DNA of 55,579 bases from IMG/VR virus record IMGVR_UViG_3300035523_000006, positions 1 through 55,579 of that record; one strand, 5' to 3'. The stretch comes from a virus. Shown here in pieces: positions 1 to 55,579 of this stretch (the stretch's first letter is position 1; every line of letters begins with the position of its first letter). The notes under the pieces are model-generated. The model was not told where the DNA came from. It made no database searches and was given only the letters and a program-made list of their open reading frames with translations. The translations under genes and the position numbers were made by a program.

Positions 1-620
1 CCGCCCTTGGCCTTGCCCATCACGTCCTTGAAGTAGTCGTGGATCTGGTGCGCTCCCATCGGCCTCGGCCACTCGCCAGAGCCCCGGCAGTGGTCGCACG
101 TCGTTTCGATCTTGTGCCCCCACCGCAGTACCTTGCCGTGCCCATCGCATACAGAGCACTTTGGAGCGAGGAAATGGAACAGAGCCGGGCTGAGTAAGTC
201 CACGTCCACGCCGACCCGCTGGGCCCACTCGGTCAGCAACCCAAGGACCAGCGAACGCCCGCGCAGCACCATCGCCCGCTCGCGCATTTCCCGCGCGTGC
301 CAAGCAATCGCCTCAGCCCGTGCCCGCTTCATGTCCGGCCGCCCGCGCTTGTCCGGCAGTTCCTTGGCGCGAGCCTCGATGAAAGCCTCGGAGCGCTTGG
401 CGGGCTTGTCTGCGCGATCCCACTCCCCGCGAATGGCGATCAGGGCGAATCCGAGCTGGTGCCGTCCACCGCAAGCGGCCATGCCGGAAGCGATGATTAC
501 GTCAGCGGCGCGGTTCGGGTGGCCCTCGGGGACCATCCCGCCGACAACTGTCATGTCTGACGTGTGCAGCGCCATCGAATACGACTCGTCTATCGTTCTC
601 GGTTCCGTCGCAGTTGCCAT
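1..620 (-). CDS. Q-like late antiterminator, 5' part (continues at 55579)
   Basis: The ATG at 620 follows a clear ribosome site (GGAGGG). The frame stays open to base 1, and if the ends are joined it continues through 55579-55525 to give 224 residues. Two CxxC pairs (CSVC and CDHC, near residues 158-185) form a DnaJ-like zinc finger as in some lambdoid Q proteins. The gene is last in the leftward early operon and is followed by candidate late promoters with terminators, the classic Q position. It would load onto RNA polymerase at the late promoter and let it read through into head, tail and lysis genes. The role is inferred from motif and position. Confidence 0.6.
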   Translation of the reverse strand, partial: MATATEPRTIDESYSMALHTSDMTVVGGMVPEGHPNRAADVIIASGMAACGGRHQLGFALIAIRGEWDRADKPAKRSEAFIEARAKELPDKRGRPDMKRARAEAIAWHAREMRERAMVLRGRSLVLGLLTEWAQRVGVDVDLLSPALFHFLAPKCSVCDGHGKVLRWGHKIETTCDHCRGSGEWPRPMGAHQIHDYFKDVMGKAKG

Positions 621-652
621 CAACCCTCCGATAGTGTTTGTTGTGGGGGCAG

Positions 653-904
653 TTAGTCGCCCTTCTTAAACCATCCCGCAGGCTCGGTAGTCCGCCCCTT
701 GTACGCGAGCCCAAGCTGCCGCAAGCCTTGCTCCATGGCGGCGATGTCGCATTGCAGCCGCTCAATGTCGCTCACCCGGTTATCGTTCTTCCACTTCACC
801 AGCTCGCGCAAATCGGCGACCGCCTTGCGCAGCCCGAGAGCCGCAGCGAGCGCGCAGGCCGACGCGAATCCAATGGCCCCGATTGCTATCCAAGTTGCAT
901 CCAT
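653..904 (-). CDS. small N-terminally membrane-anchored protein
   Basis: 83 residues from ATG 904, with AGGAGG just upstream. Residues 4-25 form one hydrophobic segment, followed by a charged, probably coiled helix (LRELVKWKNDN...) that suggests a cytoplasmic or periplasmic coiled coil on a membrane anchor. It lies between a tiny membrane gene and the Q-like gene in the leftward early operon. The family is not recognised and the function is unknown. Confidence 0.6.
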   Translation of the reverse strand: MDATWIAIGAIGFASACALAAALGLRKAVADLRELVKWKNDNRVSDIERLQCDIAAMEQGLRQLGLAYKGRTTEPAGWFKKGD

Positions 905-930
905 CTCGCCTCCTATGCGCTCACGCGCGG

Positions 931-1053
931 TTAGTTCGCCATCCACCGAAACAGCGCCAAAGCAAGCGCCGCATAGACCCAGCGCGGGCGGTCAGTAGCC
1001 AGCGCCCAAGCCGCAAAAATCAGCCAAGCATCGCAGCCGGTCAGCGGGCTCAT
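931..1053 (-). CDS. small membrane protein (40 aa)
   Basis: ATG 1053 overlaps the previous stop in an ATGA, so translation is coupled. The 40-residue product has two hydrophobic stretches around a short polar turn, including a GCDAWLIFAAWAL segment. Small proteins of this look are frequent in phage early operons. No function can be assigned. Confidence 0.5.
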   Translation of the reverse strand: MSPLTGCDAWLIFAAWALATDRPRWVYAALALALFRWMAN

Positions 1054-1130
1054 CTCTGCCCCCGGCAAGCCGCCAGCGTTGCCGCATGGGCGCGCTCGGA
1101 GTCGAATTCCTGCGCTGCGTCCGTCTTCAT
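1050..1130 (-). CDS. tiny coupled ORF (26 aa)
   Basis: 26 codons from ATG 1130. It overlaps the stop of the HNH gene (ATGA at 1130-1127), and its own TGA overlaps the next ATG. The double coupling is the main support. The sequence (acidic start, one Cys) matches no known family. Confidence 0.4.
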   Translation of the reverse strand: MKTDAAQEFDSERAHAATLAACRGQR

Positions 1131-2203
1131 AGAAGAAACCCTTTTTGCTGCATGTAGTCCACCGGATGTTTGGCGCCTTTCTGCTGATTGCAGCGCGCCC
1201 TCAACAACTGCACGTTAGCGTCGATATTCCTACCGCCAAGCGCCAACGGAACAATGTGATCTAGATGGAAGTCCCGACCAAGCGGCCGACCGCAGCAAGC
1301 GCATTTGCCGCGCTGAAGTTTCTGCAGCCGCTCCAGAATCCCGCGAGATAGTCGGTCGGCCCCAATCAGCCTCCTGCGCTTTCTGTCTTTCAGACGCAGA
1401 TACTCCTTGTTTCGCCTTGCCCATGCTCTTTTGTAGGAGCGATTCTTTTCTGCGTTTTCTTTGATCCACGAAACTCTGGCCGCCCTAGCTCGTTCGGTAT
1501 TTGCTGCGTACCACTCCCGGCTATAGCGGCGGCGTTCCTCCGCCGATCTTTGGTAGCGGTCACGTCGGTATTGACTTAGGTGGTTTCTATTGGCAGCGAC
1601 CCAAGCCTGCCTAGCAGCAACGTAGCCATCTGACCTCCGAACCGCCGCCTCGCACGCCTTGCAACGCCCCCCAGCAATAACCGCTCCGCATCTTCCGCAG
1701 ATGGTCATGGTTATCACTAGCCACGGCGATTTACTCGGACCTGGACCTGCGGAATAGATCGAAGTAGGCCGCGTGCCGTAGTGAGCCAGCACCCCCACGC
1801 GGTGGATCAGACCTCGTCCGGCGGCATTCAGCATCGCCTTTGATACTTGCGCCCACGATTTGCCAGCAAACTGCGGGAGCAAATCATCTGCGGTAGCCTT
1901 TCCAAATTCGCAAACCAACGCTGCGATCTTTTCCTGCTCGCACCATGGTTTGGTCTTGATGATTCCGCCAAGAGGAGGCTTTCCAGCAGAATAGACGGCG
2001 GCAGGACTCCGCCCATCGCGCATCTCGCCGCTCGATCTATGCGCGAGCCCCGACCTCGCCAGCCCGCGCAACGCAGTAGCGATCTGCGCCCTCGAAAATA
2101 CCGCCATGCGCGCCGCAAGACCATCCGCCGTTGATGGGCCGTGCGTCTCCAGCAAGGAGAGCGCGACACTTCTTGCGCTTGTATTTTGCCTCTCAAAACC
2201 CAT
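1127..2203 (-). CDS. tandem winged-helix protein with C-terminal HNH nuclease
   Basis: 358 residues. Residues about 8-75 and 90-150 are two related winged-helix-like repeats, both ending in a YSAG motif. There follows a short CGRCG...CKAC zinc site (about 170-185), a long basic region rich in Arg, Tyr and Glu, and a C-terminal HNH module (CACCGRPL, then FHLDHIVPLALGG and a ...RCNQQKG tail, about 297-345). HNH enzymes of this type cut DNA and are often homing endonucleases. The gene sits in the early operon beside another winged-helix gene (2410-2676). It may be a fusion of a resident regulator with an invading HNH module. Confidence 0.7.
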   Translation of the reverse strand: MGFERQNTSARSVALSLLETHGPSTADGLAARMAVFSRAQIATALRGLARSGLAHRSSGEMRDGRSPAAVYSAGKPPLGGIIKTKPWCEQEKIAALVCEFGKATADDLLPQFAGKSWAQVSKAMLNAAGRGLIHRVGVLAHYGTRPTSIYSAGPGPSKSPWLVITMTICGRCGAVIAGGRCKACEAAVRRSDGYVAARQAWVAANRNHLSQYRRDRYQRSAEERRRYSREWYAANTERARAARVSWIKENAEKNRSYKRAWARRNKEYLRLKDRKRRRLIGADRLSRGILERLQKLQRGKCACCGRPLGRDFHLDHIVPLALGGRNIDANVQLLRARCNQQKGAKHPVDYMQQKGFLL

Positions 2204-2212
2204 AGATACGCC

Positions 2213-2413
2213 TCACTGGCCCCTGCACGCAAGCTCAGTTGCACGCCACGCCCGCTCCGGGTCAAACTCAGTCACTCGATACACTTCGACGGGCAGCCCA
2301 GGCTTCGCCTCTTTCGGCGGTTCGGAGTATGTCGCCCACATCACCTGTCCGCGCTCGTCCACGCCGTAGGTCGTGCCGTCATAGCCATGGAGCGTTGTGG
2401 TGGCTGTGCTCAT
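2213..2413 (-). CDS. hypothetical protein (66 aa)
   Basis: ATG 2413 overlaps the previous stop (ATGA). The product is short and soluble, with a central Gly-Tyr-Asp stretch and a conserved-looking VEVYRVTEFDPERAWR tail. The family is not recognised. The tight operon spacing supports a real early gene. Confidence 0.55.
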   Translation of the reverse strand: MSTATTTLHGYDGTTYGVDERGQVMWATYSEPPKEAKPGLPVEVYRVTEFDPERAWRATELACRGQ

Positions 2414-2676
2414 ACCGTCACTCCCTGCCCGTAGTGCCAAACGCTCGGATAGCGCAGCACGCGCACTGGCGGCTTGATCCGATACGTCGTCTCGATGAGA
2501 AACGACCCGGGAATCGGCCGGCGCGTTGTCACAAGTTGCCCGACCGACGTAGCCTCGCGCAGTGCGTTGGATACCTGCCGTGGCGTCAGGCGTCCTTGAA
2601 GCTCTGAGCAGACCTGCGGATTTGTTGCCGCCCCGAGCACGCGGACAGCTTCTAGCACTTGCTCGCGGTTGGTCAC
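2410..2676 (-). CDS. winged-helix-like small DNA-binding protein
   Basis: GTG 2676 overlaps the previous TGA (GTGA). The 88 residues resemble the winged-helix repeat of the neighbouring HNH fusion gene: an N-terminal helix, an LTPRQVSNAL recognition helix around residue 33, then a wing. It may regulate early transcription or be a relic of duplication. The fold is inferred from pattern only. Confidence 0.5.
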   Translation of the reverse strand: MTNREQVLEAVRVLGAATNPQVCSELQGRLTPRQVSNALREATSVGQLVTTRRPIPGSFLIETTYRIKPPVRVLRYPSVWHYGQGVTV

Positions 2677-2876
2677 GTCTTCCCCCATACGTCTTCCAGG
2701 CGCACCGGACGGCTCTCGCTCAGCTTCTGGTCGATCAGGTCGCGCAGGAACTTGCTGCCGCCCATCTCGCGCACCTTCTCTGCCTGCTCTTTGGTCACGC
2801 GGGCGTGAATCCATGCGGGCATCCCGGCTTCGTTGATCGGCGGGCGCCCTGTGGGCTTCGTCTTGAATTGCCTCAT
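2673..2876 (-). CDS. probable ribbon-helix-helix protein
   Basis: 67 residues from ATG 2876, coupled to the Ref-like gene by ATGA. The stretch PAWIHARVTKEQAEKVREM followed by GGSKFLRDLID looks like a beta strand plus two helices, as in Arc/MetJ-type dimeric DNA-binding proteins. This would fit an early regulator. The assignment rests on pattern alone. Confidence 0.5.
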   Translation of the reverse strand: MRQFKTKPTGRPPINEAGMPAWIHARVTKEQAEKVREMGGSKFLRDLIDQKLSESRPVRLEDVWGKT

Positions 2877-3163
2877 GCCTCTACCCCCTTCAACAGCGTC
2901 ATTGCGTCCAGCAGGAGATCGGCCTGAGTGAAGCCGTACCGCTTGACGAATCCTTTTGTTCCGAGTCCGTGAACCCCGGTAGCGCCGCGATGGTGCTCAA
3001 CGCATAGCGGGATCAGGGTTTCGTATCCGCCTTTGCCCCAGCCGCCCGCCCGCAGGTGATGCAGCTCCACGGGGCCTGGTTCGTGCGGCCCGTACATGCG
3101 ACGGCACAGGACGCAGCCAAGCTCCGCGAGTGCTGTCTTGTGGGCGTGTTCGGCTTTGGTCAT
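2873..3163 (-). CDS. Ref/HNHc-type nuclease
   Basis: 96 residues from ATG 3163, coupled to NinB by ATGA. It carries CVLC, then VELHHLRAGG and PLCVEHHRG with a closing glycine-rich GVHGLGTKGF stretch. This is the arrangement of the small HNH family that includes phage P1 Ref, a RecA-dependent nuclease. Location directly after NinB is typical of nin-region recombination genes. It probably helps recombination or branch processing of phage DNA. Confidence 0.7.
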   Translation of the reverse strand: MTKAEHAHKTALAELGCVLCRRMYGPHEPGPVELHHLRAGGWGKGGYETLIPLCVEHHRGATGVHGLGTKGFVKRYGFTQADLLLDAMTLLKGVEA

Positions 3164-3570
3164 GCCGCCCGCCTCTCGTCTTCCGGGTACACGACAACGC
3201 CCTCTTCAATCGCTGCCGCGTGAAGCCATTCCAGCCAGTCGGAAAACTCGCCCTTGCCGAACTTGCTGGTGCGCTGGCCTAGCAGAATCATTCGCCCACG
3301 GAAGTTCGCAACCCGCGCCATCTCGTCACGGAAAGCGCCGGTAAGCACGTCCTTCCACTCTTCGTCGCTGACGTACTCCATGCGCCCGTTGACGCAAAGC
3401 TGCTTCTGCTTGGCGAAGGCGTCCAGAATCGGCCATTGCGCCGCGTTCTGCTCCAGAGTGCGGGTAGGCTCACCCACCGTCACCACGTAGCCGTGTGGGG
3501 CCGTCCTGACCGCTTCCAGCGCCCTTCCGCGTGACTGCGGGTGGTTGCCAACGACGAAGGTCTGTCTCAT
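3160..3570 (-). CDS. ninB: NinB-like recombination protein
   Basis: 136 residues from ATG 3570, coupled to the upstream small gene by ATGA. The core (NGRMEYVSDEEWKDVLTGAF, then the RGRMILLGQRTS and GEFSDWLEWLHA stretches) is the pattern of NinB (Orf), the lambda single-strand-binding recombination mediator that replaces RecFOR function. It lies in a nin-like block with a Ref-like nuclease and ends 2 kb before the Q-like gene, as in lambdoid phages. Confidence 0.85.
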   Translation of the reverse strand: MRQTFVVGNHPQSRGRALEAVRTAPHGYVVTVGEPTRTLEQNAAQWPILDAFAKQKQLCVNGRMEYVSDEEWKDVLTGAFRDEMARVANFRGRMILLGQRTSKFGKGEFSDWLEWLHAAAIEEGVVVYPEDERRAA

Positions 3571-3722
3571 GCCAGCCCCTTCCCGCCTTCCAGCGCCACC
3601 CGAAACAGCTTCGTTTCCATCAGAGCCTTGGCCTTTGCAGCGTTCCCGCGCGCAAGATCCAGGGCGAGCTTTACCAGGGCGTCTACCTCGCGGGGGATGA
3701 CGCGGTGCTTGCGTGTTCTCAA
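3567..3722 (-). CDS. small hypothetical protein (51 aa)
   Basis: The best start is TTG 3722, which overlaps the previous TGA (TTGA) and has GGAGG about nine bases upstream. The product is basic and helical, with LVKLALDLARGNAAKAKALMETKLF forming one amphipathic helix. No family is recognised. It is coupled to ninB. Confidence 0.5.
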   Translation of the reverse strand: MRTRKHRVIPREVDALVKLALDLARGNAAKAKALMETKLFRVALEGGKGLA

Positions 3723-4024
3723 AATGACGGGCCTCCGACGAAAGCCCGCACGAACCCGTCCCACAGCCGCGCAGCACGCGAGAGCAGAGAGTCGGCGGGA
3801 ATGTCTCGCGCTACTTCGGCAAGGATCAAGTCCTCACCGCCATACACGCGGTGCTGGTGCTGGATCACGCGCCCGTCAGCCAGCAGCCGAAACCATGCCG
3901 CCCTGCGCTGCGGGATAGCGTCAAGCCATGCGCGCGATAGGCGTTCGCTGATGCCGATCTCGGCGAGAACTTCAGTCTCCCGGCCGGCGCGGCTTCTGTA
4001 GTCGATTGGGGATTGGTGCGTCAT
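3719..4024 (-). CDS. hypothetical protein (101 aa)
   Basis: ATG 4024 overlaps the methyltransferase stop (ATGA). The product is soluble and charged, with a predicted helix-rich N-terminus and a [15 protein letters not shown] segment. Nothing recognisable. Nin-region context suggests an early accessory role. Confidence 0.55.
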
Positions 4025-4770
4025 GCGGCCTCCAATCCAAGTTGTTGCGGGGCTTTTGCTGGCTCTGCGACGAACAGCGGACGCTGCTTGTATGCCTGCT
4101 CAATTCGCCTGCACGCAATGTCAAAGTGCTTGCGATCGCGCTCGATTCCCTGAAAGCCGCGCCCCTGGAGGACGGCCGCGACTCCGGTCGTTCCGCTTCC
4201 CATGAACGGGTCGAGAATGACTTGGCCCGGCTCCGTGAAGTCGCTTACAAAGGCCGATAGGAGCCCAAGAGGCTTCTGCGTCGGGATCTCGCCTCGTCCT
4301 TCCACAGGGAACGTCCAAACACCAGCCCCGCCACCACGATTCCACTTTTTTGTGACGGCGGCGGAGTGCATGATCAGCACGGTTTCAAACCCTTGTCCGG
4401 GCCGGTCGCCGCTGATTTGCGGCATGGGGTTCGGCTTGACCCAAGCCCCAAGTCGAACAAAGTTCAGGTGCTCGTAGAACAGCGCGGCATGCTTGTAATC
4501 GCAGGTAGCAATCACCCACTCATAGCAGGCCCCGAGGCACAGCCGCATTGCCGTTACGAACTCTTCGCCAGAAATCGAATCGAACAGCTTGACCCGTGCG
4601 CCGCCTTGAACGCCAGCCGTCGCCTTGTTTGTGCGCATCATCGAATGCGTGTTGGCCGAGTACGGTGGGTCTGTGATGACGTGATCGACCTCCGGCCAAC
4701 CGTTCTCCATGAGGTCGAACATGCTTCCGTGGTACAGCGTGCAGTCTCCGATTTGCGCTGAATCGATCAC
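4021..4770 (-). CDS. DNA methyltransferase (DPPY class, beta type)
   Basis: The start chosen is GTG 4770, preceded by AAAGGAG at the right distance; upstream codons in this frame belong to another gene. The 249 residues hold the catalytic DPPY motif (about residue 34) and, late in the chain, the SAM-binding [10 protein letters not shown] motif (about 195), the order of beta-class N6-adenine/N4-cytosine enzymes. No cognate restriction gene is present, so it is an orphan. It may protect phage DNA from host restriction or alter regulation. Target sequence unknown. Confidence 0.85.
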
Positions 4771-4910
4771 TTCTTCTCCTTTGGCTTGTGCGCGGCACAC
4801 CGAAAGCCGTTCTTCGTAGTTCCGCCCTTGCTCGGCTTCCAGTCGCAGCACAGCAGGCACCACTTCTGGCTTGGCGACCTCTGCAAAATCTGGCGGTGCG
4901 TGTCGGTCAT
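4767..4910 (-). CDS. small cysteine-rich protein (47 aa)
   Basis: ATG 4910 overlaps the previous stop in ATGA, and its TGA overlaps the methyltransferase GTG. The product has WCLLCC and, later, a single RCAAH, a plausible zinc-binding knuckle, and a Lys-rich tail (KPKEKK). It lies between two methylase reading frames and may be an accessory factor. Function unknown. Confidence 0.55.
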
Positions 4911-5047
4911 GCGGCTTCCGATTCGTCAGGCTCCAGCACGAAACAGGCGATGTGCCGGCCGGTTCCTTTACCCTGAGAGCCGTCCTCAGTCGCAAGCCAC
5001 CGCACATCCCCGAGGTTGCGCACCTTCGCGCCGGCCGCGAGCAGCAT
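4907..5047 (-). CDS. C-terminal piece of split Dam-type methylase
   Basis: 46 residues from ATG 5047. The start codon shares bases with the stop of the preceding ORF (TGATG), which makes a -1 step. The sequence ([18 protein letters not shown], then [13 protein letters not shown]) looks like the natural continuation of the phage N6-adenine methylase just upstream. It may be made as a coupled second subunit, by frameshifting, or be a broken end. Its stop overlaps the next ATG. Confidence 0.5.
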
Positions 5048-5391
5048 CAGTACCACTTGTCGATGGGGTACACCAGCACAACACGCTTACCCTTCTTCTG
5101 CTCCGCGATGGCCTTGCGCGCCCATGCGGTCGGACCCTTCTTCTTGCCTTCATGCAGGATGGATCCGAAGGGCGGATTCACGTAGCTGGACCGGCCCCAT
5201 TCGCACGTCAGGCCGTCAAATCCGTCCGGCTTCGGGAACGGGCACGGGTCGAAATCGAACCGAAACTCGGCGGCGAGCTTCGCGTACACGTCGGGAGGCG
5301 TCAGCCAGTAGTGCTTGCCGTCCTCGCCGTTGCCGACGTGAAACTTGTTCTCGGCCGGCGCGAGCAGGCTTTGGTGTGCGAGTTCGCTCAA
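5047..5391 (-). CDS. phage-type Dam N6-adenine methyltransferase, N-terminal piece
   Basis: The protein starts most plausibly at TTG 5391 (GGGAG six bases upstream). The upstream frame is also open from TTG 5454 but overlaps another gene. Motifs YWLTPPDVYAKL, FDFDPCPFP and YVNPPFG (the catalytic NPPF equivalent) mark the phage DNA N-6-adenine-methyltransferase family. The frame stops at DKWY and resumes one frame back in the next ORF, so the gene is split compared with what I expect of the family. Confidence 0.65.
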   Translation of the reverse strand: MSELAHQSLLAPAENKFHVGNGEDGKHYWLTPPDVYAKLAAEFRFDFDPCPFPKPDGFDGLTCEWGRSSYVNPPFGSILHEGKKKGPTAWARKAIAEQKKGKRVVLVYPIDKWY

Positions 5392-5407
5392 TCCCGTCTC
5401 CCAGTAG

Positions 5408-5524
5408 TCATGCTTTGAGCCAATCGAAGTAAGCCTCGCTCGGCGTGAAGCCAAGTCCCATAACTCGCCTGCCGCGCGCGAAGCAGTGCCAGACTCCGTG
5501 AAACAGGAAGATGCGCGGCTTCAT
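5408..5524 (-). CDS. small protein (38 aa)
   Basis: ATG 5524 overlaps the HNH gene stop (ATGA). The product has a GVWHCFARGRRVMGLG core and an aromatic FDWLKA end, the pattern of short phage proteins that carry one beta hairpin and a helix. No family assigned. The tight coupling is the main support. Confidence 0.5.
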   Translation of the reverse strand: MKPRIFLFHGVWHCFARGRRVMGLGFTPSEAYFDWLKA

Positions 5525-6171
5525 GCGAGCGCCCCGATCACGCGCAGGCGAGGAGCACCGACAGGCGTTGTTAACGCACGCTCTTGGCTCCATCCGTAAA
5601 TCAACCTTGCGCTTATCACGCGCAGCGGTATTCCGGTCCGCTCAGACCAGACAGACAACGTAAGCCGGGCGCCGTTCCATTCGATGAGCTTGTTGCTGCT
5701 CTTGTTGTTTTGCTGCTCCCTTACCGTCACCCATCGGACATTTCCCGGTTCGTAGTCGCCGTCGTTGTTGATTCGGTCAAGCTGCAATCCTGGTCGATAG
5801 CCCTCGCCCATGTCCTTAACAAAGGCGTCAAAACTCGCCTCCCATCGCTCGCAGACTCGTATCCCGCGCTTGCCGTACCTATCAAACCGCTTGTTCTTTG
5901 GGTTTGAGCAGCGCTGACGCATCGATGACCAAATGTGGTGCAGAGGATGACGCGACATGCCGTGAGTGCTGGCGCGGCGCTGCGTTGTCTCCGTCCTCAA
6001 ACACCCGCAAGAGCGCGACCAGCCGGAAATCAATTTATCCTGCAATACTGGTTTTACCGTCCCGCATTCGCAGCGACAGATCCAGCGCCGTTTTTTGCCG
6101 TTCGTAGGGGCTAGCTCAATTACGGTCCAGCGCGAATCCGCTGGAAGCCTCATTTCCGGATGCGGTCTCAT
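5521..6171 (-). CDS. HNH/AP2-type phage endonuclease
   Basis: The start is ATG 6171, overlapping the VRR-NUC stop. Of 216 residues, about 22-60 hold a CRCEC...SCGC zinc motif, about 75-140 the IWSSMRQRC, then LQLDRINNDGDYEPGNVRWVT core of HNH-like phage enzymes with an AP2-type DNA-binding region, and the C-terminus a helix-turn-helix-like WSERTGIP segment. Proteins of this class are usually free-standing homing endonucleases. It sits in frame-coupled company, so it is at least translated with its neighbours. Confidence 0.7.
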   Translation of the reverse strand: MRPHPEMRLPADSRWTVIELAPTNGKKRRWICRCECGTVKPVLQDKLISGWSRSCGCLRTETTQRRASTHGMSRHPLHHIWSSMRQRCSNPKNKRFDRYGKRGIRVCERWEASFDAFVKDMGEGYRPGLQLDRINNDGDYEPGNVRWVTVREQQNNKSSNKLIEWNGARLTLSVWSERTGIPLRVISARLIYGWSQERALTTPVGAPRLRVIGALA

Positions 6172-6452
6172 TTGATGATTCCTAGAACTCTCAGCGCTTC
6201 GTCCGGCGTGCGAACCACGTAGACGGGGGCCTGCCATGCGATGTGCCAGCGCTTCTGCAACTCATTCGGCTCGGCCTTGCCCGTCTTCAGCTCCATCAGG
6301 TACAGCCGCACGTCCGGCCGCGTGCCGTAGGCGACCAAAATGTCCGGGCAACCTTTTCCGATTGCCGCGAGGCTCTGCACGCGAGCGCCCGCAGCCTTCA
6401 GCGCGGACACAATCTGCTCCTGCACGGCATCGACCTTTGCGGCCCTACGCAT
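6168..6452 (-). CDS. VRR-NUC domain nuclease
   Basis: 94 residues from ATG 6452. The chain is almost only the nuclease core: a KGCPDILVAYG motif, then LYLMELKTGKAEP carrying the E-x-K active-site residues, then QKRWHIAWQAPVYVVRT. This is the stand-alone VRR-NUC (PD-(D/E)XK) fold common in phages, thought to be a structure-specific nuclease for replication or recombination intermediates. It overlaps both neighbours by a few bases. Confidence 0.85.
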   Translation of the reverse strand: MRRAAKVDAVQEQIVSALKAAGARVQSLAAIGKGCPDILVAYGTRPDVRLYLMELKTGKAEPNELQKRWHIAWQAPVYVVRTPDEALRVLGIIK

Positions 6453-6648
6453 TGCGCGCCTCTCGCTTGTGGGCCAGCCGCTCAGGGCATGGCGTCTCTT
6501 TCGGCGCTTCCATCCACTCGACGCCCGGCTCGCCAGCGATGTAGTCGGCAACACCCTGCGAGCGGCGAAAGCAGTTGAAGCACTCCTGCGGTACGGGCTC
6601 GCCTGGATTGCGGCCGGCGCAGCGCTTGACAGACAGCGGCAGGCTCAT
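6445..6648 (-). CDS. small hypothetical protein (67 aa)
   Basis: ATG 6648 is coupled to the upstream stop (ATGA), and the 3' end overlaps the VRR-NUC start by eight bases. It has CFNCF near residue 23 and another Cys near 54, possibly metal-binding. No family recognised. Confidence 0.5.
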   Translation of the reverse strand: MSLPLSVKRCAGRNPGEPVPQECFNCFRRSQGVADYIAGEPGVEWMEAPKETPCPERLAHKREARNA

Positions 6649-6857
6649 GCCTTGCGCCCCTTCACGTCAATGCGCGCCGTCGGGGAATAGCCCGCAGGCA
6701 CCGTGAATACCTCGGCGTACACCGGGGGCTTGCCGACCGTGTGCCCGTTCTCGCTCGCGTAGATCACGACGGGTTTGAATGCCGCGTACTGCTCTACGAA
6801 CGCGGCTACGGTCGGCATGGCTGCTCGGCGGGCTGCACGGCGGGATTCGAGGTTCAC
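6645..6857 (-). CDS. small hypothetical protein (70 aa)
   Basis: GTG 6857 overlaps the previous TGA (GTGA). An Arg-rich N-terminus leads into a mostly beta segment (FKPVVIYASENGHTVGKPPVYAEVFTVP). The family is not recognised. Coupled on both sides in the early operon. Confidence 0.5.
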   Translation of the reverse strand: MNLESRRAARRAAMPTVAAFVEQYAAFKPVVIYASENGHTVGKPPVYAEVFTVPAGYSPTARIDVKGRKA

Positions 6858-7111
6858 GCCGTCGCCTCCAGAATTTCCAGCACCGGAACGCCAGGCGGAA
6901 CCGTGCAGCGCGGCGTAACGCTGTACTCGTACTGTCTTGGCTCTCCCGCCCGCTCCAAGTAGCCAAGCTGGAATGCAGCCTTCAGCGCCGGGGCGCGTTG
7001 GTTGTGCGACAACTCCGGCAGCGCAGCCGCAATGTCCGCGTACCTCACGGGCCGCTGCGCACGCAGGATCTCAAGCCACACGGCGCTGATGTTGGTGGCC
7101 TCGCGGCTCAT
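6854..7111 (-). CDS. winged-helix-like small protein
   Basis: 85 residues from ATG 7111 (ATGA overlap). The pattern WLEILRAQRPVRYADIAAAL, then LSHNQRAPALKAAFQLGYLER resembles the winged-helix units at 1127-2203 and 2410-2676. It may bind DNA. The fold is inferred, not shown. Confidence 0.5.
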   Translation of the reverse strand: MSREATNISAVWLEILRAQRPVRYADIAAALPELSHNQRAPALKAAFQLGYLERAGEPRQYEYSVTPRCTVPPGVPVLEILEATA

Positions 7112-7533
7112 TCCGCACCCCCGGCAGGACGGCGAGCGACAGCCTGCGCCATCTTCAGCACCAGCGGCGTTACGCGAGCACCGTTGCGAACCCGCTCCAC
7201 GATGCGCCGCGCCCAATCCTTGCGCGGATTCTTCTTTGCCGCGACCTCACGCAATGCGGCTACCGCTGCTGCCTTCTCGGCGCGAGACATCGCCTTCGGC
7301 GTCACAGGCTCGCGGCGCTGCCTAGCCTTGTCGGCCATCGATTCGAGTTGTTCCTGAGTGATCTGCGGCCAAAGGTGTGGGTCTGACCATGCGTGCCACG
7401 AACACAGCCGCCCGGCTCCAGCATCGACGCTCCAGCAATGCGGACAGCCGCTTGCCGCGCACATCAACTCTTTCCCGGCCGCGACTTCCTCCACCACGCG
7501 CTGATCGTGGGCGCGCGTTTTGTAGCTGCTCAT
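7108..7533 (-). CDS. cysteine-containing early protein (141 aa)
   Basis: The start is ATG 7533 with a strong AGGAGG upstream. The motif GCPHCW...RLCSWHAW (residues about 28-50), followed by WPQITQEQLES, is a form often seen in phage replication regions and may bind zinc. A basic C-terminal helical part follows. It lies two genes after the O-like initiator, so a replication-accessory role is possible but unproven. Confidence 0.6.
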   Translation of the reverse strand: MSSYKTRAHDQRVVEEVAAGKELMCAASGCPHCWSVDAGAGRLCSWHAWSDPHLWPQITQEQLESMADKARQRREPVTPKAMSRAEKAAAVAALREVAAKKNPRKDWARRIVERVRNGARVTPLVLKMAQAVARRPAGGAE

Positions 7534-7709
7534 TGATACCCTCCTGTGCGCTGAGTGGCGTTGCCCCACCGAATGCGGTATGCCCCCGTTCTTCCGGTGA
7601 GCCAGAACCGCACTTGCAGCCATGCGCTGAACAGGCGACCTCTCCCAAACTCGCGAGCGCGGTGGTATGCGCTTGTGCTGAAACGCACAGCGTTGATGCG
7701 GTACGTCAT
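7530..7709 (-). CDS. small basic protein (59 aa)
   Basis: ATG 7709 overlaps the replication-gene stop (ATGA), and the stop overlaps the next ATG. The product is rich in Arg and Tyr, with a WLQVRFWLTGR hydrophobic-basic stretch. It fills what would otherwise be a 170-base gap in the operon. Function unknown. Confidence 0.55.
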   Translation of the reverse strand: MTYRINAVRFSTSAYHRAREFGRGRLFSAWLQVRFWLTGRTGAYRIRWGNATQRTGGYQ

Positions 7710-8458
7710 CGCTGATCCTTTGCGGCTCGTTCAAGCCAGTTGCTCCACGATTGCCGCCAGCCCTTGACAGAGCGGCGCTTGCCCTGCCCCTTGCCAGCGG
7801 TCCAGTACTGCCGGAACTTCTCGGATTGGTAGAGCACCTGCGATGGCTTCCAACCGAGGGCTTCGGCATCAACGCCCCAGTCCTCCGGAAGCTCCCAGTC
7901 CCCGGCGATTTGCACGATGGCCTTGCCGTTCAGGGACTGCGCGTTCTTTCCGTTGAAGTCGGGCGGGGGCGACGGGGCCGCGCGTTGCGCGGGGCCGTCA
8001 ACCTCTCCGTTAGGAGAGGTATTGGAATCAGGAAGGGGGAATCCGGAATCCGGAATCAGCCCGGATGGTTCGGTGCCGGGTTGTTCTGCCTTACCGGCGG
8101 GCTTACTTTCTTGTCTGGTACTTGCACCGGGCCGGTCTGGTGCTTGTATGGTGCTTTCGGTTTCCTTGACGTGTGGGTTTTGGTGCTTGTCCCAATTCAC
8201 GATCTGGATCGCGGCCACGTTCCCAGCTTGGTAGCGCTGGACGAACCCTGCCTGATGCAGCTCCTGCAACATCACGTTGATGTCGCAATCGTCATAGGGC
8301 AGCACTTCAGCCTTGATCCGTTTGGGCCTGTCCTCTAGCCGGCCAGCACGGTCGGCTACGGTCCACAGGCCGATGAACAGCAAGCGCGCGAGCGGCGCCA
8401 ACTCGGCGATTCCGTCATGCGTGAAGAAGCCCGGTTTGATGTTTCTTGCGCGCGCCAT
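7706..8458 (-). CDS. O-like replication initiator / replisome organizer
   Basis: 250 residues from ATG 8458. Residues 1-105 are a helix-turn-helix domain (IKPGFFTHDGIAELAPLARLLFIGLW, then a winged part ending IVNWDKHQNPH), typical of phage replisome organizers. Residues 106-165 are a Pro/Ser/Gly-rich linker. The C-terminal part (WKPSQVLYQSEKFRQYWTAG) resembles helicase-loader or DnaT-like segments. The linker DNA contains repeats and a palindrome like an origin, as in lambda O. No helicase or loader is seen elsewhere, so host DnaB is probably recruited. Confidence 0.7.
   Translation of the reverse strand: MARARNIKPGFFTHDGIAELAPLARLLFIGLWTVADRAGRLEDRPKRIKAEVLPYDDCDINVMLQELHQAGFVQRYQAGNVAAIQIVNWDKHQNPHVKETESTIQAPDRPGASTRQESKPAGKAEQPGTEPSGLIPDSGFPLPDSNTSPNGEVDGPAQRAAPSPPPDFNGKNAQSLNGKAIVQIAGDWELPEDWGVDAEALGWKPSQVLYQSEKFRQYWTAGKGQGKRRSVKGWRQSWSNWLERAAKDQR
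8001..8057. other. candidate replication origin (palindrome plus iterons)
   Basis: Inside the linker of the O-like gene lies a perfect inverted repeat, ACCTCTCC-GTTA-GGAGAGGT (8001-8020). It is followed by GGAATC repeats at 8024, 8038, 8045 and 8052, the last three spaced every seven bases. The lambda origin is likewise a cluster of repeats within its initiator gene. Function is inferred. The repeats could instead be a by-product of the repetitive Pro/Ser linker. Confidence 0.4.
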
Positions 8459-9223
8459 CTATAGCCCAATCGCATCGTCAAGCCAGGACTCGAAGTCGTT
8501 CCAGCGTCTGGCGTGTTTCGCCTCAAGCTCCATGTCTTCCACGGACACGCCAGCATGGAGAGCTTCAGTCAGGCTCTTGAGGACGTTGTAGGGGACGTAG
8601 GACAGGCGGTTTCTGAGAATGCCCTTGACGTAGTACAGGCGGCGCTCGTCATCGGGTAGTCCGGCCATGCGCAGGAATCCACCCACCTTGGACCATGCGA
8701 GGTCCATCGACTCCTGCGTTGCCTTGCCGTCCTCGTCCAGCTTCACGTATGCCGTGCGCACGTCGTCGATGGCGTCCAGCACCTTCGCCACGCCGTGCTT
8801 TTTGATGTACTTCAGCGCGCTCTTGCGGCCGGCGTCGTTCAGCCGCCATCCGGGAGCGGCCTCGCGCCAAGCATCGCAGACGGTTTCGACCTCGGCCTCG
8901 GCGATGCCCTTCAGACCCTGACGCCACGCCAGCATCATTTCGAGTTGTTCGCGGCGCTCGTTCAGTTCGACCAACTGCGCCCGCTGCTTCTGGAGCGTCG
9001 TGCTGTCGTCGAGGGTTCGGTCGCTCTTGCCTGAGTTACAGGCGTTGCAGGAGGTGATGTAGTTCACCATCTCGTCGGCACCGTCTTTGCTGACGGGCTG
9101 AATGTGGTCCAACTCCAGAATCACGTCCGGCGCGCTGGCGCCGCAGTATTGGCACTTGAAGGAATCGCGCTTGAAGACCTCGAAGCGGATCTTCTTGCTG
9201 ATGGTCTTGCGCTTAGTCGCCAC
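8459..9223 (-). CDS. HNH endonuclease with extra C-terminal domain
   Basis: The start chosen is GTG 9223 (AAAGG upstream). Residues about 15-72 are a classic HNH module (RFEVFKRDSFKCQYCG, LELDHIQPVS, SCNACNSGKSD). A helical region of about 180 residues follows, with WRLNDAGRKSALKYIKKHG and a C-terminal domain like those of replication-linked phage proteins. It ends one base before the O-like gene begins. It may be a replication endonuclease rather than a homing enzyme. Confidence 0.7.
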   Translation of the reverse strand: MATKRKTISKKIRFEVFKRDSFKCQYCGASAPDVILELDHIQPVSKDGADEMVNYITSCNACNSGKSDRTLDDSTTLQKQRAQLVELNERREQLEMMLAWRQGLKGIAEAEVETVCDAWREAAPGWRLNDAGRKSALKYIKKHGVAKVLDAIDDVRTAYVKLDEDGKATQESMDLAWSKVGGFLRMAGLPDDERRLYYVKGILRNRLSYVPYNVLKSLTEALHAGVSVEDMELEAKHARRWNDFESWLDDAIGL

Positions 9224-9419
9224 GGCCCAGCCTTTCAGCGGCAAGCCGCCCTTGCGCCTGGAAGTAATTAGCGCCGTCGTCCAGATCGCTGCCGCCGAGT
9301 CTGCTGGCGCCTACATCGGGAAACGCTTTACGCTGATACGTCACAGCGTCTTGCGGTGGTGTGATGGAATCTGCCGGGATACCGACCGTGATGTTTTCGG
9401 CCGAAGAAAGAGCGCTCAT
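9213..9419 (-). CDS. hypothetical protein (68 aa)
   Basis: ATG 9419 overlaps the preceding TGA (ATGA); the 3' end overlaps the HNH start by eleven bases. Low-complexity, polar, probably unstructured. No family recognised. Confidence 0.45.
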   Translation of the reverse strand: MSALSSAENITVGIPADSITPPQDAVTYQRKAFPDVGASRLGGSDLDDGANYFQAQGRLAAERLGRGD

Positions 9420-9937
9420 GCTCCAAGCCCCTGCCACGGATTGGCCTCGAACTCGCGGCGCATCTGCCCGAGCCGGTACTTGCTGATGGTGGCCTCCGCG
9501 ACACCGTAGCGGCCCGCCAGCACGGCCACAGGCTCATCGCTGGCACGGATGGCACGCACGTCCTCCTGCGTCACCTTAGCCTGCTTGCCGGCGCGTTTGG
9601 CTGCGGCGATCTTGGCGCTTCGCACCGGGCCGCTCATCACGCCGATGGCGCCAAGCTGCAGCGCCAGGCGCTTGTACGTGGTCAGCGTGCAGTGCTCGAT
9701 CTGCACGCACTTGGGCGTGCCGCAGGTGCAGCGCAGGATCTTGCCGGCCGGGATCGGGCCGTGTTTGGCCTGCCACAGCTCGCGGCGAACCAGCACGGTC
9801 TTGCCGTTCTCGCCCCTCATGCCGGGATGGCCGTTGCAGCAAGCGCCCGTCCAGCGCAGGCAGTCACCATCCTCGACGGTATTGGCGCGGATGATCTCCG
9901 CGCGCTCAGGTAGAAGGAACTGCTCGTACTCGTTCAC
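9416..9937 (-). CDS. HNH-like protein with C-terminal helix-turn-helix
   Basis: GTG 9937 has an excellent GGAGG upstream. The first 90 residues follow the HNH_3/AP2-like plan: LRWTGACC...G, a RRELWQAKHGPIPAGKILRCTCG stretch and a CVQIEHC close. The C-terminal third (VTQEDVRAIRASDEPVAVLA, then GRYGVAEATISKYRLGQ) is a helix-turn-helix. The protein probably binds and nicks DNA. Such genes are common next to phage regulatory genes and may be selfish. Confidence 0.6.
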   Translation of the reverse strand: MNEYEQFLLPERAEIIRANTVEDGDCLRWTGACCNGHPGMRGENGKTVLVRRELWQAKHGPIPAGKILRCTCGTPKCVQIEHCTLTTYKRLALQLGAIGVMSGPVRSAKIAAAKRAGKQAKVTQEDVRAIRASDEPVAVLAGRYGVAEATISKYRLGQMRREFEANPWQGLGA

Positions 9938-10011
9938 GCCGACCCCTCCGCTTCCGGAGCCGAGTGCGCGAGCAAGTAGCGCTCGAAGGCGGTGGTGATG
10001 CCGCCGCTCAC
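9934..10011 (-). CDS. tiny coupled ORF (25 aa)
   Basis: GTG 10011 overlaps the preceding TGA, and its own TGA overlaps the next GTG. It also carries the next gene's ribosome site (GGAGG). It may be a genuine micropeptide or simply a ribosome bridge between the two genes. No homology can be claimed. Confidence 0.35.
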   Translation of the reverse strand: MSGGITTAFERYLLAHSAPEAEGSA

Positions 10012-10391
10012 CGCAGCACCTCCACCAGTTCTTGCGGTCGGTACAGATCGCGGACCTCGGATTCGGATACGCCGTCTTCCTTCCACGGCTCCAAGAACTC
10101 ATCGGCCATAGCTGTCGCCGCCACCAAGTCCCCGGCATACGCGGTGATGCCCTGCACCATGTAGTTCGTTGTCTTGCGCAGGCGGTACTCTTGCGGAGGA
10201 TCGATGACCCACAAGCCGCCAGCGTCGAGGCGCACCGTCTTGACGGCGCGACCGTTCATAACTTCGGAGCCGTTGTCCTCGCACCGGACGCCACGAATCC
10301 ATGCCATGCCGCCGGGGCGGTTGCGCAGCTTCGGAGCGCTCGGCGGGTCGTTGCGGCCGAACAGGGAGCGAATGGAGTTGAGCAGGTTCAT
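10008..10391 (-). CDS. hypothetical early protein (127 aa)
   Basis: ATG 10391 overlaps the upstream stop (ATGA). Basic N-terminus, then a beta-rich region (IRGVRCEDNGSEVMNG...LDAGGLWVIDPP) and a helical end. Position directly behind the CII-like gene suggests an early regulatory or replication-accessory role. Family not recognised. Confidence 0.5.
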   Translation of the reverse strand: MNLLNSIRSLFGRNDPPSAPKLRNRPGGMAWIRGVRCEDNGSEVMNGRAVKTVRLDAGGLWVIDPPQEYRLRKTTNYMVQGITAYAGDLVAATAMADEFLEPWKEDGVSESEVRDLYRPQELVEVLR

Positions 10392-10738
10392 GCGGCCACC
10401 TTCGTTGCCTGAAGTTCTTCGAGCACCGTCAGTTGCGAGCTCGACGCCAGCCACTGCGATACCAGCGTGTTGCCAACGACACCCTCGAATCGCGCGACCG
10501 CATCGGCCGGCAGATCCCGGCGCTGCGGCTTGTCGTCCTCCGCGAGGTAGTCGGTGACGTGCTGCGGGTACAGCTCGGCCTCGGTGGCGAGCTGCTGGCG
10601 CGTCATCGATTGCACGCGGCGCAACTGCCATGCGAGCCTCACCGCCTGCCGGTACGTCTTGGCGTGGTGAATCCACTGACTCGGGACGGCGCTGGGCGCG
10701 TCCAGCCTGCCAAGCAGGGGGAACTCTCGTTGGTCCAT
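10388..10738 (-). CDS. CII-position helix-turn-helix regulator
   Basis: 116 residues from ATG 10738 with GGAGG upstream. The segment YRQAVRLAWQLRRVQSMTRQQLATEA, then LYPQHVTDYLAED is a helix-turn-helix. The gene is second in the leftward operon, where lambdoid phages keep cII. It may bind the 12-base direct repeats just upstream (10771-10792). The analogy to CII is positional; the sequence itself only supports DNA binding. Confidence 0.55.
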   Translation of the reverse strand: MDQREFPLLGRLDAPSAVPSQWIHHAKTYRQAVRLAWQLRRVQSMTRQQLATEAELYPQHVTDYLAEDDKPQRRDLPADAVARFEGVVGNTLVSQWLASSSQLTVLEELQATKVAA

Positions 10739-10770
10739 ATCGGGTGCCTCCGATAGAAGAAATTCACCGT

Positions 10771-10794
10771 CTAACCGGTTGCCTAACCGGTTGG
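10771..10794. promoter_or_regulatory. tandem CTAACCGGTTG repeats upstream of CII-like gene
   Basis: Two 12-base-spaced copies of CTAACCGGTTG lie here, each containing the 8-base palindrome AACCGGTT (10773-10780 and 10785-10792). They sit in the 200-base gap between the Cro-like and CII-like genes. The spacing (just over one helical turn) suits cooperative binding by a dimeric regulator. The rest of the gap (10795-10936) shows no gene. Confidence 0.45.
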
Positions 10795-10936
10795 TGAGGG
10801 TCAAAAAATAGAGGTCATGACGACGGTGAAACACACGACCTTTCTGATGCGCCCACGCGCCGCTTCCAGAGTGCCGAGAGGCACCCCGGACACTTCCGGT
10901 TGCTGCGGTGGACACATCAGAAAGAGCGTGCACGGC

Positions 10937-11194
10937 TCAGGCGCCTTGCTTGTCGCCAGCGCGGCGGCGCTTGCCGTTGTCTGGCTTGGCTTTTTTGGGA
11001 TGCGGACTGGCCTTCGGAAGCACCTTCAGCCTTGCCTTCAACGCGCCCTTTGTCAGCAGCTCAATCTGGACCTGCCGCAAGTACGGTGGCTCGTCTTGCC
11101 ATTGGGTCTGGTAGAGGGCGGGGACGGTGACGCCGAGAGCTTTCGCCAACGCCGCTTTGCCTCCGAAGTAGTCGATTGCAGCTTGGGTCTTCAC
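10937..11194 (-). CDS. Cro-like repressor
   Basis: 85 residues from GTG 11194. The core KTQAAIDYFGGKAALAKALGVTVPALYQ is the YdaS/Cro-type helix-turn-helix, followed by basic C-terminal residues rich in Lys and Arg. The gene is first in the leftward operon and diverges from the repressor over 62 bases, the normal place for Cro. It would bind the operator at 11224-11239 and shut off repressor synthesis in lytic growth. The ribosome site is weak. Confidence 0.8.
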   Translation of the reverse strand: MKTQAAIDYFGGKAALAKALGVTVPALYQTQWQDEPPYLRQVQIELLTKGALKARLKVLPKASPHPKKAKPDNGKRRRAGDKQGA

Positions 11195-11204
11195 GAGTGA
11201 GACT

Positions 11205-11239
11205 TTACCACGCTCAACTTAGCCGGGTAAATATACCCG
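11205..11239 (+). promoter_or_regulatory. repressor promoter with palindromic operator
   Basis: A perfect palindrome CGGGTA-AATA-TACCCG lies at 11224-11239 between the divergent Cro-like and repressor genes. On the plus strand TTTACC (11205-11210) and TAAATA (11228-11233), 17 bases apart, make a fair sigma-70 promoter whose -10 overlaps the palindrome, so a protein bound there would block it. The leftward promoter must overlap the same region but is less clear. Confidence 0.5.
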
Positions 11240-11256
11240 ACGGTCTAATAGGGGTT

Positions 11257-11700
11257 ATGCTCCTGAAGGACCGTGTTCTTGAGGCGATAGACAAGTCGGA
11301 GAAGACGAAGGCCGAAATCGCCCGCGCCTGCAGCGTCACGAACGCTGCTGTCACCCATTGGATTTCCGGCGACACCAAGAACATGAAGGCCGACACGGCG
11401 CTGGCGCTGGAAGAGGCTACCGGCTACCGCGCACGATGGATCTTGTACGGCAAGGGCACCAAGAAGGTAGGGGCGCCCTATTGGCCCTTCACGCAGGAAC
11501 TGCTCGATGCCGTCAAGAAGCTCGAAAGCACCGACCTAGATAGGTTGGAAAACGCCATGCGCCTGCACCTGCGCCTAGAACTTCTTGAGAAGGAACAGCC
11601 GCAGAAACTCGACCGTCGCAACGATCCGCGCATCTCAGAAAACTTACGCGGCTCTGACAGCAAGCCAGCGCCAGCAACCAAAGGTGTTAGGGGAAACTAA
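11257..11700 (+). CDS. phage repressor, XRE type, without peptidase domain
   Basis: 147 residues; ATG 11257 is the first codon after the operator. Residues 2-55 form an XRE helix-turn-helix (KAEIARACSVTNAAVTHWISG). A short linker, WILYGKGTKK, is followed by a helical, charged tail. There is no S24/LexA-like domain, so RecA-stimulated self-cleavage is not expected. It would maintain lysogeny by binding the divergent operator. It heads a short rightward operon ended by the terminator at 12411. Confidence 0.75.
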   Translation: MLLKDRVLEAIDKSEKTKAEIARACSVTNAAVTHWISGDTKNMKADTALALEEATGYRARWILYGKGTKKVGAPYWPFTQELLDAVKKLESTDLDRLENAMRLHLRLELLEKEQPQKLDRRNDPRISENLRGSDSKPAPATKGVRGN

Positions 11701-11774
11701 GCAATTGACAGCCCATCCTTAAGAGAGGACAACTATCCGTCAGCAGGGGGTCAGCACGACGAAGGGGATTCCAA

Positions 11775-12005
11775 ATGGCGGTAGTTTTGAGCCTAGCTCG
11801 GTACAAGAATCGACGGATGGCTGAAATGTTCAGAGCGTTTGCGGAGTACGCAGAAAACGGAGAGGCAGTAGGATTCGGCGGGGTTGTGAGATGGTCTGAC
11901 GGCTCGGAGCAAATGGTGCTCGCCGGGCCATATCAGGAGTCGGCGCAGGCGATCAAAGCCGTCGCGAAGATGAAGCACCACCTGCTCGACGACACGAAGT
12001 TTTAG
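11775..12005 (+). CDS. small hypothetical protein (76 aa)
   Basis: ATG 11775 follows AGGGG. The protein is soluble with an N-terminal helix (RMAEMFRAFAEYAENG) and a central VGFGGVVRWSDGSEQMV strand pair. It lies in the repressor operon and may be expressed in lysogens. Not recognised. Confidence 0.55.
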   Translation: MAVVLSLARYKNRRMAEMFRAFAEYAENGEAVGFGGVVRWSDGSEQMVLAGPYQESAQAIKAVAKMKHHLLDDTKF

Positions 12006-12045
12006 CCCCGCCCGTGGGGTTCGCGGGCAACTGCAGGAGAGTTCT

Positions 12046-12389
12046 ATGCGACTCGCGATCATCGGGGCTGCGGCCATACTCACGGCCTGCGCTGCACCTA
12101 TCACCCCGTCACCAGGCAGGAGTTGTCCGCTGCGTCATCATGGGACGTGTGTCGCTACACCACCATGGGCGGCACGCTGGCCCCAATGGCCGAAGCCGAG
12201 GCGAACCGGCGAGCGCTGAACTGCCTGCCGTACTACCAAGCCATTCAGCAACAACGCAACCGCCAAGCCGACGCCATGGACCAAGCCGCACGCTACTTCC
12301 TTGCGCCGGCAACGACCCCGATGCCACGATCCTCCATGAGCTGCAACAGCTACCGCATGGGGAACACGATTCAGACCGACTGTCGCTGA
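12046..12389 (+). pseudogene. lipoprotein gene with an apparent one-base frameshift
   Basis: ATG 12046 with a good AGGAGAG site starts a signal peptide ending in the lipobox LTAC (cleavage before Cys15). That frame stops at 12219 after an unconvincing tail. The frame one base back is open from before 12123 to 12389 and holds a coherent chain (SAASSWDVCRY..., MAEAEANRRALNC, SYRMGNTIQTDC). Adding one C in the CCCC run near 12103-12107 would fuse them into one lipoprotein of about 114 residues. In a lysogenic operon such a protein could act in superinfection exclusion; that is inference. Confidence 0.6.
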
Positions 12390-12410
12390 TCTAGCGTCAC
12401 TCGCCCACGA

Positions 12411-12432
12411 GCCGCCTTCGGGCGGCTTTTCA
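12411..12432 (+). terminator. rho-independent terminator of the repressor operon
   Basis: GCCGCC-TTCG-GGCGGC (12411-12426) followed by TTTT. It separates the repressor operon from the rightward gene block. Confidence 0.85.
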
Positions 12433-12470
12433 TTTGCACGAATTCCTTACTGCACTAAAGGGTTTTGCGC

Positions 12471-12497
12471 TTGTGCGGAGCTTTATTGTGCTAAATT
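12471..12497 (+). promoter_or_regulatory. candidate promoter for the rightward gene block
   Basis: An extended -10, TGC-TAAATT (12489-12497), with a TTGTGC at 12471-12476 (15-base spacing) lies between the terminator and the first gene of the block. No other good promoter is seen before 12544. Control by the repressor or Cro cannot be judged: the CGGGTA palindrome is not repeated here. Confidence 0.4.
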
Positions 12498-12543
12498 CTC
12501 TCCATCGACCCGCTGCACTGCAGCCCCACAGGAGAGACGAGCG

Positions 12544-12816
12544 ATGACCCACAAGGAACTGACGAAGCACCTGCGGCACCGTCTCGCCGTCGCCAAGGTT
12601 CCTTGCCGCGTCCGGATGAATTCCTACTGCGGCGAGCGCGTGGTTCAGGTCATCACGCCGACGTTCGATGCGCGCTGGACGCCAGAGCAACTGCACCAGA
12701 TCGGCCAGATCGCCGTCGTGAACCACCTGACGCTGGCGCGCGGCCTGCCGATCGATCTCGCGGTGATCGCGCAACTTACAGGCGCGACTCAATTCGACTT
12801 CAGCCTTCCGGCGTGA
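12544..12816 (+). CDS. hypothetical protein (90 aa)
   Basis: ATG 12544 after AGGAGAG. Helical N-terminus (ELTKHLRHRLAVAKVP), a CGERVVQVITP strand, then WTPEQLHQIGQIAVVNHLTLARG. Small alpha/beta protein, first in the rightward early block. Family not recognised. Confidence 0.6.
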   Translation: MTHKELTKHLRHRLAVAKVPCRVRMNSYCGERVVQVITPTFDARWTPEQLHQIGQIAVVNHLTLARGLPIDLAVIAQLTGATQFDFSLPA

Positions 12817-12879
12817 CGCCCGCCGCCTAACCCATCGACCCCGCACCAGCGGCCCACGCAGTTAAACAGGAGAACAGAG

Positions 12880-13437
12880 TTGGCGAACACCAAATACGAA
12901 TTTGTCCCGGGCGATGAAATCATCATCGCCCCAGGCCGCACGGTCAAGCGCATCCGATCGCTCGTCGCCATCGCTGCACTCGGCCTTCCGGCTGGCGCAC
13001 TCGGCGGGTACGTGGAGGCGGAGAAGTGCCTCGACGTGTCCGGCGACGCGTGGGTGTCCGGCGACGCGTGGGTGTACGGCGACGCGCAGGTGTCCGGCAA
13101 CGCGCAGGTGTCCGGCGACGCGCAGGTGTCCGGCAACGCGTGGGTGTACGGCGACGCGTGGGTGTACGGCGACGCGCAGGTGTACGGCGACGGCCTGCTC
13201 TTCTGGGCGTCCAAGGTTGGGACCGCCAACGGCACGCTGACGGTGTTTGCCGCCAAGGACGGCGCGTTGCTCGCTACGCGCGGGTGCTTTCTCGGAACCA
13301 TCGACGAGTTCCTGGCCAAGTCTGAGCGCGAGCACGACGACGCGACGCATCTGGAATATCGGTTGCTGATCGAGGTCGCGCATTCGCGGATCACGCGGGC
13401 CATCGCTCGCGCCGCCCACCCCGCTAGCGAAGCCTGA
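12880..13437 (+). CDS. hexapeptide-repeat (beta-helix-like) protein
   Basis: The start is TTG 12880 with AGGAG seven bases before. Residues about 53-106 are nine copies of a hexapeptide of the form V-S/Y-G-D/N-A-W/Q, the signature of a left-handed or trimeric beta helix. The flanking N-terminal domain (YEFVPGDEIIIAPGRTVKRI) is beta-rich and the C-terminus is helical. Similar short-repeat proteins occur in phage early regions; their function is unknown. Confidence 0.65.
   Translation: MANTKYEFVPGDEIIIAPGRTVKRIRSLVAIAALGLPAGALGGYVEAEKCLDVSGDAWVSGDAWVYGDAQVSGNAQVSGDAQVSGNAWVYGDAWVYGDAQVYGDGLLFWASKVGTANGTLTVFAAKDGALLATRGCFLGTIDEFLAKSEREHDDATHLEYRLLIEVAHSRITRAIARAAHPASEA
13036..13197 (+). repeat. 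nine 18-base tandem repeats
   Basis: In-frame copies of an 18-base unit (consensus GTGTCCGGCGACGCGTGG) encode the nine hexapeptides. Alternation of TCC/TAC, GAC/AAC and TGG/CAG among units shows expansion plus drift. Copy number is likely variable. Confidence 0.85.
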
Positions 13438-13456
13438 CCAACAGGAGAACGAAGAC

Positions 13457-13663
13457 ATGCACGAAGCGCACGCCGAGACTGCCGGCCGTTGGTTTGTTCA
13501 GCGCTGGGGAGGCGACCACGGCTACCCCGCTGGCTTCTATCTCTATCGCCACAGCGCCAGCGGTTCGATTGAGTGGATGCAGGACGCGACCGGCAACCCG
13601 CAGCGGTTCGATACCGCGACGGAAGCCGCCGCCGAAGTCAATCTCGCTCCCTCGCAGTCCTGA
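13457..13663 (+). CDS. hypothetical protein (68 aa)
   Basis: ATG 13457 with AGGAG upstream. Aromatic-rich (RWFVQRWGGDHGYPAGFYLYRH) small protein, probably a beta sheet. Unknown function. Confidence 0.55.
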   Translation: MHEAHAETAGRWFVQRWGGDHGYPAGFYLYRHSASGSIEWMQDATGNPQRFDTATEAAAEVNLAPSQS

Positions 13664-13688
13664 GCACCCCCTACATAGGAGAAACAGC

Positions 13689-14108
13689 ATGAGCGATTCG
13701 ACACAAGTCTCCGGCACGACATGGCGTGAGGTTGTCGTCTTCGGTTGCCATATCGACCTCGGGCCGGACGAGCGGCCCGATGGCTGCGTGTTCGACAGCG
13801 GCGACATCTGCGACTGCCGGATTGCCGAGACGCTGCAGGCCGCTGGCAAGGGCCGAGACGCCTGCGAGCACTGGAGGCCGGTCACGCTCACGAAGTACGA
13901 AACGGTTTCCGACATCCTCCAGTCGCGCGAAGCTCTCCGCGCCTCTCACGGTGCGCTGGTCAAGGCGCTGACACGGCTCCTTACTCGGTTTCCGACCGAC
14001 GACGACATGGCGGGCGCGGGCTGGGAAACGTCAGCCATCAACGAAGCGTGCAACGCTTACGACGACGCTCGCGCTGCTCTCGCTGTCGCCCAAAAGGTGA
14101 CGGCATGA
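13689..14108 (+). CDS. hypothetical protein (139 aa)
   Basis: The start is ATG 13689, with GGAGAA upstream; the open frame further upstream belongs to the preceding gene's region. The N-terminal half has CHIDLGP, then CVFDSGDICDC with several Cys, perhaps metal-binding; the C-terminal half is helical. Not recognised. Coupled to the next gene by ATGA. Confidence 0.55.
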   Translation: MSDSTQVSGTTWREVVVFGCHIDLGPDERPDGCVFDSGDICDCRIAETLQAAGKGRDACEHWRPVTLTKYETVSDILQSREALRASHGALVKALTRLLTRFPTDDDMAGAGWETSAINEACNAYDDARAALAVAQKVTA

Positions 14109-14281
14109 AGCTCGGCAACGCCTCCGATCGTCGCGCGTGCGCAGCATTTGCCCGCGAGCAGCGCAATCGCTTTCCGACTCTGCAGGGCAACTGGTCGCGC
14201 AGGCTCTGGAACTTCAGCGTTGCGCAGGCCGTTCACAACAAGCTGGCGATGCTGGTCAGGGCGCGAAAGGCGGGTGTGTGA
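14105..14281 (+). CDS. small basic protein (58 aa)
   Basis: ATG 14105 overlaps the upstream stop. Highly Arg-rich and helical; might bind nucleic acid. Unknown. Confidence 0.5.
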   Translation: MKLGNASDRRACAAFAREQRNRFPTLQGNWSRRLWNFSVAQAVHNKLAMLVRARKAGV

Positions 14282-14484
14282 TGACCGCAACCCTCGTCAC
14301 CGACCTCCTGCGCGAGCTGCAAGCGGCCGACCGAATCATCACCAACGCGCTGCAACTCATGACGACAGAGCAAAAGCTCCAGTGGGCCGAGGCCAACGAC
14401 AGAGACGGCCTCGTAAACATCGGCGTGACCCGCCACCACGAGCGCGCGGCAGTGATTGCGCGGGCACTGGGAGAGACGTCGTGA
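14281..14484 (+). CDS. small helical protein (67 aa)
   Basis: ATG 14281 overlaps the end of the preceding gene. Mostly helix (TDLLRELQAADRIITNALQLM, then KLQWAEANDRDG). Unknown function. Confidence 0.5.
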   Translation: MTATLVTDLLRELQAADRIITNALQLMTTEQKLQWAEANDRDGLVNIGVTRHHERAAVIARALGETS

Positions 14485-14726
14485 GCCACGTCAACAAGCA
14501 CGCATCCCCGAAGCGCACGACGAACTACGCACAGATTGCTGGCATGGGCGACAACTGGACGCCGCCCGACGACGACGGACTGCACGACTGCCCCGTTTGC
14601 GACGGAAATGGCTTCCGCTTCGTTCTGGAGGATGGCAAGAAGGCGCGCGAAGTCTGCCCCGCTTGCGATGGGACGCGGTTTCTGGACGAAAACGGTTATC
14701 CGTACAAACCACAGGAGCAAGCATGA
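14481..14726 (+). CDS. DnaJ-type zinc-finger protein (81 aa)
   Basis: GTG 14481 overlaps the preceding TGA. It contains CPVCDGNGFRF and CPACDGTRF, two CxxCxG(x)G-like knuckles spaced by 20 residues, that together form a DnaJ-like zinc site. Such proteins may chaperone or bind DNA. The Q-like protein at the left end uses a similar motif but is otherwise unrelated. Confidence 0.6.
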   Translation: MSHVNKHASPKRTTNYAQIAGMGDNWTPPDDDGLHDCPVCDGNGFRFVLEDGKKAREVCPACDGTRFLDENGYPYKPQEQA

Positions 14727-14884
14727 ACGGTCACTCTTTGTTCTCAATCTGGCTCGGCCTGAGCCTCGGCCACTTCGCGTATCAGTTTCTCACGCAAGCG
14801 CTGTACGGGGTAGCGTTGGAGCGCACGTTCTTCACCGGCTGCGCACTGCTCACGGTGTGGGTCATCGGGAAGGCGCGAGCATGA
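14723..14884 (+). CDS. small membrane protein (53 aa)
   Basis: ATG 14723 overlaps the upstream TGA and follows AGGAG. Two hydrophobic helices (LFSIWLGLSLGHFAYQFL and FFTGCALLTVWVIG). Unknown role. Confidence 0.55.
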   Translation: MNGHSLFSIWLGLSLGHFAYQFLTQALYGVALERTFFTGCALLTVWVIGKARA

Positions 14885-15048
14885 GCGACGTTCTGAACCA
14901 CTGGCACCGTCAAAAGGCCAAGCGCTTTGCACAAGCGCCCGCCGAATACGCCTGCGCCGTGACGCGCTACCGCCAGCCCAGCCACGGCTGGAAGGTTGCG
15001 CTTGCGATTGCTGCTGTTCTGGTGCTTACCGCGTGGAGGATCGCATGA
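14881..15048 (+). CDS. small single-pass membrane protein (55 aa)
   Basis: ATG 14881 overlaps the upstream stop. A basic, His-containing N-terminus is followed by one C-terminal transmembrane helix (VALAIAAVLVLTAW), so probably N-in. Unknown. Confidence 0.5.
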   Translation: MSDVLNHWHRQKAKRFAQAPAEYACAVTRYRQPSHGWKVALAIAAVLVLTAWRIA

Positions 15049-15485
15049 GCCGAGGCTTCGCTGCAATCGGCCTTGACCGCTGCAAGTGCACGGCGAACCT
15101 CGGCGGCGCGCTTCGTGCTGCTCAGGTCTACGGCGCTGCGATGGTGGCCGTGTCAGGTGGTCGCATGGGCGGCTACGCGACCGACACCATGAAGGCGTAC
15201 CGACATCTGCCGTGCGTCAACGTGGACGACATTCTCGCGGCTACGCCCTACGGCGCGACCCCGGTGGTGATCGAGCTTTGCGACCGCGCCAAGCCGCTGA
15301 TGGACTTCAAGCATCCGCAGTCGGCCTTCTACATCTTCGGGCCGGAAGACGGCTCGGTCCGCAAAGACATCGTGGACCGAATCGAGCGCGTCGTGTACGT
15401 GCCGATGGACGGATGCATGAATCTCGCCGCCACGGTGAACGTGGTGCTCTACGACCGCCTCGCCAAGCAAGGAGCCTCATCGTGA
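15045..15485 (+). CDS. SpoU-type (SPOUT) RNA 2'-O-methyltransferase
   Basis: 146 residues from ATG 15045 (ATGA overlap). All three SpoU motifs are present: N-terminal NLGGALRAAQVYGA (motif 1 Asn/Arg), FGPEDGSV (motif 2) and VPMDGCMNLAATVNVVLYDRL (motif 3, SAM knot). This family methylates ribose in tRNA or rRNA as a dimer. There is no extra RNA-binding domain, as in TrmL-sized enzymes. A phage copy may modify host tRNA during infection or lysogeny. The target is unknown. Confidence 0.8.
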   Translation: MSRGFAAIGLDRCKCTANLGGALRAAQVYGAAMVAVSGGRMGGYATDTMKAYRHLPCVNVDDILAATPYGATPVVIELCDRAKPLMDFKHPQSAFYIFGPEDGSVRKDIVDRIERVVYVPMDGCMNLAATVNVVLYDRLAKQGASS

Positions 15486-15748
15486 CCCTGCGCCACATCG
15501 CCACCAACCGCCTCACCGAGCGCGACATGCTGACCGCCTGCGTCCGCTCGGGACAGGTTGACTCGCGCCAGATCGCCGCGCACATCCGGGCGTCAGAGCT
15601 GGACGGCATCGGCAACGAGTGCGCCTTGCCCATCGTGGTCAACGACCTGCAGCCGGTTCGCAAGCCGCACAACTGGCAGAGCATCGGCTGGCAATGCTTC
15701 TGGGCCGCGTTCGCGCTGTACATGCTGATCGCGTTCGTCGGGCGGTGA
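15482..15748 (+). CDS. small protein with C-terminal membrane segment (88 aa)
   Basis: GTG 15482 overlaps the methyltransferase TGA. The soluble N-terminal part (LTERDMLTACVRSGQVDSRQ, then IAAHI) leads to a C-terminal transmembrane helix (IGWQCFWAAFALYMLIAFVG). Unknown. Tail-anchored by appearance. Confidence 0.55.
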   Translation: MTLRHIATNRLTERDMLTACVRSGQVDSRQIAAHIRASELDGIGNECALPIVVNDLQPVRKPHNWQSIGWQCFWAAFALYMLIAFVGR

Positions 15749-15749
15749 C

Positions 15750-15854
15750 ATGGACGACGACCTTGACCTGATAGACGACATGGCCGCCACATGGCCGTGG
15801 TTCGCTGTCGTGCTGGCCGTCTTCGTCATCGCTGCCGTCGCTTTCGTCGGCTGA
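15750..15854 (+). CDS. 34-residue membrane peptide
   Basis: ATG 15750 lies one base after the previous stop. Acidic N-terminus (MDDDLDLIDDM) and one long hydrophobic helix rich in Val/Ala. No ribosome site other than coupling. Unknown. Confidence 0.5.
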   Translation: MDDDLDLIDDMAATWPWFAVVLAVFVIAAVAFVG

Positions 15855-15874
15855 TTCATCACAGGAGATAGAGC

Positions 15875-16081
15875 ATGAGCAACAGCATGAAATTCCCAGG
15901 CCGCAACATCGTGACGCTGTGCCAGTCCGCTGTGATGTTGGTGGTCCAGCAGGCGATGAACGAACGAACATACGACAGCGACAAGGCGCCCATTCGCGTG
16001 CTCGGCATCGGCGCCCGCACCGATGGCGGGGCAACCGTTTTCGATATTGAGGTAACTACCGACCCGGAGGCGGCACCATGA
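15875..16081 (+). CDS. hypothetical protein (68 aa)
   Basis: ATG 15875 after AGGAGAT. Small alpha/beta protein (IRVLGIGARTDGGATVFDIEV). Coupled by ATGA to the next gene. Unknown. Confidence 0.5.
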   Translation: MSNSMKFPGRNIVTLCQSAVMLVVQQAMNERTYDSDKAPIRVLGIGARTDGGATVFDIEVTTDPEAAP

Positions 16082-16398
16082 ATGCCCGCACCGAGCTAGA
16101 CGAAGCCGAATGCCGCGCCCGCGAGGTTGCCGCGTTCCGCTCCGAGTTCCTGCGCTATGCCGCGAAGGACGATCTGACGCAGCCCTGCCCGGTCGGCCGC
16201 ATGGTGCACTACTACGGCTCGTCTCGCCGCGAAACCATCGCAGAAATGATCGGCTACGACATGGACTGTGGCGACAACCTCACCGAAGCCGTCCGTCTGC
16301 TGTGCGCCGCAAGCAAGGGCGAGGACATCCAGGCCGAAGCCTGCAACCTGCTGGTGAAGCTGGCCGACCGCTGGGCAGAAAACCGGAGCGAGATGTGA
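16078..16398 (+). CDS. hypothetical helical protein (106 aa)
   Basis: ATG 16078 overlaps the preceding stop. Helical throughout with acidic and aromatic residues (ETIAEMIGYDMDCGDNLTEA). Unknown. Confidence 0.5.
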   Translation: MNARTELDEAECRAREVAAFRSEFLRYAAKDDLTQPCPVGRMVHYYGSSRRETIAEMIGYDMDCGDNLTEAVRLLCAASKGEDIQAEACNLLVKLADRWAENRSEM

Positions 16399-16526
16399 AG
16401 CAAGCCGCGAAAGACATCCTGTGGGCCTTCTGCCAGGTGCCCGTGATCTACCGCAGGCTGCGCTCGCTGCGCGTTAGCCGCTTGCGGGCTCTGTGGCAGG
16501 CGGTCGATACGGCCTCACCTCTGTGA
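16395..16526 (+). CDS. small basic protein (43 aa)
   Basis: GTG 16395 overlaps the preceding TGA. Amphipathic with a strongly basic centre (YRRLRSLRVSRLRALW). Unknown. Confidence 0.45.
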   Translation: MKQAAKDILWAFCQVPVIYRRLRSLRVSRLRALWQAVDTASPL

Positions 16527-16537
16527 AAGGACACACC

Positions 16538-16651
16538 ATGTTTGATGACCTGATCGCCGCAATGCACGCCGCCGTCAATGCAGCCGTGCGCGAGTTCCGC
16601 CGCCGCCGCGTCATGCGCCAGCGCGTGCGGCAAGCCAATCTCCCCTTTTGA
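16538..16651 (+). CDS. small basic protein (37 aa)
   Basis: ATG 16538 after AAAGGA. One Arg-rich helix (VREFRRRRVMRQRVRQ). Last gene before a hairpin. Unknown. Confidence 0.45.
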   Translation: MFDDLIAAMHAAVNAAVREFRRRRVMRQRVRQANLPF

Positions 16652-16658
16652 TGGGTCA

Positions 16659-16688
16659 GCCGCTACCCGTTGACAGCGGCATTTTCTA
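16659..16688 (+). terminator. weak terminator-like hairpin
   Basis: GCCGCT / AGCGGC with a ten-base loop, then ATTTTCT. It may attenuate the tiny-gene block before the DNA-metabolism genes. Confidence 0.4.
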
Positions 16689-16700
16689 AGGAGCTACACC

Positions 16701-17351
16701 ATGGGTTTCATTGCATCTGACGCCGGCGGGTCCGGCAACTTCAAGCGCGTTCCGGCTGGCGTTCACATCGGGCGCTGCTATTCGCTCGTAGACTTGGGCA
16801 CGCAGACCACGGACGGCCAGTACGGCGTGAAGCAGCAGCACAAGATCCGCATCGGCTGGGAACTGTTCGGCGAGGACGAGAACGGCGGCCCGCTCGTGGT
16901 GGACGTGGACGGCCGGCAGATGCCGATGACGATCAGCAAAAGCTACACCGTCAGCCTGCACGAAAAAGCCAGCCTGCGCAAAGACCTGTCGGCATGGCGC
17001 GGGAAGGACTTCAGCGAGGAAGAGGCCAAGGCGTTCGACATTTCCCGCCTCGTCGGCGCTTACTGCATGGTCAACGTCACCACCAGCGAGACGAACGGCA
17101 AGACGTACAGCAACGTCGCCGGCCTGACGCCGCTCCCGGCTGCGCTCAAGAACAGCAAGCCGGCGGCCATCCATGCGAACGTCATGTTCAACCTGGACGA
17201 GCCCGACATGGAAGTGTTCGCCACGTTCCACGAGAAGCTGCAGGACGCAATCAAGCGCAGCCCGGAATGGTCGAAGGCGACCGGCAGCAAGTCATCCCAC
17301 AAGGGGCCGGACTTCGACGATGTACCGGACTTCGAGGAAACCCCGTTCTGA
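16701..17351 (+). CDS. probable phage ssDNA-binding protein
   Basis: 216 residues; ATG 16701 after AAGGAG. The fold looks OB-like: FKRVPAGVHIGRCYSLVDLG, IRIGWELFGED, MTISKSYTVSLHEKASLRKDL, and VGAYCMVNVT. It ends in an acidic tail with an aromatic tip (DFDDVPDFEETPF), as SSB proteins do for partner binding. It is followed directly by an exonuclease. Probable role: coating single strands in replication or recombination. Confidence 0.65.
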   Translation: MGFIASDAGGSGNFKRVPAGVHIGRCYSLVDLGTQTTDGQYGVKQQHKIRIGWELFGEDENGGPLVVDVDGRQMPMTISKSYTVSLHEKASLRKDLSAWRGKDFSEEEAKAFDISRLVGAYCMVNVTTSETNGKTYSNVAGLTPLPAALKNSKPAAIHANVMFNLDEPDMEVFATFHEKLQDAIKRSPEWSKATGSKSSHKGPDFDDVPDFEETPF

Positions 17352-17363
17352 CCGGGAGCCAGC

Positions 17364-18122
17364 ATGAACCTGTTTCTCGATATCGAATCCATCCCGACGC
17401 AGCGCGACGACGTGCGCGCCTACCTCGAAGAGTCCCTGCGCGACGAACTGACGCAGGCCATCGAGGCAGTCTGCGCGCCGTCCAACTACAAGGACGAGGC
17501 CAAGATCGCCGAGTTCTGCGATAACAAGCGGGCGCAGCTCAAGTCTGACTTTGCCGCGAAGATCACCGAGAAGGTCAATGCGACCGGCCTGGACGGCTCA
17601 TTCGGCCACGTCTGCGTGATCGGCTGGGCCTGCGACGACGACGAGCCGCAATGCGTGCTCAGCGCCGACAACGAAGCCGCCCTGTTGGGCGAGTTCTCCA
17701 AGCGGCTGCTGGTGACGCCGTCCGAGCGCTTCACCACAACCATCATCGGGCACAACGTTGCGTCGTTCGACCTGCGGTTTCTGACGCAGCGCTACATCGT
17801 CAACGGCATCCGGCCGCCGCTCGCCATCGCCCGCGCCGCTCAAGCCAAGCCGTGGGAGGGCGACAAGGTATTCGACACGATGGTGCAGTGGGCTGGGATC
17901 GGCGGGCGCATCAGCCTGGATAAGCTCTGCCTGGCACTGTCCATCCCCTCGCCCAAGGGCGACATGGACGGTTCGATGGTTGCCGAGTACGTTGCCGCCG
18001 GCCGCATCGAAGAGGTCGCCGCGTACTGCAAGCGTGACGTGGAAGCCGCCCGCGCTGTCTGGCGCCGGATGACGTTCGCCCCAACGCCGATCATGCGGCA
18101 GTTCGACGACGTGCCCGCCTGA
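17364..18122 (+). CDS. DEDDy 3'-5' exonuclease (PolB-like)
   Basis: 252 residues from ATG 17364. Motif I FLDIES (Asp, Glu), motif II HNVASFDLRFL (Asp) and motif III YCKRDVEAAR (Tyr, Asp) give the DEDDy active site of the predicted PolB-like 3'-5' exonuclease family. An N-terminal insertion of about 70 helical residues is usual in the phage branch. With the SSB-like neighbour it probably trims 3' ends in recombination or repair. Confidence 0.85.
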   Translation: MNLFLDIESIPTQRDDVRAYLEESLRDELTQAIEAVCAPSNYKDEAKIAEFCDNKRAQLKSDFAAKITEKVNATGLDGSFGHVCVIGWACDDDEPQCVLSADNEAALLGEFSKRLLVTPSERFTTTIIGHNVASFDLRFLTQRYIVNGIRPPLAIARAAQAKPWEGDKVFDTMVQWAGIGGRISLDKLCLALSIPSPKGDMDGSMVAEYVAAGRIEEVAAYCKRDVEAARAVWRRMTFAPTPIMRQFDDVPA

Positions 18123-18134
18123 CCGGACCCCACC

Positions 18135-18323
18135 ATGACCGAACCGAAAAAGCAAGGCTTCGCGACGATGGACCCGACCCGCGTCCGGCAAATCGCCGTG
18201 ATGGGCGGCCGTCGTTCGCAGGAGAGCGGTCGCGGCCACGCCTTCACGTCAGCCGAAGCGCGCGAGGCTGGACGCAAGGGTGGCGCGGCTCGTGCGGCAG
18301 CGAACAGGGCGAAATCCGCCTGA
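18135..18323 (+). CDS. KGG-motif protein (YciG-like)
   Basis: 62 residues. GFATMDPTRVRQIAVMGGRRS, then HAFTSAEAREAGRKGG match the paired KGG repeats of the small stress-related YciG/GsiB-like family; here the first repeat has MGG in place of KGG. The function of such proteins is not known; they are often carried by phages. Confidence 0.7.
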   Translation: MTEPKKQGFATMDPTRVRQIAVMGGRRSQESGRGHAFTSAEAREAGRKGGAARAAANRAKSA

Positions 18324-18333
18324 AGGACACAAG

Positions 18334-19173
18334 ATGAGCGATACCCGACCCGACCCCATTCGACTTCTGCCGGCGCAAGCTGAGCGCGTCGAAACCGGCC
18401 CCGTGCAGTTCGGCGACGACTGGCCCGGCGTGTTCATCCGGGGCGACAACGCATTCGGCTATGCCGGCGTGCTGGACGCGGCTCTTCGCCGTGCGGACGA
18501 TGGAATGGAGCGGGTCATGCTGCAAAGCCTGCGCGATGTGCTGTCCGCGTCCGACCTGACCGGCTTGAGCAAGCGCGCCCCCATTGCTGCACCGCTGGTG
18601 CAGCCCGTAGCGAGCGCCGAGCCGAAGGCGTGGTTGCACGATGACGGCGAGCGCGTGATTCCTGCGCACACCAAGGCAACCGCCCTGCGCGATGGTGGCG
18701 CGTCGGCGTCCTCTGTCGCCGCATTCCGTACAGCGCTTGTGATCGCCGCTCCTGCCACATCTCCGGCAGAACCTGACATCTACCAGTTCCGCGTCAAAGA
18801 CGGCGGCGCGCTATATGGCGGGTGGAACTCCACCGACCGTGGCGGTTACGAGAAGGCGCGAGCGCAGCCAGAGATTGACAAAGTGCGCTCGCTCTACGCC
18901 GCCCCTGTAGCGCAGGCTGCCCCGATAGAGCTGGATCAGAAGTGTCTGCCGAACGGCGTGATGTTCGACGCATTCGGCAACGAGCGCGTGCGCTACGTGC
19001 GCGTTACCTATGACGGCTCGCACCTGATCCTGACACCTGCCGGGGCCGAGGCATGGAAGCGCGAGGCCGAAGCGTCTGCGGCATCCATTGGGCAGACCGA
19101 CCCACACGCCTATTCCGACGTTTATCTCAGCAAGGAGGAAGCAGATGCGCTCCCTGAATTCGATGGATTCTGA
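18334..19173 (+). CDS. modular hypothetical protein (279 aa)
   Basis: ATG 18334 after AAGGACA. An N-terminal PVQFGDDWPGVFIRGDNAF segment, a central KAWLHDDGERVI unit, and a C-terminal region with YVRVTYDGSHLILTP and EEADALPEFDGF. These read like joined blocks separated by Pro/Ala linkers. No enzyme motif seen. Unknown function. Confidence 0.6.
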   Translation: MSDTRPDPIRLLPAQAERVETGPVQFGDDWPGVFIRGDNAFGYAGVLDAALRRADDGMERVMLQSLRDVLSASDLTGLSKRAPIAAPLVQPVASAEPKAWLHDDGERVIPAHTKATALRDGGASASSVAAFRTALVIAAPATSPAEPDIYQFRVKDGGALYGGWNSTDRGGYEKARAQPEIDKVRSLYAAPVAQAAPIELDQKCLPNGVMFDAFGNERVRYVRVTYDGSHLILTPAGAEAWKREAEASAASIGQTDPHAYSDVYLSKEEADALPEFDGF

Positions 19174-19552
19174 AGCCGCCGAGGTAGTGCAGGCCGGGGC
19201 GATGGATGAATGGCTGACAGAGGCGGAAATCAAGCGTATCTGGCTGTCGTGCAAGAGCATCGACAACGAAGCGTTTTGCGTGGAGTTCGCTCGCGCCGTC
19301 CTCGCCGCAGCGCAGCCGAAACAGCCGAATACCGAATTGCCTCATTTGACCTCGCACTCCGGCCGCGATGCTACGGCTCGGGATGCTGCGCGATACCACT
19401 GGCTGAGCGCCCGCCTGTTAGCCGCCGACTTCGCGTGGGGTGATCCGCCGCAGCCGGCGCTCGTGTTCGCGTGGCCCAAGGACGTTGCGGTCGGCGGGAA
19501 CTGTGACATGAACATCGACGCCGCGATGCGGGCGGGAGGAAGCCAGAAATGA
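19145..19552 (+). CDS. hypothetical protein (135 aa)
   Basis: ATG 19145 has AGGAGG seven bases before and overlaps the previous gene's end by 29 bases. Contains WLTEAEIKRIWLSCK and, near the C-terminus, RDATARDAARYHWLSARL, both common in phage small-gene clusters. Unknown. Confidence 0.55.
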   Translation: MRSLNSMDSEAAEVVQAGAMDEWLTEAEIKRIWLSCKSIDNEAFCVEFARAVLAAAQPKQPNTELPHLTSHSGRDATARDAARYHWLSARLLAADFAWGDPPQPALVFAWPKDVAVGGNCDMNIDAAMRAGGSQK

Positions 19553-19770
19553 GCGCCACCAACTACGCCAAGCTGGCCGAAGTGGCGGCCGAACATCACT
19601 CAACGCTCAGTGTGTTCGCCGCCGTCACGGAATTGATGGAGGGCGCGCTGGTGTACGACCCGGCTGCCTATGCGACGGCGCAGCGAATCATCCGGTTGTG
19701 CCGGCAAGAGCGCCAACGGCAGCTGAAGAAGTACGACGCAGCGATTGCAAAACTCAAGGAGTCGAAATGA
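19549..19770 (+). CDS. helical hypothetical protein (73 aa)
   Basis: ATG 19549 overlaps the previous TGA. Entirely helical with a basic C-terminal coil (CRQERQRQLKKYDAAIAKLK). Its last codons, AAGGAGTCGAAA, serve as the next gene's ribosome site. Unknown. Confidence 0.55.
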   Translation: MSATNYAKLAEVAAEHHSTLSVFAAVTELMEGALVYDPAAYATAQRIIRLCRQERQRQLKKYDAAIAKLKESK

Positions 19771-19898
19771 GCGCCGAGTTCTGGTTCGGCTTTTTCTATG
19801 GGGCCGCTGCCGTGGCGCTGCCAGTATGCGGCGTGATCGCGTGGCGCGCCAATCAGAGAGTGCAAGAGTGGCTTTCATCAAGCAAGGAGCCGAAATGA
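19767..19898 (+). CDS. small membrane protein (43 aa)
   Basis: ATG 19767 overlaps the preceding stop. One transmembrane helix (FWFGFFYGAAAVALPVCGVIAW) and a polar tail whose AAGGAGCCGAAA end carries the next ribosome site. Unknown. Confidence 0.55.
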   Translation: MSAEFWFGFFYGAAAVALPVCGVIAWRANQRVQEWLSSSKEPK

Positions 19899-20365
19899 GC
19901 GCAGACCAATTCTTTGACGGCGGCTGGTGCTGGATGGCGCATCCTGAATACAACGTCGGCAACCCGATTCCGGTGTTCATGTCCGGGATCGACGGCGAGC
20001 GTTGGTTCTACCCGCTGGACCCGAGCAACGCGGAGGAATGCGATTGGGACCGCCGCGACGACATGTGGGAAATGGTGTCCCAGCCGCATGCCGATCCAGC
20101 CTTCGATACCGAACTGGAACTGTTTGCCGCGCGCGTCCAAGTCAGAAAACTCACCAGCTTGGTGGGAGAACTGATCGCGTCGCGTGAGAGGTGGTTAGCG
20201 GCCATTCGGCAGGCGCGCGATGCGCTGGATGCGCTCTACCGCCACAACGCCGTTACGCGCGGACTTGTTGTTCTGGTTTTCGGAATCACGCACACACGCA
20301 TCGATTCCGCAATCTCGGCCCTCGACGCCGCCATCCAGGCCAGTGCCGCAACCGGGAAGGAGTGA
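19895..20365 (+). CDS. hypothetical protein (156 aa)
   Basis: ATG 19895 overlaps the preceding stop. The N-terminal half is Trp/Tyr-rich (GGWCWMAHPEY, WFYPLDPSNAEECDW); the C-terminal half is a long helix. Unknown. Confidence 0.55.
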   Translation: MSADQFFDGGWCWMAHPEYNVGNPIPVFMSGIDGERWFYPLDPSNAEECDWDRRDDMWEMVSQPHADPAFDTELELFAARVQVRKLTSLVGELIASRERWLAAIRQARDALDALYRHNAVTRGLVVLVFGITHTRIDSAISALDAAIQASAATGKE

Positions 20366-20368
20366 GCG

Positions 20369-20845
20369 ATGAACGACGTTGACGAAGAATTTACCGCGTC
20401 CAAGTACGGCGGCACGGCAGACGTGGTGATCGCCATGTCCAAGGAAATCCAGCGCCTTCGCGCCCTTCTCGCGCTCCAGACACAGACAGCCCAGCCCGAG
20501 CCGGTATGGTGCAGTTGCGGCGATGGCATCGTCCCCGACACCGGGGCTCTGTGCGGGACTTGTGCATCGCTCGCTACCCCGCTATCAGTGCCGGTGCCAG
20601 CGCAGCCGCAGGGGTGGAAGAGCATCGACACAGCGCCCAAGGACGGGACGCGCGAAATGTTCGTCGTCAAGGCGTTCGGCGTGTCCAACGGATTCACCGG
20701 CGGTAAGCCGTACACCAGCGACCCGTGGTGCGTCTGGCGCGAGTCGGATGGCAGTTTCGCGCGCTGGCCGCATCACTTCGCTCCGACGCACTGGCAACCG
20801 CTCGCCGCCGCTCCTGCTGCTACCGATACGGAGAAACAGCCGTGA
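20369..20845 (+). CDS. DUF551-like protein (158 aa)
   Basis: ATG 20369. After an N-terminal helix and a CSCGDG...CGTC zinc-like site, it has WKSIDTAPKDGTREMFVV, CVWRESDGSFARWP and FAPTHWQPL, the DUF551 signature common in phage small-gene clusters. The last 21 codons form the first unit of a tandem duplication. Confidence 0.7.
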   Translation: MNDVDEEFTASKYGGTADVVIAMSKEIQRLRALLALQTQTAQPEPVWCSCGDGIVPDTGALCGTCASLATPLSVPVPAQPQGWKSIDTAPKDGTREMFVVKAFGVSNGFTGGKPYTSDPWCVWRESDGSFARWPHHFAPTHWQPLAAAPAATDTEKQP

Positions 20846-20910
20846 TCGACGCACTGGCAACCGCTCGCCGCCGCTCCTGCTGCTACCGATACGGAGAAAC
20901 AGCCGTGATC
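20785..20910. repeat. 63-base perfect tandem duplication
   Basis: Bases 20785-20847 are repeated exactly at 20848-20910. The unit spans the 3' end of the DUF551 gene, its stop and the start of the next gene. The copies are identical, so the duplication is recent. Confidence 0.9.
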
Positions 20911-21354
20911 GACGAACTGGAACGACTGGCTCGCGAAGCCGCAGACGAAGCGGGCGGCGATTGGTTCGCCCCTGACTTGATCGAATCAGACGAGCCGATT
21001 CTGCCATCGCGCAAGGCTCGCAGATACATCGCGGCCGCATCGCCAGATGTGGTGGCAAATCTGATCGCGGCGGTGCGGGCAGCGGAGGAATGGACGAGCG
21101 CGGCTGACTCGCCAATCGTGGACATCGAGCGCGCCACCAAGGCCACAACCGGCCCTGCGCGAAGCTCTCGCCGCCTTGGAGAAACAGCCGTGAAACAAGC
21201 CCTGAATACTCTGTCGATTCTTCTGCTCGGCTGGCCGTCCCTTATTGCCGGCTATTGCGTGGCAGCGATCCGCTCCGGCTTTGCCACTGGCGTATTCCTG
21301 TACGAACGCGCAGAAACAGCGAATCTCGCCGCTTTGAAGGAACAGCCGAAATGA
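20905..21354 (+). CDS. hypothetical protein, probably two genes fused by an indel
   Basis: The start chosen is GTG 20905, in the second copy of the 63-base repeat; GTG 20842 in the first copy is also possible and would add 21 residues. The N-terminal part (IDELERLAREAADEAGGDWF) is helical. In another frame, near 21160, a natural ending (REALAALEKQP, then stop at 21193) is visible, and GTG 21190 starts a 54-residue membrane protein (SILLLGWPSLIAGYCVAAI) with GGAG ahead. One extra G near 21155 would explain the fusion. Confidence 0.5.
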   Translation: MIDELERLAREAADEAGGDWFAPDLIESDEPILPSRKARRYIAAASPDVVANLIAAVRAAEEWTSAADSPIVDIERATKATTGPARSSRRLGETAVKQALNTLSILLLGWPSLIAGYCVAAIRSGFATGVFLYERAETANLAALKEQPK

Positions 21355-21668
21355 CCGCGAAGCTCGGATTCTGCGAACTGCTGAAGCGCGCCGCCGAAGT
21401 GCTGGAGCAAGAGGCGCAATGCCTGCGCGAATCGCACACGGTCAAGGGCAAATGGCGCGGAGAGTACAGCAAGGACGCACGCGCCGACTACACCGAACTG
21501 CGCGACCTCGCCAAAGCCCTGCGCCGCGCCAGCAAGTACGCCAAGCCCAACCCGATGGGCGGTCCGGCTGCCATCTTCGATGCCTGCGCTGACGCGATCC
21601 GTGCTGGCGAGCCGGTCAAGAGCGCGATGGCCGACTACGGCTTGAGGTTCAGCAAGGAACGTCCGTGA
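21351..21668 (+). CDS. hypothetical protein (105 aa)
   Basis: ATG 21351 overlaps the preceding stop (ATGA). Helical, basic (FCELLKRAAEVLEQEAQCLRES), with a PMGGPAAIFDACADAI segment. Unknown. Confidence 0.55.
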   Translation: MTAKLGFCELLKRAAEVLEQEAQCLRESHTVKGKWRGEYSKDARADYTELRDLAKALRRASKYAKPNPMGGPAAIFDACADAIRAGEPVKSAMADYGLRFSKERP

Positions 21669-21847
21669 TCACCTTCACCATTCTCGGCCTGATCGTGTTC
21701 TACATCTGGTGTTTCCAAGCCGGCTACTGGCTTGCCTTCGCCTTGGACGTGCTGGTGCCGATGTGGCTATCCATCAAGGCCAGCGAATCGCACTTGCTGG
21801 CCGTCATTGCCGCGATGTGCCCGCCAGATCCCGGAGCCACTGCATGA
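21665..21847 (+). CDS. small membrane protein (60 aa)
   Basis: GTG 21665 overlaps the preceding TGA. Hydrophobic from residue 2 to 35 and again near 43-52; two probable membrane helices. Unknown. Confidence 0.5.
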   Translation: MITFTILGLIVFYIWCFQAGYWLAFALDVLVPMWLSIKASESHLLAVIAAMCPPDPGATA

Positions 21848-21912
21848 AGCGCATCCAAGTCCTTTTATCCTGCATCTGCCCTCCGGGTAAGGGTGCTAAG
21901 GGGGTGACGTGA
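21844..21912 (+). CDS. 22-residue coupled ORF
   Basis: ATG 21844 overlaps the preceding TGA and its TGA overlaps the next GTG. The peptide includes LLSCICPPG. Support comes only from the double coupling. Confidence 0.35.
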   Translation: MKRIQVLLSCICPPGKGAKGVT

Positions 21913-22229
21913 GCTTCGTCAACTGCAACGGCGAACCTATCGACATGAAGGCGCTCATCGCCAAGGCGCTGGTTCATCGGAAAGTTCTCGGTCCTGACGG
22001 CCGCAAGCGCAAGCCGACGATCCCGAGCGGCTACGCTGCGCTTCCCGGCACCGGCCCCGAGGGCAAGACCTGCCGCGACTGCAAGCACAAGCAGACGCAG
22101 TCCAACACGGGCGCGAAAAGCTGGATCAAGTGCGTGCTGATGCGCGCCGCGTGGACGCACGGGCCGGGCAGCGACATCCGCGCCGGCTCGCCCGCTTGCC
22201 GCCGATTCGAGCCGAAGGGGGTGATGTGA
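21909..22229 (+). CDS. zinc-binding phage protein (106 aa)
   Basis: GTG 21909. Four cysteines in TCRDCKH...IKCVLM...SPACRRFEP form a treble-clef-like site. Similar short proteins are frequent beside phage integrase regions. Function unknown. Its stop overlaps the next GTG. Confidence 0.6.
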   Translation: MSFVNCNGEPIDMKALIAKALVHRKVLGPDGRKRKPTIPSGYAALPGTGPEGKTCRDCKHKQTQSNTGAKSWIKCVLMRAAWTHGPGSDIRAGSPACRRFEPKGVM

Positions 22230-22786
22230 GCGACTTGACCGCCATCAGATCAGACGAAGCCGATGCGCCGAAGCGCCGCAAACGGCCGGATCCGCTCAAG
22301 ATCGAGCCAATGGTTGCGCGGCGAGCAGAGGCGGCGGCAATGCTTGGCGTCAGTGAATTCGTCTTCACGGCTGGCGTTAAGTCCGGGCTCTATCCGGCGC
22401 CGTGCATCGACATCCTGCGTACACAGCGATGGAGCCTGAAGCATCTGCGCGACTTCCTGCATCCGCCAGGACATGCCGTGGCCCCCGTGCCAGTGGCGGC
22501 GAAGGTCAAGTGGCCGCGTATGCCGAGAAGGGTTCCGCTTGGTCCGGGAGTGCAGCACCTGTACCGCCACTTCGACGCAGACGGTCGGCTGCTGTATGTC
22601 GGCGTTTCGCTCAGCGCAATCGGTCGGCTCGCCGAACACAAGCAGGGCGCGGAATGGTTCTGGCTCATCGCCCGGGTGGAAGTCACCGCATACGCCAACC
22701 GTCGCACCGTCCTGAAGGCCGAGCGCATCGCTATCCAGCGCGAGAAGCCGCTGCACAACATCAGACACGCCAAGCGCACAGCATGA
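22226..22786 (+). CDS. HTH plus GIY-YIG-like nuclease protein
   Basis: GTG 22226 overlaps the previous TGA. Residues about 30-80 look like an excisionase-type helix-turn-helix (RRAEAAAMLGVSEFVFTAGV). Residues about 108-180 follow the GIY-YIG pattern: HLYRHFDADGRLLYVGVS, IGRLAEHKQGAEWFW, RRTVLKAERIAI with the catalytic Glu, and EKPLHN. It may be a sequence-directed nuclease or a regulator that reuses the fold. It is just upstream of a PrtN-like gene and the integrase. Confidence 0.65.
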   Translation: MSDLTAIRSDEADAPKRRKRPDPLKIEPMVARRAEAAAMLGVSEFVFTAGVKSGLYPAPCIDILRTQRWSLKHLRDFLHPPGHAVAPVPVAAKVKWPRMPRRVPLGPGVQHLYRHFDADGRLLYVGVSLSAIGRLAEHKQGAEWFWLIARVEVTAYANRRTVLKAERIAIQREKPLHNIRHAKRTA

Positions 22787-23061
22787 AAACCGAACTTGCC
22801 CTCTTACTGGTTCACGCCGGCCCAGTCATACCCGCCGCCGCGATAGCGGAAATGATGCGGATCACCGAGCGCACCCTTGAGAATCGCATCTACGCCAAGG
22901 AGTGCCCGATCCCGATGTTCAAGATCGGGAACAAGTGGGCGGCCCACGTTTCCGACGTGGCCTGCTACATCGACGCTCAGCGCGCGGTCGCTCAGGCCGA
23001 TGTGGACGCTGCGAACGGGGCTGCTATGACAGTGCTACAGACGGCCCGGAAAGCCGCATGA
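22783..23061 (+). CDS. PrtN/excisionase-like DNA-binding protein
   Basis: 92 residues from ATG 22783 (ATGA overlap). TELALLLVHAGPVIPAAAIAE, MMRITERTLENRIYA and FKIGNKWAAHVSDVACYID follow the pattern of the pyocin-activator PrtN family, a winged-helix fold. Position next to integrase suits a directionality factor or a prophage regulator. Confidence 0.6.
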   Translation: MKTELALLLVHAGPVIPAAAIAEMMRITERTLENRIYAKECPIPMFKIGNKWAAHVSDVACYIDAQRAVAQADVDAANGAAMTVLQTARKAA

Positions 23062-23228
23062 ACTCTCACAATTGCGCCCAATCCATCATGGGTGCAGTGG
23101 ACATGCGCCACCTGTCGGGAGGAATACCGTTCACTTATAAATCAATGGGTTTGCCGCTTCAGGGCTGCATAAATAGCCAGTATTGGCCACGTCTGTACAC
23201 TCTGCCATTGCTACAGGAGTGCTACGGC

Positions 23229-24230
23229 ATGGCGTCCATCATCCAGATCGGCGGGAAGTGGCGGGCTCAGGTTCGCCGCAAAGGGTTCCCGTACCGTACC
23301 GCAACATTTCCGACCAAGATTCTCGCCGAGAAGTGGGGGCGGCAGGTAGAGCAGGAAATCGACAGCGGGCGGGCCGGGCAGCTCGCGCCCAGTCATGTCA
23401 CCGTAGGCAACCTGATCGAGCGCTACATCGAGGAAATCGGCAGGGTCAAGCCGTTCGGGAAGAACAAGGGGGCCACGCTCAAGCTGATCGACAAGCACCT
23501 CGGCAAGCTGTCGGTGAACGCGCTGACGGCGGAACGGCTGGTGGAGTACATCACCGAGGACCGCCAGATCACGGGCGTGACGGCGGCTATCGACCTGACC
23601 TACATCAAAGGCGTCCTGAAGGTCGCCAGAGCCTTGTGGAAGGTCGGCGTCGTGCCCGGAGTGGTGGAGGATGCCCGCGAGATCCTGAAGTACATGGGGA
23701 TGGCGAACCGCTCCAACGAACGGGACCGCCGGCCGACTGCCGACGAACTGACGAAGTTGCGGGGATGGTTTGCCGAGCGCTCGGAAACGCTCACCGTGGA
23801 TCACATCGATTTCATTCTGGCTTCGTGCTTCCGCCCACCGAGCGAGGTCTGCCGCCTGCGCTGGGAAGACCTGAACGAGCAGGACAAGACGATCCTGATC
23901 CGCGACCGGAAAGACCCGCGCCGCAAGATCGGAAACAACCAGACGGTGCCGCTGCTGCACGGCAGTTTCGACATCATCCAGCGCCAGCCGAAGGGCGGGG
24001 AACTGATCTTCCCGGTGAACGGCAAGAGTTGGAGCAGCCTGTTCCCGCGTGCCTGCGCTGACCTGGGCATCGTGGACTTGACCCTGTACGACCTGCGGCA
24101 TGAGGCGATCAGCCGCCTTGTGGAGTCTGGCAAGTACAGCATCCCGGAAATGATGCTCGTGACAGGCCACAAAGACCCGAAGCAGTTGATGCGGTACACG
24201 CAGCTCAAGGCGCGGGATCTGCACCGATGA
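23229..24230 (+). CDS. int: tyrosine recombinase (phage integrase)
   Basis: 333 residues; ATG 23229 has AGGAG upstream. Residues 1-60 are an arm-binding-like domain, 60-165 a SAM-like core-binding domain, and 170-330 the catalytic domain. Catalytic residues seen: Arg in SCFRPPSEVCRLRW, Lys in RKIGNNQTVPL, Arg-His in LYDLRHEAISRL, His in VTGHKDPKQ, and Tyr in MRYTQL. The box II position usually occupied by His (HxxR) is Tyr. It would integrate and excise the genome. attP is not identified; the 167-base gap upstream is a candidate. Confidence 0.9.
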   Translation: MASIIQIGGKWRAQVRRKGFPYRTATFPTKILAEKWGRQVEQEIDSGRAGQLAPSHVTVGNLIERYIEEIGRVKPFGKNKGATLKLIDKHLGKLSVNALTAERLVEYITEDRQITGVTAAIDLTYIKGVLKVARALWKVGVVPGVVEDAREILKYMGMANRSNERDRRPTADELTKLRGWFAERSETLTVDHIDFILASCFRPPSEVCRLRWEDLNEQDKTILIRDRKDPRRKIGNNQTVPLLHGSFDIIQRQPKGGELIFPVNGKSWSSLFPRACADLGIVDLTLYDLRHEAISRLVESGKYSIPEMMLVTGHKDPKQLMRYTQLKARDLHR

Positions 24231-24256
24231 ACCGATCAGCACCAATAGGAGCGACG

Positions 24257-24580
24257 ATGGAAGACCGAGAACTACAAGTCAAAACCGTGCAGGCGCTGAC
24301 GAAGCTGGCGCGCGAACTTGCCACCAACGGATCTTGCGGATCAAGTTTCAGTGGCGCCGAAGCCCTTGCAATTTTGCACGATGCCGACGCCCTTCTAGCG
24401 CAACTCCAGAAAGAGGCGCGGCCGGTGAGGATGCTGACACGGGAAGAGTTACACGAACTGGCCGAAACAGTAGGACTCGGCTCCGTTACGGTGCAGCGCA
24501 AGTTCTGCGAAGTGAACAACCTGACCGTCGTTCGTGCTGCCGCAGCCCTTGCGCCAGTACAGACACCGCAGGAGAAGTGA
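24257..24580 (+). CDS. hypothetical protein (107 aa)
   Basis: The start chosen is ATG 24257 with AGGAG; ATG 24227, overlapping the integrase stop, would add ten residues. Helical with REELHELAETVGLGSVTVQRKF, perhaps helix-turn-helix. Unknown. Confidence 0.5.
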   Translation: MEDRELQVKTVQALTKLARELATNGSCGSSFSGAEALAILHDADALLAQLQKEARPVRMLTREELHELAETVGLGSVTVQRKFCEVNNLTVVRAAAALAPVQTPQEK

Positions 24581-24939
24581 TGACCACCGACACGCCGGAT
24601 ATGCCGGAACTGCCAGAGCCGATCAAGCGTGGCACGGGGAAGCTAGCCGATGAGACGACGGCTGTAGTGCGAGGCCAATTCCAGCACTACTACGATGTGA
24701 TGGGGATGACCGAGGATGACCGCCGCATCATGACAGTGGTCGAGGCGAAGGCATACGCCAGATCCTATGGCGCTGCCTGCATGGAGGCTGGCGCGAAGCT
24801 GGAACGTGAGCGGCTATCCGAAGCGCACGTGCTTCTGGACTCCCTCGCCAATCACCACCTGAGCCGCAACAACCTAGAGCAGTTGGCTGCGGAGTGGGTC
24901 GAGCAATACGACGCTGCAATCCGAAAGGAGCCGCTGTGA
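24580..24939 (+). CDS. hypothetical protein (119 aa)
   Basis: ATG 24580 shares bases with the previous stop (TGATG). It has VVEAKAYARSYGAACMEAG, a motif common in phage small-gene clusters, then a long helix. Its AAGGAGCCGCTG end carries the next ribosome site. Unknown. Confidence 0.55.
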   Translation: MTTDTPDMPELPEPIKRGTGKLADETTAVVRGQFQHYYDVMGMTEDDRRIMTVVEAKAYARSYGAACMEAGAKLERERLSEAHVLLDSLANHHLSRNNLEQLAAEWVEQYDAAIRKEPL

Positions 24940-25298
24940 ACCTGCCTGAACTGCCGCCGCCATATCCGACGATGCGCAATCAAACGCTCGCGGCACAGCG
25001 GAACTTTAGCCCGCTGGAGTTTCTTGCTCAAGGGCAACCGAACGTTGCATACACCGCCGACCAGATGCGCGCCTTCTACGCAGAGGGTTTTCGCGCTGGA
25101 ATGGAGCGAGCCGCCGTGATCGCGTCCGCGCACAGCAAAGAGCCTCTGCACCCAGACGTGCCATTTGCCGATCAGGACGATAAGGTGACGCACATAGCAC
25201 ATTGGCAGGCCCAGAACATCGCCGCTGCCATCCGCACAGAAGCCGCCAGCATAGAAAAACCCGAGAAGCTCTCGCCCAGTGCGAACAACGGCGGCTGA
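24936..25298 (+). CDS. hypothetical protein (120 aa)
   Basis: GTG 24936 overlaps the previous stop. Contains YTADQMRAFYAEGFRAGMERA, related in style to the preceding gene, and an acidic central loop. Unknown. Confidence 0.55.
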   Translation: MNLPELPPPYPTMRNQTLAAQRNFSPLEFLAQGQPNVAYTADQMRAFYAEGFRAGMERAAVIASAHSKEPLHPDVPFADQDDKVTHIAHWQAQNIAAAIRTEAASIEKPEKLSPSANNGG

Positions 25299-25316
25299 AA
25301 CATGCAAGGAGACGGA

Positions 25317-25379
25317 ATGAAAGGCTTGCTTCTGTTGCTCAACGCGGCGTGCATCGATTGTTGCGCTGACGGCGCGTGA
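25317..25379 (+). CDS. 20-residue ORF
   Basis: ATG 25317 has AAGGAG at the right distance. A hydrophobic start (MKGLLLLLNAAC) and CIDCC. Too short to judge. Confidence 0.3.
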   Translation: MKGLLLLLNAACIDCCADGA

Positions 25380-25425
25380 AGCGTAAACCGCGCCTTTGCG
25401 CTTCAGAAACGAGAAAGGTGACGAG

Positions 25426-25749
25426 ATGAGTGACATCAAGCGCGGCGACTACGTTCTCGCCACGAAGTACCACGACGGCGATCCCGGCGACCAATGGTCT
25501 GTCGGCTTCTACGACCGATTCGAGCGGGAGCGCCACTACGTCACGGACGGCAATGGCAACCAGTTTCGCGGCAACGGTTTCCGGCGTGTCTGCAAGATCA
25601 GCGCAGAGCGTGGCGCATGGCTGCTGGCACATGCCAAGGACATCGAATACTCTGGCCGCAGCGTGTGGGGATGGAAGCGGGCGAGCATGAAGGACAACGA
25701 AGAAAACCCGCCCATCCCAGTGAAGGGACAGGCGGGCGAAGGTCGCTGA
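25426..25749 (+). CDS. hypothetical protein (107 aa)
   Basis: ATG 25426 after AAAGGTGA. Beta-rich N-terminal domain (DIKRGDYVLATKYHDGDPGD) like a small SH3-type barrel, then a GNQFRGNGFRRVCKIS segment. Last gene of the rightward arm. Unknown. Confidence 0.6.
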   Translation: MSDIKRGDYVLATKYHDGDPGDQWSVGFYDRFERERHYVTDGNGNQFRGNGFRRVCKISAERGAWLLAHAKDIEYSGRSVWGWKRASMKDNEENPPIPVKGQAGEGR

Positions 25750-25776
25750 GCGACTGCGAGATGCGAGATTTTTTGC
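25740..25776 (+). terminator. possible terminator at arm convergence
   Basis: GTCGC-TGA-GCGAC overlaps the last stop, followed by GCGAGAT repeats and a run of six T. The hairpin is small and not adjacent to the T run, so the call is weak. Confidence 0.35.
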
Positions 25777-25819
25777 GAGATGCGCGGGCGCGTTAAAGCC
25801 AGATCAGCGCAGAGTACGG

Positions 25820-26098
25820 CTACAGGTAGATGATCGGCATGTCCAGATCGCACGCAATCGAGTGCTCCCGACGTGCCCCTCTGGACTGCTCCCAATGCGG
25901 CAGGAAGGCTGCGGCCTCGCACGTCACGAGCTGGCCTATCGCCTTGCGCATGTAGCGCCCCCACGACGGCTGATCGGGATTCTCGGCCGGGTTGATGACG
26001 ATGTGCCCCTCGGCGCGCAGTCGCTTCGCAGCAGCAGCGAACTTGGCGCGGTAGCCGTCAAGGTCTGACGAGATCGGGCCGGCGATGTAGATCAGCAT
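25820..26098 (-). CDS. DUF4406 / deoxyribosyltransferase-like protein
   Basis: 92 residues from ATG 26098, sharing bases with the previous stop (TGATG). IYIAGPISSDLDGYRAKF, HIVINPAENP, WGRYMRKAIGQL, and LPHWEQSRGARREHSIA follow the nucleoside 2-deoxyribosyltransferase-like DUF4406 pattern, with the Glu of the ARREH segment as likely nucleophile. May alter nucleotide pools. Last gene of the leftward arm. Confidence 0.75.
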   Translation of the reverse strand: MLIYIAGPISSDLDGYRAKFAAAAKRLRAEGHIVINPAENPDQPSWGRYMRKAIGQLVTCEAAAFLPHWEQSRGARREHSIACDLDMPIIYL

Positions 26099-26628
26099 CA
26101 GCGGCTCTCGATGATCCACTGCGCCACTTCGCAGTACCCGGCGGCATCGACCAGCGAATCGCGCTTGGGCTTGTTGATCTGCCGCGACAGCTTCAGGCAG
26201 ACCATGATGTACGCGAGATCCTCCGGTGCCAGCGGTTCGCGCAGCTTGGCGGCAAGCATCGCGTTGACCATGCCCACGGTGCGCGTGTATTCCTCGGCTG
26301 GCGCCCCGTACTGCTCGTTGCGGTCGCCGTGAACCAAGCCCTGCGCTTCGGTCAGCACGCTCACCCTACCCACATTGGGTAGCGACAAACCCACTTCGCC
26401 ATGCCGGTTCTCCGGCGTGATCTGCTCCACCATCGCCTCAAGCGCGGGACTGACAACGCCGTCCGGCTCATGGCGCCTGTCAGGGTTGTCCAGACCGACG
26501 GCGCCAGCCATGCGGTCAGCGCGTTGCGTGAGAAAGTCGTCGTTCATGGTCTCTCCGTCTTGTTTCAGGGCGTGCGCGTCCGGTTTTGGGGCGGCATCCG
26601 TCCGAAATTCGTGGCGTTTTTCGGTCAC
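26098..26628 (-). CDS. DUF6378-like protein (176 aa)
   Basis: GTG 26628 overlaps the previous TGA; ATG 26547 with its own GGAGAG is an alternative. The C-terminal half, GDRNEQYGAPAEEYTRTVGMVNAMLA, LAPEDLAYIMVCLKLSR, and RDSLVDAAGYCEVAQW, matches the DUF6378 pattern seen in phages and thought to relate to MazG-type nucleotide metabolism. The N-terminal 60 residues are disordered. Confidence 0.7.
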   Translation of the reverse strand: MTEKRHEFRTDAAPKPDAHALKQDGETMNDDFLTQRADRMAGAVGLDNPDRRHEPDGVVSPALEAMVEQITPENRHGEVGLSLPNVGRVSVLTEAQGLVHGDRNEQYGAPAEEYTRTVGMVNAMLAAKLREPLAPEDLAYIMVCLKLSRQINKPKRDSLVDAAGYCEVAQWIIESR

Positions 26629-26855
26629 GGCGGCCAAGCCACACCGGCCCAGGTTCCCGCGAAGGTGCCAACGGTCGCCGGCAGGATCAGCCACGGGTCG
26701 GCGGTGTACGAGAGCACGCCGGCAGCGGTCGGCAGGAAGATCGCCACGGCCCACAGTGCGGCAGCGATGGGGGAGTCGTCGCGGACCTTGCGCACGCACA
26801 CTGCCCACGCGAAGTCAGCGACGAACAGGGCGCAGAAGACTGCTAGCCAGGTCAT
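26625..26855 (-). CDS. small membrane protein (76 aa)
   Basis: ATG 26855 overlaps the HNH stop (ATGA). Two to three transmembrane helices (LAVFCALFVADFAWAV, IAAALWAVAIFLPTAAGVL, ATVGTFAGTWAGV). Common type of phage inner-membrane protein beside metabolism genes. Unknown. Confidence 0.6.
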   Translation of the reverse strand: MTWLAVFCALFVADFAWAVCVRKVRDDSPIAAALWAVAIFLPTAAGVLSYTADPWLILPATVGTFAGTWAGVAWPP

Positions 26856-27379
26856 AGGGTGCAGCCTTCGTGTAACCTGCGCTTTGCGGTTAGGTAGGCT
26901 TCGTGGGCCGCATCCGCAGTTCTGAAGCAGCCGAGATTTATCTGCTTTCCATGAACCGTGATCCGCGCATAGAACCATGGCTTACGTGTGTCCTTGCAGA
27001 CGCCCAATAGCCCGGTCAAGCTGTCGCCCCTCGCCCGCAACTGGTTCTGCATGTTGATAGATCGACTTACATCTCTCAAATTTGCGATTCGGTTGTTCGA
27101 CGGATCGCCGTCAATGTGGTCTAAGTGTCTGCTGGGCCATTCGCCGTGGACATAGAGCCACGCTAACCGATGCGCCAAGTACCTCTTTGCGTCGACTTTG
27201 ATCGTGACGTACTTGTCGCTTCTGGTGCACCCAGCTTCCATGCCGGGTTGCGTCCGTCGTGCGGTTCGCAACAGCCAAGTAAAACGGCCGCTGTCTGCGT
27301 CGTAGCGAACGACGCTCTTCAATCGCTCGTGAGTAAGCGGCGCCGTCGATTTGCGAAGGGATAAAATAGCCGAAGCCAT
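26852..27379 (-). CDS. HNH homing endonuclease
   Basis: The start is ATG 27379 with GAGAGG upstream. In 175 residues: LTHERLKSVVRYDADSGRF, YLAHRLAWLYVHGEWPSRHL, then the HNH core HLDHIDGDPSNNRIANLRDVS and a C-terminal AP2 domain (WFYARITVHGKQINLGCFRT). It is a paralogue of the plus-strand gene at 28973-29473. The hairpin at 27414-27446 before it resembles the one before that paralogue. Confidence 0.85.
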   Translation of the reverse strand: MASAILSLRKSTAPLTHERLKSVVRYDADSGRFTWLLRTARRTQPGMEAGCTRSDKYVTIKVDAKRYLAHRLAWLYVHGEWPSRHLDHIDGDPSNNRIANLRDVSRSINMQNQLRARGDSLTGLLGVCKDTRKPWFYARITVHGKQINLGCFRTADAAHEAYLTAKRRLHEGCTL

Positions 27380-27413
27380 CGCTGAACCTCTCAATCAGGT
27401 TTGGTGTTGGTTA

Positions 27414-27446
27414 GGCCCGGCTTGTGTTACCAGCACTTGTCGGGCC
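27414..27446 (-). other. leader hairpin of the leftward HNH gene
   Basis: On the minus strand GGCCCG pairs with CGGGCC and inner GTG with CAC around a CTGGTAA loop. It is followed by TAACCAA and, further on, the HNH ribosome site. Similar in plan and loop to 28909-28944. Confidence 0.55.
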
Positions 27447-27449
27447 GCT

Positions 27450-28613
27450 TCATTTTACCATCGACATATCAAAACGCGACCGCTGAATCTCACCAAATTC
27501 ACGGTGGTAAACGATGGCGTTCATGTCTGATTGCGCGCGGTAGCCTTTGCCCGCAGCCCACGCATCCTGCGGCGCAAGTGTCCGGTGAGTTTCGACCACG
27601 CAGCCAGGAAACTCTTTTGCCGTCTTGTGGTGGATGTGCCCGCAATGCCATACGCGGTGCCTCGTCTGGCCCCAATCCTCGGCCCGATCTGTCGCCATGA
27701 TTAGCGGGAGGTCCGAGCCCTTCGCGCCGTTACCGTGGTGGGAGCCGATCAGGTTCTGTCCGAAGCGCAGGTATTTGTAAAGCGACGTTCCGAGGTCAAC
27801 GACGACGCGCGGCTCATTGTGGAAATAGAAGCTCACGGCGAGCGCCAGAGCCTGCGCCGAGTCCGGGTCGTGGTTCCCGCGCATACACCAGAAGATCACG
27901 CGCTTGTGCTTCGTCAGAAGCCGTTGAATAGCTCGGACTAGCGACAGCCCGGCCGAGTGCATGACTTGCCCGTAGCGGGTGTCTACGTCGAGCCGATTAC
28001 CATGTCCCGGCGTTTCGTTGGTGCTGTCATTTCCATGAAGGTAGTCACCGACGTTAATCAGCAGCGCATCCTCTGACGGAGGCGTGATTGATGCTAGGTA
28101 GTCAACCGCCCGTTCGAGCGCGTTGGACGCGATCTTGCAGTCATAGTCCGCGTCGCCCGTTTCCGTAGCGTCCGCATACATGCCGTGGTGCATGTCGCCT
28201 ATGGGATACACGGCGAGCATGTCGGCGTTCGTGAACGTCGGAGGCTCAATCTTCGGCGACTTTCCTTTGACTTCGGCGCAGAGGTCTTCCACGAACTGGC
28301 GAATGAACCGCTCGCGGGCTTCTTGGTCAAGGGAACTTTTGACCCACTGTCCGCGAGGCTTGCCCTCTTCGTCGTAATAGGTGCTGACGCCCTTGACCTT
28401 GAACCCATCTGGCACGGTGTGGGTCATGTCGTGCTCGGGCGAATGCCCTTGCAGCGCAGCCCGCAGTTTCAGCGCCTGCAGCGACCGCTCGATGGTGCGC
28501 GGGTTGACGTTCAGCGCCTTCGCGGCCTTGCGGGTCGAGCCGTGCTTTTCGATGGCCTCGATAAACTCAAGCTGCCGAACCGTCCCCCATGAGCGCAACT
28601 CGGCGTCCATCAT
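27450..28613 (-). CDS. calcineurin-like metallophosphoesterase with N-terminal HTH
   Basis: 387 residues from ATG 28613 (ATGA overlap). Residues about 12-55 are a helix-turn-helix (GSTRKAAKALNVNPRTIERSLQ). The phosphoesterase motifs follow in order: GDMHHGM, GDYLHGN, CMRGNHD, GSHHGN, and HCGHIHH, giving the full two-metal site. Similar proteins are common in phages, often in the late region; the substrate is not known (DNA or RNA ends, or cyclic nucleotides). Its HTH suggests DNA targeting. Confidence 0.85.
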   Translation of the reverse strand: MMDAELRSWGTVRQLEFIEAIEKHGSTRKAAKALNVNPRTIERSLQALKLRAALQGHSPEHDMTHTVPDGFKVKGVSTYYDEEGKPRGQWVKSSLDQEARERFIRQFVEDLCAEVKGKSPKIEPPTFTNADMLAVYPIGDMHHGMYADATETGDADYDCKIASNALERAVDYLASITPPSEDALLINVGDYLHGNDSTNETPGHGNRLDVDTRYGQVMHSAGLSLVRAIQRLLTKHKRVIFWCMRGNHDPDSAQALALAVSFYFHNEPRVVVDLGTSLYKYLRFGQNLIGSHHGNGAKGSDLPLIMATDRAEDWGQTRHRVWHCGHIHHKTAKEFPGCVVETHRTLAPQDAWAAGKGYRAQSDMNAIVYHREFGEIQRSRFDMSMVK

Positions 28614-28885
28614 TTTCGTCCGCGCTTGGCGGGAAGGGCGTGCAGAAACTTCACCTCTCGCACCATCCCGCGCGGGATCTGATCTCGTGGACCGGTGCGG
28701 TCAGGTGACCAGGCACCTGTGATGATCAGCCCCTCGTCGCTCTGGTGCAGCAAGAAGCCCACCGTCGTGACCAGGACCGGGGAATACTTCGGCGGCTCGT
28801 CGGTGGTGTGCACCCACGGCTCCGAATCGAGGCAGGCCGCGTCTTCCCACGTAACCATCACCAGACTAGGTTGTTCTTGATGCAT
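28610..28885 (-). CDS. hypothetical protein (91 aa)
   Basis: The start chosen is ATG 28885, with weak AAGG upstream. VTWEDAACLDSEPWV, VLVTTVGFLLHQSDEGLIIT, and IPRGMVREVKFL form a small beta-barrel-like protein of a type common in tailed phages. Coupled to the phosphoesterase. Unknown function. Confidence 0.6.
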   Translation of the reverse strand: MHQEQPSLVMVTWEDAACLDSEPWVHTTDEPPKYSPVLVTTVGFLLHQSDEGLIITGAWSPDRTGPRDQIPRGMVREVKFLHALPAKRGRK

Positions 28886-28908
28886 ATAGTGCGACGCCTT
28901 AAAATAGC

Positions 28909-28944
28909 GAAGCCCGCGCAGTGCTGCTAACACTGGCGGGCTTC
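28909..28944 (+). other. leader hairpin of the rightward HNH gene
   Basis: GAAGCCCGC pairs with GCGGGCTTC, with an unpaired G, then CAGTG with CACTG around a CTGCTAA loop. It ends in CTAACCAA before the AGGAG of the HNH gene. It could also act as a terminator for antisense reads. Confidence 0.65.
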
Positions 28945-28972
28945 TAACCAATCAGACTATCTAGGAGTCATC

Positions 28973-29473
28973 ATGGCTGGTGCCGATCTTACCGCGCAGA
29001 GATTGCGCGATCTTCTTGATTACGAACCCAACACCGGGATATTCACGCGCCGCGTTTGGCGTGGTGGAACATCAAGAGCCGGGAGCGTAGCTGGTGCCAG
29101 TCACGGTAAGACCGGCTATCTCCAAATATCAGTGGACGGACGCCTGTACTTTGCCCACCGATTAGCTTGGCTGCACTATTACGGCGAGCACCCGAAGAAA
29201 CACATCGACCATATCAACGGCGACAAGTCGGACAATCGCATTTCAAACTTGCGTGACGTGTCGCGGTCTGTCAACTTGCAGAACGTGCGCCGCGCTAGAG
29301 TTGATAACTTAGCGACTGGGCTTCTTGGCGTAATCCGCAGTAGAGACAAGTTCTCGGCGCACATTTTCGTCGATGGAAAATCTAAGCACCTCGGCGTCTA
29401 TTCAACGGCACCAGAAGCTCACGCGGCTTACCTCATTGCCAAGCGCGCGATGCACGAAGGGTGCACCATATAG
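28973..29473 (+). CDS. HNH homing endonuclease (plus strand, paralogue)
   Basis: 166 residues from ATG 28973 with AGGAG. LTAQRLRDLLDYEPNTGIFT, YFAHRLAWLHYYGEHPKKHI, HIDHINGDKSDNRISNLRDVS, and the AP2-like KFSAHIFVDGKSKHLGVYST match the protein at 26852-27379, and both end MHEGCTI or LHEGCTL. It lies opposite to the late operon, between the lysis genes and the phosphoesterase block, so it is an inserted mobile gene. Confidence 0.85.
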   Translation: MAGADLTAQRLRDLLDYEPNTGIFTRRVWRGGTSRAGSVAGASHGKTGYLQISVDGRLYFAHRLAWLHYYGEHPKKHIDHINGDKSDNRISNLRDVSRSVNLQNVRRARVDNLATGLLGVIRSRDKFSAHIFVDGKSKHLGVYSTAPEAHAAYLIAKRAMHEGCTI

Positions 29474-29501
29474 ACGCTGACCAGCGGTGGTTGCACGGCA
29501 G

Positions 29502-29726
29502 TCATGCACCAGGCTCGTCGTGAACTTCGCGCTCCGGCCCGCCGATGTGTGCGTGAGCCTTGCGAAGCCGCTCCCGGAGCTCCAGCGGCGCCAGTGCGGC
29601 AATCTCGGCGGGGCACTCGGCTTGCGTGAAGCGCACCGAATCGCCGTTGGCAGCGCGTGCGATTGGGTCGGCAATGGCTGCGCCTGCCGCGAGCGTGAAA
29701 GCTGCGGCGAGAATTACTCGCTTCAT
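29502..29726 (-). CDS. small secreted protein (74 aa)
   Basis: ATG 29726 overlaps the Rz stop (ATGA). A signal peptide (MKRVILAAAFTLAAGAAIADP, cleavage likely after AIA) is followed by a short helical, charged part with one Cys. It follows the lysis cassette and may be periplasmic. Function unknown. Confidence 0.6.
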   Translation of the reverse strand: MKRVILAAAFTLAAGAAIADPIARAANGDSVRFTQAECPAEIAALAPLELRERLRKAHAHIGGPEREVHDEPGA

Positions 29727-30250
29727 GGGAAGGCTCCTAGTTGGGGGGCTGTTAGGGCTTCGTAGGCGCGGACGCACTGCTGGCCGGCAATGCGGGCTGC
29801 GTCGGCGTATTCCGCCAAGACTCCCGCGCGCTCGTCAGATTTGCGGAGCACGTCGGCAAGCACTCTGGCGGAATCGGCGGCTGCTTCGCGGTTGTCGCTA
29901 GTGGCGGGATTGCTGGCGGCTCGACGTGCAGCGGCGGCGATTCCTTCGGCCCACTGGCGCAGGCTGTCAGCAGACACGCGAGCAGTAGCGGCATCATTGC
30001 GAGCAGCGAAAATCTCTTGATCGTGGACACGTTGCGCCTCCTGTTGCCGCTCCAAGCGGCGTAGTGTTTCTCTGGCGTTGGACTGGCTCTCAGCGAGTGC
30101 TTGCGCGGTCTGCCTCTGGCGCTCGGCGTCCCAGCGTTGCTGCACTTCGGCGCGTCCAGCCACCACGCCCATGTGATGCGCCTTCCAGCCGATGCCGAGA
30201 ATCAGCAGCACGGCCACGGCAAGCGCGGCGAGTCGGGCGTAGAGGCTCAT
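29723..30250 (-). CDS. Rz: Rz-like i-spanin (DUF2514 type)
   Basis: 175 residues from ATG 30250 (ATGA overlap). One N-terminal transmembrane helix (LAALAVAVLLILGIGWKAH) and a long periplasmic coiled coil (QQRWDAERQRQTAQALAESQS...) ending in a Cys-containing segment. It encloses the Rz1 gene in another frame. The pair bridges the envelope and fuses inner and outer membrane at lysis. Confidence 0.8.
   Translation of the reverse strand: MSLYARLAALAVAVLLILGIGWKAHHMGVVAGRAEVQQRWDAERQRQTAQALAESQSNARETLRRLERQQEAQRVHDQEIFAARNDAATARVSADSLRQWAEGIAAAARRAASNPATSDNREAAADSARVLADVLRKSDERAGVLAEYADAARIAGQQCVRAYEALTAPQLGAFP
29752..30030 (-). CDS. Rz1: Rz1-like o-spanin lipoprotein (nested in Rz)
   Basis: 92 residues from GTG 30030, fully inside the Rz gene in another frame. 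The signal peptide ends in the lipobox LTAC (Cys24), and the mature part is Pro-rich (SPPLHVEPPAIPPLA), as Rz1 proteins are. It is an outer-membrane partner of the Rz i-spanin. Confidence 0.75.
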   Translation of the reverse strand: MSTIKRFSLLAMMPLLLACLLTACASGPKESPPLHVEPPAIPPLATTAKQPPIPPECLPTCSANLTSARESWRNTPTQPALPASSASAPTKP

Positions 30251-30447
30251 CGCGTCACCCACCCGCCGGCCAGGGTGTTGCCGCCCCAGACAAACAGGCG
30301 GTAGATGCCGTAGCCGTACAGTGCGAAAAGAAGAGCGATGGTCATGCGGGTCTCCCGTTCACGGGCAGGTGTGCGCCAGCGCGGGCACTGGCTCAACTCG
30401 TGCGGCTCTCCACAGAGCGGGCACGTCAGGACTTCGGGGCAAGGCAT
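30247..30447 (-). CDS. zinc-knuckle membrane protein (66 aa)
   Basis: ATG 30447 has a strong AGGAGG that lies inside the endolysin gene; the two overlap by 22 bases. The N-terminus has CPLCGEPHELSQCPRW, a possible zinc site, and after an Arg-rich stretch there is a transmembrane helix (TIALLFALYGYGIYRLFVW). Internal ATG 30345 would yield only the membrane part, so a dual-start holin regulator is conceivable. Function not established. Confidence 0.5.
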   Translation of the reverse strand: MPCPEVLTCPLCGEPHELSQCPRWRTPARERETRMTIALLFALYGYGIYRLFVWGGNTLAGGWVTR

Positions 30448-31004
30448 AGCTCGTCCTCCTGCATGCGGCGGATCGGCTGGCCCTGGCAGTTGGAGCCCGA
30501 CTTGCGGCAGTCCTTGCCCTGGTCGCGGATCCACAAGGTCAGCGCCGCGCACCCTTCGTTGCGCTTGCCCTCGTTGAGCAGGCGCACGGCCGACGAATCG
30601 CGGGCCTTGGCCTTGCCGACGTTGTGCACGAAGTCGCCCAGCGCAGCCTTCGCAGCCTCGGACAGACCGGCCCACACGTCGGGGCGAATGATCGACTGCG
30701 CTTCGGCGAGGTCACGCGCGAAGAACGCTGCATCTGCTTCCTTGCACTCCTGCGCCGTGAGCGTCATGTCGATGGTCACGGGCTTGCCCTGGTACTTCGT
30801 CAGGCCGGTGCAAATCGTTGCGATGTGCGCGCCGTCGTAGTAGGCGTGCAGGCGGGTGGCCTCCTTCTCGCCCGCGAACTGCTCCAGAAGCTGCGGCGCC
30901 GAGGCGCCGGCCGAGATCAGCGCCACCATGGCGAGCGACAGCGTCGTCTTGCGGTAGCGGCCCGGGTCGCGGTTGCCTGGCGTCATCTTGACGTCAGTTG
31001 CCAT
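30426..31004 (-). CDS. lysozyme-like endolysin with N-terminal membrane anchor
   Basis: 192 residues from ATG 31004. A hydrophobic N-terminal segment after basic residues (YRKTTLSLAMVALISAGA) looks like a signal-anchor-release (SAR) domain. The GH24 core follows: GEKEATRLHAYYDGAHIATICTG supplies the catalytic Glu and Thr region, and FVHNVG...GCAALTLWI the C-terminal lobe. It hydrolyses peptidoglycan glycan strands once released from the membrane. Confidence 0.8.
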   Translation of the reverse strand: MATDVKMTPGNRDPGRYRKTTLSLAMVALISAGASAPQLLEQFAGEKEATRLHAYYDGAHIATICTGLTKYQGKPVTIDMTLTAQECKEADAAFFARDLAEAQSIIRPDVWAGLSEAAKAALGDFVHNVGKAKARDSSAVRLLNEGKRNEGCAALTLWIRDQGKDCRKSGSNCQGQPIRRMQEDELCLAPKS

Positions 31005-31209
31005 CGTGCAGCTCCGGCTGCGCCTTCACGCGCATGACCATCGAGCCCACCGCAGCGAACATCGAAGCAGCAGCGAACCAGCCACGCGGAATCGCGTCGG
31101 CGAACAGCGGCAGGATCACCTCGAGTCCGCCGAAGATGCCGGCACAAGCCGCCCACCGGACGCTGTACGCGCCCTTCAGGATGCGTTTCCAGTCGTCGAT
31201 CAGTTTCAT
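30994..31209 (-). CDS. holin-like membrane protein (71 aa)
   Basis: ATG 31209 overlaps the previous stop (ATGA). Two membrane helices (YSVRWAACAGIFGGLEVILPLF and GWFAAASMFAAVGSMVMRV) in a class II holin arrangement, directly before the endolysin. Likely forms a pinhole that depolarises the membrane and activates the SAR endolysin. Confidence 0.7.
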   Translation of the reverse strand: MKLIDDWKRILKGAYSVRWAACAGIFGGLEVILPLFADAIPRGWFAAASMFAAVGSMVMRVKAQPELHDGN

Positions 31210-31445
31210 GGCAGCAGCCTCATGTGGCTCGCGGCCCACGCAATCGCGGCCCCGACAGCCCCCGACGCGCCCCCGAGTGCCACCAGCAATCTCCAGCCGC
31301 CTCGAGCCTCTGCCAGTTGCAGGCGCACGGCTTGCATGTCGTCGGCCAGCTTGGTCAGCAGGTCCGTCTTGGCCGCGTCGGATGCGATGAGAGTTTCGAC
31401 CTGCGCCTGAAGGCGGCCGAACTCTTGCGGGTCGATGTCACTCAT
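31206..31445 (-). CDS. XhlA-like holin accessory protein (79 aa)
   Basis: ATG 31445 follows AAGGAG. An N-terminal coiled coil (FGRLQAQVETLIASDAAKTDL) and one C-terminal membrane helix (LLVALGGASGAVGAAIAWAAS) give the hemolysin XhlA-type layout. Coupled to the holin gene. Likely modulates lysis. Confidence 0.6.
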   Translation of the reverse strand: MSDIDPQEFGRLQAQVETLIASDAAKTDLLTKLADDMQAVRLQLAEARGGWRLLVALGGASGAVGAAIAWAASHMRLLP

Positions 31446-31555
31446 TACCGCGGCTCCTTCTTCGCGTCGGGTTGAACCGGCGGCGCCGGCCGGGGTGGCG
31501 GGTCCAGGCGCATCGACTCGCGCAGCGCCCACTTCAGTTGTTCGGCGGCGGTCAC
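31445..31555 (-). CDS. 36-residue proline-rich ORF
   Basis: GTG 31555 overlaps the previous TGA and the stop abuts the XhlA-like ATG (TAATG). One helix (AAEQLKWALRESM) then a Pro-rich, Lys-ended tail. It carries the next ribosome site. Unknown. Confidence 0.45.
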   Translation of the reverse strand: MTAAEQLKWALRESMRLDPPPRPAPPVQPDAKKEPR

Positions 31556-31839
31556 GGCCAGATACCCCGGGAGAAGTTGTTGGCGACGCACACAGCTTCA
31601 GCCGTGCATGCGGAAATGGCGATGGCGAGCCGCCAGTCCGGTAGCAGGTACAGCGCCGCTGCAAGCAGCACGCAGGCCAGCGTGAACCAGAGGTGCACGC
31701 CGTTCGCTCCGTACCGCTCGATCAGCCACGCGATGGCGGGATTGCGCTCCCACCACCCTCCCGGCAGCGCGATCACCAGCGTCTGGCGCCAGTCGATCAG
31801 CAGCAGGACGGCCAGGGCGATGTAGAGGATGGTCAGCAT
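31552..31839 (-). CDS. membrane protein of lysis cassette (95 aa)
   Basis: From ATG 31839; three hydrophobic segments (ILYIALAVLLLIDW, HLWFTLACVLLAAALYLL, LAIAISACTAEAVCVA). DUF5658/holin-like in looks; first gene of the lysis group. Possibly a holin or antiholin. No family firmly recognised. Confidence 0.55.
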   Translation of the reverse strand: MLTILYIALAVLLLIDWRQTLVIALPGGWWERNPAIAWLIERYGANGVHLWFTLACVLLAAALYLLPDWRLAIAISACTAEAVCVANNFSRGIWP

Positions 31840-31858
31840 GATTGCGAGGGCGTAAAAT
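31830..31858 (+). promoter_or_regulatory. promoter for the plus-strand Tat-signal gene
   Basis: TGGTCA (31830-31835), 17 bases, TAAAAT (31853-31858), then AGGAG and ATG 31884. It overlaps the start of a leftward gene. Confidence 0.45.
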
Positions 31859-31883
31859 CGCCCATCCCAATAGGAGCTAGACC

Positions 31884-32357
31884 ATGGCGAGTCGGCGAGC
31901 GTTTCTCAGCGGAATGGCGGGCATACTGGCGAGCGCAGCCGCGCCAGCGGTGATTGCCTCGGGTGTGCTGATGCCAGTTCGCCGCGTCTGGCGCCCCGCG
32001 CCCAACTTCCTCGCGTCCGACATTCTCGATGCGCTGCACAGGGCGTCTCGCGGCCTTTACGACGGCGTCGACGATGTCATATACCTGGAGCCGGTTGGCA
32101 TGAGAATGAACGGCGGCCGAGTGTGGCAAGACGCCGCCGGAACCATTCCCGTGACCGCGCCCGGACAGCCTGTTGGTCGCGTAGACCATCACATGCTGAC
32201 GCCGCGCGGCTGGGTTGCGTCTACTGCCACAAGTGCGGCGAATCGCCCTTCCTTCGGGATTGATCCGGTTCATGGTGGGTACATCGAGTTTCATGGTTCC
32301 AGCGATCCTCGTGGTCCATCCGAACTCGTCATGAATTCGGGGTTGTGGCGGGCCTGA
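31884..32357 (+). CDS. Tat-signal short protein, plus strand in late region
   Basis: 157 residues from ATG 31884 with AGGAG. SRRAFLSGMAGILASAAAPAV is a twin-arginine-type signal. The mature part has GGRVWQDAAGTIPVTAPGQPVG, the same plan as the start of the tail fibre-like protein at 32677-34161 (MYQESTGVTPAYAPGQ...PVGLRLD), but no long fibre follows. The gene opposes the late operon and has its own promoter, so it looks like a moron or a copied tail fragment. Function unknown. Confidence 0.6.
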   Translation: MASRRAFLSGMAGILASAAAPAVIASGVLMPVRRVWRPAPNFLASDILDALHRASRGLYDGVDDVIYLEPVGMRMNGGRVWQDAAGTIPVTAPGQPVGRVDHHMLTPRGWVASTATSAANRPSFGIDPVHGGYIEFHGSSDPRGPSELVMNSGLWRA

Positions 32358-32382
32358 GAGGATGTAGAGCGCGGTCATGGCG

Positions 32383-32667
32383 TCAGGGGTTCGGGTCCGA
32401 CCACATCACGAGGCTGAGCCGATCCAGCGTGGCGAACACGCCTTCGGCATCCGCGTCCTGCACGACAGCGACGCTGGGCCACATCACGTCGATGACCGAC
32501 TGCGGCCAGTAGCCGCTGCACGCCCAGTACGTGATGACCGTGGGGTTCGCCGCGTCCGCGAGGGGCACAGAGAACATGCCTTCGCCGCCGCCAGCAGCAG
32601 CGCCAGCAGCCACTGCGGCGGCCTTGTCGATCGCCTTGACGATGAGGGTTCTGTTCAGGTCGGTCAT
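32383..32667 (-). CDS. hypothetical late protein (94 aa)
   Basis: ATG 32667 after AGGAG. Ala/Gly-rich N-terminal region then a Trp-rich core (YWACSGYWPQSVIDVMWPS). Just after the tail fibre-like gene, so maybe a fibre-associated protein. Unknown. Confidence 0.55.
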   Translation of the reverse strand: MTDLNRTLIVKAIDKAAAVAAGAAAGGGEGMFSVPLADAANPTVITYWACSGYWPQSVIDVMWPSVAVVQDADAEGVFATLDRLSLVMWSDPNP

Positions 32668-32676
32668 GGTTTGCTC

Positions 32677-34161
32677 CTAGAAAGACAGGCCCATTGCGCG
32701 AGCGATGTAGCGCTCCGCGTTGGCGATCTGAGATGCAGTGCTTGCAGCACCGCGAACGATCTGGCCGTAGTCGCGGCCATTGAAGGGGAGCGACGTTCCG
32801 GCGCGGCGGAACAGGTAGATCGGGGCATTCACAAATGCTCCACCGCCAGGGTTTGCTCCGACACCTTGACCTGAGATATCTTTGGCCGCACCGTTTGAAC
32901 GCATCTGAATCGTGGTCGTTTGATCGGTGCCTGCCAGATTCATCTGCTGCGTGATGACATTGGATGTCGGAGCCAAGGCAGTAAACCCGCCAGACGTTGC
33001 GTTCACCGCGCCCTTAACAAGGGCGTAGTAGTTGTTGGCAGCGGCCCCGTTCGGAGCCTGCAAAGAGAACGAACCAGCAACAGAACCGGAATTGGTGCCA
33101 AGTTCAATCGGTGAACCACCAGCCGCATCACTGAGCTTCGTCACTCCCGCCCACACCGTCATCTTGTCCGTGCCGGTGAAGTCGATGGTGTTCGTCACCA
33201 TGCCGTCATCGAAGCCATCGGGCTTCAGGTACCAGGGGAAGCCAGCGGTGTCGTAGGTGTTCGCGTTGGTGACGCTCTGGTACGCGGGAATCGCCAGTGC
33301 AGCATCGGCACTGAGTCGCAGATCGGCCAGCGTGACGGAGCCAGTCACCGTGAGCGTCAGCGTGCCTGCCGTGGGCGTGAACGTCAGCGAAACCCGGTCG
33401 CTCGCGCCAGTGCCGACCAGGGGTCCAGCGGTGGACGTACCCGAGAGCGTGACGGTCCCGGTTCCGGTGAAGGACAGCTTGTACGAAGCCACGACGGTAG
33501 TGACGGATTGCGTAGAGAGCGTCGCCGTCGCCAGCAGCAGGTTGTACCTTGCGCTCAGCGTCGGGCGGCTTCCCGCAACGGACTGAGAGGCGTGGTTGCC
33601 GTCCAGCAGCTTGAAACTGACTCCGCTAATCTGGTAGTCCGTGGCGACCCCAGAGTTGATCGTGATGCTGGCCGACGTCGCGTTCGCCAGAATGATCGCG
33701 CGCTTGGCTCCGGTGGTTGTCCACGTCGGAGTGGCGGCCGTGCTGGCGAGCTTGATCCCGGTCCCGGCCGTAGCAATCGAGTCGATGGTCAGCGTGACCT
33801 CGTACCACTTGCCGGAGACCAGCACGGAAGGCACGTTGACGGCCGAAGCAGCGCCAGCAGCGGAGTAGACGCGGTAAACGCCGGCAGATGCCTTCGTGGA
33901 CTCGCCCGTCAGCGTGACGGAGCCATCGGCCCACAGTTCCGCTCCGCGTGCGAGGCTGAACCGCTTATCCAGTCGCAGCCCGACCGGGCAATCCGCAGAG
34001 CCCTGCCCCGGAGCGTAGGCAGGGGTGACTCCGGTGGACTCCTGGTACATCGAGGACAGGTCGCTGCTGTCGTACCAGTAGCCCTGCTCGCCGGCCTTGA
34101 ACAGGTCCAGAACGTTGAACCGACGCGCCCCCAGCAAAATCGCCCGTACTCCCGGCGTCAT
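32677..34161 (-). CDS. tail fibre-like / structural protein
   Basis: 494 residues from ATG 34161. An N-terminal LFKAGEQGYWYDSSDLSSMYQE segment and PVGLRLDKR are typical virion-attachment starts. The middle is Thr/Ser/Gly-rich beta repeats, with a RPTLSARYNLLLATATL segment, and the end (FNGRDYGQIVRGAASTA...RYIARAMGLSF) resembles LamG-like or concanavalin domains. Probably a receptor-binding or virion decoration protein. Confidence 0.65.
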   Translation of the reverse strand: MTPGVRAILLGARRFNVLDLFKAGEQGYWYDSSDLSSMYQESTGVTPAYAPGQGSADCPVGLRLDKRFSLARGAELWADGSVTLTGESTKASAGVYRVYSAAGAASAVNVPSVLVSGKWYEVTLTIDSIATAGTGIKLASTAATPTWTTTGAKRAIILANATSASITINSGVATDYQISGVSFKLLDGNHASQSVAGSRPTLSARYNLLLATATLSTQSVTTVVASYKLSFTGTGTVTLSGTSTAGPLVGTGASDRVSLTFTPTAGTLTLTVTGSVTLADLRLSADAALAIPAYQSVTNANTYDTAGFPWYLKPDGFDDGMVTNTIDFTGTDKMTVWAGVTKLSDAAGGSPIELGTNSGSVAGSFSLQAPNGAAANNYYALVKGAVNATSGGFTALAPTSNVITQQMNLAGTDQTTTIQMRSNGAAKDISGQGVGANPGGGAFVNAPIYLFRRAGTSLPFNGRDYGQIVRGAASTASQIANAERYIARAMGLSF

Positions 34162-34193
34162 AGCGAACCTCTTGTAGACATGCGGTGTCCTTC

Positions 34194-34219
34194 AAAGAAA
34201 ATGCCGCCTCAGGGGCGGC
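34194..34219 (-). terminator. rho-independent terminator between ejection and fibre genes
   Basis: On the minus strand GCCGCC-CCTGA-GGCGGC followed by ATTTTCTTT. A second hairpin (ACCGC-CCCGA-GCGGT) lies just before it. Confidence 0.7.
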
Positions 34220-34268
34220 TTGGGATGGGGATGACCGCTCGGGGCGGTGCAAGTGCTATGCTTGGCGA

Positions 34269-34391
34269 GTGGAACGATTCTTAGCAATCGCCCTGGTCGT
34301 CGGGGTTATCGGCCCGTTGTTCTGGCTAGGAGTAAACCTGCTGGAAAACGGCCTGCAGCGCTTATTGAGCCGTCGCCGAAAGGCCAAGTAG
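34269..34391 (+). CDS. 40-residue membrane ORF on plus strand
   Basis: GTG 34269 begins a chain with one strong transmembrane helix (FLAIALVVGVIGPLFWLGVNLL) and a basic tail (RLLSRRRKAK). It lies in the gap between two leftward genes and overlaps the ejection gene's end by 30 bases. No strong ribosome site or promoter was found, so it is tentative. Confidence 0.4.
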   Translation: MERFLAIALVVGVIGPLFWLGVNLLENGLQRLLSRRRKAK

Positions 34392-36194
34392 CCCGGCGCT
34401 TCTCATCGCCGCTTGCTCAAGCGCTTGTCTTGCCTTAGGGTTGTCGGCGAGCATTTTTTGTTGCGCTTTGGTCATCAGCAGCCCGGCGGATGCCGGATCA
34501 AGCATTGTGCTTGCGAGCAAGTTCTGCACTTGCGCATCCGAGTCGCGGTAGACCCAATTCGTCGCTCGATTGATGCCGGGCAGGCTCAGAAGCCCGCGCG
34601 TCAAGCGCGGCATTCCAGACTGCTCTGCGATGTTCTGCATCGCAAGGTTTTGGAAGGTGTTCGAGCCGATGCCGCGCCCAAGGTCTTGCGAGTTCGCCTT
34701 GCGCGCCAAGTCCTGAGCGACAGCGTTTAGGGTCGCCATCTGGTCAGGCGTCATGATGTCTTTCATCTTGGCGCCCTGGAACCCGGTTACTCTTGCGGCA
34801 GTTGCGTCGGCATTGCGCAAGGCGGTGCCATACGTAGCCCCCGTTTCCCTTCCAAGGGCGCCATAGTCGGCCAGCGCTGGCTGCACCTTCTTAAGCAGGT
34901 CCTGCCCGATTTCCATTTGGTTGACAGGCTTAGACAGCGCTGCGAATTGAGTGCGCGCCTGCCCGTAGGCGGGAATGGCGTTGTCAAGGTAGCCAAGGTA
35001 ATCTTGTTTGAGCCCCTGTACGGCGCTCTTCATCGTGTTGCCCATGGACGAATCGCCGGTCTTGCTCATGGCGTCGTCCAAGGCCAATTTGATGTAGTGC
35101 AGCGCCTTGCCGCTGTACTCTGCGGGCTGCGCGGCAACATCTTGCAGGATCGGAGCGCCCGTAGCGTCTGTCGCAGCGGTGAAGCTCGCCGGGATGTCCT
35201 TGCCGATCTTCAGCGGTTCGCCCTTGACCTTTGCAAGCTCCATCGCGGACTGAATCACGCCGTTATGGCCCCCGCCTGGCATTCTGGCGAGCAGCTCCTT
35301 CAGTTGCGCATCCGCCGGAACCACGGCCTGATCCGCCTGCGCGTACAGCCCTTTAGTAGCCGAATCTCTAGCAGCGGTCGCCGCCGCCAGCGCCGCATCG
35401 TCCTGAGCAACGCCACGCAAAGCGCTCAGGCGGGCCGACGCCTGTTCCATTGCCCTCGTCGTAAACGGAGTCGGGTTGGAGCCCATTACAGAGCGCTCTA
35501 GCGCGGCAATCCCGCCGTTTTCGGCCACCTGACCGGCGGTCGGCATGGAATTCGGCACCAGCGGCTGGGCGCTCACCATACGGGCGGCGGCGGCTGCTGC
35601 GTCATCTCCTGCCAAACGGTTAAGGGTGCGGGCCGCGATTGCCTCCCGTCCACCTTGATACAGCGGTTCGGCCAGCGATTTGGCGGTGCGGAACCCAGCG
35701 ATTCCCAACGGAAGCGCCGCCCCTGCCGCCGCTCCGATTCCTGCTCGGCTTGCCCGCTCGCCAAGCGTCCCATATTCGAGCGCACCAGGCAATCCGCTGG
35801 CAAGCGCCATCCGGCCGGCTGTACTGAGCGCAGTGGCTCCCGCTCCAAACGGCACAGCCATGGACGGCAACGCCTCGCCCAACCCGGTGGCGAACGGTCG
35901 CACCTGTTGAAGTGCTTTGTACGGGCCGGCGTTGTTATCGACGTTCTGTTTCAGCCCGCCGAGCGCCGACGTTTCCCCGCGTGCAGCCAAATACGCCTGC
36001 GTCAGCCCGTCAAGAACGCTGTTTGTAGTCTTGCCCGCGCCAATTAGCATGGCGTTCCAAAACCCAGGGTCTTCTGTCGGGGCCTTCGGCGCGGCAGCGG
36101 CCACCCACTGAACTGCCGGAGCGGTGAACACCTGAGGGTCGAACCCCTGCGGCGCGGACGGCGCCGAGAAGACATCAGGATCGAAACCGGCCAT
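34362..36194 (-). CDS. DNA-ejection / internal virion protein (610 aa)
   Basis: ATG 36194 shares bases with the preceding stop (TGATG); GTG 36197 is one codon earlier. Long, Ala-rich and helical with an FDPDVF/FDPQVF N-terminal repeat and a central hydrophobic Gly-Ala region (ALPSMAVPFGAGATALSTAGRMALASG). It is the last of three large genes in the position of P22-type ejection proteins, which enter the cell with the DNA. Confidence 0.6.
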   Translation of the reverse strand: MAGFDPDVFSAPSAPQGFDPQVFTAPAVQWVAAAAPKAPTEDPGFWNAMLIGAGKTTNSVLDGLTQAYLAARGETSALGGLKQNVDNNAGPYKALQQVRPFATGLGEALPSMAVPFGAGATALSTAGRMALASGLPGALEYGTLGERASRAGIGAAAGAALPLGIAGFRTAKSLAEPLYQGGREAIAARTLNRLAGDDAAAAAARMVSAQPLVPNSMPTAGQVAENGGIAALERSVMGSNPTPFTTRAMEQASARLSALRGVAQDDAALAAATAARDSATKGLYAQADQAVVPADAQLKELLARMPGGGHNGVIQSAMELAKVKGEPLKIGKDIPASFTAATDATGAPILQDVAAQPAEYSGKALHYIKLALDDAMSKTGDSSMGNTMKSAVQGLKQDYLGYLDNAIPAYGQARTQFAALSKPVNQMEIGQDLLKKVQPALADYGALGRETGATYGTALRNADATAARVTGFQGAKMKDIMTPDQMATLNAVAQDLARKANSQDLGRGIGSNTFQNLAMQNIAEQSGMPRLTRGLLSLPGINRATNWVYRDSDAQVQNLLASTMLDPASAGLLMTKAQQKMLADNPKARQALEQAAMRSAGLLGLSATAQ

Positions 36195-37744
36195 CACTTC
36201 GCCCCAAACAGCGGATTGGCGTTAGCCCACGCCGACAGTTGATCGAAGAATCCGCTATCGAGCCGCCCGTACTTCTTTTCGTAGTTGGTGGCGAACTGCG
36301 CGACCTGCTGGTTTCGCTTCTGGAGCGAAATGTACGAGTCGATCATGATTTTTCGCCCCTGAGAGGTCTGGTTCGCGTTCGGGACCATGCCGGTCAAGAA
36401 TTCGCGGTCCTTGTCCGACAGCGCGCCAGGCATCCCCGCGCCGCCGGCAGGGCTGCGCAGTTGCAGCGCCATCTCGTTGCCGAGCGCGGCGGCGGCTTCC
36501 TTGTTCGGCAGGTTCTTGTCGATCTTCAGTCCGATAGAGTTCGCGGCGCTGGCGATGTTGGTGCCTGTCTGCGTGAGCTTGCCGCCATCCACATCGGCGA
36601 GTAGGCTCCCGAGCTGTTGGTACTTGGCAATGTTCACCGGAGCCGTCTGCCCTGCCGTCAGGATGTTCTTTCGCGTCTCCACCATGTCTTTCGCTGCGCC
36701 CTCGGCATACGCCTTGTCGGCTGCGGCTGCGTTCTGCTGCCCAGTGGACATGCCGTAGCCCTGTGCAGGCGTCGGAGCACCGCCGGAAGCGCCTTGCTGC
36801 GCCTTGAGTGCGGCCATCGCGTTCGCGCGTTCCTGCGGGTCTTTGATGTCGTTGACCGCCGCAATCAGCGCAGGGTCGGATAGGTCATAGTTGCCGGTGA
36901 CGCCAGGTTGCGCGGCAACTGGACGCGCCGGAGCCCGAGTAACCGGAGGGGCGAACGCGGGAGCCGCAGGAGTAGCGGGCGCCGCAGTCGGAGCGCCGAG
37001 CTTGCCGCCGAGGCCGTACCGTGCGAGAACGCTTTGCAGGGGCTGGTTTTCTTCAATGCTGGCGAACGGAAACTCTCTCCCGTTGTCTCCCTTGCGCAGG
37101 TTGACCGTCCCGATAGACGTGGCAAACGTCTTCGCAAGCTCTCCCGGCAGCGAAGCCTCCAACTGCGCCTGACCGAAGTTCGGGATCACGGCTGCGTTGC
37201 CGCTCGCGTCCATCGTCAGTCCGCTCTTTAGGTCCGGCGTGTACGAGCGCCGCCCTTGCAGGTCTTCGTAGAAGGTGCCGGGTTTGCGTTCGATGCCAGT
37301 ACGCGCGAACTCGTATGCTTTCGTGAGGTCTGGACCGCCCGCGAGGTGATAGCCGACGATGGAGTTGAAGTCGGCGTTTTCGATGCCGCCACGACGCGGG
37401 GCGATGTCGGGCTGACCGGCAGGCGGCTGCACGATTCCGAACGAGCCGCTACCAAGTTGCCCCGGCTGCGGTTGCGACTGACCGCCGATCAGACGCTGCC
37501 CCATTGCCATCAAGTCCTGCTGCTTCTTGATTGCGGCCGCGCGTTGCTCGACTTCGCTGTTGAAGTTCGCAATCTGCGCCTTCATCAGGTCCGTCTTCAT
37601 GCGGCGGTCTGGCGCCTCGCTCAGGTACGTGTTCGCTGCGAGCAGCCCTTGCGGCATGTTGCCGGCAGCCATACTCGCGCCGAGCAGCCCGAGGGCCGCA
37701 GCGGCGTCGTCGTTCGGGAAGATTGCGCTCAGGAGATTTGCCAT
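36194..37744 (-). CDS. DNA-ejection / internal virion protein (516 aa)
   Basis: From ATG 37744. Helical, with a Pro/Ala hinge near residues 255-290 and a C-terminal half resembling other podovirus internal proteins (GALSDKDREFLTGMVPNANQT). Coupled to the next ejection gene. Likely packaged at the portal vertex. Confidence 0.6.
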   Translation of the reverse strand: MANLLSAIFPNDDAAAALGLLGASMAAGNMPQGLLAANTYLSEAPDRRMKTDLMKAQIANFNSEVEQRAAAIKKQQDLMAMGQRLIGGQSQPQPGQLGSGSFGIVQPPAGQPDIAPRRGGIENADFNSIVGYHLAGGPDLTKAYEFARTGIERKPGTFYEDLQGRRSYTPDLKSGLTMDASGNAAVIPNFGQAQLEASLPGELAKTFATSIGTVNLRKGDNGREFPFASIEENQPLQSVLARYGLGGKLGAPTAAPATPAAPAFAPPVTRAPARPVAAQPGVTGNYDLSDPALIAAVNDIKDPQERANAMAALKAQQGASGGAPTPAQGYGMSTGQQNAAAADKAYAEGAAKDMVETRKNILTAGQTAPVNIAKYQQLGSLLADVDGGKLTQTGTNIASAANSIGLKIDKNLPNKEAAAALGNEMALQLRSPAGGAGMPGALSDKDREFLTGMVPNANQTSQGRKIMIDSYISLQKRNQQVAQFATNYEKKYGRLDSGFFDQLSAWANANPLFGAK

Positions 37745-37747
37745 GTT

Positions 37748-39706
37748 TTAACCCCACCATCCAAGGCGGCTACCGAGCGCGCCCCAGCCAAGCGCGCCGC
37801 CGATAGCGCCAGTAGCGCCGCCGCCTTGCTGAGAGCCGCCGGTAGTGGTGCCGAACCCGGTGAACGGCTGATACGTGCCAGCCGCGCTGTTCAGCGGGCC
37901 CCATGCGCCTTGCTGCCCCATCTGGTACAGGTTCGCGCCAAGAGCCGCGCCTGATTGGTCCTGTCCGCGCTGCTGGGTGTAGAAGTTCATTTGTTGGCCC
38001 TGGTTGGTCAGCGCTTGACTGCCCCGCCCGAGGTCATAGTTCTGATTGAGCCCGAGTCGCTGATTCGCCAACCCGCCTAGGCCGATGCCGTAATTGAGCA
38101 TCTGCCCCTGGTTGCCCAGATATGCGTTCGTGTCGGTGTTGTATTGATTGAGTCCCCTGTTCTGCTGGCCCTCGAAAGCACCGCCGTACAGGTTCCCGAG
38201 ATTGCCTTGCAGCGAGTCCATCGCACGACCGATTGCCACGCCTTGCGCGACCCCCTGGCGCGTCCCGCCGAGCCCGCCAGTGCCGATGGAGTTGCTGCGG
38301 ATCTGGTTGAATGCGTCGTTCAGGCCGAGTTGCGTCTGCCGCTGCATGTTGCCGGCCATCTGGTCAAGGTGCGGGTTGCTCTGAGTGCCGAAATACCCGT
38401 ATCCGCCAGCAGGACCGAAGGCGCCGCCGCCGATCCCGCCCATCTGACCAGACGGCGAATCAAGACGACCGCTCGGCTGGTTCACGACCGAGGGTGGCAG
38501 CATTCCGCCGCCAGACAATCCGTAATCGTTGCCAAAGCCGGGCGAAACCGACGAGCCTCCGGGCGTACCCGTGAACGGAAACGGCGTGGCGCTCGGAGAC
38601 AAGCCCCGCGCTGTGCCGCCGCCGTAGACCGCGCCGGGCGTGCCGGTGCTGCCGGCCGGACCCATGGGAAAACCGTCGCCGCCAAAGCCAGAAGTCTCAC
38701 GCGGGTCGATCAAGCTGCTTCCGCTGGGCATACTGCCGCCGCCTGTGCCCTCTGGGTTTCCGGCAAGCAATCCGCTGCCGCTCATTCCGGCGGGGGCGGC
38801 AGGCGTTCCAGTGGTGCCTGCAGGCTGACCAAGCAGTCCGCTGCCAATCGTCGGCGTGGTCGCAGCGTCATACCGCTGCTGGATGTAGTTCGGGTCCGCG
38901 CCGATAGCGCCGGCCATCTGCTGCGGCGTCACGCCGTATTGACTCATCGCCTGTGCGATTTGCGGGTCGGTGACGCCTGGATGCGAAGCCAGCCAGCCGG
39001 TGATGTCAGAGTTACTCACCTGACCAGAAGCCGGAACGCCAGTTGTGCCCAACGTCGGCTGGATCTGAATCGCTGGCGCAGGAGCCGGCGCGGAATACGT
39101 TGTGCTAACTGGCGCAGGCGGCGTAACGCTAGTCAGCGCAGGCGCGTCTTGCGTGAAGTACGGCGAATGCGAAGTACCGTTGAGCGCCATCTGCCCGAGC
39201 GCAGAGCGTTGCTCGAACTGATCTTTCGTGACCGGATTGGTGTTGATCTGCCCCGTGTTGTAGAAGCCGGTTGCCTGGTCAACGCTGCCCGTGTTCGTCG
39301 CCGAGACGATGTTAGGCATGTACTGCTGCGAGTAGTTATTGAGTTTGTTGGCGTCCCATCCCGTGACCGCCTGAATCTGTGAGTCATTCAACCCACGCGC
39401 CCGCAGCGCACCAATAATGCCGGTCGTGCGCAGTGCGTCGCTGTCGTCCAGCGTGCCGTTGTTGAACGCGGATTGCTGCTTTTGCAAGCCGGTGTTGCGG
39501 TCGAGCACCGTGCCGAACTGCGAATCGACGAAGTTGCGGTTGTTCGCGATGTCGAAGCGGTTCTGCACAGCCGCCGGGTCAAGCCCCGTCACCTGCGCTA
39601 GTTGTTGCGGGCTCACCCCGTACTGACTCATCGCCTGTGCGATTTGGCCGTCCGACGCTCCCGGGTTTGCCGACAGCCATTGAAGGATTTCTTGATTCGT
39701 TGCCAC
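37748..39706 (-). CDS. Gly-rich ejection/virion protein with repeated N-terminal module
   Basis: 652 residues from GTG 39706, just after a terminator. A 50-residue helical module occurs twice: residues 5-52 (WLSANPGASDGQIAQAMSQYG) and about 230-280 (WLASHPGVTDPQIAQAMSQYG). Between and after these are Gly/Ser/Pro-rich linkers, then Gln/Asn-rich helices. Likely an ejection protein or tail-associated protein. Confidence 0.55.
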   Translation of the reverse strand: MATNQEILQWLSANPGASDGQIAQAMSQYGVSPQQLAQVTGLDPAAVQNRFDIANNRNFVDSQFGTVLDRNTGLQKQQSAFNNGTLDDSDALRTTGIIGALRARGLNDSQIQAVTGWDANKLNNYSQQYMPNIVSATNTGSVDQATGFYNTGQINTNPVTKDQFEQRSALGQMALNGTSHSPYFTQDAPALTSVTPPAPVSTTYSAPAPAPAIQIQPTLGTTGVPASGQVSNSDITGWLASHPGVTDPQIAQAMSQYGVTPQQMAGAIGADPNYIQQRYDAATTPTIGSGLLGQPAGTTGTPAAPAGMSGSGLLAGNPEGTGGGSMPSGSSLIDPRETSGFGGDGFPMGPAGSTGTPGAVYGGGTARGLSPSATPFPFTGTPGGSSVSPGFGNDYGLSGGGMLPPSVVNQPSGRLDSPSGQMGGIGGGAFGPAGGYGYFGTQSNPHLDQMAGNMQRQTQLGLNDAFNQIRSNSIGTGGLGGTRQGVAQGVAIGRAMDSLQGNLGNLYGGAFEGQQNRGLNQYNTDTNAYLGNQGQMLNYGIGLGGLANQRLGLNQNYDLGRGSQALTNQGQQMNFYTQQRGQDQSGAALGANLYQMGQQGAWGPLNSAAGTYQPFTGFGTTTGGSQQGGGATGAIGGALGWGALGSRLGWWG

Positions 39707-39720
39707 GTTGGACGCTCCAA

Positions 39721-39748
39721 AAGAAAAAGGCCGCCGAAGCAGCCCTTT
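39721..39748 (-). terminator. rho-independent terminator upstream of ejection genes
   Basis: On the minus strand AAGGGCTGC-TTCG-GCGGCCTT followed by TTTCTTTT. It separates the nozzle/adaptor group from the ejection group, so partial read-through may set dosage. Confidence 0.75.
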
Positions 39749-39768
39749 GGATGTGTTGTGGTGGAGTC

Positions 39769-40695
39769 TTAGCGACCAGGGAAGAAGCGCGAGAAGCCGT
39801 TACCCGCCACCGGATGGGTCAGCAGCCCAAGGCCGGTGTTCTGGATCTGCTTCCAGCCTTGTTGCGCCTCTGGGCTCATCTGCTGCGCGAGCAGGCCCTG
39901 AACGCGAGGCGCGAGGTCGCCGTAAAAGAGCGCGTCCATGCGCGGGTCCATGCTCTTGGTGACGTTCTCGTCTTTCTTGACGCCTTGCGAGCCAGCCAGA
40001 GCGCCGAGCGCAGTTGCGCCGAGCCCGAGGTATGGCGCGAGCGCTGATCCAGCGCCGAGCGTTGCCATCTCACCGGGCATAGACGCCAGCGCGGGCATCC
40101 CCGCTGTGCTCAGCGTGCCCATCGTCCCGAGCGTTCCAGCACCGCCAGCCGCCCCGCCATTCATCACGGCGCTGTTCAGTGCGCCGCCGTCGAACGAGTT
40201 GCCGAGCGCCGCGCCTGCCGCACCTTCGGCGCCACCCGCACCGCCGACGCCGTTCATGACCGTGCTATTGAGGATGCCGCCGTCAAAGGAGTTGCCAGCC
40301 GCACCGGCAGCGCCCGCACCCATCGAGCCGAGCACCGCAGGCGCCATCCCCGCCGCAACCAGCGCAAACGGCAGGTACGGGTTCGCATACGCGGGCGAGG
40401 ACATGTCCCACGTCCCCGAGCCGGTGTTGTTGCCCTGCGTGTCGTACAGATCGACAGCGGTGTTGCGGTTGCCAGCCTGCCCGTCAGCCGTGCGATACCC
40501 AGCAAGCCCGCTGTATTGGCTGTTGCCGCTGCCGCTTTCCGCACCGGAACCGTCACCAGCGAACTGATACCGCGGCACGTAGTTGTAGCCGTCTCTCTGC
40601 GCCAGGGCATCGGTCGGGTTGATGTGGCCCAACATCGATTGCTGCCATATGCGCTGCAGTTCCGCGAGTTGATCCGCCGTCAAATTGTTTGCCAT
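39769..40695 (-). CDS. Gly/Ala-rich virion protein (308 aa)
   Basis: From ATG 40695. N-terminal LTADQLAELQRIWQQSMLG helix, a tyrosine-rich domain, then a repeated GNSFDGG(I/A)LNS(T/A)VMNG unit and Gly/Ala membrane-like stretches. Ends in a KSMDPRMDALFYGDLAPRVQ tail. Probably an internal or ejection protein. Confidence 0.5.
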   Translation of the reverse strand: MANNLTADQLAELQRIWQQSMLGHINPTDALAQRDGYNYVPRYQFAGDGSGAESGSGNSQYSGLAGYRTADGQAGNRNTAVDLYDTQGNNTGSGTWDMSSPAYANPYLPFALVAAGMAPAVLGSMGAGAAGAAGNSFDGGILNSTVMNGVGGAGGAEGAAGAALGNSFDGGALNSAVMNGGAAGGAGTLGTMGTLSTAGMPALASMPGEMATLGAGSALAPYLGLGATALGALAGSQGVKKDENVTKSMDPRMDALFYGDLAPRVQGLLAQQMSPEAQQGWKQIQNTGLGLLTHPVAGNGFSRFFPGR

Positions 40696-40704
40696 GAGGC
40701 CCCC

Positions 40705-41007
40705 TTAAGCTGCTGTCGTGACAGCCGCCCACGTTGTGGCGCCGTCCGTGTTGATGTAAGCCCGCGTGCTGGTGCTAGAACCGTCCGAGCGCAGGTAGAG
40801 AGAGCCCTTGCCCGCTGAAAACGTAGGTGCGCCAGTGCCAAAGAAGATTCCAATCAGCGCCTTGTCCGGCGCCGCCTTCATTGCTTCCAATGTGATGTAC
40901 GGCTCTGCGCGGTTCGCAGCCGCCCTGATGGCCTGTTGAAGCCGTTGCAGGAACGTGCGCGACGGCCCGACATCTGGCGGAACATCCAGCGGAACGAACG
41001 TCCTCAT
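40705..41007 (-). CDS. small tail/head-associated protein (100 aa)
   Basis: ATG 41007 overlaps the nozzle stop. Helical N-terminus, then GSLYLRSDGSSTSTRAYIN, DGATTW, a motif frequent in phage decoration and fibre-tip proteins. Unknown detailed role. Confidence 0.55.
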   Translation of the reverse strand: MRTFVPLDVPPDVGPSRTFLQRLQQAIRAAANRAEPYITLEAMKAAPDKALIGIFFGTGAPTFSAGKGSLYLRSDGSSTSTRAYINTDGATTWAAVTTAA

Positions 41008-42743
41008 CGCTTGCCGCCAGACTTCACATCAAGGTCAGCGGAGCGCAATTTCAGCTTGTTCCCACCCGGGACCGCCGCCGTGACAAGCTTGAGTGCGACG
41101 AATCGGTCCTGTTTTCCCCTCAACTTCGCCATGTCGGTCGTTCCGGGCGTGTATGAGGCAGGGCCGGCGTAGGTAACGGCGCCGTCAGCCGTGTGTGAAG
41201 CTCCATGGTAGACCGAAACTCCGTTGCCGACAGAATCCTTGAAGTTCAGGCGTGACGAGTCGATATATTTCATCGTGTCGCGGTCGTCGAGATCGATGCC
41301 GACTCGCTCAAGGGTTCCCTGCACACCGGTTGACGCGGAGCTGTCCACGAGATCGATGTGAAACGAGTTGTCCACGACCACAAGGCGGCTCTGCGTGGTG
41401 ATCTGTGAAGGCCACAGGCCCTCGTTGGCAAACGAGATGCCGCCAGCGCTGCCAACCGTCGTCCCCAGATCGAAGATGCCCCACCCTTCACCAGGAGGCG
41501 CCTCCCAGTTCCACACCAGCGCCTTATCGCAGCCCTTCGTGCTCGAAGTAGTGGCGAAGCACACCCAAACCTCGGCCTTTTCCGGGTTGACGGTCAGAAA
41601 TATGCGGTCTGAGTGGCCGGAAATGTCAAAATTGGACGCGAGCCAGCGGCGAACGCAGCCCTCGGCGATGCTCTGCGCGTAGCCGCCCTGATGGATCTTG
41701 ATATCGAGGTTCTGCGTCAGGAAGACGTGACCCTTAGGCGTGTTGACCACGCACCAAGCCGCATACAGCCCGTCTTCCCCCGGAATGCGCGTGAACGAGA
41801 AAACGTCGTTTCCGCCGATGTACTGCATCGCATACATCGAGTCGCGCTTATAGACGATGTTCACGTCACCAAGCGGCAGGCAGTCGATCATCGTTCCCGG
41901 AGTTTCAGCCAGCGTCACGGAACCAGCGTCGTTCGTGTCCGATGCAGCGAAGGTCGTCGGCAGCGTTCCGGGCTCGGCCGCGTTCGACCAATACACCTCC
42001 TGATTACCGATGACAACGAGATAGTCCTTGAACGGGCGAACCGCGTTGACGCCGTTGATGATCGGGACGGCAAACGGTAACTGGGTGAGCTTTACCCCCG
42101 TGTTGCCGAGCCAATAGTAGATTCCGTCCAGCCGAGCGTGCAGGAAGAAGACGCCATTCAACGACCCTCCAGTCGGATAGGTAGCAAACCGCACGAAAGC
42201 AGCCGGGGTAGCTGCGTTGACGACGATGTACTGACCGACCGTCGTCGCGTTCGCGGCAATAGCCGTGTCAGTTGTGTACTGGAAGTGCGTCGCGTCAATG
42301 ACGGTGACGGGTTTCGAGACAACGTTGTAACCAGACTCCACCGCACCGATCCAGTGAATCGTGTCACCTGTAGCGAGGCCGTGCGCCGCTGTAGTGGCTT
42401 GCGCGGTGTTCGCCCCGATGCGGGTCAACGCGCTGACAGCAGCGGCCTGTCGGTTCGTCGGCGTGAGGGACGAGTGCACGCCTGACGAGAAGGCCGATAT
42501 GTTTTGGCGGTTCCCGTAGACGGCGCTTGCCGTGCCAGCGATAGGAGCAAACGGAAACAGGAACGCCGCGCCATCATCGGTCAGCGACGCCGCCGTGTTC
42601 TTGGAGATCACACCCTCGAACGTCTCTTCAAACCCGTTCTTGCTGCGGATGTTGAGCACGTCGGACCAGAAGCCGGCCGGCAGCTCCGATGGCAGCACGT
42701 CCTTGTTGACGCCCCTACCGAACGTGAGTCGTACATTGCTCAT
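41004..42743 (-). CDS. tail nozzle / packaged-DNA stabilisation protein (gp10-like)
   Basis: 579 residues from ATG 42743. RLTFGRGVNKDVLPSELPAGF start, an Ig-like or beta-rich insert, then propeller-like repeats (YWSNAAEPGTLP, VYKRDSMYAMQYIGG, EVWVCFATTS). The size, beta-propeller look and place after the adaptor gene match P22 gp10-like nozzles or SU10-type proteins that seal the DNA in the head. Confidence 0.65.
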   Translation of the reverse strand: MSNVRLTFGRGVNKDVLPSELPAGFWSDVLNIRSKNGFEETFEGVISKNTAASLTDDGAAFLFPFAPIAGTASAVYGNRQNISAFSSGVHSSLTPTNRQAAAVSALTRIGANTAQATTAAHGLATGDTIHWIGAVESGYNVVSKPVTVIDATHFQYTTDTAIAANATTVGQYIVVNAATPAAFVRFATYPTGGSLNGVFFLHARLDGIYYWLGNTGVKLTQLPFAVPIINGVNAVRPFKDYLVVIGNQEVYWSNAAEPGTLPTTFAASDTNDAGSVTLAETPGTMIDCLPLGDVNIVYKRDSMYAMQYIGGNDVFSFTRIPGEDGLYAAWCVVNTPKGHVFLTQNLDIKIHQGGYAQSIAEGCVRRWLASNFDISGHSDRIFLTVNPEKAEVWVCFATTSSTKGCDKALVWNWEAPPGEGWGIFDLGTTVGSAGGISFANEGLWPSQITTQSRLVVVDNSFHIDLVDSSASTGVQGTLERVGIDLDDRDTMKYIDSSRLNFKDSVGNGVSVYHGASHTADGAVTYAGPASYTPGTTDMAKLRGKQDRFVALKLVTAAVPGGNKLKLRSADLDVKSGGKR

Positions 42744-42871
42744 CTGATCACCCAGGAGACGCAGCGAACCATTCCACTGGCAGAGACGGTGGACAGCGTG
42801 CAGAACTGCTGGTCATACGGACCAGAAGCGCAGCCGACCAAAGCAAGGCAGAGGACAAGCGCTTTCATCAT
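42740..42871 (-). CDS. 43-residue lipoprotein
   Basis: ATG 42871 overlaps the adaptor stop; its own stop overlaps the nozzle start. A short signal peptide (MMKALVLCLALVGC) with lipobox LVGC, and a 29-residue mature part with two Cys. A secreted lipoprotein inside the virion operon is odd; superinfection exclusion is one possibility. Confidence 0.6.
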   Translation of the reverse strand: MMKALVLCLALVGCASGPYDQQFCTLSTVSASGMVRCVSWVIR

Positions 42872-43512
42872 TCGCCATTGAAGATGTTGGAGCGCACGCG
42901 CGTCGAGAAGTCGGTACGAAGCGGCACGGCGCCACGAGCCCGGTTCTCTGTCGCCTTTAGCTCAGAGCACGCCTTGACGAATTTGGACTCCCACACGTTG
43001 AACAGATCAACGTCCTTCGTGTAGCGCGCAAGCTCCGAGAGAGCGCCCGACAGGTAGATGTCAGGACGGCGAGCCAGGAGGTAGTTCGTCGCGGTTGAGC
43101 CGCTGAGGTTCGACGATTTGATGTAGCGGAAGTACAGCGTGTACGCAGCCGCAGCGGGACAGTCGAATCGGATGTTGGCGCCGTCAATCGCGTAGTAGCG
43201 AGGAATTGAGTTGCTCGGGCTGTATGGAAGTTCTTCGGGCGCAGCTGGGTCGAGCATCGTGCGCACGTTTGTTCCGCTGCTGGCGACGATCCACAGCGCA
43301 ATCGGGCTGATGTAGCCGGCCGGAAGAGCGACGTAGTTCTGACCGATGACGCAGGTCAGCGGATCTTCCTGATCCATGTTCTTCAGGAGCAGCATGTCAT
43401 TCAGACGCGCTTCCGTCAGCGTCACGAAGTCAACGATCTGCGTCGTCAGGTCGGAGCGGTTGGCGAAGTCGGCAATCGCCGCCTTCAAGTTGGTATAGGT
43501 GTCGAGTGCCAT
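42868..43512 (-). CDS. head-tail adaptor protein
   Basis: 214 residues from ATG 43512. LKAAIADFANRSDLTTQIVDF, LTEARLNDMLLLKNM, VALPAGYISPIALWI, and RRPDIYLSGALSELARYTKD fit the SU10-type phage adaptor family (like P22 gp4 in function) that docks on the portal ring. Situated before the nozzle gene as expected. Confidence 0.7.
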   Translation of the reverse strand: MALDTYTNLKAAIADFANRSDLTTQIVDFVTLTEARLNDMLLLKNMDQEDPLTCVIGQNYVALPAGYISPIALWIVASSGTNVRTMLDPAAPEELPYSPSNSIPRYYAIDGANIRFDCPAAAAYTLYFRYIKSSNLSGSTATNYLLARRPDIYLSGALSELARYTKDVDLFNVWESKFVKACSELKATENRARGAVPLRTDFSTRVRSNIFNGE

Positions 43513-43515
43513 TTG

Positions 43516-43854
43516 CTACGCCTTACGGGGACGGCCAGGTTTGCGCTTGGGCGGTGTGCCCTCGTCGCGTGCTTCGTGCAGGCTCTCGGCACGCACGAAG
43601 CCATCGCGCTCGTAAGAGCGCGCCGTGGGCGCTTCAACGACTGGCAAGGCGACGACTTCGACGGGGACGATTGGCGCCTCCACAAAGGAGAATTCATCGC
43701 GCTTCTCTCCGCCAGTTGCACCCCCCGAGAAGTTTCCGACGACTGCGATAACTTCGCCCTCCGGCACCCACCCGTACTTGCGATGGCGCTCCAACTCGCC
43801 CGCGTCGTAAACGTGCGTAGCCCCGTGCTCGGGATGTACCATGCGAACAATCAT
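43516..43854 (-). CDS. hypothetical protein with AT-hook-like tail (112 aa)
   Basis: ATG 43854 overlaps the DUF115 stop (ATGA). Beta-rich N-terminal domain (VRMVHPEHGATHVYDAGELE) and a C-terminal PKRKPGRPRKA that looks like an AT-hook, suggesting contact with DNA, perhaps in the head. Unknown. Confidence 0.55.
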   Translation of the reverse strand: MIVRMVHPEHGATHVYDAGELERHRKYGWVPEGEVIAVVGNFSGGATGGEKRDEFSFVEAPIVPVEVVALPVVEAPTARSYERDGFVRAESLHEARDEGTPPKRKPGRPRKA

Positions 43855-44618
43855 CTTTTCACCTCGTAAGGCTCGTCGTACAGGCCAGAGTCGCCGTTCG
43901 TCTCAATGAGCTTCTTCTTCAGCGCATCGGACACGGCGACCGTCGTCCATTCCTCGTCAGCGAGCAGCGCTGCAAGCAGCCCATCGCTCTTGTTCACGAC
44001 GTAATCAGGGAATGTGCGCATCAGAAGCGCTAGGTTCTCGGCCTGCAGCAGGAAATCTGGCGCGGTGATGAACTCGGCGCCATTCGCGCGCACGATCAGC
44101 AGTTCTTCATCCTGGTACGCACCGCTGGAAACGTGCCCGATCTCGCCAAAATCTGAATCGCACCCGAAGAACGCAACTCCGGGATAGCCCATACGCAGCG
44201 CCAACGCTGGCGCGCGTGATGCCGTCGTCACGCCACCGATAACGCCGTCCGTGGCGTGTTCGAGCATGTCGAACATCCGCACATCACGGCCCTCAAACAC
44301 TGATGGATGGCACGTAGAGGCGAGAATCGCCCGCTTTGCCTTTGACGCAAACGGCTTCGGGTCTACCGAAAACAACACTGAATCGATCCCTCTGGCCTCA
44401 AGCCAGTCGGGCATTGAATTGATGGCCCAGATGTCTCCGGGCCAGGCTCGCAACTCGTCCAGCCGCCCCAACAGCGACGGCCCGCCGCCAACAACAGCCA
44501 CAGCGTGCGGATGCACGCCCTTTTCCACCCTCGGATACGCAGAGGATGCGGCCATGTTGTCGGCCAGCCGCGTGTCTGACACATCGACATGCGGCCGGAA
44601 CGAGATGCGAAACGGCAT
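43851..44618 (-). CDS. DUF115 / MptE-like protein
   Basis: ATG 44618 shares bases with the previous stop (TGATG). Of 255 residues: HAVAVVGGGPSLLGRLDELRA, GDIWAINSMPDWL, and SVLFSVDPKPF form a Rossmann-like nucleotide-binding domain of the DUF115 family (pyrophosphokinase/glycosyltransferase-like), then VAFFGCDSDFGE. Phages often carry it next to the coat gene; what it modifies is not known. Confidence 0.7.
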   Translation of the reverse strand: MPFRISFRPHVDVSDTRLADNMAASSAYPRVEKGVHPHAVAVVGGGPSLLGRLDELRAWPGDIWAINSMPDWLEARGIDSVLFSVDPKPFASKAKRAILASTCHPSVFEGRDVRMFDMLEHATDGVIGGVTTASRAPALALRMGYPGVAFFGCDSDFGEIGHVSSGAYQDEELLIVRANGAEFITAPDFLLQAENLALLMRTFPDYVVNKSDGLLAALLADEEWTTVAVSDALKKKLIETNGDSGLYDEPYEVKR

Positions 44619-44875
44619 CAAGAGCCCTTCAGCAGGCCCATGAGCACCAGAGAAGCACGAATGTTCTCCAGTTGCGCCGTGAAGGCAGCGAAAGCCGCCG
44701 AGGTCGTGAAGCCGAAGCCCCCGCTCAGCGCCGTCGTCAGCGTCAGCGCGGCTTGCGCCGAGCTGGTCGGCTGCGTGATCGGGGTCGCGCCCCAGAACGC
44801 CACTTTGTCAGCGGCGGCTTGGCCGAGTCGCGCGCCATCGGGGCGGCTGTCGGACAGTTCGTTGTAATCAGCCAT
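44618..44875 (-). CDS. head-associated small protein (85 aa)
   Basis: From ATG 44875, after the coat gene terminator. PDGARLGQAAADKVAFWGATPITQP, then a helical FTAQLENIRASLVLMGLLKGS tail. This pattern recurs next to coat genes in tailed phages and may be a head fibre or decoration protein. Confidence 0.6.
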   Translation of the reverse strand: MADYNELSDSRPDGARLGQAAADKVAFWGATPITQPTSSAQAALTLTTALSGGFGFTTSAAFAAFTAQLENIRASLVLMGLLKGS

Positions 44876-44904
44876 GTTATTGGCTCCTTTGTCGAAATGA
44901 TGGG

Positions 44905-44934
44905 AAGAAAAGGGAAAGGGGGCCGAAGCCCCTT
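44905..44934 (-). terminator. terminator after coat gene
   Basis: On the minus strand AAGGGGC-TTCG-GCCCCCTTT with CCCTTTTCTT following. Strong; implies coat mRNA is favoured over downstream genes. Confidence 0.8.
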
Positions 44935-44951
44935 GGTGGCGAGCGCTAGGC

Positions 44952-46196
44952 TCAGTTCGTCAGACGAGTGGCCCACGCCGGGCGGAACGTCTTGAAGCCG
45001 TAGATAACGTCGAGACGGACCAGCAGTTCGTCGTTGCGGATGTCCGAGGCCATCCACACGCGCATGGACAGGCCGTCCAACTTGCGCACCACGCACTTGG
45101 CGGCGTCGTCCATGATCGGCAGGTCGGCCGTCACGAACGCGAACGCGTCGCGGTGGTACATCAGGTTCTGGCGGTACGCCGTGGAGGCGGAACCGACTGC
45201 CGTCAGCGTCTGCGAGTTGAAGTCGGTCGTCGCCAGTTGCGCGCCGGCAGCGCTGCAGACGTTCTGCTTGGCGCCGGTGAGGTACGTCGCCGGGCTGATC
45301 GTCATGTCGCCGCCAGAACCCGTGCCGGCGGTGTTCGTGAACTGCTGCAGGTAGCCCAGCGACTGCTTCGTTTCCGGGTGGCAGGCGTAGACACCAGCGA
45401 TGGTGAACACCTGGCCGACCGTGTACGTCACAGGCGATGCGGTGTCAGCCGACAGGGTAGTGCCGCCATCCGTCACGCCGGCCGCCGCGTCGGTCGTGCC
45501 GGTCACGTCCGAGCCGTTGGTCATCGTCCAGCAGCGCTCGTTCTCGTAGAAGTCGGCCATCGCCGAACGGCCGTAGAAGCCCTCGGTGAACGCCTTCTTG
45601 ACTTGCGAGTCCGGGTAGAACAGCGCCTTGTTGGCGTTCACGATGTTCGCCATCGTGATTGAGTCCAACTGAATCGAGCGGTTGGCATCCTTCGGGGCCA
45701 GACCCTGATTCAGACGAGCGCGAGCTAGGCCGAGCGCCGTGGTATCACCAGACGTGCCAATGGCGGTGCCGGCGGTGCCGACGAGGTTGTACGTCTCCTT
45801 GGTCGCCGTGGTTAGGCAGTCGCCGTCGATGCCCGACACCAGAACCGACATGGCCGGCTCGATGTAGCGCTTCGAGAACGAAGCCACTTGGCTGGGGTCG
45901 TCCGTGTTCAGGAGCAACTCGGCGCTGTTGAACTTCATGTCCACGCCGTCTTGCGTGGCGAGGGTCACCGTCTGGGTGCTTTCCGCTTGGTCTTGCACGT
46001 CCATGACGCGCGAGCCCTGACGGCGGATGTATTGGTTCGGCTCGCGAACCCGCAGCGTCGATCCGACCTTTTCGCCGGCCTTGCCGAACGAATCGTCGAA
46101 CTGACGGTTGATGCTGGAGATGAAGGTCGCCTTCTCGTGTGCGATGGCGAGCCCTTCCTTGGCGATCATGTCGATCACCTTGAACGTGTTGCTCAT
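44952..46196 (-). CDS. major capsid protein (P22 coat type)
   Basis: 414 residues from ATG 46196. INRQFDDSFGKAGEKVGSTLRVREPNQYI at the start, and NDELLVRLDVIYGFKTFRPAWATRL at the end are as in P22 gp5-like HK97-fold coat proteins, close in length (430). The middle has an Ala/Gly/Thr-rich insertion domain with a CHPE loop. It would form the T=7 shell with the scaffold encoded just before it. Confidence 0.85.
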   Translation of the reverse strand: MSNTFKVIDMIAKEGLAIAHEKATFISSINRQFDDSFGKAGEKVGSTLRVREPNQYIRRQGSRVMDVQDQAESTQTVTLATQDGVDMKFNSAELLLNTDDPSQVASFSKRYIEPAMSVLVSGIDGDCLTTATKETYNLVGTAGTAIGTSGDTTALGLARARLNQGLAPKDANRSIQLDSITMANIVNANKALFYPDSQVKKAFTEGFYGRSAMADFYENERCWTMTNGSDVTGTTDAAAGVTDGGTTLSADTASPVTYTVGQVFTIAGVYACHPETKQSLGYLQQFTNTAGTGSGGDMTISPATYLTGAKQNVCSAAGAQLATTDFNSQTLTAVGSASTAYRQNLMYHRDAFAFVTADLPIMDDAAKCVVRKLDGLSMRVWMASDIRNDELLVRLDVIYGFKTFRPAWATRLTN

Positions 46197-46211
46197 TGGG
46201 GAACCTTTCAG

Positions 46212-46223
46212 CGCCTCTCGGCG
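46212..46223 (-). promoter_or_regulatory. GNRA hairpin in coat leader
   Basis: Minus-strand CGCC-GAGA-GGCG in a TAACGCCGAGAGGCGC context, 16 bases before the ATG. Part of a family of four. Confidence 0.6.
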
Positions 46224-46246
46224 TTAGAAATTGCTGACAGTGCGTG

Positions 46247-47167
46247 TCAGCGGCGTTTGTCCATCCGCTCGCGTCTCTTCGCCGCGTATTCCTCGGGCGT
46301 CAAGTCACTCAGGGACTTCGTGTTGGTCGCACTGCCGCCGCCCACCTTCGTCACCGGCTTTGGAAGCGGCGCCGCAGCGGGTTTCGCAGTACGTTGCTTG
46401 AGGAACTGGCTGTGTTGCAGTGCCGTATCGAAGACCTTCGCAACCTGTGGCGCGCTGATGAAAAGCTGCCGCAGCGTCTCGGGTTCAACCCCGTTGGACC
46501 GTGCGAAATCCTGTAGCTCTGCGTACTTCTTGGGGGACCAGTTCTTTACCTCGCGCATCACCACCGCCTCAGCGTCATTGGCGCGCTTAGAGGCCATGCT
46601 CTGCGCTGCCAACTGCATCTGCTGATTTTTCTGCGCCAAAGAGTTCGCCAACTGTCCGCGAGCGGTTTGTAGTTGCGTGAACTCCATCAGGGCCTCTTGG
46701 CCCTTTACCGGGTCTTGCGCGGCAATCGCGCGCATGTTCTGCGCCAGCCATGCCATGCGGTCGTCCAGCCCGTGCAGTTGCGCGATCTCTCGCACGTTCT
46801 CCTGCTGGAACTGTCGGAACTGCTGGAGTTGCTCGCGCTCGCCCTCGATTGCCCGGCGTTGCTCGGCTACCTCCTGCGTCTTCTGGGTGTAATCCTTCTG
46901 ACGGAGAAAGGCGTCCTTGAGCTTCTTGGGGATCTTGAGCTTTTCGCCCTCGTAGTCGATTTCCTCGCTGTCGTCCTCTGCGGGAAGCAGGGCGGCGGCG
47001 TCGGAGTCGTCGGCTAGAAGCGAGCCAGATTCCTCGGCTGCGTCCGTTTCCGGAGCTGCGTTGGCTTCTGGGGGTGCGGTGTTATCCACCGCAGGAGCAG
47101 CGAAGAGGCTTGCTGCATCCGGGGCGGAATTCTGCGGGGCCGCAGATTGTTCCTGAGAGTCTGACAT
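46247..47167 (-). CDS. scaffolding protein
   Basis: The start is ATG 47167 with AGGA upstream. Of 306 residues, the first 85 are acidic and disordered, the middle is a long coiled coil (KTQEVAEQRRAIEGEREQLQ, then FRQFQ), and the C-terminus is basic (KRRERMDKRR). The latter is the coat-binding end in P22-type scaffolds. It lies between the Ntn-like and coat genes as expected. Confidence 0.75.
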   Translation of the reverse strand: MSDSQEQSAAPQNSAPDAASLFAAPAVDNTAPPEANAAPETDAAEESGSLLADDSDAAALLPAEDDSEEIDYEGEKLKIPKKLKDAFLRQKDYTQKTQEVAEQRRAIEGEREQLQQFRQFQQENVREIAQLHGLDDRMAWLAQNMRAIAAQDPVKGQEALMEFTQLQTARGQLANSLAQKNQQMQLAAQSMASKRANDAEAVVMREVKNWSPKKYAELQDFARSNGVEPETLRQLFISAPQVAKVFDTALQHSQFLKQRTAKPAAAPLPKPVTKVGGGSATNTKSLSDLTPEEYAAKRRERMDKRR

Positions 47168-47182
47168 TGAATGTCCTATGGG

Positions 47183-47194
47183 CGTCTCGCGACG
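47183..47194 (-). promoter_or_regulatory. GNRA hairpin in scaffold leader
   Basis: Minus-strand CGTC-GCGA-GACG, followed by CCCATAGGA and the ATG. The stem differs from the coat one by a compensatory pair. Confidence 0.6.
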
Positions 47195-47208
47195 GACCAT
47201 TGCTCCAA

Positions 47209-47231
47209 TAAGAAAGCCGCCCGGAGGCGGC
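47209..47231 (-). terminator. terminator between Ntn-like gene and scaffold
   Basis: On the minus strand GCCGCC-TCCG-GGCGGC followed by TTTCTTATT. Confidence 0.7.
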
Positions 47232-47268
47232 TCTACTCAGCGCGGGAGCTGTTCGCGCTTGGGTTCTA

Positions 47269-47805
47269 TCAATCTTTCAGCGCCAGCGTGTCAATGCCGT
47301 TGCCGCAACCTTGGCATACAACCGAAGCGATCTCGACCGCCTTACGCGCATCGAAGCCGCAAAGCATGACCGCCATTGCGGCCTCTGAGCCGACGCCTAC
47401 TGCGTATTGCTCGTTGAGCAGTTCAATCGGGTACGGAGTGCGCTGATACAGCCGCACAGCGCCGTCCCTCGTTATCGACAGCAGGCTTGAGTGACCGTCC
47501 TTGTCGCGCTGGCTTTCCGGGAAATCGGCCACGCTCGCGCCGGCCATGAACCACAGCGCGCCGTCCATAGCCTCAACGACTGGATAGCCGCCGAACTTCT
47601 GTTTCGCGTGCTTAAAGCTCGCAGCCGTGCCCAGCAAGCGCCAGTTCTTCACGCGATGCCAGCGCACAACCTTGCCCTCGGCGTCGATGCTCGTCTCGCC
47701 CGTTGGCTCGGTGATCGGCGCGCAGCGGTACACGCGCATACGCTCGGCGCCGCAGTCGCAGCACAGCATGCCAGCGCCAGTGGAGCAGTCGAGAGCGTGT
47801 TTCAT
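47269..47805 (-). CDS. Ntn-hydrolase (HslV/proteasome)-like protein
   Basis: 178 residues from ATG 47805 (ATGA overlap with portal). The C-terminal half, SITRDGAVRLYQRTPYPIELL, then YAVGVGSEAAMAVMLCGFDARKAVEIAS and CGNGIDTL, resembles the end of proteasome-beta/HslV-like chains. The usual N-terminal Thr nucleophile is not obvious; instead there is a CCDCGAE cluster. It sits where a prohead protease often lies, between portal and scaffold. Confidence 0.5.
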   Translation of the reverse strand: MKHALDCSTGAGMLCCDCGAERMRVYRCAPITEPTGETSIDAEGKVVRWHRVKNWRLLGTAASFKHAKQKFGGYPVVEAMDGALWFMAGASVADFPESQRDKDGHSSLLSITRDGAVRLYQRTPYPIELLNEQYAVGVGSEAAMAVMLCGFDARKAVEIASVVCQGCGNGIDTLALKD

Positions 47806-50303
47806 GCGCCCATGCCGTCAGGCGGCATCGTTTGTTGACCCATCGCAGCACCTTGCATCGGCATTGCGCCCATATCGCAGCCCTCGCCCGCATCCATCGG
47901 CTCGGATTCACCAGCCGCAAGCATCTGCCCGCCCATCTCGCCGGATTCCGCGCTTTGCGGGGTCGTCGTGAGCGCTTCCTGCACCGTTTTCATCACCAGC
48001 GCCTGAATCGACACCGGATCAAGCGTCGTCCCGAGCACCTTCAGCCGCTCAGTCTCGGCGTTGTATTCGGCAACGCGCATTTCGCGCTCGGCCAACTCGT
48101 GCGCCGCAGCCTTGAACGGGTCGATTTGCTGCGGCTGCATCACTTCGGGCTTCATCACCTCCGCGCGGCGCGTTTCGGCCTCGAATTGCTTGACCTGGAC
48201 CTCTTGCGCCTTGATCTGCAGCTCGCCTTGCTTGTCCTGGACCTGCTTTGTCAGCCCGCCAATCTGCTGCTGCAACTGCCCGATAGCCTGTTTCGCCTGC
48301 GCGTCCTGCTGCTGCAGCATGTTCTGCAGGTTCTGCACCATCGGATTGATCTGCCCCGCAGCCTGCGGCGGCAACACCGCCTTGAGACGCTGCGCAACCT
48401 GCTCCGCGCCGGGCCAATCCAGATTCTTCGCGAGCAGATCGCCAATGAGCGGCGCCGACTGCGGGAAGATGCGGATGAATTCCATCATCTGCTGGCTGGC
48501 TTCCTCGCGCCTAGTCGCAAAGCCAGGACCAGCCGTCACGGTCACGTCGTATTTGCCCGTCGTGAGGTCGAAAACCTTCGTGATCTTGCGCAGGTGCTCC
48601 AGCGCTTCGGGTGGCAGTTGCGCGGTCAACTCCGGCGTGACCGGAACGTACTCGGGCGGGCCTCCGGCCTCTTCCTGCGGCTCTTGCTGCGTCGGAGCGC
48701 CCATCGGCGGCATTGGCCCTTGCATCGGTCCTTGCGGGCCTTGCGGCGGCATTCCCGGCCCCATCGGAGCCGGACCCATCGGACCCATCTGCGGGGGCAT
48801 CGGCTGCGGCATCGGCTGCTGCAGTTTGCGCACCTCCTGCGCCGGGGCAACCTCCTGATTAACCGGAACCGCGTAGGTCGTGCCGTCCTCCTGCACGCAT
48901 CGCATGATCCGCTGCGCGCTGTACACCTTCGGGATCAGATCGATGATGATCCGCCCACCGTGCTCAACAGCCCGGTTGCGGTTGTCGATGAAATCGAACG
49001 TGGCAACGTCGCTTTGCCGATCGCGCGCATTGATCGCTCGCCCGCTCGTCTCGTTTGAGCGCTGGCCGAGGCTGGCGTCGTAAATGTTCATGATCGACTT
49101 CATGTCGTCTTGAGCATTCGCCGCCTCTTGCAGCGCACCGGCCGGAACGCCGGCAAAAGGCTGGCGCTGCGGGTACATGCCTTCAGCACCCGGCACCACG
49201 TCAAACTCGATGTACTGATGCGCGACACGGTTGGCCGTCTGCCACTTCGCATGATCGGTGACGAACATCCCGACCGGGCCGACCCACGGCGCTTTCGGGC
49301 TCAGCGCAACCAGTTCCGTCGCCGAGGTGCGCCAGTAGTTGAAGTTGCGCTGCGAGTCCTTGGCGCGGCGAACAAGCGAAATGAAGTAACGCTTGCCGTT
49401 GATGTTCACTTCCTCGCCATACATCGGGACAATCGGGATGTACTTGCCGAGCCAGTCGTTTTCCTCGATTACGTCCGTGCCAGTCAAGATGCGCTGCTTG
49501 ACCTTGTGCGTTTTCGTCTCACGGTCGCCAACAATCGTAATGCCCTGCGCCGTCAGCGCCTCGGCAATCTTGACCATCTCGGCCTCAAACATCACCATGC
49601 CGTTGGACAGCTTGAAGATGCGAGCGTCTACCTTCTCGCGCGTCCAGTATTCGGCTACGCGGATGCCGTCGCCATCGAACCAGTTCTGGTCATCGTAATC
49701 ACCACCGCCGCTCTCGAAGCTCGCCGCCTTCCACTGTTTGCCAAATTTGGCCTCGAAGCTCGCCTTCCGGTACTTCTCTGTCACAAAGGCTCGGTTCCAG
49801 TCAATCGAGGTCGCTTCCTTGGACTCGTAGTCGCCGTACACGCTGAACGGGTTAGAGATGCGAGACAGGCGGATGTCCTGCTCGAATTCGTCCTCCGTCG
49901 CGTAGTCAACGTCAACGCGGAAGTACCCGAGCCCGCAGGAAACCGCGAAGTCGAACGCCGTGTCGTAAACGATGTCCGCTTGGCTCATCGTCTCGATGTT
50001 GCGCACCAGATCTGACAAGATGTTTGCCGTGTCCTTCGTCGCGCCAGAGCCGACCGGCTTGACGTTGATTGCGGGCCGGTTGATCCGGCCGTCGTTCGTG
50101 ACATGCTTGATGAAAGACGGCAGGCGGTTGATCGTCAGGCAGGGGCGCCCCTCTTCGCGGCGCTGGTCGATGTCGCGCTGGTCCCACTGCTTTTCCAGCT
50201 TGGCGAATTCGAGGTCGTCCTGAGACGCCTTGCGCTGCTCAGACTCGTTGTCTAGGCTAGCCTTGAACTCGTCGCGGGCGTCTTTGAGGGTGTCGTTTTC
50301 CAT
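47802..50303 (-). CDS. portal protein (P22-like)
   Basis: The start is ATG 50303 with GGAGAAAA; the frame is open upstream but lacks sense. The 833 residues begin with a helical, acidic part, then CLTINRLPSFIKHVTNDGR, INRPAINVKP and SNPFSVYGDYES, typical of P22-type portals. A long Pro/Met/Gln-rich stretch (about 530-580) and a Gln-rich coiled coil follow, comparable with the P22 barrel. It forms the dodecameric DNA gate. Confidence 0.85.
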   Translation of the reverse strand: MENDTLKDARDEFKASLDNESEQRKASQDDLEFAKLEKQWDQRDIDQRREEGRPCLTINRLPSFIKHVTNDGRINRPAINVKPVGSGATKDTANILSDLVRNIETMSQADIVYDTAFDFAVSCGLGYFRVDVDYATEDEFEQDIRLSRISNPFSVYGDYESKEATSIDWNRAFVTEKYRKASFEAKFGKQWKAASFESGGGDYDDQNWFDGDGIRVAEYWTREKVDARIFKLSNGMVMFEAEMVKIAEALTAQGITIVGDRETKTHKVKQRILTGTDVIEENDWLGKYIPIVPMYGEEVNINGKRYFISLVRRAKDSQRNFNYWRTSATELVALSPKAPWVGPVGMFVTDHAKWQTANRVAHQYIEFDVVPGAEGMYPQRQPFAGVPAGALQEAANAQDDMKSIMNIYDASLGQRSNETSGRAINARDRQSDVATFDFIDNRNRAVEHGGRIIIDLIPKVYSAQRIMRCVQEDGTTYAVPVNQEVAPAQEVRKLQQPMPQPMPPQMGPMGPAPMGPGMPPQGPQGPMQGPMPPMGAPTQQEPQEEAGGPPEYVPVTPELTAQLPPEALEHLRKITKVFDLTTGKYDVTVTAGPGFATRREEASQQMMEFIRIFPQSAPLIGDLLAKNLDWPGAEQVAQRLKAVLPPQAAGQINPMVQNLQNMLQQQDAQAKQAIGQLQQQIGGLTKQVQDKQGELQIKAQEVQVKQFEAETRRAEVMKPEVMQPQQIDPFKAAAHELAEREMRVAEYNAETERLKVLGTTLDPVSIQALVMKTVQEALTTTPQSAESGEMGGQMLAAGESEPMDAGEGCDMGAMPMQGAAMGQQTMPPDGMGA

Positions 50304-50313
50304 TTTTCTCCGG

Positions 50314-50325
50314 CGTCTCTCGACG
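50314..50325 (-). promoter_or_regulatory. GNRA hairpin in portal leader
   Basis: Minus-strand CGTC-GAGA-GACG in an AACGTCGAGAGACGCC context, ten bases before the ATG. Compensatory change relative to the coat stem. Confidence 0.6.
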
Positions 50326-50340
50326 TTGGGAGGGCGGGTG

Positions 50341-51561
50341 TTAGCCCATCCAAGAGGTTCTGACAGGCGGCGTGATCGCCCGCTTGATCGCTTTGCCGGC
50401 TCGCCTCGCTCCCTCGCAGGCATACCGCAGCGCATCAATCGTGTGGTTGTTTTTGTCTTCCAGAATTGGAATGACTACGCCAGTCAGCGGGTCGGTCTTG
50501 TAGCAATACATCGTCAGTTCGTCGATGACGTGCTGACAGCGCGGATGCACCACGATATCGAAGCTGCGAAGGAACTCGACGCCTTCCTCCAACGACTTGG
50601 CGCCCTTGATCGCCGCCGTCATCTTCGGGAAACCGTTCTTCTGCATGTGGCTGATCGTTTCAGGCCGCGCCGAGTCGGCCACAATCGGCCACTTCTCAGC
50701 CTCCGGCACCGAAAAAAACAACTCCGGCAGGTTCACGATCTCACAGCCGACGCGGTACGCCTCGTAATCGACGTACAGCCGGTTTTCCTCAATCGAGCAG
50801 CGCACCAGCACGCTCGGATCAATCGAAAAGCCCCAATCAGCACCTAGCCGGTGAATCGTGCCTTTGGGCCGCTCGAATTCCTCAATCGTCCAGTTCTTGA
50901 AGACCCGCGCCTCAGAGTTGCGCTGGTACTCGCCTAGCCAGATATGCGCGTACTTCTCCGGGTCGCGCTTCCGGTCGTACTCAAGCTCCGCTCTCAGTTC
51001 CTCGGGGAGCCATGGGTTATCGCTGTAGTTCGCCTGCACCACAACCGCGCCAGGTGGCGGGCTTTCTCCGCGCAGGAGAACGTCAATCGGATCGGTCGGC
51101 AGGTTCGGGTTCCACGAGAACCACAGTTCGGAGCCGGCCTTGCGAATCGTCGGCCGGATCAGGTCAAGGCTGCGCTGACTCAGCGACTGCGCCTCTTCCC
51201 CCCATAGAACGTCATAGCCCTCCAGCGACTTGATCGACTCGCTGGTGTGGTCCTGCAACCCCTGGAAGATGATGACGCCGCCATGAACGCTTTTAATCTT
51301 GCTATCCAGAACCTCGAAGTAGGCCCCGGCGTTCATGCTGGCGATCTTGCTGGCAAGCAGCTTCTTGACCGACTGCTCCAGCGACTTCTGAATCTCACGG
51401 GCGCAGACCGCATCGGTCTTCGCCATCACCGAGCGCTCAATCAACAGCTCGGCGAAGAAGTGCGACTTACCGGATCCACGGCCACCGTGAGCACCTTTGT
51501 AGCGCGCAGGCTCTAGCAGCGGCTCGAAGACTGCCGCCGTCTCTATCGTGAGCGCCGTCAC
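50341..51561 (-). CDS. terL: terminase large subunit
   Basis: 406 residues from GTG 51561. Walker A GGRGSGKS (residues 27-34), Walker B VLWGEE with the catalytic Glu (about 120), the coupling SWNPN motif, and an RNase H-like nuclease (LGADWGFSIDPS, then NHTIDALRYA) give a full packaging motor. The PBSX/P22-like class suggests headful packaging, matching the joined window ends. No ribosome site is seen; a small hairpin abuts the start. Confidence 0.9.
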   Translation of the reverse strand: MTALTIETAAVFEPLLEPARYKGAHGGRGSGKSHFFAELLIERSVMAKTDAVCAREIQKSLEQSVKKLLASKIASMNAGAYFEVLDSKIKSVHGGVIIFQGLQDHTSESIKSLEGYDVLWGEEAQSLSQRSLDLIRPTIRKAGSELWFSWNPNLPTDPIDVLLRGESPPPGAVVVQANYSDNPWLPEELRAELEYDRKRDPEKYAHIWLGEYQRNSEARVFKNWTIEEFERPKGTIHRLGADWGFSIDPSVLVRCSIEENRLYVDYEAYRVGCEIVNLPELFFSVPEAEKWPIVADSARPETISHMQKNGFPKMTAAIKGAKSLEEGVEFLRSFDIVVHPRCQHVIDELTMYCYKTDPLTGVVIPILEDKNNHTIDALRYACEGARRAGKAIKRAITPPVRTSWMG

Positions 51562-51664
51562 TGCTTAAAAACTAAGCAGATTTCCGCGAACCCCTGTCTC
51601 AGCCCGCGTTTCACGGCACTTTTTCGGCGAAATGAATACTTGCGCATTGCAAAGTTATCCACAG

Positions 51665-51982
51665 TCACGCCTTGACGATTCGCCGAACGATCTCAGAGAA
51701 CAGGTGTTCGCCGTTCTCGCCTGGACCGACAATCGACTGCTCCGGCTTACCCCAGCCTCGATCAAGCAGCGCATTGGCCGCTGCCACCTTGCCAGCCGCG
51801 CTGTCGGACTCCAGCACTTCAACCAGCGCCGCGACAGCAGACGCGGTGTACTGCCTTGCCAGCTCGCGGACGTGCTTTACGTCCTCGGGCAGCTTTGGTC
51901 TGCCACCCGGATTGCCGCTCTTGCCTTTCGGAAAGGACCGGCCACGCGGTTTTTTACTGCTCTCAGCGGCTTTGTTAGCCAC
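51665..51982 (-). CDS. probable terminase small subunit (DUF5681-type)
   Basis: 105 residues from GTG 51982. The N-terminal KKPRGRSFPKGKSGNPGGRPK motif is the DUF5681 signature; a helical region follows. It lies directly ahead of terL. The 103-base gap to terL shows no gene. Confidence 0.7.
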   Translation of the reverse strand: MANKAAESSKKPRGRSFPKGKSGNPGGRPKLPEDVKHVRELARQYTASAVAALVEVLESDSAAGKVAAANALLDRGWGKPEQSIVGPGENGEHLFSEIVRRIVKA

Positions 51983-52238
51983 GACTAACTTTCGTATACG
52001 GCCCGCGATCCACGAGGTAGGTCCCGTTCTTCACATGCCCGTGCGAGCGCAGGAGCATGGCGAGACGGCGCTTACCCTCAACGTGAATCACGCATTCGTC
52101 GCCCACTCTCCGGGGCGGGAGCGATTCAAAGAGCGGCTTGTCGTCAAGCTCGGAGGCAACGGGCACTAGCCCGGATCCGCTGAAGGACACGCAAAAGCGG
52201 TTTGCCCTGCGGCGGAACAGTTCTGGTTGTTTGCTCAT
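51975..52238 (-). CDS. hypothetical protein (87 aa)
   Basis: ATG 52238; the ribosome site (GAGGG) lies in the 3' arm of a small CCC-GCGA-GGG hairpin (52248-52257). Beta-rich product (VGDECVIHVEGKRRLAMLL, GTYLVDRGPY). Overlaps the small terminase start. Unknown. Confidence 0.55.
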   Translation of the reverse strand: MSKQPELFRRRANRFCVSFSGSGLVPVASELDDKPLFESLPPRRVGDECVIHVEGKRRLAMLLRSHGHVKNGTYLVDRGPYTKVSRG

Positions 52239-52268
52239 AGTACGAATCCCTCGCGGGTTGTTCGCTGG

Positions 52269-52529
52269 TTAAGCGCGTTCCTCGTTGCAATGGACCAACT
52301 CAATCCCGAGTGCCGCCAAGGATTGATGCGCCGCCAAGATCCTCTCAATCAGCTCTTTGCGCACTGCGTCACTCGGGACGGCAACGTTAATCGTCTCCTG
52401 GTCGAAAGCCTCACGAACCACAAACGGCACCGTCCATCCTTGCAGACGGTCTTTCGCCGCTTCGTACTGGCGAACCTTGCGCGCCAACTCCAGTGCGGAA
52501 TACAGTTGATCGATGGTGAGTTTCTTCAT
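52269..52529 (-). CDS. hypothetical protein (86 aa)
   Basis: ATG 52529, preceded by a leader like that of the next gene (GAACAACCC...AGG). Helical N-terminus, WTVPFVVREAF strand, C-terminal helix. Unknown. Confidence 0.55.
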   Translation of the reverse strand: MKKLTIDQLYSALELARKVRQYEAAKDRLQGWTVPFVVREAFDQETINVAVPSDAVRKELIERILAAHQSLAALGIELVHCNEERA

Positions 52530-52565
52530 GGTGCGATTCCTCTAGGGTTGTTCGCGGTCACTAAC

Positions 52566-53027
52566 TTAGATCTGCGCGATGGCGTAAGCCTCGACCGTCT
52601 TCACGGCGGCGCTAGTCGGGGTGTAAGCGGCGTTGGTCACGAGGTAGCCCCAGACGCCGTTATCGCCTGCGCGGATCTGCTTGTTCACTTGATCGGTGCC
52701 GACGTACAGGGTCGAGCCAACATCAACCGGTGAGCCCATGCTGATCGAGCCAAGGTAGTTGTCGCGGTCACCAGCCGGCAAGTCCCATGCGGCGTTGTCG
52801 GGAAGGGCGCTGGGCGGATCGGCGTTGTAGAGATGCAGCGTGAAGCTGGCCATGCCCGCAGGGATGCTCGTCACGTGGATCGCCAGGGCAACCGACGTAA
52901 TCATCAGGTCGTATTTGTTGACCGGCATGCCTTTGAGCTTGAACGCGCCGCCGGCTACTACGTCACCAGCCGCGTAGGCGGTGGTATCGGCCGGGCGGGT
53001 CAGTGTTGATTTGGATTTGTATGCCAT
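52566..53027 (-). CDS. virion structural protein (153 aa)
   Basis: ATG 53027 with GGAG. TRPADTTAYAAGDVV, ITSVALAIHVTSIP, ASFTLHLYNADPP, and STLYVGTDQVNK give a beta-sandwich look, often seen in decoration or tail proteins. Its leader carries the same hairpin as coat, scaffold and portal, in line with high-level late expression. Confidence 0.6.
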   Translation of the reverse strand: MAYKSKSTLTRPADTTAYAAGDVVAGGAFKLKGMPVNKYDLMITSVALAIHVTSIPAGMASFTLHLYNADPPSALPDNAAWDLPAGDRDNYLGSISMGSPVDVGSTLYVGTDQVNKQIRAGDNGVWGYLVTNAAYTPTSAAVKTVEAYAIAQI

Positions 53028-53039
53028 GTTCTACTCCGG

Positions 53040-53051
53040 CGCCTCGCGGCG
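53040..53051 (-). promoter_or_regulatory. GNRA hairpin in structural-protein leader
   Basis: Minus-strand CGCC-GCGA-GGCG in a TAACGCCGCGAGGCGCC context, 12 bases before the ATG. Confidence 0.6.
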
Positions 53052-53245
53052 TTAGAAGTGGTGGGAAAAGGGCTGGGCAGACGATTGCTTGTTGCGAGGT
53101 GGTGAGCGTCGAAGGCCCTCTAACCGGGCAATGCTCCCTGAGTGCTGCTTGCTCTCGCTGCCCATGCGGGTGGCGTCGATTGACGCGAATTCAGTTCAAT
53201 GCCGATTTGGTTTCGGCCTTACGGTGTCTGCGGGTTTACGCGCGG

Positions 53246-53554
53246 TCAGCACAGAACCGTGCCGGGCGGGAAGTGCTTGGCGATGTCCTGCAGCGTCCAC
53301 GAATAGGGATCGGGCGTCTGCGGAATCGGGCTGAGCGGCATCAGGCGAGCGGTTCCCTGCTCAAGCCGCGCCAGCCGCCCGCGCAGATCGTCCACTTCCC
53401 GGCGCAGTCGCTCAACCTCCGATGGCATAGCGGGCGCTTCCATGTCGCTGCGCCTCTGCTCGCAGTGGCAGAACGCCCCGGCGAAGCCATAGGCTTTGTT
53501 CGGCTCGGCGATCAGCCCGCCGCAGTGCTGGCAAGCGGTGTTGTATTGGCGCAT
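53246..53554 (-). CDS. zinc-finger coiled-coil protein (102 aa)
   Basis: ATG 53554, just after a terminator, with no good ribosome site. CQHCGG...FCHCEQ forms a zinc knuckle at the N-terminus, and SEVERLRREVDDLRGRLARLEQ a coiled coil. First leftward gene after the promoter ladder. Bases 53028-53245 show no gene. Confidence 0.5.
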   Translation of the reverse strand: MRQYNTACQHCGGLIAEPNKAYGFAGAFCHCEQRRSDMEAPAMPSEVERLRREVDDLRGRLARLEQGTARLMPLSPIPQTPDPYSWTLQDIAKHFPPGTVLC

Positions 53555-53580
53555 AGGAGGGCGGCGGCTTTGTTGCGCCG

Positions 53581-53608
53581 CAAAAGGAAAGCCCGCGTAT
53601 GGCGGGCT
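53581..53608 (-). terminator. terminator 3 of the late leader
   Basis: On the minus strand AGCCCGC-CATAC-GCGGGCT followed by TTCCTTTT. Confidence 0.7.
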
Positions 53609-53692
53609 CTTGGGTGAGGGGTGCCGGGTCGCCCCGCCGTGAATGTCTGGCAAGACGTGAGGCTCCGAAAGCAAAGCGGCCCGGCGAACTCT

Positions 53693-53721
53693 GTTATACC
53701 GAAAGTCGATAGCGCCGTCCA
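53693..53721 (-). promoter_or_regulatory. promoter 3 of the late leader
   Basis: TGGACG (53721-53716), 17 bases, TATAAC (53698-53693), about 80 bases before terminator 3. Confidence 0.45.
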
Positions 53722-53777
53722 GATATATCAATCCGGCATAGCTTAGGGAACGGGGCAAGACCCTAGGATGGACTTCC

Positions 53778-53918
53778 CTAGGCTGTCAGACTCTTTGCCC
53801 TGCGTTGTCCTGCCGGGGGAGGCGCGTAGCCTCTGGAGTCGTCTTGTGCAGTACCCTGTCTGTCTATCGAGGAACCCGTAACGTGGGCGATCCGCTTCAC
53901 CGCTTGCGCGGCGTCCAT
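53778..53918 (-). CDS. possible 46-residue ORF
   Basis: ATG 53918 has AGGAAA upstream. Polar, probably unstructured product (DAAQAVKRIAHVTGSSIDRQ). No other support; the surrounding 530 bases (53759-54286) otherwise hold only regulatory signals. Confidence 0.25.
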   Translation of the reverse strand: MDAAQAVKRIAHVTGSSIDRQGTAQDDSRGYAPPPAGQRRAKSLTA

Positions 53919-54084
53919 TTTCCTAGAGCCTCGTTTTGCCGTTTCACAGGGGATTACGGCCCGCCGGTCTTGCCATTGCAGCGGGTAGCGGTTCGCCGCT
54001 ACACGTCCACCTCTTTGATCCGTTCGGTTCAGTGGAGTACCAATGTCACGGCCCGGAGTGCCGCCAGCCTTTTACGTGGGCCAG

Positions 54085-54112
54085 AAACGCAAAAACCGCC
54101 ACAAGGGCGGTT
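54085..54112 (-). terminator. terminator 2 of the late leader
   Basis: On the minus strand AACCGCC-CTTGT-GGCGGTT followed by TTTGCGTTT; textbook. Confidence 0.85.
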
Positions 54113-54235
54113 CAGGGAAATCGGAGACGAGTTCGTCCATCGCAGTTCGATCCCCTTTCGGGGCATCGGCTCGGATGGTCGGGTGCGACAGGTCAAGCGG
54201 CCTGTGCGGTCCCTAGGGCCACTTCGCGCGGTCCT
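54113..54235 (-). ncRNA. short leader RNA between promoter 2 and terminator 2
   Basis: A predicted transcript of about 130-150 bases from the strong promoter at 54270-54242 to the terminator at 54112-54085. It has an inner CCCC-GAAA-GGGG hairpin and no convincing ORF. It resembles lambda's 6S leader from pR', made when Q is absent. Prediction from sequence signals only. Confidence 0.4.
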
Positions 54236-54241
54236 TGCGCG

Positions 54242-54270
54242 ATTATCGACCCTTGTCAAGTGGTAGTCAA
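54242..54270 (-). promoter_or_regulatory. promoter 2 of the late leader (strong sigma-70)
   Basis: TTGACT (54270-54265), 17 bases, GATAAT (54247-54242). The best sigma-70 promoter seen in the window. Confidence 0.7.
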
Positions 54271-54286
54271 GCGTTTTTAGTGGTTT

Positions 54287-54757
54287 TCACGCTTTTAGGC
54301 ACGCCGGACAGTTTTTGCTCATACCGATGCCGCGGACGCACCGTCCTGGAGCAAGCGGGTGATCCGGCCGCAAGGCGTTGCTTTTCTCCGCCCCGCAATC
54401 ACAAGGGCCGGCCGGAAACGCTGGCTCGTTATGAACGGCGCAGTCGCTCGCGTGGCCGCAACAAGACGACGATTCAGTCTCCGTCAGGAACGCATACAAA
54501 TCATGCGTTTCCTTGCGGTGCGGCATGTGCTGCGCCATCGCAACAGCGGCCTCTTTAGCCGCCTGCCGAAGAGCCAGCAGCTCGCCCTCCAGCAGCTTGA
54601 CTTCGCGCGCCCCATTCGGCCGGACCTTCGCTAGGTCGTTCTTGTGGCAGTACATCGTCAGCGTCGAATCGTTGTCCAACGCTACGTCTGCAACCATCAT
54701 CCCCTCGCCCCATTCGGTGCGCGTCGGAGCCGTCGACCATTTCAGTTCATCGCCCAT
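54287..54757 (-). CDS. hypothetical Cys-rich protein (156 aa)
   Basis: The start chosen is ATG 54757 (AAAGGGCG upstream); the frame stays open up to 55246 but the extension has no coding look. N-terminal half: beta strands (MMVADVALDNDSTLTMYCHKN). C-terminal half: two Cys clusters, CCGHASDC and GPCDCG, with NCPAC at the end, likely zinc-binding. Just after the first late leader. Unknown. Confidence 0.55.
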   Translation of the reverse strand: MGDELKWSTAPTRTEWGEGMMVADVALDNDSTLTMYCHKNDLAKVRPNGAREVKLLEGELLALRQAAKEAAVAMAQHMPHRKETHDLYAFLTETESSSCCGHASDCAVHNEPAFPAGPCDCGAEKSNALRPDHPLAPGRCVRGIGMSKNCPACLKA

Positions 54758-55053
54758 GTTTCGCCCTTTCGCCCCGTATTCAGGGTATTTGGTATTCCTA
54801 GACTGCTTCTTGGTGGAGGGTTTAGGGTGCAGAAAGCCAACCCTGTCACCAGAGTTCTTTCCGCGTCTGCTTCCCGGAGCCAGGGCCTGAGAGCACAGAG
54901 CAAGGTCGAAACGCAGCCACCTTGCCTCGGAATCCTTTCGCGGGGCTGTGACCCACGCCTGTCGGGCGATTCCATTGCGCCAAAACCCGTCACGCTCCGC
55001 GATCCTGTTGGAGCCGATAACTGCCCGCTGCACAGTCGTCCCACAGCGGCTTA

Positions 55054-55139
55054 AGAACGAAGAAAGGCCAATTCCTACTGCGCTCTTGGTGCTGCCACAC
55101 AACCCGGTTGCCCGGCAAGAACGCATGAGGAATTGGCCT
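55054..55139 (-). terminator. large hairpin terminator 1 of the late leader
   Basis: Perfect arms AGGCCAATTCCT (55065-55076) and AGGAATTGGCCT (55128-55139). The inner GCG.TCTTG and CAAGA.CGC also pair, so the stem-loop is 75 bases. On the minus strand it is followed by TTCTTCGTTCTT. Bases 54758-55053 beyond it show no gene. Confidence 0.65.
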
Positions 55140-55199
55140 CGCGCGCGAGTATCGTTGGGCGGCAGCACATTGACATTAGGGATTTTGCTACCAAACCAC

Positions 55200-55226
55200 T
55201 GTATAACACTGTTCGGCCCAAGTAAA
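55200..55226 (-). promoter_or_regulatory. promoter 1 of the late leader
   Basis: TTTACT (55226-55221), 15 bases, extended -10 TGT-TATACA (55208-55200). About 60 bases before the large hairpin; nearest promoter after the Q-like gene. Confidence 0.5.
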
Positions 55227-55238
55227 GTTCTTGTAAAG

Positions 55239-55532
55239 CTACGCACAGGCGGCTCCCGATTCTGTTAGGAGCGCTTCGATTTCCTGCGCCAGCTTCGCTA
55301 TCTGCCGTGTCCGCTGTATCACCCCTGCCAAGCGGCTATCCGGGGCTACAGGCGCTCGCAGTGCTTCGGACGGCACATAGGAGCCAGCGTCCTCGATAAC
55401 GCGCTGTAGGCTCTTTCCGGCGTCCCATGCGCTATGCGGGCAGTCCTCCCACGGCAGCACGTCACAGCCGCAGGAACGCACCTCCGCAGGCCCTGTGCTG
55501 CCGAATGATCGGGAGTGGATGCGATCACCCAT
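55239..55532 (-). CDS. hypothetical protein after Q (97 aa)
   Basis: ATG 55532 overlaps the Q-like stop by eight bases. CGCDVLPWEDCPHSAWD near the N-terminus may bind metal; a helical C-terminus (IQRTRQIAKLAQEIEALL). Last gene of the early operon by position. Unknown. Confidence 0.55.
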   Translation of the reverse strand: MGDRIHSRSFGSTGPAEVRSCGCDVLPWEDCPHSAWDAGKSLQRVIEDAGSYVPSEALRAPVAPDSRLAGVIQRTRQIAKLAQEIEALLTESGAACA

Positions 55533-55579
55533 AGAACGCCTGCGCCGCGCCCTTCTTGGCCTGCCCGATGCAGCCCCTA
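55525..55579 (-). CDS. Q-like antiterminator, 3' part (starts at 620)
   Basis: If base 55579 is joined to base 1, the frame continues as GRGCIGQAKKGAAQAFYG and ends at TGA 55527-55525. The joined protein has a natural basic/helical C-terminus, and its stop overlaps the next ATG like most junctions in this operon. This supports the end join. Confidence 0.6.
   Translation of the reverse strand, partial: RGCIGQAKKGAAQAFYG

Follow-up and report, generated by a model that had tools for sequence, protein, structure and literature searches.

A 55,579-base virus record as the probable, essentially complete map of a P22/Sf6-like temperate phage opened inside a Q-like gene

The described systems with which the phage considered here can best be compared are Xanthomonas phage PBR31 (MT119766), Shigella phage Sf6 and Salmonella phage P22 (Lederbergvirus) and, for a single protein, the Q protein of lambda (7ubm, 4mo1). 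PBR31 is a podovirus by microscopy; the ATPase domain of its large terminase subunit (TerL) is also closest to that of Sf6, and a split between the halves of TerL similar to the one described below has been reported (PMC10975493). Phages of the Sf6 group package by headful (PMC5000459).

The window analyzed here is the entire virus record IMGVR_UViG_3300035523_000006, 55,579 bases in length. We found in it a portal and a coat protein of the P22 type, an Sf6/P22-type terminase, a repressor/Cro pair, replication and nin genes, a Q-like gene, and an integrase (Table 1), a combination of families from which the phage is very probably a temperate, lambdoid podovirus. The expected lambdoid modules are all present, and several genes of the structural region have no family match. 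With Sf6 and P22, the phage has in common the terminase ATPase, portal, coat, and Cro families, NinB, and the integrase, whereas its lysis genes follow the structural genes, as in PBR31, and the protein identity is merely distant. With PBR31, it shares TerL at the identity given in Table 1, homologous portal, coat, and metallophosphatase proteins, and the same lambdoid arrangement, in which Q precedes the terminase on one strand; the two differ in size (40 kb in PBR31 versus 55.6 kb here), their Q proteins are unrelated, and there is no match at the nucleotide level. A nucleotide search of a phage collection likewise retrieved no near relative. On the basis of module content, gene order, and the length of the protein encoded across the record ends, we consider with considerable confidence that we have in this record an essentially complete genome map, opened at an arbitrary point inside the Q-like gene, of a temperate podovirus of the lambdoid type that is related to PBR31 and has a P22/Sf6-like head.

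Table 1. Coordinates of the principal features of the window and the observations on which their labels are based
Feature	Position	Strand	Basis or remark
Q-like gene, 5' part	1..620	-	206 codons + 2 bases, cut by the left record end; frame open to base 1
Q-like gene, 3' part	55525..55579	-	18 residues + TGA; frame, codon bias, tail length, stop/start overlap
Next ORF, 97 aa	55239..55532	-	Start overlaps Q-like stop (ATGGGTGA); weak partial relatives in four viral contigs
97-aa ORF (short form, 653-904)	653..946	-	Gene call; directly upstream of the Q-like gene
HNH endonuclease, right early operon	1127..2203	-	PF14279/PF01844
Small nin-region ORF, 96 aa	2873..3163	-	HNH-like motif by eye
NinB/Orf recombination mediator	3160..3777	-	phrog_72, E 3e-17
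DNA N6/N4 methyltransferase	4021..5007	-	PF01555, E 3e-21
Replication initiation protein	7706..8458	-	phrog_16167, E 1e-52
Cro, P22 type, head of right early operon	10937..11194	-	PF14549 P22_Cro, E 3e-18
Putative prophage repressor, divergent from Cro	11197..11700	+	phrog_8/phrog_4 transcriptional repressors
Tyrosine integrase, internal to the record	23058..24230	+	phrog_1, E 2e-41; PF00589
Lysozyme	30426-31004	-	PF00959, E 2e-18
Holin	30994-31209	-	phrog_1356, E 3e-14
Major coat protein, P22 type	44952..46196	-	PF11651, E 7e-18
Portal protein, P22 type	47802..50303	-	PF16510, E 1e-171
TerL, Sf6-gp2-like ATPase	50341..51561	-	4idh (Sf6 gp2), E 6e-44; 76-77% identity to PBR31 TerL
Candidate terminase small subunit (DUF5681)	51665..51982	-	PF18932, E 5e-10; function inferred from position

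Several further genes of the window were noted. The right early region carries at least five endonuclease genes, mostly of the HNH type (1127-2203, 5521-6237, 6168-6554, 8459-9244, and 9416-9937, all on the minus strand), and these, together with the large leftward region, may account for the roughly 15 kb by which the genome exceeds those of its relatives. The leftward early operon includes a PolB-type 3'-5' exonuclease (PF10108) at 17364-18122 (+). A metallophosphatase/DNA repair exonuclease-like gene at 27450-28613 (-), 48% identical to its PBR31 counterpart, lies in the lysis-integrase interval here and in the Q-TerL interval in PBR31; it is thus a module that moved. Near the integrase, the C-terminal half of a 176-aa ORF (26098-26628, -) matches PHROGs annotated "phosphofructokinase" (phrog_474, E 1e-20). 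At 54287-54757 (-), we found a cysteine motif of the CAVHNEPAFPAGPCDCGA type that recurs, with 67 to 95% conservation across about 20 residues, in more than 40 viral contigs that differ in other respects.

The halves of TerL differ in their nearest solved relatives, which are Sf6 gp2 for the N-terminal ATPase half and the terminase nuclease 2wbn for the other, so that by this measure the protein looks chimeric. The earlier note on this DNA had called the terminase P22-like, which holds in the sense of the N-terminal match to Sf6 gp2. In PBR31, as in other relatives, a homologue of the DUF5681 protein directly precedes TerL. From the meeting of the record ends, the note had also concluded that the phage is headful packaged and circularly permuted, which does not follow. 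Both cos and headful phages replicate via circles or concatemers, and therefore a closed contig cannot tell the one from the other; a cos phage assembled from such DNA would close just as well. In that case, the circle would be real but the virion ends would be fixed and cohesive near the terminase, a reading that we regard as unlikely, given that Sf6 gp2 is the nearest match to the ATPase half of TerL, that portal and coat are of the P22 type, and that the Sf6 group, as noted above, is headful. Headful packaging is likely for the phage mapped by this record solely on account of the families to which its TerL, portal, and coat proteins belong.

The map itself depends on how the two ends of the record meet. 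From a minus-strand ATG at 620, the frame remains open down to base 1; codon 207 is completed by base 55579, and 17 further codons lead to a TGA at 55527-55525, which yields a joined protein of 224 aa to which the right end contributes 18 residues, encoded in the 55 bases down to 55525. This TGA and the ATG of the next ORF at 55532 share eight nucleotides (ATGGGTGA). Our recomputation reproduced exactly both this frame and the overlap, as described in the earlier note. Its statement that the join neither lacks nor repeats a base, in contrast, is overstated and cannot be based on the frame: a loss of any multiple of three bases would leave the frame intact, and a few codons could be absent. The codon usage of the 55-base tail favors the joined frame (+10 bits, versus -11 and -15 for the other two), a bias that would be expected as well if the right end belonged to a different gene. 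No exact terminal overlap was found at any length tested (1-199), nor any 12-mer common to both 2-kb ends in direct or inverted orientation, and a degenerate DNA pattern over the join had no match in the viral contigs searched, none of which independently spans it.

How often such a seam arises by chance was estimated by counting as comparable those joins with the same frame, coding-like sequence on both sides, and at least 150 codons. Comparable seams made up 15% of random cut-and-join pairs inside the window, 18% of the joins between mismatched ends from 52 related contigs, and 50% of truly adjacent cuts, giving a likelihood ratio of about 3 for an in-frame join. Taken alone, the in-frame join is weak evidence for closure. 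These rates leave room for a near-complete linear contig whose ends fell by luck in frame-matched minus-strand coding DNA and are separated by DNA missing from the record, such as a stretch ending in the same operon. Against such a fragment, the chance that a tail fitting the protein family and a stop placed at the next start would arise jointly is only about 1%.

The family in question was recovered by a genome search confined to a single bacterial order, the one to which a Burkholderia genome belongs; it yielded two distant relatives whose alignment, used as a query, retrieved further relatives from viral contigs and genomes. Close relatives were found neither in viral contigs nor by protein searches of phages and plasmids. 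The homologues are 183 to 236 aa long and occur in nin-type regions. Between the last CxxC and the C terminus, they have 41 to 45 residues, with 51 in a near-identical group of four and 71 in one divergent member; one further match (L186) was left out of this comparison as a DnaJ-type chance match. In the Q-like protein, this tail comprises 46 residues when joined and 28 when unjoined. Since the joined length lies within the range of 41 to 51, any missing sequence amounts to a few codons at most, unless the protein is unusual. The earlier note had proposed a comparison with the C termini of homologues, which bears out the length of the tail (46 versus 41-51) but not its sequence: the alignment to the family profile ends at residue 190, shuffled tails score equally, and the last 18 residues have no recognizable residue-level homology, a point in favor of a linear fragment. 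A structural model of one relative (mean pLDDT 68) has a terminal helix at residues 191-220, and the record cut at residue 206 falls inside the equivalent helix. The AlphaFold model of the truncated protein is poor (pLDDT 49), with only its helices being interpretable.

Independent information comes from gene order, which we examined in contiguous relatives recovered via the portal and large terminase. In the linear window, the left-end genes and the terminase are more than 40 kb apart; through the join, the former come to lie 5 to 8 kb upstream on the same strand. Homologues of the HNH gene at 1127-2203 are upstream of TerL on its strand in four of five relatives, and those of the small nin-region ORF at 2873-3163 are so placed in all four relatives with TerL on the contig. 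The same holds for NinB in one of one and for 23 of 26 methyltransferase matches, the last being weaker evidence because the domain is common. For the mobile HNH-type gene further in (5521-6237), the position upstream of TerL is not kept in relatives. The circular order in PBR31 is Q, terminase, portal, scaffold, coat, tail, lysis, integrase, leftward early genes, repressor, replication, and back to Q. Once joined, the window reproduces this circle, with repressor/Cro at 11 kb, the replication initiator at 8 kb, the methyltransferase and NinB at 3 to 5 kb, the Q-like gene over the seam, the terminase at 51 kb, structural genes to about 32 kb, holin and lysozyme at 30 to 31 kb, and the integrase at 24 kb. 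When the right-end genes served as queries, the only matches were short ones in cysteine motifs, none of them adjoining a Q-family gene.

An exact terminal repeat is the trace that an assembler leaves on a circle; it is the usual sign of closure and not a property of the molecule. We read the ends of 10 related contigs: in three, the terminal repeat is exact and 99 or 127 bases long, whereas in a further two, repeats are present but inexactly placed. The three exact cases indicate that phages of this group assemble as circles in the collection and that repeats are retained there, so that the lack of one here is a further point for a linear fragment. The window may have been trimmed, may come from an assembler that gives circles without overlap, or may formally be a linear record. 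In a related contig of 40,303 bases (ends L202/L203), some 130 bases from the start recur near the other end, not at the very tip but about 130 bases in from it, and that contig therefore continues beyond its start with a sequence that differs. With the joined protein at family length, the stop on the next start, an order through the seam like that of PBR31 and the contiguous relatives, and no expected module absent, we judge a linear fragment to be quite improbable. Thus, C-terminal length, synteny, and module content support the complete circular map that the earlier note had proposed. We also reject, as it did, a slice of host chromosome carrying a prophage as extremely improbable: although an integrase is encoded and related TerL genes occur in bacterial chromosomes, the virus record stops at both window ends, which lie at the early/late junction away from the integrase, the integrase is flanked by other genes on each side within the record, and neither a tRNA nor a recognizable host gene was seen among the proteins scanned.

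In the closed map, the split gene is situated between the nin genes and the late operon, with TerL about 4 kb downstream via the join, and reading of the neighborhoods of two relatives (L164 and L168) revealed a NinB-like gene nearby. Its family profile matches lambda Q (7ubm) with an E value of 7e-4 over 44 positions, in the zinc-finger segment only, and the single protein matches phrog_127 weakly (E 0.014). The family profile aligns the paired CxxC segment with that of lambda Q, and the two proteins are similar in size (207 aa in lambda Q and 224 aa here) and in their place after the nin genes and before the late operon, whereas the likeness is confined to about 45 residues and a fold search with the modest model of the relative matched nothing. 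The label Q given in the earlier note is hence plausible from profile and context but weakly supported by sequence, and the gene probably encodes a Q-type antiterminator. At TerL loci, we found no convincing Q-like protein with a double CxxCxGxG motif. More tentatively, it is possible that the joined gene belongs, with its relatives of about 25 to 30% identity from viral contigs and Burkholderiales prophage regions, to a zinc-finger family of Q-type late antiterminators that has not been described before, and that the phage founds a new genus-level group of enlarged (55.6-kb) PBR31-like podoviruses.

If the record is the essentially complete map that we propose, then in the native DNA, whether a circle or a concatemer, base 1 would directly follow base 55579, within a few codons at most. 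The right early operon, which comprises Cro, replication, and nin genes as well as Q, would lead directly into the late operon on the same strand, in the order terminase, portal, coat, tail, and lysis, with Q at the boundary, where it would act as a late antiterminator. The DNA inside the cell would be physically circular, and an Sf6-type terminase would package it by headful, leaving permuted virion ends. The record would then be usable as an essentially complete genome despite the lack of the terminal repeat by which pipelines spot complete virus contigs, and a seam of this kind can be tested without reads, by asking how long the homologues of the split gene are and how genes are arranged in contiguous relatives instead of relying on the frame alone. 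The phage is of the ordinary P22/Sf6-like temperate kind; its probable closure is useful to know, and its biology is not of a new kind.
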